This document shows positions 1 to 64,000 of a stretch of 64,000 bases of DNA, in pieces. The number at the start of each line of letters is the position of its first letter. The stretch's first letter is position 1. The notes beneath the pieces are model-generated. The model did not search any database, was not told where the DNA came from, and saw nothing but the letters and a program-made list of their open reading frames with translations. Origin of the DNA: Lachnospiraceae bacterium (GTDB lineage: Bacteria; Bacillota; Clostridia; Lachnospirales; Lachnospiraceae); contig JAAWEL010000042.1 of assembly GCA_022794255.1 (NCBI GenBank), positions 1 through 64,000 on the forward strand. The letters run 5' to 3'. The position numbers and the translations under genes were made by a program.

Positions 1-49
1 CAACGCATTCGTAATGCGTGGGTCGCCGGTTCGAGTCCGGCCGGGAGCT
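1..49 (+). tRNA. tRNA-Thr (anticodon CGU), 3' part only
   Basis: The first bases form the anticodon arm (stem ACGCA/TGCGT, seven-base loop with CGT at positions 10-12), a short variable loop, a T arm (GCCGG/CCGGC around TTCGAGT) and the 3' half of the acceptor stem (CGGGAGC) with discriminator T. The anticodon CGU reads the threonine codon ACG. The 5' half (acceptor and D arm) lies outside the window. No CCA is encoded directly after the discriminator. Confidence 0.9.
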
Positions 50-75
50 TTGAAAATAAAGGATTTTAAAAGGCG

Positions 76-109
76 AAAAGTGCGTAAACATGAGATTACG
101 CACTTTTTT
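76..109 (+). terminator. Rho-independent terminator after the tRNA
   Basis: A perfect 12-bp stem (AAAAGTGCGTAA with TTACGCACTTTT) closes an eight-base loop and ends in a T run. It lies just after the tRNA and before the convergent ferredoxin gene. The A-rich left arm could also let it work for the opposite strand. Confidence 0.8.
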
Positions 110-163
110 GTTGTTCCATGTAAGGCCGATATTACTTGGACAAATAAATTCTTACGAAATTAC

Positions 164-778
164 TTATAAAATATTTCCTTCTGTAGAGATTGTGATAACC
201 TGACAGGAGACAGATTTTCCACAGTTTTCTAAAGCTGTTATAGCCGCATATTCCAGGCCGCCGCAGCAGGGAACCTCCATGCGGACAATGGTTACATCTT
301 TTATATCATTACATTGGAAAAGCTTAGTCAGTTTCTCGCTGTAATCCACGGCATCCAACTTCGGGCAGCCGATCAGAGTGACTCTTCCCTTGATAAAATC
401 CTGATGGAAACCGGCATAGGCATAGGCTGTGCAGTCAGCAGCGATCAGCAGCCGGGCTTCATGAAAGTAAGGGGCATTGATGGGAGCCAGCTTGATCTGG
501 ACAGGCCACTGTCTCAACTGGGACAAAGCAGAATCACTTTTCGCTTGTTTGCTTTTCAGGACAGCTGTCGCATCATAAGCCTTTGCCTCACGCTCCACAA
601 ACGAGATGGCATTTTGGGGGCAGGCGGGCAGACAGTCTCCCAGTCCGTCACAATAATCGTCACGCAGCAGCCGGGCTTTGCCCTCTATGATTCCGATAGC
701 ACCTTCGTGACATGCCTGTGAGCACAGGCCGCAGCCATTACATTTTTCTTCATCGATTTGAATGATCTTACGAATCAT
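164..778 (-). CDS. 4Fe-4S ferredoxin-domain protein
   Basis: A 204-residue cytoplasmic iron-sulfur protein. The N-terminus has a canonical CxxCxxCxxxC cluster motif (Cys13, 16, 19, 23) and a second, altered motif (Cys43, 49, 53). The remaining 150 residues hold further cysteines (ADC, IGCP and PCCGG patterns). This resembles the small clostridial ferredoxin-type proteins often found beside a Crp/Fnr regulator. An electron-transfer or redox-sensing role is inferred; no substrate can be named. The start is supported by AGGAGG eight bases upstream. It is divergent from the Crp/Fnr gene and shares its 150-bp control region, so co-regulation is plausible. Confidence 0.85.
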   Translation of the reverse strand: MIRKIIQIDEEKCNGCGLCSQACHEGAIGIIEGKARLLRDDYCDGLGDCLPACPQNAISFVEREAKAYDATAVLKSKQAKSDSALSQLRQWPVQIKLAPINAPYFHEARLLIAADCTAYAYAGFHQDFIKGRVTLIGCPKLDAVDYSEKLTKLFQCNDIKDVTIVRMEVPCCGGLEYAAITALENCGKSVSCQVITISTEGNIL

Positions 779-849
779 AATTTATCCTCCTGTTTATCTG
801 AGAGCATGTTGCATTGAAAGAGTGAGCGGAAGGATTTCCGTCTGTTTTC

Positions 850-878
850 TTGACTTTCTCCTGACAGTGTACTATAAT
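850..878 (+). promoter_or_regulatory. Sigma-A-type promoter of the Crp/Fnr gene
   Basis: TTGACT (850-855), a 17-base spacer and TATAAT (873-878) make a near-consensus promoter. Transcription should start near 885, just ahead of the 16-bp palindrome at 893-908. Confidence 0.75.
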
Positions 879-892
879 CCGGAAGAAAAGTA

Positions 893-908
893 TGTTGTTA
901 TAACAACA
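893..908. promoter_or_regulatory. Perfect 16-bp palindrome, candidate Crp/Fnr operator
   Basis: TGTTGTTATAACAACA is its own reverse complement. It lies about 8 bases after the expected transcription start of the Crp/Fnr gene and upstream of its ribosome site, the position of a repressor operator. Dyad sites of this size are typical of Crp/Fnr dimers. Binding by the adjacent regulator (autoregulation) is inference. Confidence 0.6.
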
Positions 909-929
909 AAAAAATAAATGGAGGGGAAA

Positions 930-1601
930 ATGGACTACCAAATCCTGTCAGGCTCTGTCCTGTTTGAGGGGGTATCCTTGGAGGAGCTTCACCAGCTGAT
1001 CACTTGTCTGAGACCGGAGAACAGAACTTATAAAAAGGGAAAGATTATTTATCATGCAGGAACTCAAAACGTTGCCATGGGACTGGTTCTTTCTGGCTGT
1101 GTACACATCGAGCACAATGATTTGTTAGGCAATAAAAGCATTTTGAACCAGATCTTGCCAGGGGAAATTTTTGCAGAGACCTATGCATGTATGAAAAATG
1201 AGGAATTATTGGTAAATGTTACGGCTGCTGAAGATTCGGATATTCTCTTTTTTGACGTGAGGCAGGTATTAAATCTGTGCGCTGATACTTGTCTGTATCA
1301 TATGTTGATGATTCAAAATCTTCTTTTTGTCATGGCCAGAAAGAATTTGGCGCTTTCCAAACGATGCCTGCACACAGCTCCCAAAAGGATCCGGGAGAGA
1401 CTTTTATCTTATTTTTCTGAACAGATGGCCAGGCAGGGAGGAAGGAGTTTTACGATACCTTTCGGCCGGCAGGAGCTGGCAGATTATCTGAATGTTGACC
1501 GGAGTGCATTGTCCAATGAGTTGAGTAAAATGAGCCGGGAAGGCATGATAAGGATTCAAAAAAATAAAGTGTATTATCTCGGGGAGGACTTGCTTTTTTA
1601 G
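930..1601 (+). CDS. Crp/Fnr family transcriptional regulator
   Basis: A 223-residue DNA-binding regulator. Residues about 10-130 form a cyclic-nucleotide-binding-like beta-roll. The C-terminal third is a winged helix of the Crp type, with a recognition segment around FGRQELADYLNVDRSALSNEL. No cysteine set like that of Fnr is evident, so the signal sensed is unknown. I prefer the ATG at 930 because GGAGG sits five bases before it; an in-frame ATG at 918 overlaps that ribosome site. A strong promoter and a perfect palindrome lie upstream, suggesting autoregulation. The divergent ferredoxin gene is the obvious candidate target. Confidence 0.85.
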   Translation: MDYQILSGSVLFEGVSLEELHQLITCLRPENRTYKKGKIIYHAGTQNVAMGLVLSGCVHIEHNDLLGNKSILNQILPGEIFAETYACMKNEELLVNVTAAEDSDILFFDVRQVLNLCADTCLYHMLMIQNLLFVMARKNLALSKRCLHTAPKRIRERLLSYFSEQMARQGGRSFTIPFGRQELADYLNVDRSALSNELSKMSREGMIRIQKNKVYYLGEDLLF

Positions 1602-1636
1602 AGACATTCCTATCGAAAGTAAGTTCGATAAATGAC

Positions 1637-1666
1637 TTGCTTTTTCCAGGGGTTTTTGTGTATAAT
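1637..1666 (+). promoter_or_regulatory. Promoter of the topoisomerase operon
   Basis: TTGCTT (1637-1642), an 18-base spacer and TATAAT (1661-1666) lie upstream of the GyrB/ParE gene and imply a leader of about 120 bases with no obvious ORF. Confidence 0.65.
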
Positions 1667-1794
1667 GGGGACGTGCGCTTTCTTAAAGGAAGGATAAGGG
1701 GAAAGCAAGGTTATGGTTTGCCGGGACTTGGCGGATTGTAATGCGAGGATAAAACAGAGGACTGGCAAAAAGGGGCCGGGCAGAGAGGAGTATA

Positions 1795-3714
1795 ATGGCA
1801 AAGACACAGTATAATGCGGACAGCATTACCGTTTTAGAGGGCTTGGAAGCAGTTCGGAAGCGGCCGGGCATGTACATAGGAGGAGTTGGATCCAAGGGCC
1901 TGAATCATCTGATCTATGAGATCGTGGACAATGCGGTGGATGAGCACCTGGCAGGATATTGTGATCAGATCTGGGTGATTTTGGAGGCGGACGGCTCCTG
2001 CACGGTGAGAGACAGCGGCCGGGGGATTCCGGTGGAGATGCACAAGAAGGGATTGTCTGCGGCAAGGATTGTTTTTTCCACGCTCCACGCCGGGGGAAAA
2101 TTTGACAATGATGCCTACAAGACCAGCGGCGGACTTCACGGTGTAGGCTCCTCAGTGGTCAATGCCCTGTCAGTCCATATGGACATTAAGATTCACCGGG
2201 GCGGGAAGATTCACCATGATGCCTATGAGAGAGGAACCCCGGTGGTGGAGTTGGTGGACGGGCTTTTGCCGGTGATCGGCAGGACGAAGGAGACAGGTAC
2301 AGAGATTAACTTTTTGCCGGACGGGGAGATTTTTGAGAAAACTCATTTTAAGGCGGACTGGTTGAAAAGCCGGCTTCACGAGACGGCATATCTGAATCCC
2401 GGGTTGACGATTCATTATGAGAACCGGCGATTGGGGGAGGAGGAGATGATTACCTTCCAGGAACCAGAAGGACTGGTTGCCTATGTGAAGGAGCTGAATA
2501 ATGGGAAAAATGCCATTCACGATCCCATCTATGTAAAGGATAAGACAGAAGGGATTGAGGTGGAGCTGGCGATTCAGTTTGTAGATACCTTTGAGGAGAA
2601 TCTTCTAGGGTTTTGTAATAATATTTTCACCCAGGAGGGAGGCACTCATCTGGTAGGGTTTAAGACCCGGTTTACCCAGATGATCAATTCCTATGCCAGG
2701 GAGCTGGGAATCCTAAAAGAAAAAGAGCCTAATTTTACCGGGGCGGACACCCGCAATGGGATGACGGCTATTGTGGCAGTAAAACATCCGGATCCTATTT
2801 TTGAAGGGCAGACAAAGACGAAGCTGGCAAGTGCCGATGCCACCAAGGCGGTGTTTTCCGTCAGTGGAGATCTTCTGCAGCATTTTTTTGACCGGAATGT
2901 GGAGGTGTTAAAGGGTATTATTTCCTGTGCGGAAAAGTCGGCAAAGATCCGCAAGGCAGAGGAGAAGGCCAGGACCAATATGCTTACCAAGTCCAAATTT
3001 TCCTTTGACAGCAATGGAAAGCTGGCCAACTGTGAGAGCCGGGAAGCGGAGAAGTGTGAGATTTTTATTGTGGAGGGAGACTCGGCGGGAGGTTCGGCCA
3101 AGACGGCCAGGAACCGGATGTATCAGGCGATTCTGCCGATTCGGGGAAAGATTCTCAATGTGGAGAAGGCCTCTATGGATAAGGTGCTGGCCAATGGAGA
3201 GATCAAGACCATGATCAATGCTTTTGGCTGTGGATTTTCCGAAGGATATGGAAATGATTTCGATCTGGCAAAGCTTAAGTACCACAAGATTATCCTGATG
3301 ACAGATGCGGATGTGGACGGAAGCCATATTGACACCCTGCTTCTCACTTTTTTGTACCGGTTTATGCCAGATCTTATTTATAATGGACACGTGTTTATTG
3401 CCATGCCGCCTCTTTACAAGGTGATTCCAAGCCGGGGCCAGGAACAGTATCTGTATGATGACAAGGAGTTGGAAAAGTACCGGAAAAATCATAAGGGGGA
3501 ATTTCGGCTGCAGCGTTACAAAGGACTTGGCGAGATGGATCCGGATCAGCTGTGGGAGACAACTTTAGATCCGGAGCGGCGGGTGTTAAAGCGAGTGGAG
3601 ATCGAGGATGCCCGGATGGCCTCGGAGGTGACGGAGATGCTGATGGGCAGCGAGGTGCCGCCACGGAGAAAATTTATCCATGATCATGCAGATGAAGCGG
3701 AGATCGATGCGTAA
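1795..3714 (+). CDS. parE: Type II topoisomerase subunit B (topoisomerase IV ParE-like)
   Basis: ATPase subunit of a type IIA topoisomerase, 639 residues. The GHKL ATPase fold shows the N box (EIVDNAVDE, about residues 42-50) and the glycine-rich lid (GGLHGVG, 112-118). The TOPRIM domain shows EGDSAGG (427-433) and DADVDG (504-509), which bind the catalytic metal, and the C-terminus has RYKGLGEM. The protein forms an A2B2 enzyme with the product of the next gene, eight bases downstream. The absence of dnaA, dnaN or recF nearby and the lack of a GyrA box in the partner favour topoisomerase IV over gyrase. Many Clostridia carry a second pair of this kind, so the symbol is tentative. Start supported by GAGAGGAG upstream. 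Confidence 0.9.
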   Translation: MAKTQYNADSITVLEGLEAVRKRPGMYIGGVGSKGLNHLIYEIVDNAVDEHLAGYCDQIWVILEADGSCTVRDSGRGIPVEMHKKGLSAARIVFSTLHAGGKFDNDAYKTSGGLHGVGSSVVNALSVHMDIKIHRGGKIHHDAYERGTPVVELVDGLLPVIGRTKETGTEINFLPDGEIFEKTHFKADWLKSRLHETAYLNPGLTIHYENRRLGEEEMITFQEPEGLVAYVKELNNGKNAIHDPIYVKDKTEGIEVELAIQFVDTFEENLLGFCNNIFTQEGGTHLVGFKTRFTQMINSYARELGILKEKEPNFTGADTRNGMTAIVAVKHPDPIFEGQTKTKLASADATKAVFSVSGDLLQHFFDRNVEVLKGIISCAEKSAKIRKAEEKARTNMLTKSKFSFDSNGKLANCESREAEKCEIFIVEGDSAGGSAKTARNRMYQAILPIRGKILNVEKASMDKVLANGEIKTMINAFGCGFSEGYGNDFDLAKLKYHKIILMTDADVDGSHIDTLLLTFLYRFMPDLIYNGHVFIAMPPLYKVIPSRGQEQYLYDDKELEKYRKNHKGEFRLQRYKGLGEMDPDQLWETTLDPERRVLKRVEIEDARMASEVTEMLMGSEVPPRRKFIHDHADEAEIDA

Positions 3715-3758
3715 AGGGACTTGTGGAGCAACGAAGAATCGTAATGAATGGAGAACAT

Positions 3759-5993
3759 ATGGCAGAGAAAATATTGACAACGGAATTTTCCGAGGAAATG
3801 CAGCGCAGCTATCTGAATTATTCCATGAGTGTGATTACCGCCAGGGCGATCCCGGATGCCAGAGACGGATTAAAGCCGGTTCAGCGGCGGGTGCTTTACG
3901 ATATGAGTGAGCTGCGGTTAGGCCATGACAAGCCTCACCGGAAATCAGCCCGTATTGTGGGTGACACCATGGGTAAATACCACCCTCACGGAGACAGCTC
4001 CATCTATGAGACCTTGGTGGTGCTTTCCCAGGAATTTAAAAAAGGCATGGCTTTAGTGGATGGCCATGGAAACTTTGGCTCCATTGAGGGAGACGGGGCG
4101 GCCGCCATGCGCTATACGGAGGCAAGGCTTAAAAAGTTTGCGGAGGAGGTCTACTTAAAGGATTTAGACAAGACGGTCAATTTTGTGACCAATTATGATG
4201 AGGCGGAGCAGGAGCCGGAGGTGCTTCCGGTGCGGGTGCCAAATCTGTTAGTCAACGGCTCTGAGGGGATCGCTGTGGGGATGAGCACCAGCATCCCTCC
4301 TCACAATCTGGGGGAGGTGATTGATCTGGTAAAGGCATATATTAAAAAGCCACAGATGACCACTCAGGAGATGATGGAGTATCTTCCCGGGCCGGATTTT
4401 CCAACAGGAGGGATCATTGCCAACAAAAGCGGCCTGGCGGAGATCTATGAGACCGGGGTGGGAAAGATCAAGCTGCGGGGAAAGATGGAGATAGAATTAG
4501 GACGGCGGCGCAGCGACAAAGACAAGCTGATTATCCGTGAGATTCCCTACACGATGATCGGCACGGGGATCAACAAATTTTTGATGGATGTGGCAGATTT
4601 GGTGGAGAGCCGGAAGCTGGCGGATGTGGTGGATATCTCCAACCAGTCAGGCAAGGAGGGGATCCGCATTGTTCTGGAGCTTAAGCGGGATGCAGATGTA
4701 GAGAAGATCAAAAACATTCTCTACAAAAAGACGAAGCTGGAGGACACCTTTGGGGTCAATATGCTTGCCATTGCAAAGGGAAGGCCGGAGACCTTAAGTC
4801 TGCGGGGGATCTTAAAGAATTATCTGGATTTTCAGTATGAGAATACTACCAGGAAATACCAGGCTTTGCTTAATAAGGAGATGGAGAAAAAGGAAATCCG
4901 GGAAGGTCTTATAAAGGCCTGCGATGTGATTGACTTGATTATCGCCATTTTACGGGGGGCAAAAAATCTTAAGGATGCCAAGGCTTGCCTGATGAATGGG
5001 GAGATTTCCAACATCAAGTTTCGTCATCCAGGTTTCGAGGAGGATGCCAGAGCGCTTCATTTCACGGAGAAGCAGGCGTCCGCTATTCTGGAAATGCGGC
5101 TTTATAAGCTCATTGGCCTGGAGATTTTAGCGCTTCAAAAGGAGTATAAGGAGTGTCTGAAGCGGATTGCCCAGTATGAGAAGATCTTAAAAAACAGGGA
5201 CAATATGAATCAGGTTCTTCTGGATGACTTGGAAAATATCAAAAAAGAATTTGCCAGACCGAGACGGACACTTATTGAGGATGGAAAGGAAGCGGTCTAT
5301 GAGGAAACACCTGAAAAAGCTCAGGAGCTGGTGTTTGTTATGGACCGGTTCGGATATTGTAAGGTTCTTGACAAAAATACTTATGAGCGAAACCGTGAGA
5401 CGGTTGACGGGGAATACAAATATATTGTTTCATCTATGAGCACGGACAAGCTGTGTGTGTTCACAGATAAAGGCAATCTGCATCAGGTAAAAATGACGGA
5501 TATCCCATTTGGAAAGCTGAGAGATAAGGGAACTCCCTTAGATAATGTGAGCAAGTTTGATGGGGCAAAAGAAACTATTGTTCTTATAAGCAGCCAGGAG
5601 AATATGGCAGGAAAACGGTTTCTTTTTGCCACAAAACAAGCCCTGGTGAAGATTGTGGCTGCTCAGGAGTTTGTAACCAACAACCGGACCGTTGCGTCAA
5701 CGAAGCTGTCAGAGGGGGATGAGGTGGCAGTGGTGCGGTCTGTGGAAGCTGAGACGGAGCTTGTTCTTCAGACCAGCAGAGGGATATTTTTGCGGTTTGC
5801 CATGGAAGAGATTCCGGAGATGAAGAAAAATGCCCGGGGAGTGCGGGGAATCAAGCTGGAGGCAGATGAGTCGTTAGAACAGGTGTATTTTGTGGGGGAA
5901 GAGCCGGTGATAACCTATAAAAAGAAGGAGGTTTACTTAAACCGGATGAAAGTGGGAAAGCGGGACGGAAAGGGGAGTAAAGTGAGAGGATAG
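3759..5993 (+). CDS. parC: Type II topoisomerase subunit A (topoisomerase IV ParC-like)
   Basis: DNA breakage-reunion subunit, 744 residues from the ATG at 3759. That start has GGAG five bases upstream; GTG 3723 and ATG 3744 are in-frame alternatives. The catalytic tyrosine is Tyr119 in the AAMRYTEARL segment, and the quinolone-region context (GKYHPHGDSSIYE) is intact. The C-terminal part forms a beta-pinwheel, but I see no QRRGGKG-type GyrA box, the element gyrase needs to wrap DNA. This supports a decatenating topoisomerase IV role. It forms an operon with the B subunit gene and is followed by a stem-loop. Confidence 0.9.
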   Translation: MAEKILTTEFSEEMQRSYLNYSMSVITARAIPDARDGLKPVQRRVLYDMSELRLGHDKPHRKSARIVGDTMGKYHPHGDSSIYETLVVLSQEFKKGMALVDGHGNFGSIEGDGAAAMRYTEARLKKFAEEVYLKDLDKTVNFVTNYDEAEQEPEVLPVRVPNLLVNGSEGIAVGMSTSIPPHNLGEVIDLVKAYIKKPQMTTQEMMEYLPGPDFPTGGIIANKSGLAEIYETGVGKIKLRGKMEIELGRRRSDKDKLIIREIPYTMIGTGINKFLMDVADLVESRKLADVVDISNQSGKEGIRIVLELKRDADVEKIKNILYKKTKLEDTFGVNMLAIAKGRPETLSLRGILKNYLDFQYENTTRKYQALLNKEMEKKEIREGLIKACDVIDLIIAILRGAKNLKDAKACLMNGEISNIKFRHPGFEEDARALHFTEKQASAILEMRLYKLIGLEILALQKEYKECLKRIAQYEKILKNRDNMNQVLLDDLENIKKEFARPRRTLIEDGKEAVYEETPEKAQELVFVMDRFGYCKVLDKNTYERNRETVDGEYKYIVSSMSTDKLCVFTDKGNLHQVKMTDIPFGKLRDKGTPLDNVSKFDGAKETIVLISSQENMAGKRFLFATKQALVKIVAAQEFVTNNRTVASTKLSEGDEVAVVRSVEAETELVLQTSRGIFLRFAMEEIPEMKKNARGVRGIKLEADESLEQVYFVGEEPVITYKKKEVYLNRMKVGKRDGKGSKVRG

Positions 5994-5995
5994 AT

Positions 5996-6066
5996 AAAAA
6001 ACAGCCGTCTCCTTGCGATATTGAACAGATTTGTTGCACAAGAAACAGGGAGGCGGCAGTTTTTGA
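5996..6066. terminator. Imperfect bidirectional stem-loop terminator
   Basis: An A-rich/T-rich flanked stem (AAACAGCCGTCTCC against GGAGGCGGCAGTTT, with one mismatch and one wobble) spans the gap between the convergent topoisomerase and coat genes. Its loop is about 35 bases, so efficiency is uncertain. Confidence 0.5.
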
Positions 6067-6074
6067 GAGATTTT

Positions 6075-6323
6075 TTAGGAAATTTTGGCGTACTGGGTGT
6101 GAATCTTCTGAATCTGGCTGGAATCAGCCTGCTCAGTCGTATACCAGCCCTTGGCAGACATTTTCTGATAGATGTCATCCTGCATGCAAAGACTGTCCTT
6201 CAAGGCCTGATGGAAGGCTTGATGGACATTGGCTGTGGAAGATTCGATTGTGCCGTGCATATAAAGGTCACATACCCCTTTGGTAGTCAAAAGCAGGTTT
6301 TCCATAATGCATCTGTCGTCCAT
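6075..6323 (-). CDS. Spore coat protein, CotF-like
   Basis: A small (82-residue) helical protein rich in Gln, His and Tyr, matching the general look of clostridial coat proteins of the CotF family (ferritin-like helical bundle). It would be assembled on the forespore surface late in sporulation. The ATG at 6323 is preferred because AAGGAGG lies eight bases upstream; the longer reading from GTG at 6332 overlaps that site. It is 16 bases downstream of a second small coat-like gene, so both are probably one operon read by a mother-cell sigma factor, which I could not confirm from the promoter. Confidence 0.65.
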   Translation of the reverse strand: MDDRCIMENLLLTTKGVCDLYMHGTIESSTANVHQAFHQALKDSLCMQDDIYQKMSAKGWYTTEQADSSQIQKIHTQYAKIS

Positions 6324-6339
6324 GATTTTCACCTCCTTG

Positions 6340-6513
6340 TCAGGTCAGTTTGTAAAATGTGTCAAAAATTTGCTGATGCTTGTCATAAATCTGCTGCACA
6401 CAGTTTTTCAGTTCTGCATCCTGAAGATTTTTGATGGCATCCTGGCACTGGGTTTTCAAAAATTTTTCATGGCCAAGGGCATCGTCAATATAATTTAACT
6501 CTTTAGGACTCAT
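6340..6513 (-). CDS. Small coat-associated protein
   Basis: A 57-residue, mostly helical protein (MSPKELNYIDDALGHEKFL...). The region YIDDALGHEKFLKTQC resembles the first helix of CotF/ferritin-like coat proteins, so this may be a split or short partner of the downstream coat gene. A GGAGG site eight bases before ATG 6513 supports the start; a GTG three codons upstream overlaps it. Function is inferred from similarity of style and position. Confidence 0.6.
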   Translation of the reverse strand: MSPKELNYIDDALGHEKFLKTQCQDAIKNLQDAELKNCVQQIYDKHQQIFDTFYKLT

Positions 6514-6667
6514 AATTATCACCTCCAGGGCTATTATGTGTGATTTAAAGCCCGGCTATGTGTGGAAGTTTTTTCTGCAATATCTTTTGGATTGTTATCT
6601 GGGAGTGTACTTTTTGTTTGATGTGTCCGCGGTGTGAAAACAAATGTATTTTTCTCGCGAATAAGTA

Positions 6668-6696
6668 TTGATTTTTTTGTTAATATGAGATAGGAT
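6668..6696 (+). promoter_or_regulatory. Probable promoter of asd
   Basis: TTGATT (6668-6673), 17 bases, TAGGAT (6691-6696), about 50 bases before the asd start. The -10 element is weak. Confidence 0.4.
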
Positions 6697-6745
6697 AGTC
6701 AAAGCCTGATTGGAATGTCAGAATATAAATGAGGAGAGAAATATT

Positions 6746-7834
6746 ATGGAAAAGAAGTTGCGGGCAGGAGTCCTGGGCGCCACCGGAATGGTGGGGCAAA
6801 GATTTATCACTCTTTTGGAGAATCATCCCTGGTTTCAGGTGACTGTGGTAGCAGCAAGCCCCCGGTCTGCCGGAAAAACCTATGAGGAGGCAGTGGGAGG
6901 ACGCTGGAAGATGGATACGTCCATGCCAAACCGTGTAAAAAATCTGGTGGTAATGAATGTTAATGAGGTGGAGAAGGTCTCCGCTGAGGTGGATATGGTA
7001 TTTAGTGCGGTTGACATGAGTAAAGATGAGATCCGTGCCATTGAAGAAGCCTATGCAAAGGCAGAGGTGCCGGTGGTTTCCAACAACAGCGCCCATCGCT
7101 GGACCAAGGATGTTCCCATGGTGGTTCCGGAGATCAATCCGGAGCATTTTGAGGTGATTCCCTTCCAGAAGAAGCGTCTGGGAACAAAGAGAGGGTTTAT
7201 CGCAGTAAAGCCGAATTGCTCGATTCAGAGCTACGCGCCAGTTCTGACGGCCTGGAAGGAATTTGAGCCCTATGAGGTGGTGGCCACCACCTACCAGGCC
7301 ATTTCCGGGGCAGGAAAGACGTTCAAAGACTGGCCGGAGATGGTGGAAAATATCATTCCTTATATCGGCGGTGAGGAAGAGAAGAGCGAGCAGGAGCCTT
7401 TGCGGCTTTGGGGAAAGATTGAGGATGGAGAGATTGTCAAGGCAGCTGAGCCGGTGATTACCTGCCAGTGTATTCGGGTGCCGGTGCTTAACGGACATAC
7501 GGCAGCCGTGTTCGTAAAGTTCCGCAAAAAGCCTGACAGAAAACAGCTGATTGAGAAAATGGTAAGCTTTAAGGGCTTGCCTCAAGAGTTAGAGCTTCCC
7601 AGTGCGCCAAAGCAGTTTATTCAGTATTTGGAGGAGGACAACCGGCCCCAGGTCAGAGCGGATGTGGATTTTGAGAAAGGCATGGGGATTTCTGTCGGAC
7701 GGTTGAGAGAGGATACGGTATATGACTATAAATTTGTAGGCCTGTCCCACAATACCCTGCGAGGCGCTGCCGGCGGGGCAGTGCTCTGTGCGGAGCTTTT
7801 GGTGGCACAGGGATATATGAAAGCAAAGGAGTAA
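6746..7834 (+). CDS. asd: Aspartate-semialdehyde dehydrogenase
   Basis: Reduces L-aspartyl-4-phosphate to L-aspartate-4-semialdehyde with NADPH, the branch to lysine/diaminopimelate, threonine and methionine. The 362-residue protein has the N-terminal Rossmann motif GATGMVG (residues 11-17) and catalytic Cys158 in PNCSIQ. The length and the pattern match the larger archaeal/clostridial-type enzyme. ATG 6746 is preferred (GGAGAG upstream); a longer frame opens at 6710. The gene is monocistronic and followed by a strong terminator, directly before the A+T-rich three-gene island. Confidence 0.93.
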   Translation: MEKKLRAGVLGATGMVGQRFITLLENHPWFQVTVVAASPRSAGKTYEEAVGGRWKMDTSMPNRVKNLVVMNVNEVEKVSAEVDMVFSAVDMSKDEIRAIEEAYAKAEVPVVSNNSAHRWTKDVPMVVPEINPEHFEVIPFQKKRLGTKRGFIAVKPNCSIQSYAPVLTAWKEFEPYEVVATTYQAISGAGKTFKDWPEMVENIIPYIGGEEEKSEQEPLRLWGKIEDGEIVKAAEPVITCQCIRVPVLNGHTAAVFVKFRKKPDRKQLIEKMVSFKGLPQELELPSAPKQFIQYLEEDNRPQVRADVDFEKGMGISVGRLREDTVYDYKFVGLSHNTLRGAAGGAVLCAELLVAQGYMKAKE

Positions 7835-7879
7835 AGGGGCAGGAGCTGAACCTTAAAGGATTTGGATCAGAATATGGAA

Positions 7880-7928
7880 AAAACAGCTGGCAAAAAAAGC
7901 ATTGTGCTTTGATCTGCCAGCTGTTTTT
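7880..7928 (+). terminator. Terminator after asd
   Basis: AAACAGCTGGCA pairs with TGCCAGCTGTTT around a 22-base loop and is followed by a T run. It separates asd from the next operon. Confidence 0.85.
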
Positions 7929-7940
7929 CTGGAAACTCCA

Positions 7941-7969
7941 TTGATGTTTTTGTTGCTTTATGGTAGACT
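7941..7969 (+). promoter_or_regulatory. Possible promoter of the DUF262 three-gene operon
   Basis: TTGATG (7941-7946), 17 bases and TAGACT (7964-7969), located between the asd terminator and the first gene of the island. Both hexamers are imperfect. Confidence 0.35.
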
Positions 7970-8045
7970 GATCTGGTGAAAATCCTTAGAACAGACGGCC
8001 CCTTCATGTGAGAAGGTAAAAATATGGAACAGGAGTTTTGTACTG

Positions 8046-9923
8046 ATGGAAGAAAAAGAGAAATTATATACAAGACTATGGGAAGAATTTATAAATAAGC
8101 TGCATTTGACAGGGAATGCATTTGACAAAGATCTCAGCTCCTTTCTGGAAGGAATAAAATATATTTCTCAGATAAAACTTGATAAAATATCCCACGAATC
8201 CCCCAATGCCTGTGAAGAGAGAAAGAAAATTGATGAAAAAATCCGTGTTGTTGAAGAGTTTATAACAAAATATAAGGAAGATTATTACGAGATCTGCCAG
8301 ATTAAAGGGTTTTGGAGAAATCAAGGTGAGAAAACTACAGGGAGAGATTACTATTACTACATTGCAGACCAAAAGATGAAAGCAAGCGTATATTACCTGA
8401 GATATCTGAATTTTTTGGAACATATGGAAAATAAACCCAAAGAGATTGTGGAGAAAATTTTAGGCGTCTGCAGAAATATAAACGACAATACAAAAGAATT
8501 TTCGGAAATAAAAACACAGTTAGAAAGAAACAGTAAAGAAAGTGAGAAGCTGTTAGATATTTTAGAAGAACTGGAAGATTATATAACCCATGGATCGATT
8601 GATAAAGAGATGGAGCAGGAGGAATATAACGCCAGGGAGAGCTTGCGAAAATTTACGGCAGAGGGAATCCTTATTTTGAATACGGAGAATAATCTTTCCT
8701 ATTTAAAATATATGATGTTCAATAATTTGATGCGTGAAATCCAGTACAACGGGGCGTCCTACCGGTATGTGTGGCACTGGAGAACAAAAACCTGCAACCT
8801 CTACCGTTCCATGTCCGGTTCAGGGCGGGAACCAAAAGAAGAATCTTTTGATGGTCTGCCCAGGGAGGCGTTTATGAGAGGTATGTTTCAGGACTGTATG
8901 AATCACATGAATTCGCCTAGTGATTCCTGGTATTCTTATTCCGAGGACCCTTATTTAGATATTTTTAAATACCTGATGATTCCTAAAGAGAAAAAAGAGG
9001 AGAAGAAACAGGAGATTTTGTATAAAGCCTTAAAGACAGGAATCGCTGTGGAATGTGAGTGGTGCCACAATTCCCAGACAGCAATGTTTGAGATTGTAAA
9101 GGAGGCAAAGATCAATCGCATTTTCTGGAAGGGAGCTGATCTGTCCTTTTATGAATTTATTCAGGAAGCGGGGATTGAAAAGGGGGATGGCATTGCATAT
9201 GCGGTGGAAATATTTCCTCAATCTCTTGCAGGAGAGAAAAACAAGCAGGGGACAGTGAAGTATATGCGGGATAGATACCTTCCTTTGTACTTAAGCTCAT
9301 GGGGGGTGCGTGGAGAATTAAGCAAAATGAAGGTAGCAGACGATAAGGAGGTTATCACTTTTGGAAAATGTTATAACGGTGAGGAACGTATTCAGACAAG
9401 CTTGTCAAAGGAGGATCTGATTTATCTGCTGCTTAAGATCGGGGAAAAGACAAAGGGAAAAGAAATCGTGGAAAAGCTGAAAGAACGGATACGGATAGAC
9501 TATAAAGGAAAAAAATTAGATGATTATGTCATATTCACACTGGCAAATCAGAAAGATAGAGAAAAGAAGCTGTTGGATATAGATATTTTTTTTACTTCAA
9601 ATATTTCACAAAGGCTTGCAGGGAAAATGCACCTGGATCCCTTTTACTTTACATCACTGGAAGAAAACAAAGAAGAAGATACGCCTTCCTTTGGAAAAAT
9701 AGCAGAGAAACGTTTGAAAGATGATATCTATACCACGGTCTGTGATGGATTAGAGGAAAGGTACAAACGGATTCTCAGAGAAAAGCCGGAGAAAGGCGCC
9801 TTTATTTTCTCCCAGATTCATGATGTTCCCTATAATGAAGCCATAAAACTATACAATGATTATAATGAATCAAGTGAGGACGAAGAAATTGTCATGCTAA
9901 AGTATTTTGTTTTTAAGGAGTAA
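8046..9923 (+). CDS. Uncharacterised protein, first gene of the tandem-DUF262 operon
   Basis: A 625-residue soluble protein that I do not recognise. No signal peptide or membrane segment is visible. Residues 1-200 are helical and charged, with coiled-coil-like stretches (EIKTQLERNSKESEKLLDIL). The middle (about 240-460) looks globular and has a single CEWCH pair but no complete zinc site. No P-loop, HNH, PD-(D/E)xK or TIR motif stands out. It begins with AGGAG ten bases upstream and ends five bases before the DUF262 gene, so it is co-transcribed and probably acts with it, perhaps as a sensor or partner. Composition is A+T-rich (bases 8221-8280 are 27% G+C) compared with asd. Confidence 0.75.
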   Translation: MEEKEKLYTRLWEEFINKLHLTGNAFDKDLSSFLEGIKYISQIKLDKISHESPNACEERKKIDEKIRVVEEFITKYKEDYYEICQIKGFWRNQGEKTTGRDYYYYIADQKMKASVYYLRYLNFLEHMENKPKEIVEKILGVCRNINDNTKEFSEIKTQLERNSKESEKLLDILEELEDYITHGSIDKEMEQEEYNARESLRKFTAEGILILNTENNLSYLKYMMFNNLMREIQYNGASYRYVWHWRTKTCNLYRSMSGSGREPKEESFDGLPREAFMRGMFQDCMNHMNSPSDSWYSYSEDPYLDIFKYLMIPKEKKEEKKQEILYKALKTGIAVECEWCHNSQTAMFEIVKEAKINRIFWKGADLSFYEFIQEAGIEKGDGIAYAVEIFPQSLAGEKNKQGTVKYMRDRYLPLYLSSWGVRGELSKMKVADDKEVITFGKCYNGEERIQTSLSKEDLIYLLLKIGEKTKGKEIVEKLKERIRIDYKGKKLDDYVIFTLANQKDREKKLLDIDIFFTSNISQRLAGKMHLDPFYFTSLEENKEEDTPSFGKIAEKRLKDDIYTTVCDGLEERYKRILREKPEKGAFIFSQIHDVPYNEAIKLYNDYNESSEDEEIVMLKYFVFKE

Positions 9924-9928
9924 AGCAG

Positions 9929-12900
9929 ATGGGACAAGAAAACCGTGTAGGCTCGGATCTGATTTCTTTGAGTCAGATGGTAACAAATTTGAAGGGGAAA
10001 AGAGTGACTATTCCTCTGCTTCAAAGAAATTATAAGTGGGACCCAAAGGAAGAGGGAAAAAAGCTTCTCATTGACATTCTGGCGGCAAAGAAAAAAGAGA
10101 GTACCCAATATACAATCGGGATGATAACCCTTTATTTTGACAATAATGAAGGGAAAACGGATATGATTCAGGTGATTGACGGGCAGCAGCGCCTTATTAC
10201 TCTGTCTCTGATGATGAAATCCTTAGGAAAAACAAAGGATTTTCTAAAATTGCATTTTGAGAGAGATGAGGACAGGGAGAGGGAGACATATCTTACAGAA
10301 GATTTTACAGAAGATAAAAAGAAGAACCGCCTTGATCTTCTTCGCATGAAGGCAATGGAGGATTTATTTAAGGATTTATTTGGCAAATGTTCTGACCAGG
10401 ACAGCGGGTTTGACAAAAATGAGCTGTTTCAATGGATTATGGATCATGTAAAATTGATCTGCAGGTATACCAAAAGTCCTCCTCTTCAGGAATTTCTCAA
10501 CATAAATGAGAAAAAAACCCCTTTTTCCTCAACCGATTATGACCGGGCCTATCAGCTTAAATATCAGAGTATAAAGCAAAATATCACACCAGATATGATA
10601 ATCAAGGAGCATAAGGCCATAGAAAAGTATCTGTACCAAAATGCAGAGATTTTTGATTTGGCCAGATGCAGATATGATGAGACAGAGTATATCAACCGGA
10701 TGGATCTGCTTTTTGCCTCTATAAAAGGGGAGGCTAAAAGCTTATCAGAATTTTATGAAAAACTGGACCATGAGGAGCAGGAGAACAGGGAGAGAAAATA
10801 TGAGGAATGTTATAGGTATCTGAAATATTGCCACAAGGCACTAAGAAGTATCCATCAGGAGTTAAAGAAGCAGGAGACCACAGAGAACCAAAAGAAATAT
10901 TTAAATGTAAATATCTATAATGCAGTCCAAACCCTATACAAAATAGACCCCCGATTTAAATTTTTTGATCTGATTAATCGGTCTCATATGGGGCAGGTAT
11001 CCTTTGAGGATGAGCTGATAAAGCGGTTCAGTCTTCTGGAAGAAACTTATATGGCTTATGAGAATAAAAAGAAAAATGAATTTATGCAGTCCCAGCTTGA
11101 GGATAAGCTCATAAAAACAGAAGAAAGATCAATAGGGAGGGAGGCCAGGTATCGGGATCCGTATGATCAGGACGTGAGCGAAGGCCTGATGAAAATTTTT
11201 GAAGAAAGGCTTAAGGAAACCGTAGATCTGATCGAGGCAGGGAAGAACTTTTCAGAGCTGGTAAAAGGAGGAAAACGCAGCTTTCGGGAGATTCTTGAGG
11301 AAAATGAAATCAAAAAGATCGTGATTCCCAGGATTCAGAGAGATTACACTTTGGGAAGTGATAAAAATAGCCTTCTTGGCAGAGATGGCGTGTTGTTTTC
11401 ATTCAGCAAAGCTTATCTGGCAAAATGCCAGGAAGATTCAGGACCGTCTCTTTTGGACTGGACAGGGGAACGGATCGCTGCTTCCTGTCTGAAAAGGGGT
11501 AAATTTTGGGAAGAAATAACATGCAGTGTTTATAGTCGGAAGGCGGAGATGGCGGATGCCTTAGAAAAGCTCCGCAATGATGCTGTCAGCGGGAAGGGTG
11601 GCGGATGGAATACCGAGATCAGTAAATGGCTTAATATATACCCATGCGATTTTAGATACAATGAGAACCGGCATCGTTTTTCCGGTTATTTTGACTATTG
11701 GAAAAAATGCCTGAATATGGACGAGGAAAAATTTAAGAAGGTAAAAACTGGTGAATTTTTTAGAGAATGTAAAAATGAGCCAGAGGAATTTTTGTTCAGT
11801 GTAATATTTGGCTGTTTGGAGGAGGGAAGCTTTTATCTGTATGACGGCCAGCAAAGAATCGTTACTTTGGTTTTCTTGAGTGCATTTATGATTAACCAGA
11901 TGAAGGAAGATACAACCAAAGAGGATACAACCAGGGAAGATAAAATCAGGTACTACAGAAATCTGCTGAGAAAATTTAAATTTGAGGACAAGGAAGATGC
12001 AAACCAGATATTAAAAGATTTGCTGGAAGGGGATAAGCTTTCTATCACAGAGAAATATGCGGATTATGTGACAGATCACACAACCTATTCCATTTGTGAA
12101 CTGTTAAAATGTTATGAAGCCTATGAAAACGGATATGGAAAATCAATTCTGTCTTTTGATCTGGATTTTTTGATGGAAAAGATCATTTTTGAGTTTGCCG
12201 TTGTCTGGGAATCCTCTGTAGCGGATCAGATGTATCTGGATTTAAATTCTAAAAATGTCCCTTTAACGCACTATGAAAATTATAAGGCAGAACTGGTCTA
12301 TTCTCTTCACAGCCGATTTCGGAAAGAGTTTGATGAGAAATGGAAATATCAGCTGGATAACGCATATTTGGATATATGCTTCCAGAGCCCTTTGTGGACC
12401 CATGAGAGTGCAAAAAAGGCCGAAGAAACCGAGATAAAAATCATTCAGTGGTGCTTTAAAATGGCATGTATGGAATTTGAGGAAAGGAAGATCGGCAACA
12501 TTAAAGACAAGAAAAACAGGCTGAGATGGATAGAGGAGGAAAGGGCAGAGGATATCCTGTCCTGTGTGGGATCGATTTTGTCTTTCCAGATTTTTTCATT
12601 TGGCCAAAAAGAAAAAGACAACAGAGACCGGATCACAAAGTACACAGAAGATTGCGATTCCTTTACATGGGATGAATTTCAATTGTGGAATGAGTTGAGA
12701 AAACAGGAGGATGTGGTTTTTCAGCCATGGGCATTTGAGAAAAAGCTTTCTCTTCTCAGAGTCAATAATCTTTGCAGACAAGACGCGATGTGGCTGGCAG
12801 AATATGTGTATTTTCTTGCAAAAAAATATGGTGAAAAAGAAAGTGAAATTATTCAATATCTGATGAGAAAATTTCACATCTATTGGACGGAACAAAGCTT

Positions 12901-13864
12901 AGAGTGCGAGTTGCTGGAAACCATGTTTGGCGTTGAAGAGCCGGAAGAAGCAGATCATGCCAAAGGGCAGAAAAACTACCGGGAATTGTGTGATTTCTTT
13001 TCTGAAAAATATTTAGATGGCAGTATACCAGAAAAATATCAGGGAAAGGGAATGATTGATTATATTTATTGTGTAAAGCTGAATGAGCGGTTGAATGGTT
13101 TGCATTATGAGAAGGTAAGGGAGTGGGAAAGAGCAGAATTTCAAAGGCTTAAGGAGGAAGGAGCTCTTTTTAGCCAGAAGGAGAAAGAGGAGGCCGCCAG
13201 CTATCTGTTTGACTATTCGCTTTTTCAGTATTTCAGGCAGATGAAAAAGAACTGTCAGAAAAAGGCAGTGGAGATAATGCCAGAGGATCTGAATGTTCAA
13301 AAGAGCGTGTTAGAAAAAATAAAGGATGAGGATCTGTTGAATAGCCGTCTGTTCAGGCAAACGGAAAGCATTGGGCAGATAGATATCACCATGAATCTGG
13401 GAAAAGAGACGATACAGAAATATGTTGCAGAGCATATAAAGAAAAACGGCAAATCCAAGCTCACAGGGGCTTTTATTAAGAAAGCCAGGGACTATATTTA
13501 TGTGGAGAAAAACGAGAATGAGGCGTGGAAGCTGCAAAGATATGATGAGAAGGAACACCGGTTTCGGGAGACCGAGTGTATTGAAGTGGAGTGGCTTTGT
13601 ATCAAAGTGGATGAGATGGAGACAGAAGTGAGAAGGATGATGGATCTATGGAAAAACTCAGAAAGGATGGAGCTTCTCTATTTTTGGACGACCGGCCGGA
13701 AGGATGAGGTGAAAAAGATGATTGGAGAAAAGCTTACAAAGGATCGATACACCAGATTTTCCCGGACACTGGATTTTGATAAAAAGAGCTTTCAGATATT
13801 CTGTGAGGAATCTTATAAAAACAAACAGAATGTATATACGATCACAAGAGAAGGTGAGCAATGA
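9929..13864 (+). CDS. Large protein with two DUF262 (GmrS/ParB-like) modules
   Basis: A 1311-residue cytoplasmic protein. Module 1: QRNYKW (32-37) and IDGQQRLITL (83-92), then a degenerate FDLINR segment near 346. Module 2: IQRDY (469-473), a roughly 165-residue insertion, YDGQQRIVTL (638-647), and LNSKNVPLT (772-780), the usual follow-on motif of DUF262. The DGQQR motif belongs to the ParB/sulfiredoxin-like fold used by GmrS, SspE and BrxU for nucleotide hydrolysis. The last 450 residues are unassigned and I find no DUF1524 HNH nuclease. DUF262 proteins are commonly restriction or anti-phage factors; that role here is inference. AAGGAG overlaps the preceding stop codon; the 3' end overlaps the next gene by four bases (ATGA). 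Confidence 0.85.
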   Translation: MGQENRVGSDLISLSQMVTNLKGKRVTIPLLQRNYKWDPKEEGKKLLIDILAAKKKESTQYTIGMITLYFDNNEGKTDMIQVIDGQQRLITLSLMMKSLGKTKDFLKLHFERDEDRERETYLTEDFTEDKKKNRLDLLRMKAMEDLFKDLFGKCSDQDSGFDKNELFQWIMDHVKLICRYTKSPPLQEFLNINEKKTPFSSTDYDRAYQLKYQSIKQNITPDMIIKEHKAIEKYLYQNAEIFDLARCRYDETEYINRMDLLFASIKGEAKSLSEFYEKLDHEEQENRERKYEECYRYLKYCHKALRSIHQELKKQETTENQKKYLNVNIYNAVQTLYKIDPRFKFFDLINRSHMGQVSFEDELIKRFSLLEETYMAYENKKKNEFMQSQLEDKLIKTEERSIGREARYRDPYDQDVSEGLMKIFEERLKETVDLIEAGKNFSELVKGGKRSFREILEENEIKKIVIPRIQRDYTLGSDKNSLLGRDGVLFSFSKAYLAKCQEDSGPSLLDWTGERIAASCLKRGKFWEEITCSVYSRKAEMADALEKLRNDAVSGKGGGWNTEISKWLNIYPCDFRYNENRHRFSGYFDYWKKCLNMDEEKFKKVKTGEFFRECKNEPEEFLFSVIFGCLEEGSFYLYDGQQRIVTLVFLSAFMINQMKEDTTKEDTTREDKIRYYRNLLRKFKFEDKEDANQILKDLLEGDKLSITEKYADYVTDHTTYSICELLKCYEAYENGYGKSILSFDLDFLMEKIIFEFAVVWESSVADQMYLDLNSKNVPLTHYENYKAELVYSLHSRFRKEFDEKWKYQLDNAYLDICFQSPLWTHESAKKAEETEIKIIQWCFKMACMEFEERKIGNIKDKKNRLRWIEEERAEDILSCVGSILSFQIFSFGQKEKDNRDRITKYTEDCDSFTWDEFQLWNELRKQEDVVFQPWAFEKKLSLLRVNNLCRQDAMWLAEYVYFLAKKYGEKESEIIQYLMRKFHIYWTEQSLECELLETMFGVEEPEEADHAKGQKNYRELCDFFSEKYLDGSIPEKYQGKGMIDYIYCVKLNERLNGLHYEKVREWERAEFQRLKEEGALFSQKEKEEAASYLFDYSLFQYFRQMKKNCQKKAVEIMPEDLNVQKSVLEKIKDEDLLNSRLFRQTESIGQIDITMNLGKETIQKYVAEHIKKNGKSKLTGAFIKKARDYIYVEKNENEAWKLQRYDEKEHRFRETECIEVEWLCIKVDEMETEVRRMMDLWKNSERMELLYFWTTGRKDEVKKMIGEKLTKDRYTRFSRTLDFDKKSFQIFCEESYKNKQNVYTITREGEQ

Positions 13865-14559
13865 AAACGTTGGATGATATTTTAAGCGCCTGTTCTGATA
13901 TGGAAGAACTGATAAAGGGAAGAATAATCTATGGAGATTCTCTTCCGGGCGACTCTTCGGAAATGCCGTTTGGAGATTCAATCCGGGATAAAATACAGGC
14001 AATGAAGTATTTTGACGGAACCATGGAAGCTTTTGACGACCTGGATGGAAAAAGCCTATGGAAAACCATATATGATAAGATTTGGAAGATTAATTTCAAT
14101 GAGAAATGGATTCCTGACGGCATTTTCCTGGATGAAAAGCAGACCGAGACGGCATTAAAGCTATATTTTGCCCTAGAGCCTGTGAAAAAGGATACATATG
14201 GTGGGCAAAAGAAATCCCTGATGGAAGCATTTGAAAAAATGTTTGCAGTCTTATATTTGAAATATGGAAACCAGACAGAAGGATATGAGAAATTAAAAAA
14301 CATCGCATATCAGGCGTATCAGGACTTTAAAGATATACGGGATATTGTTGACAGGCAGATGGAAAATAAGTCCTCCGAAGACGATCATTTTCTGCCCGTG
14401 AGGAAAGTTTCAGAGAGCTATAACAGGTGGCAGGGAATCCGGATCGAAGAAGTGAGAGATGACAGGGAGGAGATGGGAAAACATCTGGGAGAGGCATTTT
14501 TTAAAGAGAATGGCAAAGAAGAGTCATGGTTCAGTAAACACTTCGGCGGTCATGACTAA
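13861..14559 (+). CDS. Uncharacterised protein, third gene of the tandem-DUF262 operon
   Basis: A 232-residue soluble, acidic, helix-rich protein with no motif I recognise. It starts within the stop codon of the DUF262 gene (ATGA overlap), which implies translational coupling and a fixed stoichiometry with the large protein. The C-terminus (EAFFKENGKEESWFSKHFGGHD) is charged. There is no visible catalytic motif; an accessory or inhibitor role is possible but unsupported by sequence. Base composition matches the two upstream genes, not the following galM. Confidence 0.75.
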   Translation: MKTLDDILSACSDMEELIKGRIIYGDSLPGDSSEMPFGDSIRDKIQAMKYFDGTMEAFDDLDGKSLWKTIYDKIWKINFNEKWIPDGIFLDEKQTETALKLYFALEPVKKDTYGGQKKSLMEAFEKMFAVLYLKYGNQTEGYEKLKNIAYQAYQDFKDIRDIVDRQMENKSSEDDHFLPVRKVSESYNRWQGIRIEEVRDDREEMGKHLGEAFFKENGKEESWFSKHFGGHD

Positions 14560-14627
14560 GTGAACACTTTGAAAAGGAAGAATATTTATAGCTGACCAAA
14601 CATTTCAAGCAGAACCCTAAATTTTGA

Positions 14628-14657
14628 TTGCAGACAAACTTCCTGGTGTGGTATAAT
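14628..14657 (+). promoter_or_regulatory. Promoter of galM
   Basis: TTGCAG (14628-14633), 18 bases and TATAAT (14652-14657). The leader of about 110 bases includes a GC-rich hairpin (CCGCC/GGCGG near 14695) flanked by TGATG/CATCA that could extend the stem. Confidence 0.55.
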
Positions 14658-14773
14658 GTCACCAACTGTAGCAAAGCAAAAGTTGATGGTTATCCGCCCT
14701 GGCGGGCATCAGCGAGTTTCCTTATTGATAGAATAGGTGAACAGAAGCTTAAAACCAAGGAGGATTCTGACTT

Positions 14774-15829
14774 ATGGCGTGGAAAAAAGAAGTGTTTGGA
14801 ACACTGGAAAACGGGGGGCAGGTTGATAAGTACATCCTGACCAATAAAAATGGTGTAAGTGCTGCATTTACAAACTTAGGCGGCATCTGGCTGTCTATGG
14901 TTGTGCCGGACAGGGAAGGGAATATGGGGGATGTTCTCTTGGGAAGAGATACCGTAGAGCGGTGCCTTACCTTGTCTGGTCATTTGGGTGAGATTGTAGG
15001 CCGCAATGCCAATCGGATCGGCGATGCCACCTTCACCTTAAACGGTGTCACCTATGCGTTGGGAATCAATTCAGCTGACCGAAACAATCTCCACAGCGGC
15101 CCGGACTATTATCGCAGCCGCCTGTGGGATACAAAGGCAGAGGATACGGATGAGGGGACAAGGATAACCTTTTCTTTGTTCAGCCCGGATGGAGACCAGG
15201 GGTATCCGGGGAATGCCGATATTTTAGTGAGCTATACCCTGACAGAGGACAACAGCCTTCGTCTGGATTATTATATGAAAGCTGATGGAGACACAGTGGC
15301 CAATTTTACAAATCATGCCTACTTTAATCTGGCTGGTCATGAGTCAGGCAGTGTGCTGAAGCAAAAGGTATGGATCGATGCAGACTATTTTACTGTCACG
15401 GACAAAGACTCCATTCCCACAGGAGAGCTAGTGCCAGTGAAGGGGACCCCCATGGATTTCACCTCCCTGAAGGCAATCGGGCAGGAGATCGGGGCAGATT
15501 ATGAACCGTTGATTTTTGGAAAGGGCTATGACCACAACTGGGCACTGAACCACCCTGCAGGCCAGCTGTCTCTCTCTGTAAAGGCAGTGGATGAGGCCAG
15601 CGGCCGGGGGATGGAGGTTTATACGGATCTTCCGGGCGTACAGTTTTATACAGGCAATATGCTTGACGGAACCGGCAAGGATGGGGTAGAGTACAAGGCC
15701 CGGGGAGGGTATTGCTTTGAGACACAGCACTATCCAGATGCAGTCAATAAGCCTCAGTTTCCTTCACCGTTTTTGAAAGCAGGAGAGGAGTACCGGACTA
15801 CTACGATTTATCATTTTACTGTTTTATAA
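14774..15829 (+). CDS. galM: Aldose 1-epimerase (mutarotase)
   Basis: Interconverts alpha and beta anomers of galactose, glucose and related sugars ahead of their kinases. The 351-residue cytoplasmic protein shows the family motifs: RNANRI substrate loop, catalytic acid His181 in NHAYFNLAGH and catalytic base Glu316 in CFETQHYPDA. Length is normal for the family. The start has AGGAGG ten bases upstream. It is a single gene with its own promoter and terminator; no galK, galT or galE is adjacent. It marks the return to the host base composition after the DUF262 operon. Confidence 0.93.
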   Translation: MAWKKEVFGTLENGGQVDKYILTNKNGVSAAFTNLGGIWLSMVVPDREGNMGDVLLGRDTVERCLTLSGHLGEIVGRNANRIGDATFTLNGVTYALGINSADRNNLHSGPDYYRSRLWDTKAEDTDEGTRITFSLFSPDGDQGYPGNADILVSYTLTEDNSLRLDYYMKADGDTVANFTNHAYFNLAGHESGSVLKQKVWIDADYFTVTDKDSIPTGELVPVKGTPMDFTSLKAIGQEIGADYEPLIFGKGYDHNWALNHPAGQLSLSVKAVDEASGRGMEVYTDLPGVQFYTGNMLDGTGKDGVEYKARGGYCFETQHYPDAVNKPQFPSPFLKAGEEYRTTTIYHFTVL

Positions 15830-15843
15830 TCAGTATAATTTAT

Positions 15844-15878
15844 GCCGTGGATGACAGAACATCATCTGCGGCTTTTTT
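15844..15878 (+). terminator. Terminator after galM
   Basis: GCCGTGGATG pairs with CATCTGCGGC (two wobbles) and is followed by six T residues. Confidence 0.8.
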
Positions 15879-15984
15879 CATCCATGAAAAGCACTTCAAG
15901 TTTTTGGAAAATTACGCAGAAGATTCTAGTGTATAATCTTTTTGAAGGCATATACTAAGGTCGTAACAAAAAACAAACATGTCG

Positions 15985-16032
15985 TGAGGCAGAACTTTTC
16001 TTTCAACATAAAAGGCCTGCCTCAGGGCAGGC
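15985..16032 (+). other. Leader of the spore protein gene with two mutually exclusive stems
   Basis: GCCTGCC/GGCAGGC (16015-16021 with 16026-16032) form a perfect hairpin just before the AGGAGG ribosome site. The upstream TGAGGCAG (15985-15992) is perfectly complementary to CTGCCTCA (16017-16024), so the two pairings exclude each other. There is no T run, so any effect would be on translation or stability rather than termination. Confidence 0.45.
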
Positions 16033-16057
16033 TAACAAGAAAAGGAGGGCCTTAATC

Positions 16058-16264
16058 ATGGCTAACAGATCTTCTAACAGAGCTGAAGTACCGGAGGCAA
16101 AAGAGGCACTGGATCGTTTCAAAATGGAAGTTGCACAGGAGCTGGGAGTTCCGTTATCAAATGGATACAACGGCAATCTGACTTCTGCACAGAACGGCTC
16201 CGTAGGCGGCTATATGGTCAAGAAGATGATCGAAGCGCAGGAGAAGCAGATGGCCGGTAAGTAA
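16058..16264 (+). CDS. Small acid-soluble spore protein, alpha/beta type
   Basis: A 68-residue DNA-binding protein that coats spore DNA, protects it from UV and heat and is degraded by GPR protease at germination. The family core is present: LDRFKMEVAQELGV, containing the GPR cleavage segment, followed by NGYNGNLTSAQNGSVGGYMVKKMI. AGGAGG precedes the ATG. It should be read in the forespore by sigma-G; I did not find a convincing sigma-G promoter. It stands alone between two terminators. Confidence 0.95.
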   Translation: MANRSSNRAEVPEAKEALDRFKMEVAQELGVPLSNGYNGNLTSAQNGSVGGYMVKKMIEAQEKQMAGK

Positions 16265-16301
16265 AACAGGTCAGAGAAAAAATAAAAGCGATTGAGAAAA
16301 G

Positions 16302-16338
16302 GTCTCCTGACGAACAAAGCTTCGTCAGGGGGCTTTTT
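16302..16338 (+). terminator. Terminator after the spore protein gene
   Basis: CCTGACGAA pairs with TTCGTCAGG around a six-base loop, extended by flanking GTCT/GGGGC bases, then a T run. Confidence 0.85.
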
Positions 16339-16377
16339 ACATTATGGAAAAAACTTCTTCGATTCAGGAATAAATAC

Positions 16378-16406
16378 TTGTGTATCAGAAAATTTGATAC
16401 TATAAT
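16378..16406 (+). promoter_or_regulatory. Promoter of rsmD
   Basis: TTGTGT (16378-16383), 17 bases, TATAAT (16401-16406), 30 bases before the rsmD start. It probably also drives coaD and the next gene. Confidence 0.65.
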
Positions 16407-16436
16407 GGAACGTGAAACAGATAAGAGGAGGCTTTT

Positions 16437-16988
16437 ATGCGGGTAATCGCCGGAAGTGCAAGACGGATTTCACTGAAAACTTTGGAAGGGCTTGAGACCA
16501 GACCGACTACGGACCGGATCAAGGAGACCCTTTTTAATATGCTGCAATATGATCTGGCAGACCGTGTGTTTTTAGATCTGTTTGCCGGCAGCGGAGGAAT
16601 CGGAATCGAGGCTTTAAGCCGGGGAGCCGCTCAGTGTGTTTTTGTGGAGCAAAACCGGGCTGCAATAGAATATATCCGGGAGAATCTTCAGGCAACCAAG
16701 CTTACGGCCCAGGCAGTGGTTATGCACTGTGATGCCCTGACGGCTCTTCACCGCCTGGAAGGAAAGTACCGGTTCGACTATATTTTTATGGATCCCCCTT
16801 ACGGAAATCAGACAGAGAAGGAAATGCTTTCCTACCTAATAGACTCAGGGCTGATGGATGAGGAGAGCCAGGTGATTGTGGAGACGCGGCTTGATGAGGA
16901 TTTTTCTTATCTGGAGGCAATGGGATATATCCTGACAAAGGAAAAGCGTTATAAGACAAATAAACATATTTTTTTGCATCGAAAGTGA
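16437..16988 (+). CDS. rsmD: 16S rRNA (guanine966-N2)-methyltransferase
   Basis: A SAM-dependent methyltransferase that modifies G966 of 16S rRNA during 30S assembly. The 183-residue protein shows the RsmD start (RVIAGSARR), the SAM-binding loop DLFAGSGGIGIEALSRGA (about residues 42-59) and the catalytic DPPY motif at 119-122. The start has GAGGAGG upstream. It is followed by coaD, an arrangement conserved across Firmicutes, which supports both assignments. Confidence 0.93.
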   Translation: MRVIAGSARRISLKTLEGLETRPTTDRIKETLFNMLQYDLADRVFLDLFAGSGGIGIEALSRGAAQCVFVEQNRAAIEYIRENLQATKLTAQAVVMHCDALTALHRLEGKYRFDYIFMDPPYGNQTEKEMLSYLIDSGLMDEESQVIVETRLDEDFSYLEAMGYILTKEKRYKTNKHIFLHRK

Positions 16989-17059
16989 TTATATCACAAC
17001 AATTTTAGCAGGTGTGAAGGATCCGGATAAAGAGGATTTTTGGCAGAACGGAGGAGTAC

Positions 17060-17566
17060 ATGACAGTAGCAGTTTATCCGGGGAGCTTTGACCCGGTCAC
17101 TTTAGGACATATGGATATCATTGAGCGGACAGCCAGGATGATGGATCATGTAATTATCGGGGTTTTGAAGAATAATTCTAAAACGCCGTTGTTTTCCCTT
17201 GAGGAACGTGTTAAGATGTTAGAGGATATTGTGTCCCATCTGGACAATGTGGAGGTTCAGTCTTTTGACGGACTTTTAGTGGATTTTGTCCACCAATGTA
17301 ATGCAAATGTGGTGGTTCGGGGACTTCGTGCCATCACGGATTTTGAGTATGAGCTTCAGATGGCCCAGACCAATCGGGTTATGGCGCCAGATATTGATAC
17401 GATTTTTTTGACAACTAATTTGAGTTATTCCTATTTGAGCTCCACAACTGTGAAGGAGATTGCATTTTTTCACGGTCCGCTGGAGGCATTTCTGCATCCG
17501 TCTGTGGCGGAACAGGTGAGAACGAGAGTGGAGGAGAGGCAGGGGGAAGATACTCATCAGAAGTAA
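17060..17566 (+). CDS. coaD: Phosphopantetheine adenylyltransferase
   Basis: Transfers AMP from ATP to 4'-phosphopantetheine, the penultimate step of coenzyme A synthesis. The 168-residue protein carries the nucleotidyltransferase motif [10 protein letters not shown] (8-17), [14 protein letters not shown] in the middle and the C-terminal LSSTTVKE (ISSS-type ATP loop, around 126-133). Length is typical. GGAGG precedes the ATG. Operon with rsmD upstream and the coiled-coil protein 12 bases downstream. Confidence 0.95.
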
Positions 17567-17578
17567 GGAGAGGGAAGA

Positions 17579-18151
17579 ATGAGTAGAATCGAACAATTGA
17601 TCGGTGAGATTGAAGAATATATTGACAGCTGTAAGTTTTCTCCGCTGTCAAACACAAAGATACAGGTAAACAAAGAGGAGCTAGAGGAGCTTTTGGTAGA
17701 GCTGCGTCTGAGGATTCCGGATGAGATCAAAAAGTACCAGAAGATAATAAGCAATCAGGACGCGATTATTTCTGAAGCGAAAACCCAGGCAGACACGATT
17801 CTGGCTCAGGCCACGGAACAGACCAATGAGCTGGTGAATGAACATGAGATTATGCAGCAGGCATATACCAGGGCAAATGAGATCGTGGAGGAGGCCCAGG
17901 CCCAGGCCCAGGCCATCATTGACAATGCGGTGGCTGATGCCAACAGTATCCGCCAGGGATCGATCAATTATACAGATGAAATGTTAAAAAGCCTGCAGAT
18001 GATTATCAGCCATTCCATGGAAGGAGCCCAGGGACGTTTTGCAGAATACCTATCTTCTATGCAATCCACCTATGAGATAGTTACAGCCAACCGCAATGAG
18101 CTGGCGTCAGGGATCAGCTCGGAAGAAGAAATGGGAGCAGCAGCGCAATAA
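17579..18151 (+). CDS. Coiled-coil protein (DivIVA / V-ATPase subunit H-like)
   Basis: A 190-residue soluble protein dominated by a long Ala/Glu/Gln-rich helical coiled coil (about residues 55-130, including a repeated AQAQAQA stretch). Proteins of this look downstream of coaD in Clostridia are often labelled ATPase or V-type ATP synthase subunit H-like, but no such enzyme is nearby. A structural or cell-pole role is equally possible. GGAGAGGGAAG precedes the ATG. Its last 38 bases overlap the convergent YlbJ-like gene. Confidence 0.7.
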   Translation: MSRIEQLIGEIEEYIDSCKFSPLSNTKIQVNKEELEELLVELRLRIPDEIKKYQKIISNQDAIISEAKTQADTILAQATEQTNELVNEHEIMQQAYTRANEIVEEAQAQAQAIIDNAVADANSIRQGSINYTDEMLKSLQMIISHSMEGAQGRFAEYLSSMQSTYEIVTANRNELASGISSEEEMGAAAQ

Positions 18152-19115
18152 GACAGGACAGACTGGCATGAAGAAACTTCCAGCCTACATAATGGGAGAT
18201 GGAGAGCCCGGAGCCCCGGATAACGCTTCGGGTCTGAAAGATCCCGGAAAAACCTCCGAAGGCCACAGCAGACAGAACCGGCAGCAGGCTTTGAGAGTCA
18301 GGAAATGCTTTGCATAGACGGCTGACCCCGGTGGTGATTTCTGCAGCGCCGGCTAAAAGAGCGCGGAAGCTTTCAGGAAGAAAAGTAAGCCGGTCAATCC
18401 ATACAACCAGAATCGAGAACAGCATAATATAACCGCCAATGATAACCATTGTTTCGCAGGTGGAGGCAATGGTATCCTCCAGAGACGGTTTTTTTGTGAT
18501 GTCTGAAATCTGGTTTTGGCCAGGACTCTTAAGAGGAGTCTTGGAAAGAGCGGACTTGTCAGAAACATCCAAACGATAGATAAACCTGGCAAGAAAAGAC
18601 AGGGGAAGAATGGGCAGATAAAGACATGCGATCAGCCACAGAGGTGACACAAGAAGATTGAGCTGTGCCTGTACATATCCCAAAAGGAACATCGGACTGG
18701 GATGATTGCAGATGGCCAAAAGATAGGCGGATTCCTCCGGGGAGATGGATCCGCTTTTTTTAAAGTCTGCACACATTCTGGCACCCAGAGGATAGCCGCA
18801 GAGAAGGCCGCACAGCAGGATGTAGGAGCCGGGAATACTTACCTGAAACAGACCTTTTAGAAAGGGGCTGAAAGGTTTCATGAGCAGTTCCACCCCGCCC
18901 AGAGCCGTGATCATCTGCGTGCAGATGATAAAGGGGGCCAGGGTGGGGAGAACCACGTTGAACCACAGAAGAAGGCCGTTTAAGGCCCCCTGGACTGACA
19001 GGGACGGGAAGGTGAGCAGCAGCCCCAATAGCAGGATGGGAAGAATGGGCAGACTGCAAAGCATGGGGCGATGAACGGCTGAAGAAAAGGATGGATCATT
19101 TAAGGGATTGGTCAT
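18114..19115 (-). CDS. ylbJ: YlbJ-like sporulation membrane protein (nucleoside recognition domain)
   Basis: A 333-residue integral membrane protein with about eight hydrophobic segments and the Gate/nucleoside-recognition features NVVLPTLAPF, LLCGYPLGARM and CNHPSPMF. In Bacillus YlbJ is a sporulation membrane protein needed for heat-resistant spores; a role here in the same process is inferred. Its position next to coaD and the coiled-coil gene is usual in this lineage. ATG 19115 has GGAGG five bases upstream; a TTG four codons earlier is less likely. Its 3' end overlaps the convergent coiled-coil gene by 38 bases. Confidence 0.8.
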   Translation of the reverse strand: MTNPLNDPSFSSAVHRPMLCSLPILPILLLGLLLTFPSLSVQGALNGLLLWFNVVLPTLAPFIICTQMITALGGVELLMKPFSPFLKGLFQVSIPGSYILLCGLLCGYPLGARMCADFKKSGSISPEESAYLLAICNHPSPMFLLGYVQAQLNLLVSPLWLIACLYLPILPLSFLARFIYRLDVSDKSALSKTPLKSPGQNQISDITKKPSLEDTIASTCETMVIIGGYIMLFSILVVWIDRLTFLPESFRALLAGAAEITTGVSRLCKAFPDSQSLLPVLSAVAFGGFSGIFQTRSVIRGSGLSISHYVGWKFLHASLSCLIALLLPFLLPS

Positions 19116-19211
19116 GGCTGCCTCCAATGGTAGGTTGAGAGATTTCTCTGCTTTCTCTCATTCTATGAGAACCTTAGGAGAGACATTCCATTGTCCGGGT
19201 CTTAACCGGAT

Positions 19212-20282
19212 TTACTGATCAAAAAAACCGCCGCCTGTTTTTTCCAGTTTTGGTATGCCGGAAGCCTGCGGGATCATGCGCATATTGCCGCTGGTGAGAG
19301 AGACGATCCGGTCACCGGCAATGGAGGCGTGATACATGGTGAGCTGGCCTAAGGACTGAAGGCAAGTGCCATCGGTCTTTATCCGCATATAAGCAGCCTC
19401 CGTATCCCCCTGGGCTAAGGAGGAGAAATAGATCCACGATCCGTCTGCTGATACATTAAAGCTCATGGCAGCCGGGCGGCTGTGGATTGTCTGAAGCCCG
19501 GAGCCGTCCGGACGGATCTTTTTGATAGCATCATCGGTGGAATCCCTGAAGTAAAGCCATCCGTCCACAGCCTGAAGGATGGGCGTGTAGGGGATAAAGT
19601 CTATCCGCCTGGAATTTTGTCCGTCCAGGCTCATCTGATAATTATAAAACACATTTTCTTCATGGCAGATTCCCGTATAATAGATGGTATCTTCTGTCAC
19701 ATCCAAAAGCCAATACATCTCTTTTCCAGTTCCGTCTTTTAATACCTCCCCGCCAGTTCCATCCGGATGGATCCGGCAGATCATGCTGGTGCGCTCCATG
19801 CCTGTAGTAGTCTCGTAATTAAAATACAGCCAATCCCCGGAGAGAAAAATTTCACAGGTTCCAGTGCCAAAAGGAGTTTTTGCCGGAAAGAATATTTCCG
19901 GTGTTCCTCCGTTTTGGGAGACCTTGTAGACAGCTCCGTGAAGCGTCCGGAAGAAAATCTGTCCATCAGCCAAGTTTAAATTTCCCCAGAATGGGTCAGG
20001 AAGCTGTGAATTTATATCATTTACAAGAACTGTTCCATCCTCCCCGGGACGGGCTTTTAACAGGTCTCCGTTTTCGTAATAGTAAAGCCATCCGTCTGCC
20101 TCAGCGGCAGCGCCGCCATTTTGAAAATTTCCCGAGGTGTTGCCCTTGGCAGATGGAGAGGCCCAGGCCACGGATGCTGTGCAGGCCGGCAAAAGAGGCC
20201 CATCTATAACAGGGGCGGCAGACAGGGAAAGGGCAAGGGAAAGAGAGAGAAGGATCGGGGGTTTTTTTGTTAAACGGGTCAT
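19212..20282 (-). CDS. Exported DUF5050-type beta-propeller protein
   Basis: A 356-residue protein with an N-terminal signal peptide (basic MTRLTKK, then a hydrophobic core ending near ACTASVAWA). The mature part is built of repeats of the type DGWLYYY/GDWLYFNY/DGWLYFRD followed by IRPDGSG or IKTDGT, as in DUF5050 extracellular proteins that fold as incomplete propellers. No catalytic motif is seen; binding or envelope roles are guesses. GGAGAA lies upstream of the ATG. It stands alone, next to the palindromic element. Confidence 0.7.
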   Translation of the reverse strand: MTRLTKKPPILLSLSLALSLSAAPVIDGPLLPACTASVAWASPSAKGNTSGNFQNGGAAAEADGWLYYYENGDLLKARPGEDGTVLVNDINSQLPDPFWGNLNLADGQIFFRTLHGAVYKVSQNGGTPEIFFPAKTPFGTGTCEIFLSGDWLYFNYETTTGMERTSMICRIHPDGTGGEVLKDGTGKEMYWLLDVTEDTIYYTGICHEENVFYNYQMSLDGQNSRRIDFIPYTPILQAVDGWLYFRDSTDDAIKKIRPDGSGLQTIHSRPAAMSFNVSADGSWIYFSSLAQGDTEAAYMRIKTDGTCLQSLGQLTMYHASIAGDRIVSLTSGNMRMIPQASGIPKLEKTGGGFFDQ

Positions 20283-20411
20283 AGAATGGTTCTCCTTTTT
20301 GGGTATAATGATTCTGCCTGATTTGGGACAGGTAAAGTTTTTGTTTCTATCATGGTAAGTATATCATAGATTTTCAAAATTTTCCTCTGTTTTTGTGTGA
20401 TAGGGTGGTCC

Positions 20412-20653
20412 GCCTTGAAGGAAGAAGCGATATGGCAGGCTGTCAGTGGGGATTTTTTCCGGTTTCGGGATTAAGAACCTCTAAAATTTCTGATTTTTGC
20501 TAATAGCGAAACGAAAATACCCAAACTCGCTGCGCTCAGACAGTGTGTATTTTCGTTTCAACGCAAAACTCATAAATTTAAGAGGTTCTAAATCCCTGCA
20601 AATGTCAAAAGTTCCCCACTGACAGCCTGCCATATCGCTTCTTCCTTCAAGGC
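20412..20653. repeat. 242-bp near-perfect palindromic element
   Basis: The outer arms, 20412-20452 and 20613-20653, are perfect 41-bp inverted copies. Inside, 20467-20489 pairs with 20574-20596 (two mismatches in 23) and 20508-20520 pairs with 20547-20559 perfectly, leaving a 26-base central loop. There is no ORF. This is the structure of a non-autonomous mobile or REP/MITE-like element, or a large structured RNA. The outer arms are too perfect for an old degenerate element. Confidence 0.8.
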
Positions 20654-21006
20654 TACGTTATCATCAGCTTCAGGGAAGCAACCCCTTCTTCCAAGGCGTA
20701 CCTGCTAAAGCACCTTTATCCAAAGGAATTTAACTCAAATAGGGGAAATACCAAAAAAACCATTTATGGAATAATATTTCAATTTATAAACAATATAAGT
20801 TACATTATAATTATATGTTAGTAAAATTATATAAAAAAATAATTAAAAAGCATTAAATAGAAATAATATATTTACAAACAAAATAAATTGTGATATTATC
20901 TATATAAATAAAATTTAATTCCGAAAATAATAATATAATTTCATTTTTGTGAGCAAGAAGCAATATGAATGATTTATAAAAATTTCAGGAAAGGCGGAGG
21001 TGTTTT
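20654..21006 (+). other. A+T-rich control region of the glycyl radical enzyme cluster
   Basis: About 350 bases with no gene. A promoter TTTACA (20871-20876), 17 bases, TATTAT (20894-20899) would start transcription near 20906, giving a leader of about 100 bases. The leader contains an A+T-rich 18-mer (20910-20927) shared with the IclR/mmsA control region. An imperfect dyad TGGAATAATATTTCA lies at about 20767-20781. Confidence 0.5.
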
Positions 21007-21948
21007 ATGAGATGCATTGGGGTGGTTGGAGTTGGAAACATGGGGGCAGGGATAGCTCACAATCTGGCAAAAGGGGATTTTCAGGTAATGATTTATTCCA
21101 GACGGTGCCAGGATCCTTGTTTTAGGCCGGAGGAGGACGAAGTTTTTGGCCGGTTGATTCAGGAAGGGTGTGTGGTTGCCAGAACTTTGAAGGAGGTGGG
21201 AGGATTTTCTGAGGCTGTGATTACCAGTGTGCCGCTGCCGGAGGATTTTTTGAATGTGTGTGCAGGAGAGGAAGGGCTGCTTGCCAGTATGAGAAAGGGG
21301 ACTTACATCATTGACACCAGCACGATTGATGTGGAGACTACCCGGAGAGTACATACCTTGGGAAAGGACAGAGGGGTGAGGACATTGGATGCTCCTGTCA
21401 GCGGGGGACCGGCTGGGGCCAAAAGTGGCACAATGACAATTATGGTTGGTGGAAATGAGGAGGATTTTCAGGCTTGCAAGGAGATTTTTGCGTGTATCGG
21501 CGGCAATATCAACTATATGGGACAGATTGGAACCGGTCAGATGGTGAAGCTTTGCAATCAGGCTATTTCTGCTTCTCAGAGTGCGGTGATGGGGGAGGTG
21601 TTTGTGACTGGTATTAAGGCCGGGCTTAACCTTGCAGATATGGCCCGGGTGATTCGCACCAGCTCGGGGAATTGCTGGATGTTAGAGAATTTTTTCCCGG
21701 AAACAGTTTTTAAAAATCAGTTTGACCCGCCACGGTTTGCTTTGCGGATGATGTTAAAGGATATTGATTTGTATATGCGGACAGCCAAGGCATTGGGGGT
21801 TCCCAGTCTTGTCTCCGGAACGGTGATGCAGATGTTTACGGCAGCAGTGGCTATGGGGAAGGGAGAGCTGGATGTGACATCGGTGGTTCAGGTGGCGGAG
21901 GAGCTGGGAAAGCAGCGGATTGTTACCGGTGATGAGAGCAAGGACTGA
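21007..21948 (+). CDS. Beta-hydroxyacid dehydrogenase (3-hydroxyisobutyrate dehydrogenase family)
   Basis: NAD(P)-dependent oxidoreductase of 313 residues that oxidises a 3-hydroxyacid to a semialdehyde or performs the reverse reduction. The Rossmann motif GVGNMG is at the N-terminus, the substrate loop DAPVSGGPAGAKSG in the middle, and catalytic Lys181 in GQMVKLCNQ. Relatives act on 3-hydroxyisobutyrate, tartronate semialdehyde, 3-hydroxypropionate or sulfolactaldehyde; the sequence alone does not choose. It is the first gene of the catabolic operon, before the glycyl radical enzyme. A second family member lies at 29735. Confidence 0.85.
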   Translation: MRCIGVVGVGNMGAGIAHNLAKGDFQVMIYSRRCQDPCFRPEEDEVFGRLIQEGCVVARTLKEVGGFSEAVITSVPLPEDFLNVCAGEEGLLASMRKGTYIIDTSTIDVETTRRVHTLGKDRGVRTLDAPVSGGPAGAKSGTMTIMVGGNEEDFQACKEIFACIGGNINYMGQIGTGQMVKLCNQAISASQSAVMGEVFVTGIKAGLNLADMARVIRTSSGNCWMLENFFPETVFKNQFDPPRFALRMMLKDIDLYMRTAKALGVPSLVSGTVMQMFTAAVAMGKGELDVTSVVQVAEELGKQRIVTGDESKD

Positions 21949-21989
21949 TCCTGGACAAAGGAGATGGATGACAGGAAGGAGAGATGGGT

Positions 21990-24353
21990 ATGACCGAGCG
22001 GATCAGGCGTTTAAAGGAGCTTTTTCTGACTACAAAGAAAAGTATCTGTATTGAGCGTGCCAGGATTGTGACAAAGGCCTATCAGGAGATGGAAGAGGAG
22101 CCAGTTATTTTAAAGCGGGCAAAGGTGTTGGACCGAATCTTGTCAGAGATGACCATCTATGTGAAGGAAGACGAACTGATTGCAGGGCACAATGCGAGCC
22201 GGGTGGGAGGGCTTTCGGTAGTTCCAGAGGTCCAGGCAAACTGGATTTTGAAACAGCTGGATGATTTTTCTGTCAGGAAGATTTTTCCGGCGGCAATATC
22301 AGATGAGGACAAGGAGGAGCTAAGAGAAATTCTTCCCTATTGGAGAGGAAGAACCGTGGAGGACCGGGGGATGGTCAACATACCGGAGGAGACCCGAAAG
22401 GTGTTTGGAATGTCCCCGGCAGTTATCACTTTAGGCTCCCATCTGCGGGGAACATCCGGACATATCACCGTGGATTACGGAAAGGTTCTTCAAAAAGGCT
22501 TTTGTGGTATCTTAAAGGAAGCGCAAAAGAAGAAAGAAAGTCTGAACTTGACCGATCCGTTTGTGAAGGAAAAGCTGGATTTTTATGAGGCGGTGGAGAT
22601 CGTATGCCGGGCTGCGGTGAAATTTGCCGGGCGTTACAGTGAGCTGTTAGCCAGGATGGCAGAAGAATGCGGGGATGGGAGGCGTAAAAGAGAGCTTGAG
22701 ATCATGTCTCGGATTTGCAGGAAGGTGCCTGCCAATCCGGCCACTTCCTTTTACGAGGCCGTGCAGTCCTTTTGGCTTACTCACGTGATCATTATGATTG
22801 AGACCGAGGGGCCATCCACTTCCCCGGGGCGGATGGATCAGTATCTGTATCCTTATTGCCAGATGGACCAGGATGCAGGGGTCTGGGATGAGGCTTTTGC
22901 CCAGGAGCTGCTTGATAATCTGTTTATTCGTTTCAATGAGGTGGACCGGGTGCCGAATGTTCCGGTAAATGCCTCCACCTATGTCAATGCCAATTCCATG
23001 TCTGAGATGGTGATTGTGGGCGGGCAGGACAAACAGGGAAATGATGCCACAAATCTTCTCACCTACATGTTTTTTACTGCTCAGAGACATACAGGCTTTC
23101 CCATGCCCGCATTTGGGGTACGCCTTCACAGCAAAACGCCCAGAAAGCTTCTTTTTAAGATTGTTCATCTTGCAAAAACCAGCTGCGGAAAGCCTTCTAT
23201 GTTTAATGACGAGGTGATCATTGAAAGTCTGTTAAAGGATGGCGTCACTTTGGAAGATGCCCGGGATTACGGGGTGATCGGATGTGTGGAGCCAGCCCCT
23301 TCCGGCAACAGCTTTACCTGGTGCAATGCTGCCATGATGAATCTGGCCAAATGTTTGGAGCTGGCACTTTTTAACGGGACAGATCCTGTAAGCGGAAAAA
23401 AGGTTAATGGTATTACCTGTATCGGGGAGGACAGCTCTTTTGAGGAGATTGTGGCTGCCTATGAAAAACAGGTGGAATACTATGCGCTTCATATGGTGGT
23501 GATGTTAAACAATCTGGATAAGATTCAGGCAGAGAATATGCCCATTCCCTATGTTTCCAGCATGATGGACGGCTGTCTGGAAAAGGGGATGGATATCACT
23601 TTGGGAGGGGCTAAATACAATTATGTAGGGCCTCAGGGGATCGGGCTTGCAGATGTGACGGACTCTCTTTTGGCAATCCGTCAGGCTGTTTTTAAGGAAC
23701 AAAAATATACCCTTGAGGAGATAAAAAAAGCCATGGCAGATAATCACAGGGATGAAAGGATGCATCAGTATCTACTAAATATGTGTGAGAAATTCGGCAA
23801 TGATGACCCTGAGGTAGACGCCTTTGCCCAGAGAATCGGCAGCCATTACTGTTCGCTGTTTAAGCATGTGAAAAACCGCAGAGGCGGGGGCTACCGTCCG
23901 GGATTGTACTCAGTTGCCGGCCATGTGGCTTTGGGAAATGCGGCCGGGGCTCTCCCTGACGGAAAGAAACGCAACCAGAGTCTTGCGCATGGAGTATCTC
24001 CTGTATATGGTTCGGCCAAAAAAGGGCTGACCGCTATTTTTCACTCTGTGGGCAGGCTGGATCTTACCATGTCTCCCAACGGGACAAGCCTAAATCCCAA
24101 TATTCATCCCACTTTGCTGAGAACGAGAGAGGATGAAGAGAAGATGGTGGATGTGCTGCGAAAATTTGTAGATGAGAAGATTATGCACCTTTGCTTTAAT
24201 GTAGTTACAGAGGAAACTCTGCGGGATGCGCAGGCACATCCGGAAAAATACCGAAGTCTTGTGGTACGCATTTCCGGGTACTGTGCTTTTTTCACAGAGC
24301 TTAGCTATGATATTCAGATGGATGTGATCCGCCGCTGCGGAGTGTATGAATAA
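21990..24353 (+). CDS. Glycyl radical enzyme, dehydratase/lyase type
   Basis: A 787-residue anaerobic radical enzyme. The thiyl-radical cysteine is Cys432 and the general base Glu434 in GCVEP; the glycyl radical site is Gly763 in RISGY near the C-terminus. This is the layout of B12-independent glycerol dehydratase-type enzymes. The substrate-side segments (GPSTSPGRMDQYLYP and APSGNSFTWCNAA) differ from the forms I associate with glycerol, choline or propanediol enzymes, so the substrate is open: a hydroxylated or sulfonated small molecule is likely. Pyruvate formate-lyase is excluded by the lack of a CC pair. ATG 21990 is preferred (AAGGAG eight bases upstream) over ATG 21984. The activase gene lies downstream at 27673. 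Confidence 0.88.
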   Translation: MTERIRRLKELFLTTKKSICIERARIVTKAYQEMEEEPVILKRAKVLDRILSEMTIYVKEDELIAGHNASRVGGLSVVPEVQANWILKQLDDFSVRKIFPAAISDEDKEELREILPYWRGRTVEDRGMVNIPEETRKVFGMSPAVITLGSHLRGTSGHITVDYGKVLQKGFCGILKEAQKKKESLNLTDPFVKEKLDFYEAVEIVCRAAVKFAGRYSELLARMAEECGDGRRKRELEIMSRICRKVPANPATSFYEAVQSFWLTHVIIMIETEGPSTSPGRMDQYLYPYCQMDQDAGVWDEAFAQELLDNLFIRFNEVDRVPNVPVNASTYVNANSMSEMVIVGGQDKQGNDATNLLTYMFFTAQRHTGFPMPAFGVRLHSKTPRKLLFKIVHLAKTSCGKPSMFNDEVIIESLLKDGVTLEDARDYGVIGCVEPAPSGNSFTWCNAAMMNLAKCLELALFNGTDPVSGKKVNGITCIGEDSSFEEIVAAYEKQVEYYALHMVVMLNNLDKIQAENMPIPYVSSMMDGCLEKGMDITLGGAKYNYVGPQGIGLADVTDSLLAIRQAVFKEQKYTLEEIKKAMADNHRDERMHQYLLNMCEKFGNDDPEVDAFAQRIGSHYCSLFKHVKNRRGGGYRPGLYSVAGHVALGNAAGALPDGKKRNQSLAHGVSPVYGSAKKGLTAIFHSVGRLDLTMSPNGTSLNPNIHPTLLRTREDEEKMVDVLRKFVDEKIMHLCFNVVTEETLRDAQAHPEKYRSLVVRISGYCAFFTELSYDIQMDVIRRCGVYE

Positions 24354-24371
24354 AAATCGGGAGGTAAAGAA

Positions 24372-25478
24372 ATGAGAAGAAATTACAGGATTATGGCAGG
24401 GATACTTGGGGGGATCCTGGCGGCAGGAATCCTTGCAGGCTGTGGGGAAAACAGCAGCGGGGCAGGAAGTCAACCCACTTCCTTTGAGGAGACAAAGGCG
24501 GCATCCACCGAGGCAGCAGCGAAAGAGGAGATAAAAAAGGAAGAGGCGTCCGGTGAGCCTGAGAGTGGGAAAGAGGTTTCCCAGGCAGAGCGCTGGAAGC
24601 CAACCGGCCCGATCACTTTGATTGTACATAATGCGGCTGGCAGCGGAACGGATACCATTTTCCGTGCATGGGCGGCAGCAGCAGAGAAAAGGCTGGGAGT
24701 GTCCATTGTGATTGAAAATATCGGCGGCGGCGCCTTTATTCCCGCCATGTCTGCCATTGCCGATGCCAAGCCGGACGGATACACGATCGGAGGAATCACA
24801 GAGTCCCCCTACTATGCAGCAGGCTATATGGGAGACTACAGTGTGGATTTGTTCGGTCAGCTGGATGTGCTTTTGCAGGGGGTGGAGAACTTTAATCTTC
24901 TGGCAGTGGGGGCAGATGCACCTTATGATACCTTAGAGGAATTTATCCAATATGCGAAGGATCATCCCAAGGAAAATATTACTCTGGGAAATTCTGGTGT
25001 GGGAGGGATTCATGATATCACCATCAAAGGCCTTGCAAAGGAGGCCGGGCTGTCCAATGTCTCCTCCATTGCCTACGGAGGCGCCAGCGATTCGGCGGCA
25101 GCTGTGGCCGGAGGCCATATTGTAGGACATGTGGCTGGTTTTTCCCCCAACCGTTCTCTGATTGAGTCTGGCCATATTAAGCTGATCGGCACCTTTAAGG
25201 AGGGAGCAGACCGGGATGAACGGTTTGCAGAGCTTGCGTCTGCCAATGAGTTAGGATATGAGGTGACAGGGCTTCAAAAGTGGGGAATCTGTGTGCCGGC
25301 AGGGACAGAGGAGAATGTAAGGCAGACCTTATGTGATGCATTTCAAGCTTCTCTAGAGGACTCGGATTTTATGGAAAGCGTGGAAGTTCAGGGAATGTTG
25401 ATCCACTATATTGACGGGGAAGCCCTGACTTTTATCTATCAGGAGATTTATGACAGTGCGGCGGAATTTGCAGAATAA
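24372..25478 (+). CDS. Tripartite tricarboxylate transporter substrate-binding lipoprotein (TctC family)
   Basis: A 368-residue extracytoplasmic binding protein. The N-terminus is a lipoprotein signal with lipobox LAGC (Cys24), followed by a Glu/Ala-rich linker and the Bug/TctC fold (GPITLIVHNAAGSGTDTIFR, then VIENIGGGAFIPA and DGYTIGG). It captures the substrate and delivers it to TctA/TctB. Members bind carboxylates and, in some bacteria, sulfolactate, which fits catabolism by the surrounding enzymes. GGGAGG precedes the ATG. It begins 18 bases after the glycyl radical enzyme. Confidence 0.9.
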   Translation: MRRNYRIMAGILGGILAAGILAGCGENSSGAGSQPTSFEETKAASTEAAAKEEIKKEEASGEPESGKEVSQAERWKPTGPITLIVHNAAGSGTDTIFRAWAAAAEKRLGVSIVIENIGGGAFIPAMSAIADAKPDGYTIGGITESPYYAAGYMGDYSVDLFGQLDVLLQGVENFNLLAVGADAPYDTLEEFIQYAKDHPKENITLGNSGVGGIHDITIKGLAKEAGLSNVSSIAYGGASDSAAAVAGGHIVGHVAGFSPNRSLIESGHIKLIGTFKEGADRDERFAELASANELGYEVTGLQKWGICVPAGTEENVRQTLCDAFQASLEDSDFMESVEVQGMLIHYIDGEALTFIYQEIYDSAAEFAE

Positions 25479-25535
25479 ATGTCTCACCGGAGGGCTGTGG
25501 CCTCCGGGATTGTATGCAACAGGGGGTGTAGGAAT

Positions 25536-26060
25536 ATGAAGTCTGAATATAATAAGGAATTGTCATCAGGAGCGGAGAGGATTCTGGCAGGTATTGTCTT
25601 TCTGATGATCTCAGCGGTTATCGGCTTTTACATGATACCAAAAACGATCAAAGGATCGGCCGGCACAGGCATTGCAAACAATCCCAGAATATTTCCGGCA
25701 ATCTATACCATCTGTCTGGCAGGGGCATCTCTTCTCCTCTTTTTTATGGGACTAAAGGAATGCTTAAAGCACAAGGAGAGGCTCCGAAGTGAACCTATAA
25801 AAAGGGAATTGGTGCGGCTTTTCCTTCTGGATTCTTTGTCCCTGATTATTTTTGCCGGCTTAAGTGTGATCTTTTGTGTTCTGGCTCCCCTGCTGGGCTT
25901 CTTTTTCAGCGGCTTTCTGGTTATGGCGGCAGCAGCCTTTTATCTGGGCAACCGGGGAATCCGGTGGGTGATTTTGTTTCCGGCGGTCTTTATGGTCCTG
26001 CTCTGGCTTGTATTTGTGGTGCTGCTGTCTGTGCGATTTCCTGCGGGAATCCTGATGTAG
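25536..26060 (+). CDS. Tripartite tricarboxylate transporter small membrane subunit (TctB family)
   Basis: A 174-residue membrane protein with four hydrophobic segments (about residues 15-35, 55-75, 100-130 and 140-170), the usual TctB size. It pairs with the large TctA permease in sodium- or proton-driven uptake. The reading frame opens earlier at 25479, but the ATG at 25536 fits a normal TctB N-terminus and has a G-rich ribosome site nine bases upstream. Located between tctC and tctA. Confidence 0.82.
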   Translation: MKSEYNKELSSGAERILAGIVFLMISAVIGFYMIPKTIKGSAGTGIANNPRIFPAIYTICLAGASLLLFFMGLKECLKHKERLRSEPIKRELVRLFLLDSLSLIIFAGLSVIFCVLAPLLGFFFSGFLVMAAAAFYLGNRGIRWVILFPAVFMVLLWLVFVVLLSVRFPAGILM

Positions 26061-26074
26061 GAAGGAGGGACAAA

Positions 26075-27672
26075 ATGGAAGTGATTACGATCGGCATACA
26101 GGCGCTGTTAAACTGGCAGAGCTGGGTGGGGATTATTCTTGGGCTTTTAATGGGGGCTGTGATCGGTGCAATTCCGGGCCTTGGCCCTAACACTGCGCTG
26201 GCCATTGCCATACCCCTCTGCTATGGCATGGATCCCCTTTTTACCTTGCCCTTTATGATGGCTATCTATAAATCCTGCACCTTTGGAGGCTCTATTTCCT
26301 CCATAACCATCAACACGCCGGGTACAGCGGCCAATGTGGCTACCTGTTGGGACGGATATCCTATGAGCAAAGGCGGCAGGACAGGAAGGGCTTTGATGCT
26401 TTCTTTGTATTCCTCCACTTTTGGAGATATGTTCAGCAATCTGGTGCTGATCTTTCTGTGCCTGCCATTAGCTTCTTTTGCCTTGAAATTCGGCGCTGCG
26501 GAGTTCACGGGAATCTACGTGTTTTCTCTCTTGATCACGGCCACCCTGGCCGGGGGAGGCTCTGCGGTCAAAGGCTTTTTAAGCACGCTTTTGGGGTTGC
26601 TGTTCGCCTGTGTGGGAATGGATCCGGTGATCGGACTACCCCGGTTTGATGTGTTTGGCCTGGGGAAATTTGACCGGATCGACACAGTGGCCTTTCTTTT
26701 GGGGGCATTTGCCCTGACAGAAGTCTTTGAGCAGACGGTCCATGTGAAACGGAAGGAAGACAGATTCCGGAAAATGACGGAAGTGGAAAAAGAGGCAGAC
26801 AGGAAGGAGGCCTCTAAGGCTTTCCGGATTGCGAAGGAATCGATCAAAAATGCCAACAAGGATCTGACCTGGCGAGAGCTGATTACAAAATACTGGCATG
26901 TGCTGCTTCAGGGAAGCGCTGTGGGGGCAGTGATCGGAATTATACCTGGTATCGGAAGCAATGTGGGAACGCTGTTCTCCTATGCATTGACGAAAAGCAT
27001 TTCCAAATATCCGGAGAAATTCGGTACTGGTATTGAGGAGGGGATTATCTCTCCTGAGGCAAGCAACAATGCGGTGTGTGGTGCGAATATTCTGCCCTTA
27101 GTTACTCTGGGGATTCCCGGCAATCCCATTGCGGCACTGTTTGGAGCCGCCATGTTAATGAATGGTATCATTGTGGGACCCAGCGTGTTTGAGAAGAGCG
27201 GGGATACATTGTATGGTCTGTTTGTCTGCATGGTGATAGCCACTATCGGCATGTTTTTGGTGGGGAAATATGTGTTTGTCCGCTTAAGCAGTTATATTAC
27301 TGTGGTTCCCTTAAAGCTTTTATATCCTGGGATACTGATTCTTTCTCTGGCAGGCACTTATTCTGTGAACCGGCGCAGAGTGATGTGGGAGTTATGGTGT
27401 TTGTAGCCATTATCAGCTGTCTGATGCGGCGCTGGGGGATTTCTGTGGCGCCTATGGTTATCTCCTTTGTGCTGGGGCGTTCCATTGAGTCCAGTATGAG
27501 ACAGGCGCTGATTATCTCCGGAGGAAAAACAGGGTATTTCTTTTCCAGCCCTATTGGAAATGTGTTTTATATATTGAGTATGGTGATTCTTTTGATGCCT
27601 TTCATACGGGGGACTCTGGCAAAGCGCAGTGGAGCCATGCAGATGCTTAAGGAATATGATGAGGTGGAATAG
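26075..27672 (+). pseudogene. Tripartite tricarboxylate transporter large permease (TctA family), frameshifted
   Basis: The large permease is split over two reading frames. The first frame (26075-27406, from MEVITIGIQALL) has the TctA hallmarks GAIPGLGPNTALAIAIPL and a second GIIPGIGSNVGTLFSYAL, then runs off into WELWCL and a stop just after LAGTYSVNR. The C-terminal segment DVGVMVFVAIIS...LGRSIESSMRQAL continues in the frame used by 27385-27672. The switch is near 27371-27384. One missing base there would restore the usual spacing of family members. It is either a real mutation that disables uptake or a sequencing error; no slippery heptamer is seen. GGAGG precedes ATG 26075. Confidence 0.8.
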
Positions 27673-28563
27673 ATGGTTTGCGGGATGATATTGAACATTC
27701 AGAGACATTCTGTTCATGACGGCCCGGGATTAAGGACTACTGTGTTTTTTAAAGGATGTCCTCTGCGGTGCAGATGGTGCTGCAATCCGGAATCTCAGAA
27801 TTATAAGCAGGAGTTTTTGTATGTGAAGGCACGGTGCATTCAATGTGGGGCCTGTGAGTCAGTCTGTCCGGAAAATGCCTGCCAGGAGGGAAGGATAGAT
27901 CCTTTGCAATGTAAAAATTGCGGGCTGTGTGCAGGGGAGTGTTATGCGGGCGCCTTAAAGCGTGTGGGCAGAATGGTATCGGTTTCCCAGGTGATGGATG
28001 AGATATTAAAGGATGAAGGATATTATGAGAGCAGCGGTGGTGTGACAGTTAGCGGGGGAGAGGCCTTTGCCCAGCCGGAATTTTTAAAGGAACTGCTAAA
28101 GGCCTGCAAAAGAGAACAGATTCATACCCTGGTGGAGACCTGTGGCTACTTTGACTGGAAAAAGGGCAAAGAGGCGGCAGTATGGGCGGACAGGATCTAT
28201 TTTGACATCAAGCATGGGGATGATGAGGGATACCGAACCTATACGGGAGTATCCATCAAGCTAGTTCTTCACAATCTGAGGCGTTTTCTCGCATCAGAAA
28301 AAAGTGTGACTGTGCGGATACCTATAGTCAAGGGCTGCAACAGCGATGAGAAAACTATGGAAAAAATGGCAGCCCTGCTTCATGCCTGCGGCTATCAGGG
28401 GCCAGTACATCTTCTGCCGTACCATGCCTATGGCTCTGTAAAATATGAGCAGCTGGGGAGAAGATATGGCTGTGAGGAGGCAAAGCGTCCTTCAGGGGAA
28501 GAGATGAAAACCTGCGCTTCTTTCTTTGGAAGAAAGGGATTTGAAGCCGTCTGCTACGGGTAG
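27673..28563 (+). CDS. Glycyl radical enzyme activating enzyme (radical SAM)
   Basis: Generates the glycyl radical on the enzyme encoded at 21990 by reductive cleavage of S-adenosylmethionine. The 296-residue protein has the radical SAM motif CxxxCxxC (Cys29, 33, 36) in GCPLRCRWC, followed by a ferredoxin-like insert with two clusters (Cys55, 58, 61, 65 and 80, 83, 86, 90). This is typical of dehydratase-type activases and unlike the shorter PFL activase. The VSGGEAFAQP segment follows. Its ATG directly follows the stop codon of the permease frame, indicating coupling. Confidence 0.92.
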   Translation: MVCGMILNIQRHSVHDGPGLRTTVFFKGCPLRCRWCCNPESQNYKQEFLYVKARCIQCGACESVCPENACQEGRIDPLQCKNCGLCAGECYAGALKRVGRMVSVSQVMDEILKDEGYYESSGGVTVSGGEAFAQPEFLKELLKACKREQIHTLVETCGYFDWKKGKEAAVWADRIYFDIKHGDDEGYRTYTGVSIKLVLHNLRRFLASEKSVTVRIPIVKGCNSDEKTMEKMAALLHACGYQGPVHLLPYHAYGSVKYEQLGRRYGCEEAKRPSGEEMKTCASFFGRKGFEAVCYG

Positions 28564-28634
28564 GATGCCCGTTTGTATAAGGTGTTTTTCGCACAAAATT
28601 TTAAAGGAAACAGGAAAATGGAGGAGGAAAAGAA

Positions 28635-29651
28635 ATGGAAGCAAGAGTTGTGACGATCATGGACAAGGGGATTGTACAGTTGACAAAGGAGAACCTAGAG
28701 CCAAAGGAAAATGAAGTTTTGGTGAAAACAAAATTTTCCTCTATCTGCGGCACGGACAAAAATTATTTTAAAAAGATCGTTCCCCCGGTGACGCACATCA
28801 TCGACCCATCTCATAGCAACACGGAGGCAAAGTATGCGTATCCCCTAAAGGTGGGACATGAGGGAGCTGGCGAGGTGGTGGCAGTGGGAAAGCATGTGAC
28901 GGATTTTAAGGTGGGGGATCCAGTCATGAATTTTGGATGGTGCAATACCATGTCGGACTACTTTGTACAGAAGCTTTCCCATGACGGGTATGGGGTGATG
29001 CACATGACCGAGGGGCTTACCTGGGAGGAGGCGGCTCTGGCAGAGCCTACTGCCTGCGCGATTTTTGCCGGGATGAATTCAGGGATTAAACTGGGGGATA
29101 CGGTGGCTGTGGTGGGTTCCGGGTATGCAGGACAGGTGATGATGCAGGTGGCCCGCCGCATGGGGGCAAAAAAGATTATTGCAGTGGATTTAATTCCCGG
29201 AAAGCTTGAGCTGGCAAAACGGATGGCAGCAGATATTGCCATCGATGCCACAGATCCCAAGGAGGCGATGGAGCAGATTATCCAGGAGACAAAGGGATAT
29301 GGGGTTGACGTAGCCCTGGAGGTGGCCGGAAACAGTGATTCTATTGATTTTTGCAGTAAAATCCTGAAGCATGGAGGGATATTAGGCCTTTACAGCTGGA
29401 TTATCAATCCGATCACCATCTATGTGAACCGCTGGCACAACAATGGATTTGATATCCGTACTCTGGCATTGATGCACCGCATTATGAATGATAAGTTCTG
29501 GTGGATTGAGAAGGCCTTAGGGAATGTGGCCAATGGAATGATTGACATTAAGCCCCTGATCTCTCATACATACGATCTTGAGGATTGCCAGGAAGCGTTT
29601 GAGATTGCTTCCCGGGACGATCACGCATGTAAGGTAATGCTCAGAGGATGA
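28635..29651 (+). CDS. Zinc-dependent alcohol dehydrogenase
   Basis: Medium-chain dehydrogenase of 338 residues. The catalytic zinc ligands fit Cys38 (SSICGTD) and His75-Glu76 (GHEGAGEV), and the NAD-binding loop is VAVVGSGYAGQ. The structural zinc loop of four cysteines appears missing. An insertion between the catalytic sites (VPPVTHIIDPSHSNTEAKY) is unusual. The probable job is interconversion of a hydroxyl and an aldehyde or ketone intermediate made by the glycyl radical enzyme. GGAGGAGG lies upstream of the ATG. Confidence 0.83.
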   Translation: MEARVVTIMDKGIVQLTKENLEPKENEVLVKTKFSSICGTDKNYFKKIVPPVTHIIDPSHSNTEAKYAYPLKVGHEGAGEVVAVGKHVTDFKVGDPVMNFGWCNTMSDYFVQKLSHDGYGVMHMTEGLTWEEAALAEPTACAIFAGMNSGIKLGDTVAVVGSGYAGQVMMQVARRMGAKKIIAVDLIPGKLELAKRMAADIAIDATDPKEAMEQIIQETKGYGVDVALEVAGNSDSIDFCSKILKHGGILGLYSWIINPITIYVNRWHNNGFDIRTLALMHRIMNDKFWWIEKALGNVANGMIDIKPLISHTYDLEDCQEAFEIASRDDHACKVMLRG

Positions 29652-29734
29652 GACAGAAAAGTCTGTGGCAGCCTGATTGGCCTAAGCTGCCGCGAAGAAG
29701 CATAAAACAAGAAGGGCGGACAGGGGGAAAAGAA

Positions 29735-30649
29735 ATGCAGAAGGTGGGATTTATCGGTCTGGGAATCATGGGAGCCCCCATGGTACGGTGTCTTTTGAAA
29801 AGTGGGTATCTGGTCAATATATATGACCGGTCAGGGCTCCGGAGTGAAGAACTCTCTAAGGAAGGGGCGGTTTTACAAAAGAATCCCCGGCAGGTGGCTG
29901 TTTTTAGTGATGTGATTATCACAATGCTTCCCAATTCAGGGATCGTTGAGGAGGTAATGTTTGGCGAAAACGGACTCTATGAGGGAATGTCTGCGGGGAA
30001 AATCTTTATTGACATGGGTAGCTCGGATTACAAGAGCAATCAGCAAATCTGCGAGTGGCTAAAGGAAAAGGGGGCTAAGATGTTAGATGCTCCGGTGACC
30101 GGAAGCTTTAAGGGGGCACAGGAGGGAACGCTGACAATTATGGTGGGCGGTGATTCTCAGACTTTCGAGCAGGTGCGCCCCATTTTGGAGACGATGGGAG
30201 AAAAAATCGTTCCTGTAGGTCCGGTGGGAACGGCAGATATTGCAAAAGCATGTAATCAGATGCTGTTTGCGCTCAACATTGCAGCAGTTTCTGAGGTTAT
30301 GGCTCTGGCGGTGAAGGCCGGACTGGATCCGGAGGTGCTTTTATCCATTGTCAATGCAGGATCCGGGGAGAGCTATGCAGGCCGGGTGAAAATGGCAAAC
30401 TTTGTCTTTAAACGAAATTTTAAACCGGGCTTTACCTTGCAGCTTATGGCCAAGGATGTGGATATTGCCCTGAATATGGGAAGAAGCCTTCAGGTTCCTT
30501 TACGCCTTGGCAATCTGGTGCGGGAAAATATAAGGATTGCCCAGAACAAAGGATATGAGCTGGATGACTGCAGTTGTGTCATCCGGATTGCTGAGGAGGA
30601 CTCTGGTGTGGTGGTGGAACCCTTTTCACACAAAAACAGGGAAAAATAA
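29735..30649 (+). CDS. Second beta-hydroxyacid dehydrogenase (3-hydroxyisobutyrate dehydrogenase family)
   Basis: A 304-residue NAD(P)-dependent dehydrogenase with GLGIMGAPMV Rossmann start, substrate loop DAPVTGSFKGAQEGTLTIMVGG and catalytic Lys171 in DIAKACNQ. It belongs to the same family as the gene at 21007 but is clearly divergent, so the pair probably has different substrates or opposite directions. ATG 29735 has AGGGGG eight bases upstream; the frame is open from 29648 and there overlaps the ADH gene. It is the penultimate gene of the operon. Confidence 0.85.
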   Translation: MQKVGFIGLGIMGAPMVRCLLKSGYLVNIYDRSGLRSEELSKEGAVLQKNPRQVAVFSDVIITMLPNSGIVEEVMFGENGLYEGMSAGKIFIDMGSSDYKSNQQICEWLKEKGAKMLDAPVTGSFKGAQEGTLTIMVGGDSQTFEQVRPILETMGEKIVPVGPVGTADIAKACNQMLFALNIAAVSEVMALAVKAGLDPEVLLSIVNAGSGESYAGRVKMANFVFKRNFKPGFTLQLMAKDVDIALNMGRSLQVPLRLGNLVRENIRIAQNKGYELDDCSCVIRIAEEDSGVVVEPFSHKNREK

Positions 30650-30664
30650 GGAGGATATTTTATT

Positions 30665-32101
30665 ATGCAAATGATCATCAATGGAAAAAGAACCGACTCA
30701 TCGGATGGAAAGACAATGAATGTATACAATCCGGCAACGAATCAGGTGATCGATACGGTGCCTGTGGCCACGAAGGAAGATGTGGACTATGCGGTGGACT
30801 GTGCAGTGGCCGGGCAGAAGATCTGGGGCAGCGTACCCCTTTATAAGCGGGGACCTATTGTGGAAAAGTATGTGGAGCTGGTAAAGGCTCACAAGGAGGA
30901 GCTGGCCAGAATGGAGTCAGAGGAGGTGGGAAAGACCATTCCGGAGGCAGCCAATGAGATCAACAATGTGATTGCTTTTTTTACGGGATTTTTGGAGAAG
31001 GCAAAGCATGAGTATGAGGAGAGCTATCCAGTGGGAATGGAGCCAAACACGGAGGAGCGGATGCAGATCGTGATCCGGGAGCCAGTAGGAGTGATTGCCT
31101 GTATTATTCCCTACAATTTTCCGGTCAGCTTGTTTACTCACAAGGTAGCACCAGCGCTGGTAGCTGGAAATTCCGTGGTGGTTAAGCCGGCCAGCGACTG
31201 TCCCAGAACCTTGATCCGCCTGTGCGAGTTGTTGGTGGAGGCAGGGTTTCCGGACGGTACGGTCAATATTGTCACCGGCAAAGGCTCTGAGGTGGGAGCA
31301 TGGCTGGTAGGCAATGGAAAGCTGGGTTCTGTCAGCCTTACAGGCAGCACGGCGGTGGGAGCAAAGATAGCGGCCCTGGCCGGACAGAATATCACTCCCG
31401 TCACACTGGAGCTGGGAGGAAATGACCCGTTTATTGTCTGTGACGATGCGGATGTGGACATGGCGGTACATGAGGCGGTTTTAGGGCGTCTGGTCAATGC
31501 AGGACAGATCTGTGTTGCCAGTAAGCGGTTTATTATCCATAATTCTGTGAAGGAGGAATTTATTAGTAAGCTGGTGGAGAAGGTCAGCGCTTATGTGATC
31601 GGAGATCCCTCTGACCCCAAAACACAGATGGGATGTCTGATCAATGAAGAGGCGGCAAAGAAGGTGGACCGCCAGGTAAAAAGGTGTGTGGACCAGGGGG
31701 CCAGACTTCTGTATGGAGGCGAGAGAAACGGAGCATTTTATACTCCCACGGTTCTGGTGGATGTGACAAAGGAGATGGATATCATGCGGGATGAGGAGGT
31801 GTTCGGGCCGGTGTTTCCCATAATCGGGTTTGACACAGTAGAGGAGGCCATTGAGATTGCCAATAATACCATGTATGGTCTGTCTAGCGGTGTGTGCTCA
31901 AGAGATATCGGCAAAGCAATAAAGATCGCCCGCCGGATTGAGGCCGGCACAGTGGTGATCAACGGAGGCGGCCGCCTCCGCTCTAGGGAAATGCCTTTTG
32001 GAGGCCGCAAGAAGAGTGGAATCGGAGCCGAGGGGGTAAGCTGTACATTGCGTGAGGTGACAGCGCCGAAAAATATTATTCTGAAAAATATATTAAAGTA
32101 A
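30665..32101 (+). CDS. NAD(P)-dependent aldehyde dehydrogenase
   Basis: A 478-residue enzyme of the aldehyde dehydrogenase superfamily, oxidising an aldehyde to its acid. Catalytic Cys283 lies in NAGQICVASKR and the general base glutamate in VTLELGGNDP. The C-terminal FGGRKKSGIGAEG fits the succinate-semialdehyde/lactaldehyde/glycolaldehyde branch, which also includes sulfolactaldehyde dehydrogenases. AAGGAGG precedes the ATG. Last gene of the operon, followed by a strong terminator. Confidence 0.88.
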   Translation: MQMIINGKRTDSSDGKTMNVYNPATNQVIDTVPVATKEDVDYAVDCAVAGQKIWGSVPLYKRGPIVEKYVELVKAHKEELARMESEEVGKTIPEAANEINNVIAFFTGFLEKAKHEYEESYPVGMEPNTEERMQIVIREPVGVIACIIPYNFPVSLFTHKVAPALVAGNSVVVKPASDCPRTLIRLCELLVEAGFPDGTVNIVTGKGSEVGAWLVGNGKLGSVSLTGSTAVGAKIAALAGQNITPVTLELGGNDPFIVCDDADVDMAVHEAVLGRLVNAGQICVASKRFIIHNSVKEEFISKLVEKVSAYVIGDPSDPKTQMGCLINEEAAKKVDRQVKRCVDQGARLLYGGERNGAFYTPTVLVDVTKEMDIMRDEEVFGPVFPIIGFDTVEEAIEIANNTMYGLSSGVCSRDIGKAIKIARRIEAGTVVINGGGRLRSREMPFGGRKKSGIGAEGVSCTLREVTAPKNIILKNILK

Positions 32102-32130
32102 AATTCTGGTTTGCTAAAATTCCGATTTAC

Positions 32131-32186
32131 AAAAAGAGACTGCTGTTCCAACTTATCAAAATTTTGTGGAACAGCAGTCTCTTTTC
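32131..32186. terminator. Bidirectional terminator between the two aldehyde dehydrogenase genes
   Basis: A perfect 19-bp stem (32132-32150 with 32167-32185) flanked by A and T runs on either side serves both convergent genes. Confidence 0.9.
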
Positions 32187-32187
32187 A

Positions 32188-33711
32188 CTATATGCTTCCG
32201 CCGACAGAGCCTTCCCAGGTGTCAACCTTTACTGCCTTTTTCTCTTCCTCATCAAACCAGTGGGAGGTGACAGCCTTGATTTCCGTAAAAAAGCGAACCC
32301 CGTCTTTGCCAAGACAGTGAAGATCACCGAAAAAGCTGTCTTTATGGCCACTGAACGAGAAAATGCCCACAGGCACCGGGATTCCTACATTGACACCCAC
32401 CATGCCTCCATGGGTGCGGCGGACAAATTCGTCAGCATAGTATCCGCTCTGGGTATAGATGACAGAGCCATTGGCAAAGGGACTGGCATTCATGACAGAA
32501 AGACCCTCTTCAAAGTCCCGGCAGCGCTTGACACATAGAACCGGACCGAAAATTTCATCCCGACCAATGGACATATCTTCCGTCACATGGTCAAAAATTG
32601 TGGGGCCGAGATAAAATCCTTTTTCATAACCTTCAACGGTCACATGACGGCCATCCAAGACCAGATCAGCGCCTTCTTTGATGCCTGTCTCGATCCAGCG
32701 GATCACCCGTGCCTTATGCTGTGCATCCACCATAGGTCCTAAGTCAGTGGATTTGTCATAGGCCGGTCCGATCTTCATCTCCCTTGCATATTGGACAATC
32801 AGCTTCACCAGCTTATCGGCAATGCTTTCCTGGACCACCACCACAGGCAGCGCCATGCAGCGCTCTCCGGCACATCCGAAGGCACTGTTGATCAGACCGC
32901 GGGCTGTGCGCTCCAGGGCGGCATCCTCCAGAACCAGGGCGTGATTTTTGGCTTCGGTCTGTGCCTGCACCCGTTTGCCGTGGGTTGCCGCCAGACTGTA
33001 GATGTGTTTGCCCACACCGGTGGTACCTACAAAGCAGATCCCCTTTACATCCGGATGAGTTAAAAACAGCTCAGCCTCGTGACGGCTGCAGGAGATCAGA
33101 TTGAGCACTCCGTCCGGCAGCCCGGCTTCCTGCCAGAGCTCGGCACAGCGCATGGCTGTCAGAGGGGTCTTGGAAGCCAATTTTAGGATGATTGTATTGC
33201 CTGTGGCGATGCATAAAGGGGTCATCCAGCCCATGGGAATCATCCCGGGAAAGTTAAATGGTGAGATACCGGCAAACACCCCTAAAGGCTCCCGGTAGGT
33301 GACGGTATTGTAGCCTTTGGAGGTGTCCATCAGGGATTCTCCCATCATCAGGGAAGGGGTGCCGCAGGCCAGCTCCACAGGTTCTTTGATTTTGGCAATG
33401 TCGCCGGCTGCCTCTGCCCAGTTTTTCCCATGCTCCCGGGCACAGCACATGGTAAGCTCATCCCAGTGCCGGATCAAAAGATCCCGGAATTTATAAAGAA
33501 TCTGCACCCGCTTCATCACAGGAGTGTCTCGCCATGCAGGAAATGCCTTCTGGGCACAGGCAATGGCATAGGATACCTCCTGGGATGAGCAGTTGGGAAT
33601 ATAAGCCTGGATTTCTCCGGTGCTGGGGTTATAGACAGGCGTGTAGTCTCCTGTGGTGGAATCCAGCCATTTTCCGCCGGCGAAATACTTCATTTTTTTG
33701 ACTTCACTCAT
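32188..33711 (-). CDS. mmsA: CoA-acylating methylmalonate-semialdehyde dehydrogenase family protein
   Basis: A 507-residue member of the MmsA/IolA branch, which converts malonate or methylmalonate semialdehyde with CoA and NAD to acetyl-CoA or propionyl-CoA plus CO2. The branch motif GCAGERCMA holds catalytic Cys285; the C-terminus has PVPVGIFSFSGHKDSFFGDLHCLGKDGVRF, typical of MmsA. It lies opposite the main operon but shares the island and is divergent from the IclR gene. A strong promoter overlaps a dyad. It probably feeds the semialdehyde made by a hydroxyacid dehydrogenase into central metabolism; the true substrate is inferred. Confidence 0.87.
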   Translation of the reverse strand: MSEVKKMKYFAGGKWLDSTTGDYTPVYNPSTGEIQAYIPNCSSQEVSYAIACAQKAFPAWRDTPVMKRVQILYKFRDLLIRHWDELTMCCAREHGKNWAEAAGDIAKIKEPVELACGTPSLMMGESLMDTSKGYNTVTYREPLGVFAGISPFNFPGMIPMGWMTPLCIATGNTIILKLASKTPLTAMRCAELWQEAGLPDGVLNLISCSRHEAELFLTHPDVKGICFVGTTGVGKHIYSLAATHGKRVQAQTEAKNHALVLEDAALERTARGLINSAFGCAGERCMALPVVVVQESIADKLVKLIVQYAREMKIGPAYDKSTDLGPMVDAQHKARVIRWIETGIKEGADLVLDGRHVTVEGYEKGFYLGPTIFDHVTEDMSIGRDEIFGPVLCVKRCRDFEEGLSVMNASPFANGSVIYTQSGYYADEFVRRTHGGMVGVNVGIPVPVGIFSFSGHKDSFFGDLHCLGKDGVRFFTEIKAVTSHWFDEEEKKAVKVDTWEGSVGGSI

Positions 33712-33761
33712 AAGTAAGTTCCCCCTTCAATGTTTAATGTTCAATGGTGTTAAGGCTCCAT

Positions 33762-33794
33762 CGCAATTATAACATTGCGTGGAATTGAAGTCAA
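33762..33794 (-). promoter_or_regulatory. Promoter of the mmsA-type gene with overlapping dyad
   Basis: On the minus strand TTGACT (33794-33789), 17 bases and TATAAT (33771-33766) form a near-consensus promoter. The inverted repeat CGCAAT/ATTGCG (33762-33767 and 33774-33779) overlaps the -10 box, as expected for a repressor site, probably for the adjacent IclR protein. Confidence 0.6.
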
Positions 33795-33907
33795 TAAAAA
33801 CAAAATTTAATTTCAAAAAAATATAAATATATAAATAAATGAAATAAAATATATAAAAATAAAATTACAGAACAAAAATTATCCAGGTTTTCAAAGGGTT
33901 TGCGAAA

Positions 33908-33936
33908 TTGACACGGTTTTTGAAATATGATAATAT
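33908..33936 (+). promoter_or_regulatory. Promoter of the IclR-family gene
   Basis: Consensus TTGACA (33908-33913), 17 bases, TAATAT (33931-33936), about 40 bases before the start codon. Confidence 0.65.
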
Positions 33937-33977
33937 GAAAGAAGTTTTGGAATAAAAAATACCAGGGTGGATTACTT

Positions 33978-34817
33978 ATGGCAGATGATGAAAAAGAGAT
34001 CAGTGTAAATGATAAGCCGTCTAATCAATTAGTTTTAAAACTGTTTCAGTTGATTTCCTTTCTTGCAAAAAGCAAGGCGCCTCTTCGCCTGCAGGAAATA
34101 GCGGCAGGTACAAAGATTCCCCAGCCAACGGTTCTCAGATATCTGAATGCTCTGATTCAGGAGGGCTTTGCCTATCAGGATGAATTTCTGGGCCGTTATG
34201 CACTTACATGGCGGATATGCAGCATCGGTGTCAATGTGCGGAATCATTTGACGATCCGGACCTTGACCGGGGAGCTGATCAATGATTTGTCCAGCCAGCT
34301 GGGGTTGGGGTGCAGCATTGTGGTGGAGCACGATATGGAATGTGTCTATTTGGACTGTGTGTATGAGCCGGATATGATGGGGCCGACTCTGCAACGGATC
34401 GGCAAGCAGTCTCCTCTTTATTCCACCAGCTCCGGCAAGCTGTTTCTTTCCCAGTATTCGGAGGCAGAGATTGACCAGATGATAGAAAAGAAAAAGCTAA
34501 GAGAGCTTACGCCCAACACGATTCGGACAAAGGAAAGACTGATGGAGGAGATTGAGAAGGTAAAAAAGTGCGGCTTTGCCATGGACAATGAAGAATGTGA
34601 GAGAAATTTACGATGCATTGCCTATCCAATCTACGATTACAGCGAAAAGCTTGTGGCTGCAATAAGCTGTTTTGGATCTGTGGAGCGAATGACTGATCCA
34701 TATGTGGAGGAGGTCATCAAACCAGTTTTGTACCGGGCATCCTTAGAGGTGTCCTTCCGCATGGGAAGCAACAGAAAAAACAGAGTGAAGGAAAATGGCG
34801 GATTATTTGAAATATGA
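33978..34817 (+). CDS. IclR family transcriptional regulator
   Basis: A 279-residue regulator. Residues about 18-80 form the winged helix (APLRLQEIAAGTKIPQPTVLRYLNALIQEGF), and 95-260 the IclR effector-binding GAF-like domain (SPLYSTSSGKLFLSQ, ECERNLRCIAYPIYDYS). Family members bind small organic acids and control nearby catabolic genes. It is divergent from the mmsA-type gene and next to the glycyl radical enzyme operon, so it is the obvious regulator of both. The start has a weak GGGTGG site upstream. Confidence 0.9.
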   Translation: MADDEKEISVNDKPSNQLVLKLFQLISFLAKSKAPLRLQEIAAGTKIPQPTVLRYLNALIQEGFAYQDEFLGRYALTWRICSIGVNVRNHLTIRTLTGELINDLSSQLGLGCSIVVEHDMECVYLDCVYEPDMMGPTLQRIGKQSPLYSTSSGKLFLSQYSEAEIDQMIEKKKLRELTPNTIRTKERLMEEIEKVKKCGFAMDNEECERNLRCIAYPIYDYSEKLVAAISCFGSVERMTDPYVEEVIKPVLYRASLEVSFRMGSNRKNRVKENGGLFEI

Positions 34818-34824
34818 TGGAACA

Positions 34825-34863
34825 CGGTTAAATATCCCCGGATTGCTGCGGGATATTTAACCG
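34825..34863 (+). terminator. Stem-loop after the IclR gene
   Basis: A perfect 14-bp stem (34825-34838 with 34850-34863) around an 11-base loop. The following bases are A+T-rich but not a clean T run, so termination strength is uncertain. Confidence 0.55.
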
Positions 34864-34904
34864 TATTTACATGAAGCTTAGCAGGCAGGAGAAGGGGAAA
34901 GCAA

Positions 34905-36284
34905 ATGAGATTGCCAGAGTTGTTTCTGGAGCAGATGAAGGGGCTTTTGGCGGATACGTATGATTCCTGGCTGGAGACCTGCGGACAGGCAGCAGTACAG
35001 GGAATCCGGGTAAATCCGGCGAAGCTTATGCCGGGACAGTGGGAGCGGATCAGTCCCTGGGAGATCAGCCCCGTTTTGTGGAATGAGAACGGCTATTACT
35101 GTCAGGAGGGAAGCCGGCCTGCCAGGGATGTGTACTATTATGCCGGGCTTTACTATATTCAGGAGCCAAGTGCCATGGCCCCGGGGGCAGTCTTGGGAGT
35201 GGAGCCGGGACAAAAGGTTTTGGATCTGTGTGCTGCCCCTGGGGGAAAGAGTACTCAGCTGGGGGCAGAGCTTCAGGGAGAGGGGCTTTTGGTGGCCAAT
35301 GATATCAGCGCTTCCCGGGCAAAGGCCCTCTTAAAAAACCTGGAAATGGCAGGAATTAAAAATATCTGTGTGACAGCGGAGGAGCCAAAGCGGCTGGCCC
35401 AGGTGTTTGAAGGCTTTTTTGACAAGATTCTGGTGGATGCACCCTGTTCCGGAGAAGGGATGTTTCGCAAGGAGCCGGAGCTTATCAAAAGCTGGCAGGA
35501 GCGAGGACCAAAATATTATGTACCAGTTCAGAGAGAGATCCTAAAGCAGGCAGTGAGGATGTTAAAGCCAGGGGGAGAGCTGGTCTACTCCACCTGCACC
35601 TTTTCCGTGGAGGAGGACGAGGAGGCTGTAGACTGGATTTTGGCAGAGGAACCAAGGATGGAGCTGGTGGCTTTAAAGCCCTGGGAGGGAGCCTGTACAG
35701 GGGTGGCCCAAAAGCCGGTGATCCGGCTTTTTCCTCACCGGATCCGGGGGGAAGGGCATTTTGTGGCAAAGCTTCGAAAAAGAAGGCAGACAGAGGAGGA
35801 GCCGGGGCAGGAGAAGGCGTGTTGGATAAGGGAAAAAGACAAAAGAAAAGAATCCTTAAAGCTTCTGGAAAACAGCGGTTATCTGGAATGGGAGGGGCTT
35901 TTAGCCCAGCCTTTTGACCGGGATCATCTCATGGTGCAGGATGAACAGGTGTACTTGCTTCCTGAGGGTTTTGATAAAAGCTGGAGGCTGCGATATCTGC
36001 GGACCGGGCTGTTAGTGGGAAGTGTAAACCGGGGCAGGTTTGAACCATCTCAGGCATCTGCCATGGCTTTAAGGCAGGGGGACTTTGCCAGAAGTTTTTC
36101 CATGAGCCGGGAGGATGAGCGGGTGATCCGGTATCTGAAGGGAGAGACAATATCCTTAAAAGAAGGAGAAAGCTTTTCGAAGGGATGGGTGTTAGTCTGT
36201 GTGGATGGCTTTCCCTTAGGCTGGGCAAAGGCAGCAGGCAGTGGGTTGAAAAACAAATATTATCCGGGATGGCGGTGGATGTAA
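34905..36284 (+). CDS. rsmF: rRNA cytosine-C5 methyltransferase, RsmF/NOL1-NOP2-Sun family
   Basis: A 459-residue SAM-dependent enzyme that forms 5-methylcytosine in rRNA. The SAM loop is VLDLCAAPGGKSTQL (about 106-120); the two family cysteines are Cys181 (DAPCSGEGMFRK) and the nucleophile Cys231 (STCTF). The C-terminal 150 residues form the PUA-like RNA-binding region of the RsmF branch. The stop codon overlaps the next start (TAATG). The exact rRNA target in this lineage is not known from sequence. Confidence 0.87.
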   Translation: MRLPELFLEQMKGLLADTYDSWLETCGQAAVQGIRVNPAKLMPGQWERISPWEISPVLWNENGYYCQEGSRPARDVYYYAGLYYIQEPSAMAPGAVLGVEPGQKVLDLCAAPGGKSTQLGAELQGEGLLVANDISASRAKALLKNLEMAGIKNICVTAEEPKRLAQVFEGFFDKILVDAPCSGEGMFRKEPELIKSWQERGPKYYVPVQREILKQAVRMLKPGGELVYSTCTFSVEEDEEAVDWILAEEPRMELVALKPWEGACTGVAQKPVIRLFPHRIRGEGHFVAKLRKRRQTEEEPGQEKACWIREKDKRKESLKLLENSGYLEWEGLLAQPFDRDHLMVQDEQVYLLPEGFDKSWRLRYLRTGLLVGSVNRGRFEPSQASAMALRQGDFARSFSMSREDERVIRYLKGETISLKEGESFSKGWVLVCVDGFPLGWAKAAGSGLKNKYYPGWRWM

Positions 36285-37069
36285 TGGGGAAAATGATACG
36301 TCTGGATAAGTTTCTTGCGGATATGGGAAAGGGGAGCCGGTCCCAGATTCGGGAAGGAGCGAAAAAAGGACGGGTTGAGGTCAATGGGCAGACGGAGAAA
36401 AAGCCGGAGAGAAAGATTGACCCGGACCGGGATGAGGTGGCTTGGGACAAAGTGGTGGTGGAGTACCGGATGCTGGAATATTTTATGCTCTGCAAGCCTC
36501 AGGGGGTGGTATCAGCCACAGAGGACAAGCGTTACCCCACAGTGGTTGAGCTTTTGAAGGGAGAGGGCAGAAAAGATCTGTTTCCCGTGGGAAGGCTTGA
36601 TCTGGATACAGAGGGACTGTTGATTTTGACCAATGACGGGGAGCTGGCTCACCAATTATTATCTCCCAAAAAACATGTGGATAAGACCTATTATGCCAGG
36701 GTGGCAGGGATTCTTCCAAAAGACGCAAAGGAGAAGATCGCGTCAGGGATGACACTGGGGGACGGAACGTTAGTGCAGCCGGGAAAGCTTGAGATAGCAG
36801 GAGAGAAAACACTGGCATTGCCGGGCGAATTTGCGATGGCAGAAGATGGGATGCAGGGAGAGACCGAGGTTTATTTGACGATTCAGGAAGGAAAGTTTCA
36901 TCAGGTCAAGCGGATGTTTGAGGCCCTGGGATGTAAAGTCACCTACTTAAAACGAATATCCATGGGCACACTGACTCTGGATGAGAGCCTATGCCCGGGA
37001 GAGTACCGCAGATTGACAGAAGAGGAGCTTGCTGGTTTAAAGGGAAACGGGGAGATAAGAGGATTATGA
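36284..37069 (+). CDS. Pseudouridine synthase, RsuA/RluB family
   Basis: A 261-residue RNA-modifying enzyme: an S4 RNA-binding domain (IRLDKFLADMG...RVEVNGQ, residues 4-45) followed by the catalytic domain with Asp106 in GRLDLDTEGLL. It isomerises a uridine in rRNA. The ATG at 36284 overlaps the stop of the upstream methyltransferase by one base, and its own stop overlaps the next gene, so the three are coupled. An earlier in-frame ATG at 36185 lies inside the upstream gene and is unlikely. Confidence 0.9.
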   Translation: MGKMIRLDKFLADMGKGSRSQIREGAKKGRVEVNGQTEKKPERKIDPDRDEVAWDKVVVEYRMLEYFMLCKPQGVVSATEDKRYPTVVELLKGEGRKDLFPVGRLDLDTEGLLILTNDGELAHQLLSPKKHVDKTYYARVAGILPKDAKEKIASGMTLGDGTLVQPGKLEIAGEKTLALPGEFAMAEDGMQGETEVYLTIQEGKFHQVKRMFEALGCKVTYLKRISMGTLTLDESLCPGEYRRLTEEELAGLKGNGEIRGL

Positions 37070-37779
37070 AGAGAGTGAGCAGAGAATGGAGAAATGACGG
37101 ACAGAAGGTCAGGCAGGAGCTTTTAAAAAAGGAAGCAGTGATCTTTGACTTAGACGGGACGCTGGTGGACTCCATGTGGATGTGGAAAGCGATTGATATG
37201 GAATACCTGGGAAGATATGGTTATGACTGTCCGGATTTTCTTCAGCGGGAGATCGAGGGCATGAGCTTTTCTGAGACAGCTGCCTATTTTAAGAATACCT
37301 TTCAGCTGCCAGACACTGTGGAGGAGATCAAAAAAGCCTGGGTGGACATGAGCATTGAAAAATACCGCTGGGAGGTTCCTCTAAAGGAGGGGGCAAGGCG
37401 GTTTTTGGAATTTTTGAGAGATTCTGGGATCCGGGCAGGTATTGCCACCAGCAATGGCAGAGAGATGGTGGATGCGGTAATGCGGTCTCTGGGGATTTCC
37501 TCTTATTTTCAGGTGGTAGCTACAGCCTGTGAGGTGGCGGCAGGAAAGCCGGCTCCGGATATCTACTTAAATGTGGCAGAACGTTTGGGCGTTGCCCCAA
37601 AGCAGTGCATGGTATTTGAGGATGTGCCTGCAGGCATACTGGCAGGAAAGGCAGCCGGAATGACCGTATGTGCCGTGGAGGATCATTTTTCCATCCCCAT
37701 GCGGGAGGAGAAGCGGCAGCTGGCTGACTTTTACATCCAGAATTATTATGAGCTTCTTGTGAGAGGGGCGGCTTCATAG
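37066..37779 (+). CDS. HAD-superfamily phosphatase (beta-phosphoglucomutase-like)
   Basis: A 237-residue hydrolase or mutase. The nucleophile motif is FDLDGTLVDS (Asp28, Asp30), motif II is ATSNG, motif III the lysine in GKPAPDIY and motif IV FEDVPAGILAG. The cap between motifs I and II is helical, as in beta-phosphoglucomutases and sugar-phosphate phosphatases; the substrate is unknown. ATG 37066 overlaps the stop of the upstream gene (ATGA) and has AGAGG upstream. Confidence 0.87.
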   Translation: MKRVSREWRNDGQKVRQELLKKEAVIFDLDGTLVDSMWMWKAIDMEYLGRYGYDCPDFLQREIEGMSFSETAAYFKNTFQLPDTVEEIKKAWVDMSIEKYRWEVPLKEGARRFLEFLRDSGIRAGIATSNGREMVDAVMRSLGISSYFQVVATACEVAAGKPAPDIYLNVAERLGVAPKQCMVFEDVPAGILAGKAAGMTVCAVEDHFSIPMREEKRQLADFYIQNYYELLVRGAAS

Positions 37780-37807
37780 GAATACAAAGAATATAAGGGA
37801 GTGGCGT

Positions 37808-39808
37808 ATGGGGGATTATTTGCCAATCAGCCGGCAGGACATGGAAAGGCGGGGCTGGGAACAGTGCGATTTTGTCTATGTGACAGGGGATGCCTATGTG
37901 GACCACCCTTCCTTTGGGACAGCCATAATAAGCCGTGTTTTGGAGCATTATGGATACCGGGTGGGAATCATTGCCCAGCCGGACTGGAAGGACAAGGAGA
38001 GCATACGGATTTTTGGAAAGCCCCGTCTGGGTTTTTTGGTGTCAGCAGGCAACATGGATTCCATGGTAAACCATTACTCTGTATCAAAAAGGCGGAGACA
38101 ACAGGATTCCTACACTCCGGGCGGAGTTATGGGGAAAAGGCCGGACTATGCCACCATTGTGTATGGCAACCTGATCCGCTCGGCTTATCGGGATGTGCCG
38201 GTGATTATCGGGGGGATTGAGGCCAGCCTGCGGAGAATGGCTCACTATGATTACTGGTCAGACCGGTTAAAACGGTCCGTGCTTCTGGATTCTCAGGCTG
38301 ATATTCTCTCCTATGGTATGGGGGAGCATTCCATTGTGGAGATCGCACAGGCCTTGGATGCAGGAATCGATGTGAGGATGATCACCTTTGTGGACGGGAC
38401 GGTTTACCGGACAAGGAGTCTTGAAAATGTGTATGACTATCAGCTTTTGCCGGACTATGAGGACATGAAGAGGGACCGAAGAGCGTATGCCCGCAGTTTT
38501 GGCATACAATACAAAAACACGGACCCGTTTTCAGGGAAAAGGCTGGTGGAACCCTACAGCGGCCGGGATTATGTGGAGTATGTGGTGCAGAATCCTCCTT
38601 CGAAGCCCTTGTCTGAAGCGGAGATGGATCAGGTGTATGGCCTTCCCTACATGCGCAGCTATCACCCCTCCTATGAGGCGGCCCAAGGAGTCCCGGCTGT
38701 CCGGGAGATTAAATTCAGTCTGATCAACAACCGGGGCTGCTTTGGGGCATGCAGTTTCTGTGCCCTGACCTTTCATCAGGGCCGGATTATCCAGTCCAGA
38801 AGCCATGAATCTCTGGTGGAGGAGGCGAAACAGCTTACGGAGGACCCGGATTTTAAAGGGTATATTCACGATGTGGGAGGGCCTACGGCCAACTTCCGTT
38901 TTCCGGCCTGTGAGAAGCAAAAGAAGAAGGGGGCCTGTGTGGACCGGCAGTGTCTGTTCCCTGAGCCGTGCAAAAATCTGAAGGCAGATCACAGCGACTA
39001 TATTGCTCTTTTAAGAAAGCTTCGGGAGATTCCCGGGGTGAAAAAGGTATTTATCCGGTCAGGGATCCGATTTGATTATCTTTTGGCAGACAAAAGCAGG
39101 GAGTTTTTGCGGGAGCTGTGTGAATACCATGTCAGCGGCCAGCTGAAGGTGGCGCCGGAGCATGTGTCGGATGAGGTGCTGGCCCGGATGGGAAAGCCGG
39201 CAAATAAAGTGTACCGCCGGTTTGTCCGTGAGTATGAGCAGATGAATAAGCGGCAGGGGAAGGATCAGTATCTGGTTCCTTATCTGATGTCCTCTCATCC
39301 AGGCTCCACCTTACAGGCAGCGGTAGAGCTGGCGGAGTATCTGCGGGAGTTTCCATATATGCCGGAGCAGGTTCAGGATTTCTATCCCACTCCATCAACC
39401 ATCTCTACCTGTATGTACTACACAGGGCTGGATCCCCGGACCATGGAGCCGGTGTATGTTCCGGTAAATCCCCATGAGAAGGCGATGCAGCGGGCCCTGA
39501 TTCAATACCGGGATCCCAGGAATCACAAGCTGGTGGTGGAGGCCCTGAAAAAAGCAGGGCGGACGGATCTGATCGGTTACGATAAAAAATGTCTGGTGCG
39601 GCCTCTGGGCGAGGAGCAAAAAGGAATCGGAAAAATCAACAAAGGGAATAAACCTGGAGGAGAAAAGAAAAGCACACAGCATATGGCCTGGGAGGACAAG
39701 AAAAACAGGGACCGGGACAAGGGGGAGGGAAAGAAGCACACCATAAGAAATGTGCATAAAAAAAGGACGGCAAAGGATAGACAGACGGAGCGCTCTAAAA
39801 CCAGATAG
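37808..39808 (+). CDS. ygiQ: YgiQ-family radical SAM protein (UPF0313)
   Basis: A 666-residue radical SAM enzyme of unknown reaction. The N-terminal domain (about 1-280) has the YgiQ signature CDFVYVTGDAYVDHPSFG and GGIEASLRRMAHYDYW; the cluster motif CxxxCxxC is Cys311, 315 and 318 (CFGACSFC). The extreme C-terminus (about 600-666) is a very basic Lys/Arg/Gly-rich tail, perhaps RNA-binding. Widespread in anaerobes; no confirmed substrate. Confidence 0.92.
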   Translation: MGDYLPISRQDMERRGWEQCDFVYVTGDAYVDHPSFGTAIISRVLEHYGYRVGIIAQPDWKDKESIRIFGKPRLGFLVSAGNMDSMVNHYSVSKRRRQQDSYTPGGVMGKRPDYATIVYGNLIRSAYRDVPVIIGGIEASLRRMAHYDYWSDRLKRSVLLDSQADILSYGMGEHSIVEIAQALDAGIDVRMITFVDGTVYRTRSLENVYDYQLLPDYEDMKRDRRAYARSFGIQYKNTDPFSGKRLVEPYSGRDYVEYVVQNPPSKPLSEAEMDQVYGLPYMRSYHPSYEAAQGVPAVREIKFSLINNRGCFGACSFCALTFHQGRIIQSRSHESLVEEAKQLTEDPDFKGYIHDVGGPTANFRFPACEKQKKKGACVDRQCLFPEPCKNLKADHSDYIALLRKLREIPGVKKVFIRSGIRFDYLLADKSREFLRELCEYHVSGQLKVAPEHVSDEVLARMGKPANKVYRRFVREYEQMNKRQGKDQYLVPYLMSSHPGSTLQAAVELAEYLREFPYMPEQVQDFYPTPSTISTCMYYTGLDPRTMEPVYVPVNPHEKAMQRALIQYRDPRNHKLVVEALKKAGRTDLIGYDKKCLVRPLGEEQKGIGKINKGNKPGGEKKSTQHMAWEDKKNRDRDKGEGKKHTIRNVHKKRTAKDRQTERSKTR

Positions 39809-39830
39809 GAAAGGGGACAAAAGGACTGAA

Positions 39831-40616
39831 ATGAAAATCGCAATTGTGACAGGGGCATCCTCCGGCATGGGACGGGAGGCAGTGATTCAGTTAGCAGACC
39901 GATTTGCCGGGCTTAGAGAGATCTGGGTGATTGCCAGGAGAACCGGACGGCTGGAGGAGCTTCGCAAAGAGGTGCCGGTTCCCCTGCGGATTTTGGGACT
40001 GGACCTGACGGAGGAAGATTCCCTGGATATGCTTTTTTGGGAGCTGAAAAACAGGAGGCCAGAGGTGAAAATCCTGATTCATGCAGCCGGATATGGAAGG
40101 GCCGGGAAAGTGGGGGATGGGAAAATCTCCGGGGAGACGGGGATGGTGCGGTTAAACTGTGAGGCACTGTGCGGGGTGACTCATTTGGCACTTCCTTATA
40201 TGTCTGACCATGGAAGGATTCTTCTGTTTGCCTCAGCAGCAGGCTTTCTTCCTCAGCCTGAGTTTGCTGTTTATGCGGCCACAAAGGCCTTTGTGATCAG
40301 CTTTGGACGGGCTTTAAACAGAGAACTTTATCCCAGGGATATTGTAGTGACCTGTGTCTGTCCCGGGCCGGTGGACACAGAATTTTTTGCGGCGGCAGGT
40401 ATGGATTGGGAGCTTCCTTTCTACAAAAAGATATGCATGGCAAATCCAGAGCGGGTGGTTCGCCGGGCCATCCGGGACAGTATGATGGGGAAGGAGCTTT
40501 CGGTGTATGGTCTTTTTATGAAGCTTTTTTGTTTGGGATGTAAGATACTTCCTCACAGCTGGATTCTTTGGGGAATGGAACAGATGAAAGGAAAGGACGG
40601 GCAAAAGGATTCGTAG
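39831..40616 (+). CDS. Short-chain dehydrogenase/reductase
   Basis: A 261-residue NAD(P)-dependent oxidoreductase. The cofactor loop is TGASSGMGRE (7-16) and the catalytic pair Tyr148 and Lys152 lies in YAATK; CPGPVDTEF follows. The C-terminal 40 residues carry a hydrophobic patch (LFCLGCKILPHSWIL), suggesting membrane association. ATG 39831 is chosen for its fit with the SDR start; the frame is open into the upstream gene. Substrate unknown. Confidence 0.87.
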   Translation: MKIAIVTGASSGMGREAVIQLADRFAGLREIWVIARRTGRLEELRKEVPVPLRILGLDLTEEDSLDMLFWELKNRRPEVKILIHAAGYGRAGKVGDGKISGETGMVRLNCEALCGVTHLALPYMSDHGRILLFASAAGFLPQPEFAVYAATKAFVISFGRALNRELYPRDIVVTCVCPGPVDTEFFAAAGMDWELPFYKKICMANPERVVRRAIRDSMMGKELSVYGLFMKLFCLGCKILPHSWILWGMEQMKGKDGQKDS

Positions 40617-40679
40617 CGGGAGAGTGAAGGAAAAACAGAGCAGAAAAAGAAAAGGAAGAGAAAGAACGAGGGCAGGCAT

Positions 40680-41246
40680 ATGAGGAAGGAAAAGGGGGAG
40701 TATGGGTATCGGGACAGCAGCCGCCGGATGCGTATAGGGATTACGTCTATTCTTGTAGCTGCGATTCTGGCGCAGGTGGGAGCCCGGTTTCTTGTGCGGG
40801 AGCAGGCGGCAAAGAATATTTTGACGGTTATGGCGATTCTGACGGTGCTTCCTATGGCAAATATGGCATCGCCTCTTTTGGCATCCTGGCGGTACCGGAC
40901 GCCGCCGGAAGCATTTCATCAGAAAATGATGGCCTATGAGGGAAAGTGCGTGCTTCTCTATGATCTGATTCTTACCACGAAGGAATTTGTACTTCCCATG
41001 GATGCCATAGCAGTTCATCCCGGCGGGGTTTATGCTTACTGCACAGCAGGAAGGGTGGATTTGGCTAAGGCGGAAAAATCGTTGAATGATTTGTTTTCTG
41101 CCAGTCATTTAGAGCCTTGTGTGAAGGTGTTTGGGGAAGAGAGAAGCTTCTTGAAACGGTTAGACAGCTTAAAGGCAGCAGAGAAGCCGGAGGGGGATGG
41201 GGTGCTTGCGTATGAAACAGGAGTTTTAAAGAGTATGTCTATGTAA
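40680..41246 (+). CDS. Conserved membrane-anchored hypothetical protein
   Basis: A 188-residue protein with two N-terminal membrane segments (about 17-38 and 46-65) and a cytosolic domain of about 110 residues (GVYAYCTAGRVDLAKAEKSLNDLF...). I do not recognise a family. It is probably co-transcribed with the following RluA-type gene, five to fourteen bases downstream. Confidence 0.65.
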   Translation: MRKEKGEYGYRDSSRRMRIGITSILVAAILAQVGARFLVREQAAKNILTVMAILTVLPMANMASPLLASWRYRTPPEAFHQKMMAYEGKCVLLYDLILTTKEFVLPMDAIAVHPGGVYAYCTAGRVDLAKAEKSLNDLFSASHLEPCVKVFGEERSFLKRLDSLKAAEKPEGDGVLAYETGVLKSMSM

Positions 41247-41250
41247 GGGC

Positions 41251-42255
41251 ATGGGAGAGATGAGAGAGATCAGGATAAATCAGAATGAGGCCGGACAGAG
41301 GCTGGATAAATTCCTGGGAAAGTATTTAAAGCTTGCCCCCAGGGCTTTTCTCTACAAAATGATGCGGAAAAAGAACATTACCCTGAACGGAAAACGGTGT
41401 GACGGGTCAGAAAGGCTTGAAAACGGGGATGAAGTGAAACTTTTTCTGGCAGAGGAGACTATTGAAAAGTTTTCTAAGATAAAGGTGCAGAAGGTAAAAA
41501 AGAAAAAGCTGGATATTATTTATGAGGATGATCATGTACTGCTGATCAATAAGCCGGCAGGGATGCTGTCCCAGAAGGCGAGGGATACGGATGAATCCCT
41601 GGTGGAGTATGTGATTGATTATCTTCTGGCTTCAGGACAGCTTAAAGAACAGGAGCTGCGCAGCTTTCGGCCATCGGTCTGCAATCGGCTGGACCGGAAT
41701 ACCAGTGGTCTTGTTGCAGCGGGAAAATCTTTAGCAGGCCTGCAGATTTTATCGGAGATCTTAAAAACCCGGTCTCTTGAAAAATATTATCTCTGCGGGG
41801 TGGCAGGGAGAGTAGGGGAAAAAAGCCGGATAGACGGGTTTTTGATAAAGGATGAAAAAAAGAACCAGGTAAGGATTTACCCGTCTGCAGCCCAGGGGGC
41901 AAATCAGGAGGCCGGGGCGCCAATCTCTACAGAGTATGAGCCTCTTGGATGGGAAAACGGCTATACCCTTTTGCGGGTCAAGCTGATTACAGGAAAAACC
42001 CATCAAATACGCGCGCATCTGGCGTCTGTGGGACATCCCCTGGTTGGGGATAATAAGTATGGGGACAAGGATGTTAATGAAGAGGCCAAAAGGCGCTACG
42101 GAATCCTTTTTCAGATGCTCCATTCCTATGAAATGGTTTTCCCTTCTTTGCCAAATCCTCTCTCCTTTCTCGGGGGAGAAAGTTTTGCAGCTCCTGTGCC
42201 GGCAGAATTTTACAGGGTATTTCCTTCTTTTGACTGGTCCGGCTTAAGGAGGTAG
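41251..42255 (+). CDS. Pseudouridine synthase, RluA family
   Basis: A 334-residue RNA-modifying enzyme: S4 domain (QRLDKFLGKYLKLAP...ITLNGKR) then a catalytic domain with Asp148 in NRLDRNTSGL; the usual histidine of the HRLD motif is Asn here. TGKTHQIRAHLASVGHPLVGDNKYG confirms the family. The start is ambiguous: ATG 41251 or ATG 41260, the latter with AAGGG ten bases upstream. RNA target unknown. Confidence 0.9.
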   Translation: MGEMREIRINQNEAGQRLDKFLGKYLKLAPRAFLYKMMRKKNITLNGKRCDGSERLENGDEVKLFLAEETIEKFSKIKVQKVKKKKLDIIYEDDHVLLINKPAGMLSQKARDTDESLVEYVIDYLLASGQLKEQELRSFRPSVCNRLDRNTSGLVAAGKSLAGLQILSEILKTRSLEKYYLCGVAGRVGEKSRIDGFLIKDEKKNQVRIYPSAAQGANQEAGAPISTEYEPLGWENGYTLLRVKLITGKTHQIRAHLASVGHPLVGDNKYGDKDVNEEAKRRYGILFQMLHSYEMVFPSLPNPLSFLGGESFAAPVPAEFYRVFPSFDWSGLRR

Positions 42256-42260
42256 AAAAG

Positions 42261-43463
42261 ATGGACAGAAAAAAGCTGGACGGGGCAGTTGACGAAGTTT
42301 TTCAGGCAGCCAGGTACATGCACCTGATTTTGCTCCGTTTCCTGACAGGGGTGCTGACTTTATTTCTTATTCTTGTGCCGGCAACCGGAGGATGGATGAT
42401 TCTTGGGATTTGGAGTGGCTCTCATCGCGGGCAGGTGATTGCCTCTCTGGTGATTTTTCTTCTGTGCTATGGGGGGATGTTTGGGGCGCTTTTCGGGCTC
42501 TGTATTGTCTGCCGGCGGCTGCGCATTGTAAAACGGCTGCTTGTGTGGAGCATGATCTGGGTTCCTTTTCTCAATTACGGTCTGGCTTTGTATGTGCGGG
42601 GATTGGCCAGGCAGGAGATCGACCATCATATTCATAAGATTCGTTTGGATGATGTTCGGGCGGAACATCAGGTCTGCAGTACCAGGTATCCTCTTTTGCT
42701 GGTCCATGGAGTGGGTTTTCGGGACTTTCACTATTTTAATTATTGGGGAAGGATTCCCAGAGAGTTAAAAAGAAACGGAGCACAGGTTTACTACGGCCAT
42801 CAGGAGGCCTGGGGAACGGTGGAGGATAATGGAGAGATCCTTCGGGAGAAGATTTTGGAGATCCTTCGGGAAACCGGGGCAAAGAAGGTGAATATTATTG
42901 CCCATTCCAAGGGGGGACTGGACTCCCGTTACCTTATAAGCGGTCTTTTGATGGGATCATATATTGCGAGCCTTACCACCATCAACACGCCTCATCATGG
43001 ATCTGCCCTGGTGGAATTTCTCATGAGGCTGCCGGAGGAGCTTTACCGGCGGATCTGTTATTTGATTGACCGGTATTTTGGAAAGCTGGGGGACAGAAAG
43101 CCCAATGCCTATGTGGCCAGCCGCCAGCTGTCTTGCGGTTATGCACAGGAGTTTAATAAGAGATATCCGGATGATCCGCAGGTATTCTACCAGAGCTACG
43201 GAAGTCTGATGAAGCATGGCTTTAGCAGCAAGCTTCTTTGTGTTCCCTACTGGATTTTAAAGGCACTTGACGGGCCTAACGATGGACTGGTGACGGCAGA
43301 GTCGGCTCAGTGGACCAATTTTCGGGGGATTTTGACAAACCGGTATCTTCGGGGAATCTCCCACGGGGATATGATTGATTTGACCAGGGAGGATTACCGG
43401 GATTTTAAGGTTTTAGAGTTTTACATACAGCTGGTGAAGGAGCTGGCAGAGAAAGGTTTTTAG
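42261..43463 (+). CDS. Membrane-anchored lipase-like alpha/beta hydrolase
   Basis: A 400-residue protein with three hydrophobic N-terminal segments (about 20-45, 52-80 and 90-112), then an alpha/beta hydrolase domain of the triacylglycerol lipase type. The triad fits Ser216 in HSKGG, Asp341 in GPNDGLV and His368 in SHGDM; LLVHGVGFRD holds the oxyanion loop. Substrate is probably a lipid or other ester; membrane topology is inferred. Five bases separate it from the upstream gene. Confidence 0.82.
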   Translation: MDRKKLDGAVDEVFQAARYMHLILLRFLTGVLTLFLILVPATGGWMILGIWSGSHRGQVIASLVIFLLCYGGMFGALFGLCIVCRRLRIVKRLLVWSMIWVPFLNYGLALYVRGLARQEIDHHIHKIRLDDVRAEHQVCSTRYPLLLVHGVGFRDFHYFNYWGRIPRELKRNGAQVYYGHQEAWGTVEDNGEILREKILEILRETGAKKVNIIAHSKGGLDSRYLISGLLMGSYIASLTTINTPHHGSALVEFLMRLPEELYRRICYLIDRYFGKLGDRKPNAYVASRQLSCGYAQEFNKRYPDDPQVFYQSYGSLMKHGFSSKLLCVPYWILKALDGPNDGLVTAESAQWTNFRGILTNRYLRGISHGDMIDLTREDYRDFKVLEFYIQLVKELAEKGF

Positions 43464-43477
43464 AGAGGGGATTTGCC

Positions 43478-44011
43478 ATGAAAGAAAGGAAGCAGAAGGA
43501 GAAAAGGCCTGTTTTACAGGAGCAGGAGCTGACAGAGAGAAAGCTTGCCATGGAGAAGCTTCATCCCGGGTATATAGACATGGAGCTGCGGCTGGGAGTA
43601 TGGCTGGGGTTTGTGATGATCGGGAGGATATTTCTTTATGGGCTGAATATTGTTCTGGGAGTGCAGAGAGGGATATTTTTGATACTTCTTCCCTTTGGCC
43701 TGCTGATGTGCTTTGCTTTTTACTCTGTATGTATCCGGCAGCAGTGGAAGCTTTCCTGGGCGTTTCTGATTTTTCGGGTGAAGGAGTTTTCGGAGTTTTT
43801 ATATAAAACCATACCGGAGATTATTTATCTGAATTTCTGGGGAGATATATGGTGGGTGACTACAGTGGGAGTTGTAATTTTGGATATCAGCTTTCTTATG
43901 GCTGTGGCCTTCTCTCCTTCGATTCACCGCTTTGTGGAGAATGATAAAATTGTTTATTCCAGGCAGGTGATTGGAAATATGGAAGAGGACAAGGGCTTTA
44001 CCGGGATATAA
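43478..44011 (+). CDS. Hypothetical membrane protein
   Basis: A 177-residue protein with a charged N-terminus (about 40 residues), three or four hydrophobic segments (about 42-62, 68-85, 126-147) and a short C-terminal tail. No family recognised. It follows the lipase by 14 bases, so a shared membrane function is possible. Confidence 0.65.
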   Translation: MKERKQKEKRPVLQEQELTERKLAMEKLHPGYIDMELRLGVWLGFVMIGRIFLYGLNIVLGVQRGIFLILLPFGLLMCFAFYSVCIRQQWKLSWAFLIFRVKEFSEFLYKTIPEIIYLNFWGDIWWVTTVGVVILDISFLMAVAFSPSIHRFVENDKIVYSRQVIGNMEEDKGFTGI

Positions 44012-44019
44012 ATGGTTCC

Positions 44020-44048
44020 TTGCCGAAAAGCGACATTCGTGCTATAAT
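44020..44048 (+). promoter_or_regulatory. Promoter of the acyl-CoA dehydratase activase operon
   Basis: TTGCCG (44020-44025), 17 bases and TATAAT (44043-44048), followed by an 80-base leader with a small GCTGC/GCAGC hairpin at 44070-44083. Confidence 0.6.
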
Positions 44049-44132
44049 GTGTTTCGCGGCTGTAAATAAGCTGCATCGGCAGCGGTTTCAGCTTGTGTTT
44101 TACATCAGATTGGACGATTAGGAGAGGATTAC

Positions 44133-47048
44133 TTGAAAATCGGATTGGATGTTGGTTCCACAACCATTAAGACCATTGTTTTGGATGACAGTGGAAAAAT
44201 TACATATTCTTCTTATGAGCGCCATTTTTCCCAGATCACGGCAAAGACGGGGGAGGCTCTTTTGAAGGTGAAAGAGGCTTTTCCGGAGGATACTAGCTTT
44301 TGTCTCACGATTTCCGGATCCGCAGGCATGGGGATGGCGGAGAGCTGTCAGGTGGATTTTGTTCAGGAGGTCTATGCCACGAAAGTGGCGGCAGAGAAAA
44401 ACGCACCGGATACAGATGTGATCATTGAACTTGGAGGGGAGGATGCCAAGATTATCTTCCTAAACGGCGCCATGGAAGCACGGATGAACGGTTCGTGCGC
44501 CGGCGGAACAGGGGCGTTTATTGATCAGATGGCGACCCTCCTTGGCATCACGCCTGATGAGATGAACGACTATGCCAGAGAGAGCGTAAAGCTTTACACA
44601 ATTGCATCCCGGTGTGGGGTGTTTGCCAAAAGCGATATTCAGCCCCTGATCAACCAAGGGGCGGACAAGAGAGATATTTCTGCCAGTATATTCAGTGCAG
44701 TGGTGAATCAGACCATTGGCGGTCTGGCCCAGGGACGGGCCATTGAGGGAAATGTGCTCTATCTGGGAGGCCCTCTCACTTTTATGCCTGAGCTTCAAAA
44801 AAGCTTTGACAAGGCCCTGGCATTAGAGGGAATTTGTCCGGAGAACTCTCTCTATTATGTGGCCTTAGGAGCGGCTTTATGTGCCCGCAGTCCGGTGGAT
44901 TTGGACCAGGTGATTAAGGCCCTTTCCCGGTATGAGTCTGTCAGTGATTTCCAGACTCTTCCGCCACTTTTTGCTGATGAAGCTGAATATGAGACGTTTC
45001 GGAGGCGCCATAGCCAGGCGGATGTGGAGTATGGAACTCTTGAAGGGTACAAAGGCCTGACCTGGCTGGGCATTGATGCCGGTTCCACCACGGTGAAGGC
45101 GGTGGTGATCGGGGAAAAGAAAGAGATATTAGACAGCACCTATTTGTCTAACAGCGGGAACCCGGTTCCCATTGTGCGGGAATATTTGACTCATGTGTAT
45201 GAGCGCTGTCCGGATATCCGGATCGCCGGCTCCTGTGTGACCGGATACGGGGAGGACATTATCAAAAACGCCTTTTCCATTGACTGGGGACTGGTGGAGA
45301 CCATGGCCCATTTAAAGGCGGCTCAGGCTTTTATGCCGGATGTGGAATTTATCATTGACATTGGCGGCCAGGATATGAAGTGCTTTAAGATTCACAATTC
45401 GGCCATTGACAATATATACTTAAATGAGGCCTGTTCTTCTGGTTGCGGTTCCTTTCTTCAGACTTTTGCCGGGGCTTTAAACTACTCTTCGGAGGAGTTT
45501 TCCAGGTTGGGGCTGTTTTCCAGAAATGCAGTGGATTTAGGTTCCCGGTGTACGGTGTTTATGAATTCCTCTGTAAAGCAGGCTCAGAAGGACGGAGTAT
45601 GTACAGAGGATATCTCCGCAGGGCTTTCCATCAGTGTGGTGAAAAATGCCATTTATAAGGTGATCCGGCCAGCCAGCATGGACGAGCTGGGAAAGCGGAT
45701 TGTGGTTCAGGGGGGAACCTTCCTAAACGATGCAGTGCTGCGGGCCTTTGAGCGGGAGATGGGATTTTCGGTGGTCCGGCCGGTGATTGCCGGGCTGATG
45801 GGCGCCTATGGATGTGCTCTTCATGCTATGGAGAAAACCGGAAGCAAAAAGGCAGGCTCCATGATTACCATGGAAGAGCTTAAGTGCTTTGATCATCAGG
45901 TGAAAAATATAAATTGTGGCCTTTGCAACAATAACTGTCTTTTGAGTGTCAATACTTTTTCAGGCGGAAGGAAATACATAGCGGGCAATAAGTGTGAGCG
46001 GCCGGTGACAAAGCGTTCTTCTGACGCAGATCACAATATTTACAAATACAAGCAGGAACTGCTGGAAGGATACTCCTCTGTGAAAGGGAGACGCAAGGAG
46101 ATAATCGGACTTCCTTTGGGGCTTAATTACTATGAGCTGGTGCCCTTCTGGCACAGATTTTTCACAGCCCTGGGTTTTGGGGTGGAGGTGTCGCCTTTTT
46201 CCAACCGGGAGCTGTATCTGGCAGGGCAGCACTCCATCCCCAGCGATACGGTGTGCTTTCCGGCAAAGATGCTGCACGGACATATTCAATACTTAAAGGA
46301 AAAACAGGTGGATGCCATTTTTTACCCCTGTATGAGCTTTAATTTTGATGAGGGACTGGGGGACAACAACTATAACTGTCCTGTGGTGGCCTATTACCCG
46401 GAGGTCATTGCCGCCAACATGAAATTTGAAAATAAGCCAGTTCTGATCAATGATTATGTAGGCCCTCATAAAAAGAAGTTCTTTCCCCAGAAGATGACTG
46501 AGCTTTTAGGCCATTATTTTGAAGATATCGACATAAAGGCAGTGAAAAAGGCCAGCGAGCTGGCTTTCAGGGAGCGGGATTTATACCTTTTAAAGGTCCG
46601 GAAAAAGGCCTGGCAGATTATTGAGGGGGCCAGGCAGGAGGGGCGCCGGATTCTTGTTTTAGCCGGGCGACCTTACCATGTAGATCCGGAGATCAACCAT
46701 GGGATTGACATGCTGATCAATGGCTTTGGGGTGTCGGTGATCTCGGAGGACTGTGTAAGCCATCTGGTACACAAATTTCCGGTTCGGGTGCTGAACCAGT
46801 GGATGTACCATGCAAGGCTCTACGCTGCCGCTAAGTATGTCTGCACACAAAAAGACATGGAACTGGTGCAGTTAGTCAGCTTTGGCTGTGGGCTGGATGC
46901 GATCACCACCGATGAAGTGCGTTCAATCATCGAGGGAGGCGGGAAGATTTACACTCAGATAAAGATTGATGAGATCACCAATCTGGGTGCAGTGAGAGTA
47001 CGTCTCAGAAGCCTTTTGGCTGCTCTGGACAGGCAAAACTTTACGTAG
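44133..47048 (+). CDS. Double acyl-CoA dehydratase activase (BadF/HgdC-type) with DUF2229 domain
   Basis: A 971-residue protein. Residues 1-265 and about 310-570 are two copies of the ASKHA ATPase fold of 2-hydroxyglutaryl-CoA dehydratase activase (GLDVGSTTIKTIV and GIDAGSTTVKAVV phosphate loops; GSCAGGTGAF and ACSSGCGSF cluster-cysteine segments). The remainder is DUF2229 with a cysteine-rich start (CGLCNNNCLLSVN). Activases drive low-potential electrons into dehydratases by ATP hydrolysis. In many Clostridia one protein of about 1,400 residues combines these with an HgdB-like part; here the two parts are separate genes. The start is TTG, with AGGAGAGG well placed upstream. No true dehydratase substrate genes are nearby. 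Confidence 0.85.
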   Translation: MKIGLDVGSTTIKTIVLDDSGKITYSSYERHFSQITAKTGEALLKVKEAFPEDTSFCLTISGSAGMGMAESCQVDFVQEVYATKVAAEKNAPDTDVIIELGGEDAKIIFLNGAMEARMNGSCAGGTGAFIDQMATLLGITPDEMNDYARESVKLYTIASRCGVFAKSDIQPLINQGADKRDISASIFSAVVNQTIGGLAQGRAIEGNVLYLGGPLTFMPELQKSFDKALALEGICPENSLYYVALGAALCARSPVDLDQVIKALSRYESVSDFQTLPPLFADEAEYETFRRRHSQADVEYGTLEGYKGLTWLGIDAGSTTVKAVVIGEKKEILDSTYLSNSGNPVPIVREYLTHVYERCPDIRIAGSCVTGYGEDIIKNAFSIDWGLVETMAHLKAAQAFMPDVEFIIDIGGQDMKCFKIHNSAIDNIYLNEACSSGCGSFLQTFAGALNYSSEEFSRLGLFSRNAVDLGSRCTVFMNSSVKQAQKDGVCTEDISAGLSISVVKNAIYKVIRPASMDELGKRIVVQGGTFLNDAVLRAFEREMGFSVVRPVIAGLMGAYGCALHAMEKTGSKKAGSMITMEELKCFDHQVKNINCGLCNNNCLLSVNTFSGGRKYIAGNKCERPVTKRSSDADHNIYKYKQELLEGYSSVKGRRKEIIGLPLGLNYYELVPFWHRFFTALGFGVEVSPFSNRELYLAGQHSIPSDTVCFPAKMLHGHIQYLKEKQVDAIFYPCMSFNFDEGLGDNNYNCPVVAYYPEVIAANMKFENKPVLINDYVGPHKKKFFPQKMTELLGHYFEDIDIKAVKKASELAFRERDLYLLKVRKKAWQIIEGARQEGRRILVLAGRPYHVDPEINHGIDMLINGFGVSVISEDCVSHLVHKFPVRVLNQWMYHARLYAAAKYVCTQKDMELVQLVSFGCGLDAITTDEVRSIIEGGGKIYTQIKIDEITNLGAVRVRLRSLLAALDRQNFT

Positions 47049-47060
47049 GAAAGAGAAACA

Positions 47061-48335
47061 GTGATGGCAAAGATCAAGCGAGCAAAAAACGGAAGAATCA
47101 TTTTCACAAAAGAGATGAAAAGGGATTACACGATTCTGGTTCCTGATATGCTCCCTATTCATTTTGAGATTATGAAATATGTGTTTCTGAATGAGGGATA
47201 TAAGCTGGAGCTTTTGCGCACGGCAAAGCCGGAGATCAAGCAGCTGGGACTCCGGTATGTCCACAATGACACCTGCTACCCGGCCCTTTTGGTGATCGGG
47301 CAGTTTCTGGATGCTTTGGAGAGTGGAAATTATGATCCCCATAAAACAGCCCTGATGATCATGCAGACCGGAGGCGGCTGTCGGGCATCCAACTATATTC
47401 ATCTTCTGCGCAAGGCCTTGGAAAAGGCCGGATATAGTCAGGTGCCGGTGATCTCCTTTAATCTTTCAGGGGTGGAATATAACAGCGGTTTTTTCCTGAC
47501 ACTGCCAATTATACGGAAATGTATTGCCGGGGTGATCTACGGTGATCTTTTAATGCTTCTCAGCAATCAGATCAAGGCCTATGAGATCCATAAAGGGGAT
47601 GCCAACCGGATGATTGAAAAGTGGGTGAATCGGATCACGGAGCAGTTTAAACAGTCCAGAGGCTTTGCCTTAAATGCCATGAAGGGGAACTTTGACCGGA
47701 TCATTGCCTCCTTTGCAAAGATTCCCATCAACAAGGTGCCAAAGGTAAAGGTTGGGATTGTGGGAGAAATCTATGTAAAATATGCTAGCTTTGCCAACAA
47801 CAATCTGGAGGAATTTCTGGCAGAGCAGGACTGTGAGGTGATGGTGCCAGGGCTTTTGGGCTTTTTGATGTTTAAGGTGGATGCAAGGATTCAGGATGTG
47901 AAACTTTATGGGGGAAGCCGGGTGAAGCTTGCCATAGCCACTTTTTTGCTGAATTATTTTAAGAAGGTGGAGAAGGCATTTATGGAATGTGTGGACAAGT
48001 ATCCGGTGTTTACCCAGCTCTCCTGTTTTGAGGCCACCAAGCCTTTGGTGGATGGCCTGATCGGGGTTGGCAACCGGATGGGGGAGGGATGGTTTTTGCC
48101 GGCGGAGATGATTGAGCTTGTGAATCATGGCTATGAGAATATTGTGTGTACCCAGCCTTTTGGCTGCTTGCCCACTCATGTGTGCGGTAAAGGAATGATT
48201 CACCGGATCAAGGATTTGTACCCTCAGGCCAATATTGTGCCCATTGACTATGATCCGGGGGCAACCAAGGTGAACCAGGAGAATCGGATCAAGCTGATGC
48301 TTTCCGTGGCTCGGGAAGCTATGGAGACAAGATAA
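47061..48335 (+). CDS. 2-hydroxyacyl-CoA dehydratase-like (HgdB-related) protein
   Basis: A 424-residue protein of the HgdB/BcrB-related family that likely coordinates a 4Fe-4S cluster (cysteines in NDTCYPALL, GGGCRASNY, QLSCFEATK and PFGCLPTHVCG). It begins 12 bases after the activase and appears to be the C-terminal part of the combined clostridial protein. A role as electron-transfer partner is inferred; the substrate is unknown. Confidence 0.8.
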   Translation: MMAKIKRAKNGRIIFTKEMKRDYTILVPDMLPIHFEIMKYVFLNEGYKLELLRTAKPEIKQLGLRYVHNDTCYPALLVIGQFLDALESGNYDPHKTALMIMQTGGGCRASNYIHLLRKALEKAGYSQVPVISFNLSGVEYNSGFFLTLPIIRKCIAGVIYGDLLMLLSNQIKAYEIHKGDANRMIEKWVNRITEQFKQSRGFALNAMKGNFDRIIASFAKIPINKVPKVKVGIVGEIYVKYASFANNNLEEFLAEQDCEVMVPGLLGFLMFKVDARIQDVKLYGGSRVKLAIATFLLNYFKKVEKAFMECVDKYPVFTQLSCFEATKPLVDGLIGVGNRMGEGWFLPAEMIELVNHGYENIVCTQPFGCLPTHVCGKGMIHRIKDLYPQANIVPIDYDPGATKVNQENRIKLMLSVAREAMETR

Positions 48336-48340
48336 GATGA

Positions 48341-48386
48341 AAAACGGCTCTGCAATCTGTCTGAGAACAGGAGGCAGGGCCGTTTT
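48341..48386. terminator. Bidirectional terminator
   Basis: AAAACGGCTCTGC pairs with GCAGGGCCGTTTT (one wobble) around a 20-base loop, between the convergent HgdB-like and epimerase-like genes. Confidence 0.8.
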
Positions 48387-48393
48387 GATGGAA

Positions 48394-49200
48394 TTATTTA
48401 TATAATTTGTCCCGGAGCCGGCATCCCCTCTCATAGGCAATGGCCAGGTAAGCCTCCGTGGACATTGTGTGGTATTCGGAAAGATTCTGGTCCGAGACTT
48501 CTAAAGTTACAGGGCCATCATAGTGGTATTCATTGAGCTTTTCTGCAAACCAGTCCCAGTCCAGTACTCCGTCAAAGGGAAGCAGGTGAAGGTCATCCCG
48601 GTAGTCGATGTTGCCGGGCTGAGTAACCCCCCGATTATCATGAATGTGCAGACACATCAGGCGGTTTCCATACAGCTCCATCATATCAATATGGGGAGTA
48701 TAGCAGATATTGTGTCCGATATCCCAGCAGAATCCATGAAAGGGATCGGTGATATAGTCCATCACTGCCTTTAGATGAGGAAGAGGTTCAATATTCTCAA
48801 AGCAGATATGGACTCCCAGAGCTTTGGCATAATCACACAATTTCTGAAAGCGGGAGAGGCCTTTTTGAGACACATCCGGAGCATGGTTTCCCACCGTGGT
48901 GTGCAGAATGAATTTGTCCACCTGGATTAGATGACAGGCATCGATGCATCGTTTTAAAAAATCCAGATAATCATCACCAGCTGTTCCAGGCTCCCACATA
49001 CGGTTGGCATACTGGAAAGGGCCGTGGATGGTCTCAAAGTCCAGTTTCCATTCCTTTGCAAGAGAAGCCCAGGCTTTTAAAGGCCCGGTTCCTGTGTATA
49101 GGGTGAAAAATCCGTCAAAACCGGCTTTTTGGATCATTGGCAGTTGCTCTTCAACAGGAAGATCGTTTCCTACAATCGTGGAAATATGTATGTTGTGCAT
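48394..49200 (-). CDS. Sugar phosphate isomerase/epimerase family protein (TIM barrel)
   Basis: A 268-residue xylose-isomerase-like TIM barrel. Metal ligands are likely the glutamate of CFENIEPLP, the Asp and His of WDIGHN, the histidines of CLHIHDN and the glutamate of TLEVS, as in sugar or keto-sugar epimerases. It is divergent from the ABC transporter and GH2 genes, so it probably acts on the same sugar. Precise reaction unknown. Confidence 0.82.
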   Translation of the reverse strand: MHNIHISTIVGNDLPVEEQLPMIQKAGFDGFFTLYTGTGPLKAWASLAKEWKLDFETIHGPFQYANRMWEPGTAGDDYLDFLKRCIDACHLIQVDKFILHTTVGNHAPDVSQKGLSRFQKLCDYAKALGVHICFENIEPLPHLKAVMDYITDPFHGFCWDIGHNICYTPHIDMMELYGNRLMCLHIHDNRGVTQPGNIDYRDDLHLLPFDGVLDWDWFAEKLNEYHYDGPVTLEVSDQNLSEYHTMSTEAYLAIAYERGCRLRDKLYK

Positions 49201-49571
49201 GATTTTTCCTCTTTTCTATTATATCTGTGAGTGTATACTTAATTCATAAAAAAATCAAGAATGAATTTTACCGTTTTTCTTTTTTACATTATTTTAGTTT
49301 TTTTGTATTAAATTAATGGGTTTTATTACATAAAAAATATACTAAAAATAAACATATGTTAAGAAGTTATGTAAATTAATAGATATAATATACAAAATTA
49401 ATGTTTTTTTACCAGAAATGATTGACATAATAACAATAATATGATAAGGTAAAGCTACAGAAACAAAGTAATATTTCAACAATTTCAATTTTGCATAACT
49501 CTTTAGAAGGGAAACATTACATAAAAATCGTAATGAATGGTAGGGGGAAATGCAAGGAAAAGGAGAGAAAG
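49201..49571. promoter_or_regulatory. A+T-rich divergent control region of the sugar locus
   Basis: About 370 bases without a gene. On the plus strand TTGACA (49422-49427) with TAAGGT 17 bases on is a possible promoter of the binding-protein gene. On the minus strand TATAAT (49223-49218) is a possible -10 for the epimerase-like gene. The reading frame open from 49491 ahead of the lipoprotein start is not thought to be translated. Confidence 0.45.
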
Positions 49572-50897
49572 ATGAAAAAAAGCGTAGCATTGCTATTGGC
49601 AGGTGTAATGGCACTGTCACTGACAGCATGTGGAGGAGGTTCTCAGAGCGCTGATGCGACAGCAGCAGGGGGAGCAGCTCAGGGGGAAGCAAGTAGCAGT
49701 GCATCATCAGGAGGTGCAGCTGCGGAGGGAAAGACGAAGATCACTTTTATCAATGGATTCACTGGCGGTGACGGTCCGTTTATGAGCAAGATCGTGGATG
49801 GTTTTAACGAGTCCCAGGATCAGTACTTTATTGAGCAGCTTCAGGATTCTGACCATTATACAAAGTTTAAGGCGGACAATTTTGATATGCTGATTATCCA
49901 TGCGGACTGGATTTCCACCTATCATGCGCTGGGACTTTTAAGGGAAGTCTCTGATCTGTATGAGAAGGCAGGACTTTCCTTTGAAAACGATTGGCATCCC
50001 ATCACTCAAACCTACGCCAAATATGATGACGGTGTGTTTGCTTTCCCACTGGATTTGTATGCAGAGACCTTCTTCTATAATAAGGAGCTGGTGGAGACTC
50101 CGCCGAAGAATTATGCAGACATGATCGCTTTAAGGGATAAGCTGGATTCAGAAAATACTCAAGTCTATCCCATCGGTTTGCCGCTGACTGGCGATCATCA
50201 GTGGGCATGGATGACTGCCCTTGGACAGTCCGGTTGCAACTGGGTGGAAGGCGAGCACATCAAGATGGATACAGATGAGGTCTGCGATGCCTTTATGAAG
50301 GTTCATGATTTGATCTATGTAGATCATTTAAGCGCTTCCGGTCTGGGTGATCAGGATCATTACAATACCTTTGTCAATGAGTCTACAGACAATGCCAATG
50401 TAAAGGTTGCCATGAGCCTGACTGGTCCCTGGAAGTATGTGACAGCCAAAGAGATTTTAGGCGACAACTTAGGAATCGGCACCCTTCCTCAGATCTACGG
50501 CGATATTCCTTGTGTGCCGGCTGGCGGACATACCTTTGCAGTGTCTGCGGACGTGACAGACGAGGCAAAGCTGGAGGGGATTGCTGCTTTCATGAAGTAT
50601 GCTTATCAGCCGGATGTAATGCTCAACTGGGCAGATTCCGGACAAGCGCCTATTCATCTGGCTACCATGGAAAAGGTAAAGGCTGATCCGGAGAAATACC
50701 CGGTGGCAGCTGTGAACTATGAGATTTTTGATGATGCTATGATTCTTCCGGCCATCTACAACATTCGGGAACAGGTAAAATATGTCAATGCAAACGTATG
50801 GTCTTTGGTTTTGCAGACACCGGACCTGACAAGAGACCAGCTGATGGAAGAGCTTAAGAACGCAACCGAGATTGCAACCGAGCTGTCAGAGTATTAA
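49572..50897 (+). CDS. Sugar ABC transporter substrate-binding lipoprotein
   Basis: A 441-residue family 1 binding protein anchored to the membrane: signal peptide and lipobox LTAC (Cys20), Ala/Gly/Ser-rich linker, then the two-lobed fold (KITFINGFTGGDGPFMSKIVDGFNE; later FAFPLDLYAETFFYNKEL and AFAVSADVTDEAK). It delivers an oligosaccharide or glycoside to the two permeases. ATG 49572 has AGGAGAG upstream. A GC-rich stem-loop follows, which commonly raises the binding-protein message over the permeases. Confidence 0.9.
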   Translation: MKKSVALLLAGVMALSLTACGGGSQSADATAAGGAAQGEASSSASSGGAAAEGKTKITFINGFTGGDGPFMSKIVDGFNESQDQYFIEQLQDSDHYTKFKADNFDMLIIHADWISTYHALGLLREVSDLYEKAGLSFENDWHPITQTYAKYDDGVFAFPLDLYAETFFYNKELVETPPKNYADMIALRDKLDSENTQVYPIGLPLTGDHQWAWMTALGQSGCNWVEGEHIKMDTDEVCDAFMKVHDLIYVDHLSASGLGDQDHYNTFVNESTDNANVKVAMSLTGPWKYVTAKEILGDNLGIGTLPQIYGDIPCVPAGGHTFAVSADVTDEAKLEGIAAFMKYAYQPDVMLNWADSGQAPIHLATMEKVKADPEKYPVAAVNYEIFDDAMILPAIYNIREQVKYVNANVWSLVLQTPDLTRDQLMEELKNATEIATELSEY

Positions 50898-50907
50898 GCA
50901 TTGCCAC

Positions 50908-50940
50908 ACTCCGGCGGGGTCCATTGGGCCCCCGGAGTTT
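50908..50940 (+). terminator. Intra-operon stem-loop
   Basis: ACTCCGG...CCGGAGT with an inner GGGG/CCCC pairing, followed by a short TTT. It probably acts as a partial terminator or RNA stabiliser rather than a full stop. Confidence 0.6.
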
Positions 50941-50977
50941 ATGAGGCTGCACGGCAGCCGGAAAGGGTAGGTAAAAG

Positions 50978-51871
50978 ATGAAAAAGAAAACAACGACAGC
51001 CGTTTTGTTTGTACTACCTTTCATTTTGTTTTTTATGATGTTCTGGCTGATACCATTTGTTTACGGGATTGTGATGAGTGTGAGCAAATACAGTCTTGTA
51101 AAGGGAAATCAGGGCTTTGTGGGATTGGATAATTATATAAAGATTTTATTTTCTTCTTCCATGTATCATAAGTCATTCTGGCTTGGAATGAAGAATACCG
51201 TGATTTTTGTGATATTGACCACACCGTTTCTGGTATTGGGAAGCCTTGCGCTGGCCATTCTTTTGGATCGCCTTCCGGACCGGGTAAAGGGGATATTCCG
51301 GACCATTTATTTTGCATCCTATGCAGTTTCAGTAACTGCCGTTGCAGCCGTGTTTGTCTGGCTGATGAAGGGGAACGGCGGATATCTGAATAATCTGATG
51401 ATGAATCTGGGGATTATTGACAAGGCGATTCCCTGGATGGAACAGCAGCCTTTTGTGTGGGTGTCTCTGACCGTGGCAACAATCTGGTGGACCATTGGCT
51501 ACAATATGATGCTGTTTGTCAATGCGTTAAATGAGATCGACACCCAGCTTTATGAGGCATCGTCCATTGATGGGGCAGGTTTTGGAACCCAGCTTCGGTA
51601 TATTATTTTCCCGGGAATCAAAAATGTGTTTTTCTTTGTGCTGATGACCACAATTATTGCTTCCTTTAATGTATATGGTCAGACCCGCCTGATGACCCAG
51701 GGGGGACCAGGAGAGACCACTAAGCCTATGATTATGATGATCACGTCCACGATTATGGACCGGAACGATCTGGGTGTGGGAAGTGCCATGACGATCCTGA
51801 TGGGACTTGTCATTGTGCTGTGCTCGGTGGGACAGTATTATCTGACCAAGGAAAAAGAAGAATTTAGGTAG
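50978..51871 (+). CDS. Sugar ABC transporter permease (MalF-like)
   Basis: A 297-residue inner-membrane protein with about six transmembrane segments and the EAA loop EASSIDGAGFGTQLRYIIFPG that contacts the ATPase. It forms the pore with the next gene product. No ATPase gene is present in the locus, so a shared MsmK-type ATPase elsewhere is likely. Confidence 0.92.
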   Translation: MKKKTTTAVLFVLPFILFFMMFWLIPFVYGIVMSVSKYSLVKGNQGFVGLDNYIKILFSSSMYHKSFWLGMKNTVIFVILTTPFLVLGSLALAILLDRLPDRVKGIFRTIYFASYAVSVTAVAAVFVWLMKGNGGYLNNLMMNLGIIDKAIPWMEQQPFVWVSLTVATIWWTIGYNMMLFVNALNEIDTQLYEASSIDGAGFGTQLRYIIFPGIKNVFFFVLMTTIIASFNVYGQTRLMTQGGPGETTKPMIMMITSTIMDRNDLGVGSAMTILMGLVIVLCSVGQYYLTKEKEEFR

Positions 51872-51883
51872 GAGGAGGAGACT

Positions 51884-52714
51884 ATGAAAGCAAAGAACGC
51901 TACAAAGATATTTTTGATTATCATTGCCTGTATTGTCGCATATATATTTCTCCTGCCATTGATGTTCATGGTTTTTACCAGCTTTAAGGGGATTGCAGAG
52001 TCAGTTACCTCCACAACGCTCCTTCCAAAGAACTGGACCATGGAAAACTACCGGGAGCTGTTTATGAACACTTCCACCTCGCCGGTGATGCGATGGCTGG
52101 GAAATACGGCGATTGTCACCTGTGCAGGCACAGCTCTTAGGATTGTTACCAGTGTTCTGGCGGCCTATGCTTTGGCAAGGCTTCCAGTGCCTGGAAAGAA
52201 GTTTATTCTGGTGGCGCTTATCTGGGCCATGGCCATACCGGAGATCGTGACATTTTTTCCGCTGTTTTACATGTTTAAGCAGGTGGGAGGGCTCAATACC
52301 TTTTGGCCGCTGATTCTGCCATCCGGGTCCGGTGTGATGTGCATTTATCTGATTTATAACTTTCTTCTGGCCTTTCCAAAGGAATTAGAGGAAGCTGGTT
52401 TTGTGGAGGGGGCCAATGTATTCCAGGTGCTGTGGCACATTGTAGTTCCATCTGTGAAGCCGGTGATTGTGACCCAGGCATTTATCACTTTTCTGGGTCT
52501 GTACAACAGCTATCTGTGGCCGTCCCTGGTAATCAGCAGGAATGAGAACAGAACGATTACACTGGGGATAGCAGCTCTGGTGTTAGGAGAGAATTATACC
52601 AATCCGGGGCTGATGATGGCTTCGACCGTAGTTTCGGTGCTTCCGGTCATGCTGATCTTCATGTTTGCAAATAAATACATCGTCAGGGGCTTTACACAAT
52701 CAGGAATCAAATAG
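51884..52714 (+). CDS. Sugar ABC transporter permease (MalG-like)
   Basis: A 276-residue partner permease, six predicted membrane segments, with EAA loop EEAGFVEGANVFQVLWHIVVP. AGGAGGAG precedes the ATG. It lies 12 bases after the first permease and 11 before the glycosidase. Confidence 0.92.
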   Translation: MKAKNATKIFLIIIACIVAYIFLLPLMFMVFTSFKGIAESVTSTTLLPKNWTMENYRELFMNTSTSPVMRWLGNTAIVTCAGTALRIVTSVLAAYALARLPVPGKKFILVALIWAMAIPEIVTFFPLFYMFKQVGGLNTFWPLILPSGSGVMCIYLIYNFLLAFPKELEEAGFVEGANVFQVLWHIVVPSVKPVIVTQAFITFLGLYNSYLWPSLVISRNENRTITLGIAALVLGENYTNPGLMMASTVVSVLPVMLIFMFANKYIVRGFTQSGIK

Positions 52715-52725
52715 GAGGTCGGAAG

Positions 52726-54489
52726 ATGAGAGAGGAATATCCACGTCCGGAATTTGTCAGAGAAGAATGGATGAACTTAAATGGACGCTGGTTCTTTGCT
52801 TACGGCAGTGAGCAAACGGAGATTCAGGTTCCGTTTGTATGCCAGAGCAGGCTCAGCGGAATTGGGAAGAAGATTAGGGAAGACCATGTGGTCTATGAGA
52901 GAAGCTTTAAGGTTCCAAAGGAATGGAAGGACAGAGAGATCCTGCTGCATTTTGGCGCAGTGGATTACAAATGCAGCGTCTTTATCAATGAGAGATGCGT
53001 AGGTCATCACACAGGCGGCCAGACATCCTTTCATTTTGACATTACCCGGTATCTAAGCTGGGAGCAGGAGGTGATCCGGGTAGAGGTGGAGGATCCCCTG
53101 AATGATGAGAGCATTCCGAGAGGAAAGCAGTTCTGGGAGGAGGAGTCCAAATTTATCTGGTATACTCCAAGTACCGGGATCTGGCAAAGTGTATGGCTGG
53201 AGCCTGTATCCAAAACCAGTCTTTGCTGGGTGCATTTCACACCAGATATTGATGAGGGCACCGTAAAGATTGATTATCAGCTTTCTGAGTCCACGGTCCT
53301 TCCGTGCCGGGTTCACGTGAAGGTTCGGTTGGGGGAACAGGAGGTTTTCCATGGAAATATGCTGTGCAATACGGTGAGAAACAGCCTGACTGTGGATGTT
53401 TTCCGAAAAAAGGCTATGGAGGGTTCTTTCCACTTTACGGGGAATTACTGGAGTCCGGAGAATCCTATATTGTATGATGTGCTGATCCAGACCGATGACG
53501 GGATCACCGGGGAGCCGGCAGATTTGGTGAAGGCTTATTTTGGGATGAGAAAGATTCATGTGGAAAACGGAAAGCTGTATCTGAACAATCAGCTCTACTA
53601 TCAGAAGCTGCTTTTGGATCAGGGATATTGGGAAGACGGGCTGGTGACAGCTCCTACAGACCAGGATTACGTGGATGATATCTTAAAGTCCAAGGCAATG
53701 GGCTTTAACGGTTGCCGAAAGCATGAGAAGGTGGAGGATCCCAGGTTTTTATACTGGGCAGACAAGCTGGGATTTTTGGTGTGGGAAGCCATGGCCAGCT
53801 TCTGGTCCTATACGCCTCAGGCAGCAGAGGCCTTTACAAGAGAGTGGATGGATGTGATTCACAGGGACTACAATCATCCCAGCATCATTGTGTGGGGAAT
53901 GCTCAATGAGAGCTGGGGAGTGCCAAGAATCTACAGCAATAAACAACAACAGGATTTTTCCCGGGCTCTTTACTATCTGGCCAAAGGTTTAGACACCACC
54001 CGGCTGGTCATTTCCAATGATGGCTGGGAGATGACAGAGACGGATATCTGCGCTTTTCACAGCTATAAGCACGGGGAAAAGGAAGAATATGGGCAGCATG
54101 AGGTGTTCAGGGATTCCCTTAAGAAGGTGGAGACGCTTCATCTGGTGATGGAAAAGCTTCTCTTTGCCAAGGGATCGGTTTACAAGGGCCAGCCGGTCGT
54201 GCTGACTGAGTGCGGCGGGATTGCTGTGGAAAATAGCCAGCCGGAAAGCGGTCAGAATCCAGATGGAGACGGGAAGCAGGACTGGGGATATACTTTTGCT
54301 TCAGAAACGGATTTTCTGGATGAGTATGGCCGGATAATCGATGCCATCTATGAGTCGGAACTTTTGGGAGGATTTTGCTATACCCAGCTGACGGATGTGG
54401 AACAGGAGACCAATGGGCTTCTTACCTGCGGACATCAGTATAAGTTTGATCCGGAGGAGATCCGGAAAATAAATGAGAGGAAAAAATAG
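52726..54489 (+). CDS. Glycoside hydrolase family 2 protein
   Basis: A 587-residue cytoplasmic exo-glycosidase. An N-terminal jelly-roll sugar-binding domain (1-180), an immunoglobulin-like domain (about 180-280) and a TIM barrel (about 285-587) match GH2. Catalytic acid/base Glu395 lies in GMLNESWG and nucleophile Glu495 in LTECGG. It has no signal peptide, so it cleaves imported glycosides. beta-Glucuronidase, beta-galactosidase or beta-mannosidase cannot be told apart from sequence. Confidence 0.88.
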   Translation: MREEYPRPEFVREEWMNLNGRWFFAYGSEQTEIQVPFVCQSRLSGIGKKIREDHVVYERSFKVPKEWKDREILLHFGAVDYKCSVFINERCVGHHTGGQTSFHFDITRYLSWEQEVIRVEVEDPLNDESIPRGKQFWEEESKFIWYTPSTGIWQSVWLEPVSKTSLCWVHFTPDIDEGTVKIDYQLSESTVLPCRVHVKVRLGEQEVFHGNMLCNTVRNSLTVDVFRKKAMEGSFHFTGNYWSPENPILYDVLIQTDDGITGEPADLVKAYFGMRKIHVENGKLYLNNQLYYQKLLLDQGYWEDGLVTAPTDQDYVDDILKSKAMGFNGCRKHEKVEDPRFLYWADKLGFLVWEAMASFWSYTPQAAEAFTREWMDVIHRDYNHPSIIVWGMLNESWGVPRIYSNKQQQDFSRALYYLAKGLDTTRLVISNDGWEMTETDICAFHSYKHGEKEEYGQHEVFRDSLKKVETLHLVMEKLLFAKGSVYKGQPVVLTECGGIAVENSQPESGQNPDGDGKQDWGYTFASETDFLDEYGRIIDAIYESELLGGFCYTQLTDVEQETNGLLTCGHQYKFDPEEIRKINERKK

Positions 54490-54567
54490 CAGTTGTATGA
54501 TTTGGGACAGATCAAGGATGGAAAAAGCAAAGAGTCTGTCTTTGGGAATGGTTTATATAGATAAAAC

Positions 54568-54614
54568 AGGGGAGCTGTCTGGATCCGGAGGGGTGAGGAC
54601 AGCTTCCCTCTTTA
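54568..54614 (+). terminator. Terminator after the GH2 gene
   Basis: AGGGGAGCTGTC pairs with GACAGCTTCCCT (one wobble) around an 18-base loop, followed by T-rich sequence. Confidence 0.7.
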
Positions 54615-54741
54615 TTAATGTATCTCAAAAGCAGTGTCCCGGAAACAGAGAAAGGAAATGTTTTGGGAGAATTTGCCTAAGGGGATTGATTAACAGAAGG
54701 GTATGTGTTAGTATTGACTAATTATAAGCGTGGAGGTGGAA

Positions 54742-55422
54742 ATGTTTTTTACATCTTTGACCGAGTGGTCGCCGGGAAATGTGATGATCAGGATTTTGGC
54801 CTCTTTGGTGTTAGGAGCTTTGATTGGGATTGACCGGGGGGCAAAGAGACGGGGCGGAGGAGCCAGGACGGATGCGGCTGTTTGTCTGGGAGCTACCATG
54901 GTGATGCTGACAGCCCAGTATATGTATCTTATGTTTCCGGAAAAGACGAATATTGCCCGGATGCCGGCTCAGGTGGTCAGCGGGGTCGGCTTTTTGGGAG
55001 CAGGTTCTATTCTGGTGTCCAGAAACCAGGTGAAAGGACTGACTTCAGCGGCAGGGGTGTGGCTCTGTGCCTGTGTGGGGCTGGCGGTGGGGATTGGGTT
55101 TGTGGATGGAGCTGTGATGATCACATTGGTGCTTTTGGCAGGACTTCATATTCTCCCTTTTTTTGAGCACAGGATTTATCAGTACTCCCGGTATGTGACA
55201 CTGTTTGTGGAAGCGGAGGATGGCAGGACTGCGGCGTTTCTGATCCACAAGCTGAAAAAGGACGGATGTACCATTGATATGTATAATGTGGAGCGGATGG
55301 GAACAGGGGGACAGTCCTTTACCATTTGGGCTACGGTTTGTATCGACAAGAATCTGAAAAAAGAGGAATATTTAGAAAGCCTGTCCCATCTTCCGGGGAT
55401 TGTATCTGTGGATGAGCTGTAA
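54742..55422 (+). CDS. MgtC/SapB family membrane protein
   Basis: A 226-residue protein. Residues 1-135 are the MgtC domain, with four or five membrane segments and the motifs LGALIGIDRG, RTDAAVCLGATMVML and VSGVGFLGAGSIL. The C-terminal 90 residues are an ACT-like cytosolic domain. MgtC proteins modulate magnesium stress and F-ATPase in pathogens; here the role is unknown. ATG 54742 has GGAGG upstream; a GTG four codons earlier overlaps it. Confidence 0.88.
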   Translation: MFFTSLTEWSPGNVMIRILASLVLGALIGIDRGAKRRGGGARTDAAVCLGATMVMLTAQYMYLMFPEKTNIARMPAQVVSGVGFLGAGSILVSRNQVKGLTSAAGVWLCACVGLAVGIGFVDGAVMITLVLLAGLHILPFFEHRIYQYSRYVTLFVEAEDGRTAAFLIHKLKKDGCTIDMYNVERMGTGGQSFTIWATVCIDKNLKKEEYLESLSHLPGIVSVDEL

Positions 55423-55435
55423 AATACCAAAATTA

Positions 55436-56719
55436 TTAGAGAGGCAGGGTCAGGGAAAAGACGCTGCCTCCTTTAGGATTGTCAGAGAGAGTCAGGGCTG
55501 CATGGTGAAGAATGGTAAGCTCTCTGGCAATGCTAAGACCTAAGCCAAAGTGGGATTTGTCGCTGCGGGAAGGGTCGGCCCGGTAAAATCGGTCAAAAAT
55601 AAAGGGTTTTAAGTTATCCGGGATGCCGCAGCCTTCATCTTTGACCTGAAGGGTAAGGGCTTTGGAGGTGAAAAAGGCACAGATATGGATGGATTTGCCT
55701 GCGGGCGTGTAGGACAGGGCATTGTCTGTCAGAATGGTGAGTATCTGGCGGATGCGCTGGGGGTCAACAGACAGGACTGGCAGGGGAGAGGAAGGCAGCT
55801 GTAAATGGAGGGAAATCTGTTTTTGACGGCAGAGAGGGAGGAAGGATTCGTAGGTCTCAATGAGAAGGGTATCCATGTCTGCCTCCTCCAAATGGAGCTG
55901 CCAGGTTTTAGCATCTGCCGCTGCAAGCAGGAGAAGGTCATCGATCAGGCTAGACAGGCGGGCAAATTCCGAGTCCATGGAAGCCATCAGAACTTCTTTT
56001 TCCTGGGGAGCGGAAAGAATGACAGAGATGCCAGAGCGCAAAACTGCCAGGGGAGACCGCAGCTCATGGGAGGCGGCAGCGATAAATTCTGCCTGTTTTC
56101 TTTGATTTTCTTCTACTGGAATCAGAGACCAGCCTACAAAGTGCCAGCTGACAAAAGCCAGGCATAAAATTCCTGTCAAATCAACAACTCCAAGACCCCA
56201 AATAATCTTTTTGAGCGATTTTAGAATGGAGGGACGGTAATATATGACACACAGACTCTGGGGGCCATTTTTTTTTGCCAGAACAAGGATCCTTGCATAA
56301 TACTGATCTTTGCTTTGGCCGGTTATATGCATCAGAGAGCTGGTGGCAGATGAGGAGGAAATGGGGGATACATTGGTGAAAACTCCCTGTTTTTCTGCCA
56401 GCTTTTTGGCGGTGTCGATTAAGATTTTCCGGTCTGTGGGGGGAGTCCAGGAGCCGGAAAAGAAAAAGGGGATTCCGTTTTCTTCAATATGGATGAGGAG
56501 CTGGTTTCTGGCCTCTGTCCGGGATAAATAACTGTGGGAGATCACGGTATCGGACTGAAGACGGAAGCAGAGAGAATTCCAGAGCTGATAAAAATCATCC
56601 AGCTGTGCCTGGCGGGTTTGTCTCATTTGGAACAGGAATAGAACCGTCAGAGCCAGGGTCAGGATGACGCTGGCGGTTATGGTGTAAAGCCACGTCAGGC
56701 GGCAGCGCAGATGCTTCAT
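55436..56719 (-). CDS. Sensor histidine kinase
   Basis: A 427-residue membrane kinase. Two transmembrane segments (about 10-31 and 172-195) flank an extracellular sensor of about 140 residues. The phosphorylated histidine is His218 in ASHELRSP, with the N box DNALSYTPAGK, G1 DEGCGIPD and G2 GLGLSIA. No HAMP domain is obvious. It is co-transcribed after its response regulator, 37 bases apart, and is convergent with the MgtC gene. Confidence 0.9.
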   Translation of the reverse strand: MKHLRCRLTWLYTITASVILTLALTVLFLFQMRQTRQAQLDDFYQLWNSLCFRLQSDTVISHSYLSRTEARNQLLIHIEENGIPFFFSGSWTPPTDRKILIDTAKKLAEKQGVFTNVSPISSSSATSSLMHITGQSKDQYYARILVLAKKNGPQSLCVIYYRPSILKSLKKIIWGLGVVDLTGILCLAFVSWHFVGWSLIPVEENQRKQAEFIAAASHELRSPLAVLRSGISVILSAPQEKEVLMASMDSEFARLSSLIDDLLLLAAADAKTWQLHLEEADMDTLLIETYESFLPLCRQKQISLHLQLPSSPLPVLSVDPQRIRQILTILTDNALSYTPAGKSIHICAFFTSKALTLQVKDEGCGIPDNLKPFIFDRFYRADPSRSDKSHFGLGLSIARELTILHHAALTLSDNPKGGSVFSLTLPL

Positions 56720-56756
56720 GGGGAAATCCTTTCTTGGGAGATATTGATGAAACTTG

Positions 56757-57431
56757 TCAGTCTGTGTCCAGTCGGTAGCCAGTCCCGTGGATGGTGGTCA
56801 GACGGACGGGGGCGCCAATGGATTTTAAGCGCCTTCTTAAAAAGTAGATATAATTGTCCAGATTTCCCTCCTCCACCTCGGAATCAGAGCCCCACACGTA
56901 GGAGAGGATCCGGCTTCTGGGAAGAATCTGACCGGGATTGCGCATGAAAAATTCCAGGGCGGCCGATTCCTTTTTTGATAAGGTGAGGGCCATGTCCTGA
57001 TATTTCAGCAAATGCTGCTGAGGGTCTAAAGAAAGCCCGGACAGGGTAAGAGCAGGGGAGAGCTGCAGGTTTTTTGACCTTCTGGCAATGGCTCTCAGCC
57101 TGGCCATCAGCTCTTCCACTGCAAAGGGCTTCACAATATAGTCATCAGCGCCTGCATCCAGCCCATCAATCCGGTCTCCCAGGCGGTTAAGGGCAGTGGC
57201 CAGGATCACAGGGGTGGTGTTATGCTGGCGGCGCAGGGACGCTAACAGAGTCAGTCCATCCATCTCCGGAAGCATCCGGTCTAAAATAATGGCATCATAG
57301 GAGTGGCTTTTGGCAAGAAAAAGTCCGTCTGTGCCTGTGTGACAGCTCTCGGTAATGTAGCCGGACTGATTTAAAGCCAGGACGATATTGCGGCATAGGT
57401 CTTTGTCATCTTCGATCAATAATATTTTCAT
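56757..57431 (-). CDS. OmpR-family response regulator
   Basis: A 224-residue regulator. The receiver domain has the acidic pocket (Asp8, Asp9), phospho-acceptor Asp51 in ILDRMLPEMDG and a conserved Lys in VKPFAVEEL; the C-terminus is a winged helix of the PhoB/OmpR type (LTLSKKESAALEFFM, TIHGTGYRL). It is divergent from the propeller-transporter operon, which is its likely target, along with its own gene. Confidence 0.93.
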   Translation of the reverse strand: MKILLIEDDKDLCRNIVLALNQSGYITESCHTGTDGLFLAKSHSYDAIILDRMLPEMDGLTLLASLRRQHNTTPVILATALNRLGDRIDGLDAGADDYIVKPFAVEELMARLRAIARRSKNLQLSPALTLSGLSLDPQQHLLKYQDMALTLSKKESAALEFFMRNPGQILPRSRILSYVWGSDSEVEEGNLDNYIYFLRRRLKSIGAPVRLTTIHGTGYRLDTD

Positions 57432-57465
57432 GATTTTTCTCCTTATCTATAGTGTATCACACAAT

Positions 57466-57516
57466 TCTCTAAAAAATCTTTAAAAATTTCCTTGATTTTT
57501 CCAGTTCTTTTAGAGA
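57466..57516. promoter_or_regulatory. Spaced inverted repeat in the regulator/transporter control region
   Basis: TCTCTAAAA (57466-57474) and TTTTAGAGA (57508-57516) are exact inverted copies 33 bases apart, between the divergent regulator and binding-protein genes. They could be a binding site pair for the response regulator or a hairpin. A -10-like TATGAT (57526-57531) lies just downstream. Confidence 0.35.
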
Positions 57517-57588
57517 CTTAAAGGGTATGATGAAAATATAGCTTTACGGATAAAACCAATGAATTTAGATCAGGAAGGAAGTCGAGAA

Positions 57589-59967
57589 ATGGGATTACTG
57601 AAAAATTTGACAAATGGCTGTGTGCCTGATGCAAAAGAAAGGTGCAAAGAAAGTGTGAAGATGGAGAAGGTGAAAGGGCGAAGAGCAGGCAGACTGGCGG
57701 TGCTTTGTCTGTTTGTGGGGATTGGGGCAGGGATTTTGGGTGGCTGCAAGGGAGGAGGACAAAGGGAGGTTCTGTCTCCGGCGTTACTGCCCGGACAGGA
57801 ATTACCTGCAAGCCCGAACCAGGATTTTGGGGATGTGCCGGAAGCTGTGGGAAGGTACATAGAGACAGCGGTAGAACTCCCTGAGATTGGGGCAAATGAT
57901 CGGTTTGTGTCCTTTTTTAAAGGAAAGGATAATGAGATGGAGCTGTATATAGCCTCTGGGGATGATTTGGGCCGTCCTGCGGGTGCTAGGCGGTTTGTGT
58001 GGGAGAATAATGGGTGGCGACAGGATGAGGGATGGTGGGATCAGGTGAAGCCCGGAGATATTTCAGTGGAGATCCGAAGGGTGTTTTACGGCTTAGACGG
58101 CAAATATTATTTCAGCGCCATGGGCACTGAGGAATATATCTATCACCTGTATCAGATTAATGAGGAGGGAGAATCGGAGGAGCTTTTGAAAGAATTATTC
58201 CTTCCCGGGGCAGGGAAGAATTATGGTATGATTCCTCCAAAAGCAGAGGTTAGCAGGGATGGAAAGATTCTCATTTATGGGATGGATGAAGCCACCTTGT
58301 ATGAGCCAGATGGAAAAAGACTGTTTTCTATGGAAAAGTCCTGGGGCGGTACCTCTGAGAACAGCATCGGATATATGACGGAAGAAGAATTTGTCACAAT
58401 GACTGAGGAGGGGGTAATCCGATACCGGCTTAGTGACGGACAACCGATCCAGGTGATTTCCTTTGATGGGGGGAATCGTCTGCTGTCTGAGGAGCATTGC
58501 ATATTGTTCGGTGATGGGGATGGCGGTATCTATGTGGCCGGCGAGAAGGGGCTGGCTCATGTGGGGGCAGAGGGGAGTTTGTGGGAGCTTTTGATGGATG
58601 GGAGTCTTAACGCCATGGGGATGCAAAACATTTATTGCCAGGAGTTTTTACAGGGGAATGAGAAGGATTACTATGGGGTCTATGTGTCAGATGGGGGAGT
58701 GGGAATTGAGATGTATCACTATACCTATGACCCGGATATGGCGGCGTCTCCTCCTGTGACCCTGACGGTGTATGGACTGAAGGATAATTCCACAGTCCGT
58801 CAGGCAGCAGCTCTTTTTCAGAAATCCCACTCAGATGTGAGAGTGGAGGTGTTAAGCAGTGTGGAGGAGAGAGGGACCCCATCAGAGGAGATGATCCGGG
58901 CCCTCAACACAGAGCTTTTAAACGGAAAAGGAGCAGATGTGCTGATTTTGGACGGTTTGCCATGGAAATCCTATGAGGAGAAAGGAATTTTGGCAGATAT
59001 GAGACAGATCTTTACAGACATTCAGAAAGAGGAACCTATGATGGAGCAGGTGGTATCGGACTTTACCAGGGAGGATGGAGGGATTTATCAAATGCCGGCA
59101 AGAATCGGCATACCAGTTGTGATCGGGAATGAACTGGCGAGACAGGCCTTTGACAACATAGAGACTATGGCTGGCTATAAGGGAGAGAAGCCCTTGATGG
59201 CAGCAGATACCTATGAAAATCTTTTATGTCTTATGGCAAATCTTCAGTATCAACAGTTGTTTGACAGCAGGGAGGGGGATATCACGGAGGATTTGCTGGT
59301 GAGATATCTGGAGACAGCCAAGGGGATTGGGGAAGAAAACGGATCCAGAACAATGTTCACAGAAGAGGAGATGGAACGGCTGTGGGTCAGCAACAACAAG
59401 ATGCCCTATGGGATCCGCGGTACCAGCATAAATTATGATTATGGGAGCTGTGCCTGCGGGGTAGAAAATATGCTTGGTCTTTATGACCTTATAATTCCTA
59501 AGGCGGTTTTAAAGAAACATCCCGAAGCATCCATGGAAAGCATTCACAGGATCTATTTTCCAAGAATATTGATCGGGGTGAATCAGGGAAGTTCTAAACC
59601 AGAGCTTGCCCGGGAATTTGTCCGCTGTCTGTTTTCTGTGGAGGTACAAAAGGAAGAGTTTTTTGACGGCTTTCCGGTAAATTTAAGGGCCCAGGAGGAG
59701 AACTGCATTTCCACCGGCAAAAATGACATTTCCATTGGAAGCGGTATAGGAGATTATCATATTTCCGGGGAGTGGCCAAACACACAGGAGAGAAGGGAAC
59801 TTTATGAAATCATTCGCAGTGTGTCGGTCCCGGTGATGATGGATGAGACGATTATGAACATGATCGTGGATGGAGCCAGGGATTATTTTGACGGAAAGGT
59901 AAGCGCCCGGGAGGCGGCAGCTTTTATCTGCCGGAAAATCACTCTCTACAGGGCAGAGCAGGGATGA
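57589..59967 (+). CDS. Lipoprotein with propeller-like N-terminus fused to a solute-binding domain
   Basis: A 792-residue lipoprotein from ATG 57589 (AGGAAGG ten bases upstream). A lipobox GILGGC follows a hydrophobic stretch; from the alternative start ATG 57661 this would be a normal 29-residue signal, and an open frame extends to 57559. About residues 70-390 have repeated strand-turn motifs (DGKYYFSAMG, DGKILIYGMDEATLYEPDGK, GDGDGGIYVAG) like a propeller. From about 395 (TLTVYGLKDNSTVRQAAALFQKSHSDVRVEV) the protein is a family 1 solute-binding fold. This combination is unusual. It heads an operon with two permeases and is divergent from the two-component genes. Confidence 0.8.
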   Translation: MGLLKNLTNGCVPDAKERCKESVKMEKVKGRRAGRLAVLCLFVGIGAGILGGCKGGGQREVLSPALLPGQELPASPNQDFGDVPEAVGRYIETAVELPEIGANDRFVSFFKGKDNEMELYIASGDDLGRPAGARRFVWENNGWRQDEGWWDQVKPGDISVEIRRVFYGLDGKYYFSAMGTEEYIYHLYQINEEGESEELLKELFLPGAGKNYGMIPPKAEVSRDGKILIYGMDEATLYEPDGKRLFSMEKSWGGTSENSIGYMTEEEFVTMTEEGVIRYRLSDGQPIQVISFDGGNRLLSEEHCILFGDGDGGIYVAGEKGLAHVGAEGSLWELLMDGSLNAMGMQNIYCQEFLQGNEKDYYGVYVSDGGVGIEMYHYTYDPDMAASPPVTLTVYGLKDNSTVRQAAALFQKSHSDVRVEVLSSVEERGTPSEEMIRALNTELLNGKGADVLILDGLPWKSYEEKGILADMRQIFTDIQKEEPMMEQVVSDFTREDGGIYQMPARIGIPVVIGNELARQAFDNIETMAGYKGEKPLMAADTYENLLCLMANLQYQQLFDSREGDITEDLLVRYLETAKGIGEENGSRTMFTEEEMERLWVSNNKMPYGIRGTSINYDYGSCACGVENMLGLYDLIIPKAVLKKHPEASMESIHRIYFPRILIGVNQGSSKPELAREFVRCLFSVEVQKEEFFDGFPVNLRAQEENCISTGKNDISIGSGIGDYHISGEWPNTQERRELYEIIRSVSVPVMMDETIMNMIVDGARDYFDGKVSAREAAAFICRKITLYRAEQG

Positions 59968-60860
59968 GGATGGACAGGGATTGTCAAAATATCCGTTGCC
60001 GAAAAGCCAGACATCCGGCCAGAATGGCTTATTTGTTTTTGACGCCCAGCTTTTTGGGGGTGACAGTGTTTTTTGTCCTGCCTTTTCTTGATGTGGTGCG
60101 CCGTTCCTTTTCCGATGCCATGGGCCGTTTCTTTGTGGGATTGGAAAACTATGAGAGTGTGTGGAACAACCAGGCATTTCGCTTAGCAGGAGGAAACACT
60201 ATCTGCTTTCTGGCAGCGGCCCTCCCCTTGTTGTTTACAGGTTCATTGGTTCTTTCTCTTATGGTATATGAGACGAAGAACTGCAAAGGGCTTTTTAAGA
60301 CCAGTCTGATTTTGCCTATGGCGGTACCTGCTGCCGCCATGGTGCTGGTGTGGAAGCTTCTTCTCTGCCCAGACGGGGCTGTCAATCAGCTGCTCATGGC
60401 ACTTACCGGGCAGATCTGGGACAGGGATTGGGTAAATGGCAGAACAGCTTTTCCAATGTTGGTTGCAACTTACCTGTGGAAAAATACGGGTTATGATATG
60501 CTTTTGTGGCTGGCTGGTTTGGGGGCGATTCCGGACAGTCTTTATGATGCGGCAAAGATGGATGGGGCAGGATTTTTTGACAGACTTCGGTATATCACTC
60601 TGCCGAATCTTAAAAATACCATGGCTCTTGTGTTGATTCTTTCCGGGGTGAATGTTTTCCGGGTTTATCGGGAGGCATACCTTCTAACAGGGACTTACCC
60701 GGATCCTTCTATCTATATGATCCCTCATCTGTTTGGCCACTGGTTTCTGACGCTGGATATTCAGAAGATGAGTACAGGAGCTATGTTTTTGGTGATGTTT
60801 CTGGCGGCGGTCTGGGGAGTGGCCTTTGTGGGGAGAGGGAAAGGAAGGAGGACAGAGTGA
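59964..60860 (+). CDS. ABC transporter permease (MalF-like)
   Basis: A 298-residue membrane protein with six predicted segments and EAA loop DAAKMDGAGFFDRLRYITLP. The start overlaps the stop of the binding-protein gene (ATGA). Like the other sugar importer in this window, no ATPase gene accompanies it. Confidence 0.88.
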   Translation: MRMDRDCQNIRCRKARHPARMAYLFLTPSFLGVTVFFVLPFLDVVRRSFSDAMGRFFVGLENYESVWNNQAFRLAGGNTICFLAAALPLLFTGSLVLSLMVYETKNCKGLFKTSLILPMAVPAAAMVLVWKLLLCPDGAVNQLLMALTGQIWDRDWVNGRTAFPMLVATYLWKNTGYDMLLWLAGLGAIPDSLYDAAKMDGAGFFDRLRYITLPNLKNTMALVLILSGVNVFRVYREAYLLTGTYPDPSIYMIPHLFGHWFLTLDIQKMSTGAMFLVMFLAAVWGVAFVGRGKGRRTE

Positions 60861-60914
60861 AATACAGGAAAGAAATTCAGGAAGGGAGAATGGATTACAG
60901 GGAGGGATAGGAAC

Positions 60915-61766
60915 ATGAGAAAAATAGTTCAGACACGGATACAATGGATCATTCTTTTTGGGGCGTGTTTGCTGATCTGGCTGCCGCTTTTGCTTATGGC
61001 GGCAGCTGTTTTTATGCCTGAGGATGAGCTTTTGTGGCGCTACCTTTCTCCTTTGGGGATCGGAAGGGCTCCGGTTCGTGCGGCTTTGATTCCTTCTTAT
61101 CCGTCCTGGGAGGCGCTAATGGAACTCCTTTTTCACTCTCCTGGCTTTTTTGTCATGTTCTGGAATTCCTGTATTCAGGTGATTCCCATGCTTTTGGGAC
61201 AACTCTTGGTAGGAGCACCGGCGGCATGGGCTTTTGCACAGTTTTCCTTTCCGGGGAGACGTCTTATTTTTTGCCTGTATGTTTTGTTAATTGTCCTTCC
61301 TTTTCAGGTGACACAGGTATCCAATTATCTGGTATTGGATAAGCTGGGGCTTCTGGATTCCCACTGGGCTATGATTTTACCTGGAATCTGGTCTGCCTTT
61401 CCGGTTTTTATTATGACACGTTCTTTTCAGGCAATTCCAAAATCTCTTTTGGAGGCAGCTTATCTGGATGGGGCCGGAAAGGTGGAGACTTTTTTTCTGG
61501 TGGGGATTCCGGTTGGTTATCCGGGGATTGTAACGGCTTTGCTTTTGGGGTTTATGGATGGGTGGAATGCTCTGGAGCAGCCAATGGCATATCTGCGGGA
61601 CATAAGCCTTTGGCCTCTGGCTTTGTATCTGCCGGATATTGTACAGGACAAAGCGGCTGTGGCTTTTGCGGCGGGAGCTGTGATGATGGTGCCGCCGGTG
61701 CTTTTGTATCTGAATGGGCAGGGAGAGTTAGAGGAAGGAATGGGAGGATATGAGGGGAAGGAATGA
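60915..61766 (+). CDS. ABC transporter permease (MalG-like)
   Basis: A 283-residue partner permease, six predicted membrane segments, EAA loop EAAYLDGAGKVETFFLVGIP. GGAGGG precedes the gene. The 54-base gap to the first permease has no obvious ORF. Confidence 0.88.
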   Translation: MRKIVQTRIQWIILFGACLLIWLPLLLMAAAVFMPEDELLWRYLSPLGIGRAPVRAALIPSYPSWEALMELLFHSPGFFVMFWNSCIQVIPMLLGQLLVGAPAAWAFAQFSFPGRRLIFCLYVLLIVLPFQVTQVSNYLVLDKLGLLDSHWAMILPGIWSAFPVFIMTRSFQAIPKSLLEAAYLDGAGKVETFFLVGIPVGYPGIVTALLLGFMDGWNALEQPMAYLRDISLWPLALYLPDIVQDKAAVAFAAGAVMMVPPVLLYLNGQGELEEGMGGYEGKE

Positions 61767-61767
61767 A

Positions 61768-63507
61768 GTGGTTTTGATGAGCAGAGAAAAGGGGAAAGGG
61801 CTGGGGGGCGTTTACAGGAGATGCCTTGTGGGATTTTTTGGGATTATGGTGGGGTGTACTTTGATATCCCGGGTTTATGACAGCATTGTGGTTCCTAAAG
61901 TGGTTTGTGAGAGGATGAGGGAAAAGGCCGTGGAAACAGTGATTGAGGGAACCGGGTCTGTGAGGGAGACGGATCGGGCTTTTTGCCAGGTGGTGCCCGG
62001 ACTGCGGATTTTGTCCGTGAGAGTGGAGCCAGGAAGCGAGATAAAAGAAGGACAGGTGCTGTTTATCTATGATCTGAAAGGGTTAGAGGAAAGGCTGGAG
62101 GACTTGGAGGGGGAGCTTCGGCGGCTGAGGCTGGATCTGGAAGAGGAGAGGATTTCTGGAGAGATTTATCCGCAGGTTTCGGAGACAGAGCTGGCGGAAT
62201 GGGAGCTCTTTATGACACAGAGGATGTTGGAGGAGGGGCAGCAGGAGTATGAGGAGAAGCTGGCAGAGCATGAAAAAGAGCTGGAAAGACTGAAAGATGA
62301 ATATGAGAGAAGGAAAAATATGACCAGGGAGGAGCTGTGGCTTTTGCAGGATCAGGAGGAGGAAGCTGCCAGACAAGAGCTTTCCTCGGCCAGAAATTCG
62401 AGAGATTCTTCCCTCAGGGAGGCAAGGAGGAGGGTGGAGGATTTGGAGGAGAAACTGACCGATATGAGAGAGGGGGAGTGGGAGGAAAAGGAGCTTGCCA
62501 GAGCTGAGAGGGAGCTTTCCAGGGCAAGAGAGGATCTGGAGGCTCTGGAGGAGGAGTGGGAGGATCGGATTGATGATGTGGAATCTCGTATGGATTTGAT
62601 AGATGATAGAAATGCGCGGATCCTTTCCGGGGAAACCACTTCCCAGGCTGCATTGCTGGAAGCCTATGAGGAATCTGTGAGACAGAAGAAAGAAGCGTGG
62701 AGGGAGGAGGAAAAGGGATTAAAGGAATTAAAAAGGGATGTTGAGAAGGCCCGGCGGGATCTGGAAATCGCTGCAAGAAAAGATGATGTTACATGTCTGG
62801 AGAATGAGCGGAGGCAGAGATTGTCTGCGGTGGCAAGGCAGAAGCTGGAGCTGGATATCCAGGAGAAGGAGAGGCAGGCAGAAAAGATTGCCGGACTGAT
62901 TTTTGATCAGGGGCAGGTTTTGTCTGAAATGGAGGGCACGGTTGTGGATCAGGAGCTTGTGGCGGGAAAAACAAGTACCGGCGAGGAGAGGCTTTCGGTG
63001 GCATCCGGGAATTTTTGTTTTGAAGGGGAGTTTGAAAAGGAGGAACAGAAGCTGGCTGTGGGCGATTGTCTTACTGTTCAGATTCCAGGAAGGAACCGGA
63101 CAACGGAGGCGGTGGTCCAAGAGATCCGCCTGCTGGGGGAAAAGGGGGTTTTTCGCGGGGAGATTTCTGACGGGCATCTGCCTCTGGGAAGCGTGACGGG
63201 GTATACGTGCAGAAAACAGTCAGAGATTTATCAGCAGGTTATCCCTGTGCAGGCTCTGCGCAAGGATACCAAGGGGTATTACTGTCTGGTGGCCCGGATA
63301 AGGAATGGTATTTTGGGGGAGGAATTTCGGGCAGAGCGGATTGATGTGCGGGTAATGTATGAGGGCAGCAAAGAGGTGGCTGTGGAGGGAGGACTGCAGA
63401 CAAAAGATGATATTATTGTCCGCAGCAATCAGGTGATAGAAGGCGGGGACCGGGTGCGGCTGACAGGAGAGTGGGAGAAGGAGGAAGGAAGCTTTGGAGG
63501 AAGATAG
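61768..63507 (+). CDS. HlyD-like membrane fusion protein with a very long coiled coil
   Basis: A 579-residue protein from GTG 61768 (AAGGA five bases upstream); a longer frame opens at ATG 61750 inside the permease, and ATG 61777 is another choice. One N-terminal membrane segment (about 20-38) is followed by a lipoyl-like half (GTGSVRETD...VRVEPGSEIKEGQVLF), a charged coiled coil of about 280 residues (Glu/Arg/Leu repeats), the second lipoyl half (SEMEGTVVDQELVAGKT) and a beta-barrel. In HlyD/MacA proteins this links an inner-membrane ABC unit to the envelope; a Gram-positive role with the following MacB-like gene is inferred. Confidence 0.82.
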   Translation: MVLMSREKGKGLGGVYRRCLVGFFGIMVGCTLISRVYDSIVVPKVVCERMREKAVETVIEGTGSVRETDRAFCQVVPGLRILSVRVEPGSEIKEGQVLFIYDLKGLEERLEDLEGELRRLRLDLEEERISGEIYPQVSETELAEWELFMTQRMLEEGQQEYEEKLAEHEKELERLKDEYERRKNMTREELWLLQDQEEEAARQELSSARNSRDSSLREARRRVEDLEEKLTDMREGEWEEKELARAERELSRAREDLEALEEEWEDRIDDVESRMDLIDDRNARILSGETTSQAALLEAYEESVRQKKEAWREEEKGLKELKRDVEKARRDLEIAARKDDVTCLENERRQRLSAVARQKLELDIQEKERQAEKIAGLIFDQGQVLSEMEGTVVDQELVAGKTSTGEERLSVASGNFCFEGEFEKEEQKLAVGDCLTVQIPGRNRTTEAVVQEIRLLGEKGVFRGEISDGHLPLGSVTGYTCRKQSEIYQQVIPVQALRKDTKGYYCLVARIRNGILGEEFRAERIDVRVMYEGSKEVAVEGGLQTKDDIIVRSNQVIEGGDRVRLTGEWEKEEGSFGGR

Positions 63508-63508
63508 G

Positions 63509-64000
63509 ATGACAGGGATTTTGGATGAAAAAAATAGAATATGGGGGAAGCTGGGGGTGCGGGGAAGGGGACGGATGGTTTCCTGGATGATGTGGCTGGC
63601 ATTTTTGATGGGAGCGGGAGGAATGACAGTTTCTGGGCTGCGGCTTACCTTCTTTTATACCCCATATCGGGTGGAGGTGGATTGTACCGGAGCAGGGTTG
63701 GATGTAGAAACCGTAAAAAGGTGGGAGAACAAAGAAAGCCTGAGGGATCTGGGGATACTGACCATGGCAGGATGGAGTGTGGGAAGCCCGGAGGAGGTTC
63801 TTTCTCTTGGGACAAAAAGGAGAGAAAGAGCACAGATTGTTAAGGTTTGGGGAAATATGGAGCTGGTATTTCCGGCAAGGATACTCTCCGGCACCTATGG
63901 GGTGGTGGGAAAGGAGGAGGGCTGTGTCTTAAGCAAAGGACTGGCGGAGGCTTTGTTTGGCAGTGTAGATGTGGCGGGGGAGCGGATTTGTTTCCAGGAG
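63509..64000 (+). CDS. MacB/FtsX-like ABC transporter permease (5' part)
   Basis: An open frame from ATG 63509 to the window end (164 codons), one base after the HlyD-like gene. It shows a basic N-terminus, one membrane segment (about 24-50: SWMMWLAFLMGAGGMTVSGL), then an extracytoplasmic domain with MacB-type phrases (ARILSGTYGVV, CVLSKGLAEALFGS). The rest of the protein and any ATPase lie outside the window. It matches the adjacent HlyD-like protein as a MacA/MacB-type pair. Confidence 0.7.
   Translation, partial: MTGILDEKNRIWGKLGVRGRGRMVSWMMWLAFLMGAGGMTVSGLRLTFFYTPYRVEVDCTGAGLDVETVKRWENKESLRDLGILTMAGWSVGSPEEVLSLGTKRRERAQIVKVWGNMELVFPARILSGTYGVVGKEEGCVLSKGLAEALFGSVDVAGERICFQE

What the first reader, a model, noticed from the sequence alone, without database searches (positions are those of the whole stretch)
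8046..14559. Undescribed-looking three-gene operon built around a tandem DUF262 protein
Three tightly coupled genes (5-base gap, then a 4-base ATGA overlap) encode two proteins I cannot assign and a 1311-residue protein with two DUF262 modules. DUF262 is known from GmrSD, SspE and BrxU, all anti-phage restriction proteins. The operon sits alone between housekeeping genes asd and galM, behind a terminator and with its own promoter, and is A+T-rich. It could be a new defence system with a novel sensor (gene 1) and a coupled third component.
Basis: partly seen in the sequence, partly recalled or inferred. Interest (0 to 1): 0.85.

Follow-up and report, generated by a model that had tools for sequence, protein, structure and literature searches.

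The report
Nuclease-less tandem DUF262 defence-like operon
A gut bacterium carries a rare three-gene cassette that looks like an anti-virus restriction system of a known kind, but its usual DNA-cutting domain is missing and two proteins of unknown type travel with it instead.

Summary
In detail: genes of 625, 1311 and 232 aa at 8046-14559, a 5-base gap, a 4-base ATGA overlap, two DUF262 modules. The same set occurs in two other Lachnospiraceae MAGs. In L021 gene 3 is fused to gene 2; in L022 gene 2 is split between its modules. So gene 2 is a fused two-protein pair and gene 3 a real partner. Both modules are distantly but significantly related to the two proteins of a widespread DUF262 pair (first: DUF262 + DUF1524-type His-Me nuclease; second: DUF262 only), the layout published for GrwAB. 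That nuclease, found in 7 of 7 first proteins profiled, was not detected in any of 9 proteins of the three operons. Genes 1 and 3 match nothing in the libraries searched. The cassette is patchy (1 of 24 genus genomes), A+T-rich, and sits where 10 of 23 congeners have asd beside galM. Best reading: a divergent, nuclease-swapped GrwAB-like anti-phage complex with gene 1 as effector candidate.

The parts
8046..9923 (+). Gene 1, 625 aa, family without a name; candidate effector (or recognition) subunit
   Evidence: ORF; homologues of 593 and 571 aa directly upstream of the DUF262 gene in L021 and L022, 40% identity each; no library match above cut-off; best PDB match E 0.15
9929..13864 (+). Gene 2, 1311 aa, tandem DUF262 protein
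   Evidence: ORF; PF03235 6.7e-20, two stretches
9929..11293 (+). Module 1 of gene 2 (residues 1-455): DUF262 related to the first protein of A/B pairs, without a detectable DUF1524-type nuclease
   Evidence: profile match to A-type proteins, 98.8%, E 1.2e-16, query columns 11-270 only; no His-Me match
10019..10033 (+). QR motif of module 1 (LQRNY, residues 31-35)
10178..10192 (+). DGQQR motif of module 1 (residues 84-88), conserved in L021 and L022
11294..13861 (+). Module 2 of gene 2 (residues 456-1311): DUF262 related to the second protein of A/B pairs, with long C-terminal part of unknown fold
   Evidence: profile match to B-type proteins 98.1%, E 1.2e-13; its 4 hits in 299 family genomes besides the two orthologous loci are B proteins of A/B pairs
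11333..11347 (+). QR motif of module 2 (IQRDY, residues 469-473)
11348..11842 (+). Stretch between the QR and DGQQR motifs of module 2: 170 residues from motif start to motif start (223 in L021, 158 in L022), against 50-55 in 7 of 8 B-type proteins (the eighth, L036, was not matched by the QR pattern used)
   Evidence: motif positions
11843..11857 (+). DGQQR motif of module 2 (residues 639-643), conserved in L021 and L022
13861..14559 (+). Gene 3, 232 aa, fast-evolving partner; fused to the C-terminus of gene 2 in L021
   Evidence: ORF; BLASTP E 1e-6 with L022 gene 3, 6e-5 with residues 1439-1634 of the L021 fusion
7876..7930 (+). Hairpin between asd and gene 1, probable asd terminator
   Evidence: -29.1 kcal/mol, z -5.3, 0 of 200 shuffles as stable
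6710..7834 (+). asd (left neighbour; not part of the system)
   Evidence: present in 24 of 24 genus genomes
14774..15829 (+). galM (right neighbour; not part of the system)
   Evidence: about 35-378 bp from asd in 10 of 23 other genus genomes

Best explanation
The operon is a horizontally acquired, multi-subunit anti-phage (type IV restriction-like) system that diverged from the two-protein DUF262 pairs of the GrwAB kind. SHOWN by sequence: the two DUF262 modules, separate proteins in one relative and in the pairs, are fused here; both keep the QR and DGQQR nucleotide-pocket motifs; the DUF1524-type His-Me nuclease of the first protein of such pairs is not detectable; and two proteins without known relatives (gene 1 upstream, gene 3 downstream and once fused) accompany them in all three genomes found. 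INFERRED: the two DUF262 modules form an NTP-driven DNA-scanning/gating unit, as proposed for GrwAB, SspE and BrxU. On meeting foreign (perhaps base-modified) DNA they bind or hydrolyse NTP and switch on an effector. Since the standard nuclease is missing, the effector is most likely gene 1, a conserved, probably soluble protein. The fast-evolving gene 3, tethered to module 2, would be an adaptor or recognition element.
For: Same set in three genomes with 28-45% identity and with a fusion (L021) and a split (L022), which argues that the products work together. Module 1 matches A-type and module 2 matches B-type proteins of DUF262 pairs. Several of the eight pair loci opened lie near helicases (a Schlafen group 3 helicase in one) or transposases. 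The published pair of the same layout, GrwAB, needs both DUF262 NTP motifs and the nuclease for anti-phage activity (PMC12137116 section 11); TgvAB likewise (passages). A His-Me profile from 7 A-type proteins finds each one when it is left out of the training (E<=3.1e-20, 7 of 7), but none of the 9 proteins of the three operons (best E 0.19 with all seven, 0.028 over all training sets). Patchy presence: 1 of 24 in the genus, 2 of 397 in the family sample, 1 of 13 in the genus of G076. The asd-galM junction is without it in 10 of 23 congeners, and the GC is low.
Against: No phage assay. Neither in the window nor in L021 does it sit in an obvious defence island: the neighbours read by eye as housekeeping genes (not scanned with PADLOC). 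No relative of gene 1 in phages or plasmids, none of gene 2 in phages, none of gene 1 or module 2 in viral contigs; gene 2 matches plasmids only over 16% of its length. Gene 1 has no recognisable nuclease or other catalytic motif, so its effector role rests on what is missing elsewhere and on its conservation. Only three sets are known. The kinship to A/B pairs covers the DUF262 parts only, and the operon is far from them, so a His-Me domain diverged beyond recognition is not excluded: Pfam's own GmrSD_C model misses 2 of the 7 A-type proteins.
Confidence: 0.55

Rival explanations
1. Same defence complex, but gene 1 (not gene 3) is the target-recognition or sensor subunit, and nuclease activity lies in the uncharacterised C-terminal half of module 2 or in the long stretch between its two motifs.
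For: The 158-223 residue spacing between QR and DGQQR was seen only in this family (50-55 in 7 of 8 B-type proteins); the module-2 C-terminus has about 500 residues of unknown fold with several invariant columns; in published GrwB the DUF262 is also followed by domains of unknown function.
Against: No nuclease family was found there: for module 2 no PADLOC match and only GmrSD_N in Pfam, and no PDB match at E<=1. Gene 1 is conserved like a core component.
Confidence: 0.2
2. A defence system without DNA cleavage (overlaps with the best explanation as to gene 1 being the effector): the DUF262 pair controls a non-nuclease effector that stops the host cell or translation, comparable in principle to published DUF262 systems without DUF1524 (Menshen, Dazbog, PD-T4-2).
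For: Systems with DUF262 and without DUF1524 exist and protect (PMC10952713 passages). No nuclease domain was found in any of the three proteins.
Against: Nothing positive identifies the effector type; none of the three proteins has a strong hydrophobic stretch (maximum 19-residue hydropathy 0.44, 1.33 and 0.48), so a pore-forming effector is unlikely.
Confidence: 0.15
3. Not defence: a strain-specific DNA-metabolism or regulatory operon that has re-used DUF262 modules.
For: Stands alone between housekeeping genes; not seen in phage records or viral contigs, nor as full-length copies on plasmids; its nuclease is missing.
Against: Patchy, A+T-rich and acquired; the DUF262 functions covered in the passages read are in defence.
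Confidence: 0.15

Closest known systems
GrwAB (Vibrio cholerae VSP-II WASA), two-gene GmrSD-like system; PMC12137116, section 11 and passages read
   Same: Two DUF262 proteins encoded first/second with QR and DGQQR motifs; the second has DUF262 followed by long unknown domains. The Lachnospiraceae and plasmid A/B pairs with which gene 2 aligns have the same layout.
   Different: Here the two are fused, the first lacks a detectable DUF1524-type nuclease, the second has a 158-223 residue motif-to-motif spacing, and genes 1 and 3 are added. GrwA/GrwB sequences themselves were not in hand.
TgvAB (V. cholerae VPI-2); PMC11411939, passages read
   Same: Two DUF262 proteins both needed, DGQQR needed in both.
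   Different: TgvAB carries DUF1524 in TgvB and consists of two genes only.
GmrSD / BrxU / SspE single-chain enzymes; PMC10952713 and PMC4619093, passages read
   Same: DUF262 NTPase module; the PADLOC matches of gene 2 are to models called HEC-06, Orf5 and SspE.
   Different: Best stretches lie within the first ~135 residues; no DUF1524 detected; tandem DUF262; two extra genes.
Menshen / Dazbog / PD-T4-2 (DUF262 without DUF1524); review passages
   Same: DUF262 proteins without their own His-Me nuclease, working with other subunits. The first DUF262 protein of L022 matches PADLOC NsnA weakly (4.6e-5, residues 16-89), as generic DUF262 kinship would give.
   Different: No Menshen component was matched by the window's three proteins at E<=1; tandem DUF262 and other partner proteins here.

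Membership tests
GrwAB-like two-gene GmrSD systems | Two DUF262 modules in A-then-B order | tested here: met
   module 1 ~ A-type, module 2 ~ B-type; split into two genes in L022
GrwAB-like two-gene GmrSD systems | QR and DGQQR motifs in both modules | tested here: met
   residues 31/84 and 469/639; both motifs present in both modules of the window, L021 and L022
GrwAB-like two-gene GmrSD systems | C-terminal DUF1524 His-Me nuclease in the first protein | tested here: not met
   custom profile: 7 of 7 A-type proteins found when left out of training (E<=3.1e-20), none of 9 proteins of the three operons (best 0.19 with the full profile). Pfam PF07510: found at E<=0.5 in 5 of 7 A-type proteins (3 above its cut-off), in none of the gene-2 proteins
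GrwAB-like two-gene GmrSD systems | Direct sequence similarity to V. cholerae GrwA and GrwB | not tested
   those sequences were not fetched; only pairs of the same layout from Lachnospiraceae and plasmids were compared
GrwAB-like two-gene GmrSD systems | Restriction of phages with modified DNA | not testable with these tools
   needs plaque assays
GmrSD / BrxU / SspE | N-terminal DUF262 | tested here: met
   PF03235 6.7e-20
GmrSD / BrxU / SspE | DUF1524 in the same or a partner protein | tested here: not met
   PF07510 does find the own genome's 847-aa GmrSD-like protein at 2.8e-25
Menshen | DUF262 protein with OLD-type nuclease partner | tested here: not met
   no Menshen model matched by the window's three proteins at E<=1 (the L022 first DUF262 protein gives NsnA 4.6e-5); no nuclease domain in genes 1 and 3
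HEC-06 (PADLOC) | Full-length match to a single-chain model of 558-569 aa | tested here: not met
   best stretch covers residues 8-135 of gene 2 and 8-129 of the 569-position model

The most novel reading that the evidence does not exclude
A new class of DUF262 immune complex in which the GmrSD-type His-Me nuclease has been replaced by a previously undescribed effector family (gene 1), gated by a fused double-DUF262 NTPase and tuned by a fast-evolving tethered subunit (gene 3).
Probability: 0.4. Interest if true: 0.72.

Novelty: new variant of a known kind. Interest (0 to 1): 0.52.

Why it matters
Two-protein DUF262 systems (TgvAB, GrwAB) were described in 2024-2025, and why two DUF262 proteins are needed is left open in the passages read. 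A natural relative that keeps both DUF262 modules but has apparently discarded the nuclease separates the NTPase/sensing part from the cutting part. It points to gene 1 as a candidate new effector, and it makes the division of labour testable with few constructs. If the effector is new, it adds a protein family to the immune repertoire of gut Lachnospiraceae.

Tried and rejected
Structure prediction: unavailable, hence no fold search. Gene 1 against Pfam, NCBIfam, PHROGs, PADLOC and the PDB: only sub-threshold matches (CP12 0.029, BglI 0.11, DruC 0.036, a c-type cytochrome 0.13, a thioesterase 0.15); none was shared by more than one of the three homologues in the Pfam and PADLOC scans, so rejected. 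I looked by eye for PD-(D/E)XK, HEPN and HNH patterns among the invariant residues of gene 1 and found no convincing one. Gene 1 as a displaced piece of an A-type protein, and gene 3 as a displaced piece of a B-type protein: no similarity. Weak class-level gene-1 hits (3 of 391 besides the own genome) rejected after opening each: G480 lies in an aldolase-like frame, G660 at the end of a uvrC-like gene and the next start, across stop codons, G720 in a 171-aa frame beside parB; these names are by eye. Hotspot idea for the asd 3' end: in 9 further congeners the downstream region differs but shows no repeated defence content that I recognised, so not claimed. Own promoter: scan negative. Viral-contig scans with gene 1 and module 2: no relative. 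Gene 1 in phages and plasmids, gene 3 in plasmids: no match.

Literature: I noticed no description of this trio in the listings of searches of the open library. Genes 1 and 3 have no name to search for, so this is weak evidence.

Full report
OBSERVATION. One search confirms three adjacent intact genes on the + strand: gene 1 8046-9923 (625 aa), gene 2 9929-13864 (1311 aa) and gene 3 13861-14559 (232 aa). Genes 1 and 2 are 5 bases apart; genes 2 and 3 overlap by ATGA. Gene 2 matches Pfam GmrSD_N/DUF262 in two stretches (6.7e-20) and has DGQQR at residues 84 and 639. Genes 1 and 3 match nothing above a cut-off in Pfam or NCBIfam and nothing convincing in PHROGs, PADLOC or the PDB. The three genes have GC 0.375-0.407, against 0.491 (sd 0.025, minimum 0.429) for 45 other ORFs of the window. 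A stable hairpin follows asd. No sigma-70 promoter was found before gene 1.

CO-OCCURRENCE. One scan of the GTDB contig collection with gene 2 gave two relatives among 13 pattern matches. L021 is a Lachnospiraceae MAG (title 'Lapin-011', rabbit by that name) and evidently the same genome as G076: the contig name ends in 26, and G076:C26 reads the same over the 1411 residues shown. L022 is a Lachnospiraceae MAG with iMGMC in its title (mouse gut, recalled). Both carry a gene-1 homologue directly upstream (593 and 571 aa, 40% identity each). In L021 gene 2 runs on into a gene-3-like tail (one 1634-aa protein). In L022 gene 2 is two genes of 428 and 699 aa, followed by a separate gene 3 of 223 aa. 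Gene 3 is weak but significant: BLASTP E 1e-6, 6e-5 and 3e-7 for the three pairwise comparisons. The pattern search is insensitive to diverged copies, so 'three genomes' is a lower limit.

DISTRIBUTION. With the gene-1 profile: own genome only, 1 of 24, in the genus; 2 of 397 in the family sample; 1 of 13 in the genus of G076; in the class 4 of 391 at E<=0.01, of which three are weak fragments that I opened and take as chance; 1 of 299 in the phylum sample. These samples overlap. No relative of gene 1 or module 2 in viral contigs; none of gene 2 or gene 1 in phages; none of gene 1, module 2 or gene 3 in plasmids; whole gene 2 gave 4 plasmid records with a partial module-1 match (16% of gene 2, 27-28% identity). 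Gene 3 was not searched in phages.

SITE. asd was found in 24 of 24 genomes of the genus. galM follows asd within 1.5 kb in 10 of the 23 others, with gaps of about 35-378 bp. Of the other 13: three have rsmD downstream of asd and no galM in the 1.5 kb held (L048, L060, L061) and one ends at the contig edge (L062); the remaining nine were fetched further. There, one has two ORFs of at least 90 aa between asd and galM (L071), two have galM nearby on the other strand (L067, L068), and six show no galM in the fetched 5-11 kb (L063-L066, L069, L070). The operon is therefore most simply an acquisition into a region that varies; I do not claim a defence hotspot.

RELATION TO KNOWN PAIRS. Searching 299 family genomes with the module-2 profile gave, besides the two orthologous loci, four hits (G018, G086, G087, G217). 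All four are the second gene of a two-gene DUF262 pair. The first gene of these pairs (569-617 aa) has DUF262 plus a C-terminal His-Me motif region (EHIHAQ... H...N...LNN); the second (713-787 aa) shows DUF262 as its only significant Pfam family in the two tested. A plasmid search with a second-gene protein matched 17 records, of which I opened four (Peptoclostridium, Paraburkholderia, Aliarcobacter, Chryseobacterium); in each a DUF262 gene directly precedes, in Paraburkholderia annotated as two overlapping pieces and left out of my first-protein set. Profile-profile comparison: module 1 against A-type 98.8%, E 1.2e-16, ending at query column 270; module 2 against B-type 98.1%, E 1.2e-13. Genes 1 and 3 show no similarity to the profile each was compared with nor to the profiles. 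In the PDB the A-type profile matches DUF262 proteins (20yv, 9jfl) and SspE, module 1 only SspE at 0.031.

LOSS OF THE NUCLEASE. A His-Me profile from seven A-type proteins finds none of the nine proteins of the three operons (best 0.19). As an independent control, each of the seven is found when left out of the training (E 3.1e-20 or better), and the two most distant are found by the other five alone (1.2e-19, 2.3e-14), while the nine stay at 0.028 or worse. Pfam's DUF1524 model is less sensitive: it finds 5 of the 7 A-type proteins at E<=0.5, 3 of them above its cut-off, and none of the gene-2 proteins. The L022 module-1 protein is a separate gene of 428 aa, shorter than any A-type protein (555-623 aa). 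In module 2 the two nucleotide motifs are 158-223 residues apart, against 50-55 in 7 of 8 B-type proteins.

MECHANISM. GrwAB, a published pair of the same layout, needs DGQQR of both proteins and the nuclease of GrwA, and acts on phages with modified DNA (PMC12137116, section 11). TgvAB also needs both proteins (PMC11411939, passages). I infer that the present system keeps the two-module NTP-driven recognition/gating unit. Lacking the nuclease, it needs another effector. Gene 1 is the best candidate, since it is present in all three sets and about as conserved (40%, 40%) as module 1 (45%, 40%) and module 2 (36%, 41%), while gene 3 diverges faster (29%, 28%) and is physically tied to module 2 in L021. 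None of the steps of action has been shown. A nuclease hidden in the module-2 C-terminus, a non-nuclease abortive effector, and a non-defence role remain open.

VERDICT. Real, conserved, probably a defence system, and a new variant of the DUF262 pair kind. By the nuclease test it is not a member of GrwAB/GmrSD as defined, though it may work like them. What is new is the apparent loss of the nuclease, the fusion, and two constant partner families without known relatives. 

Noticed in passing
window 21007-33711: A run of genes (dehydrogenases, a 789-aa protein that looks by eye like a glycyl radical enzyme, a radical-SAM activase-like protein, aldehyde dehydrogenases, transporter-like genes) lies between 18114-19127 and 34905. 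Their homologues are adjacent in two congeners (L067, L068), and in a third (L071) the homologues of 17579-18151 and 34905 are one ORF apart: probably a second acquired, metabolic island. Functions named by eye.
   Followed up: no
L080 (own genome contig C14) 4599-7142 and 14176-16329, - strand: The same genome has a single-chain GmrSD-like enzyme (DUF262 + DUF1524 + DUF4268, 847 aa) and a separate protein with a DUF262 match below cut-off (717 aa) about 7 kb away.
   Followed up: partly
L022 12008-15710: Four genes without a Pfam match at E<=0.001 (401, 332, 246 and 208 aa) follow the operon in L022, the first overlapping gene 3 by 11 bases; they may be further cargo of the same acquired segment.
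   Followed up: partly
L038 1461-13825: A DUF262 pair with GrwAB-like layout lies between a Schlafen-group-3 helicase protein and, on the other side, a NUDIX-like protein (by eye) and a 902-aa helicase-like protein: a likely defence island.
   Followed up: no
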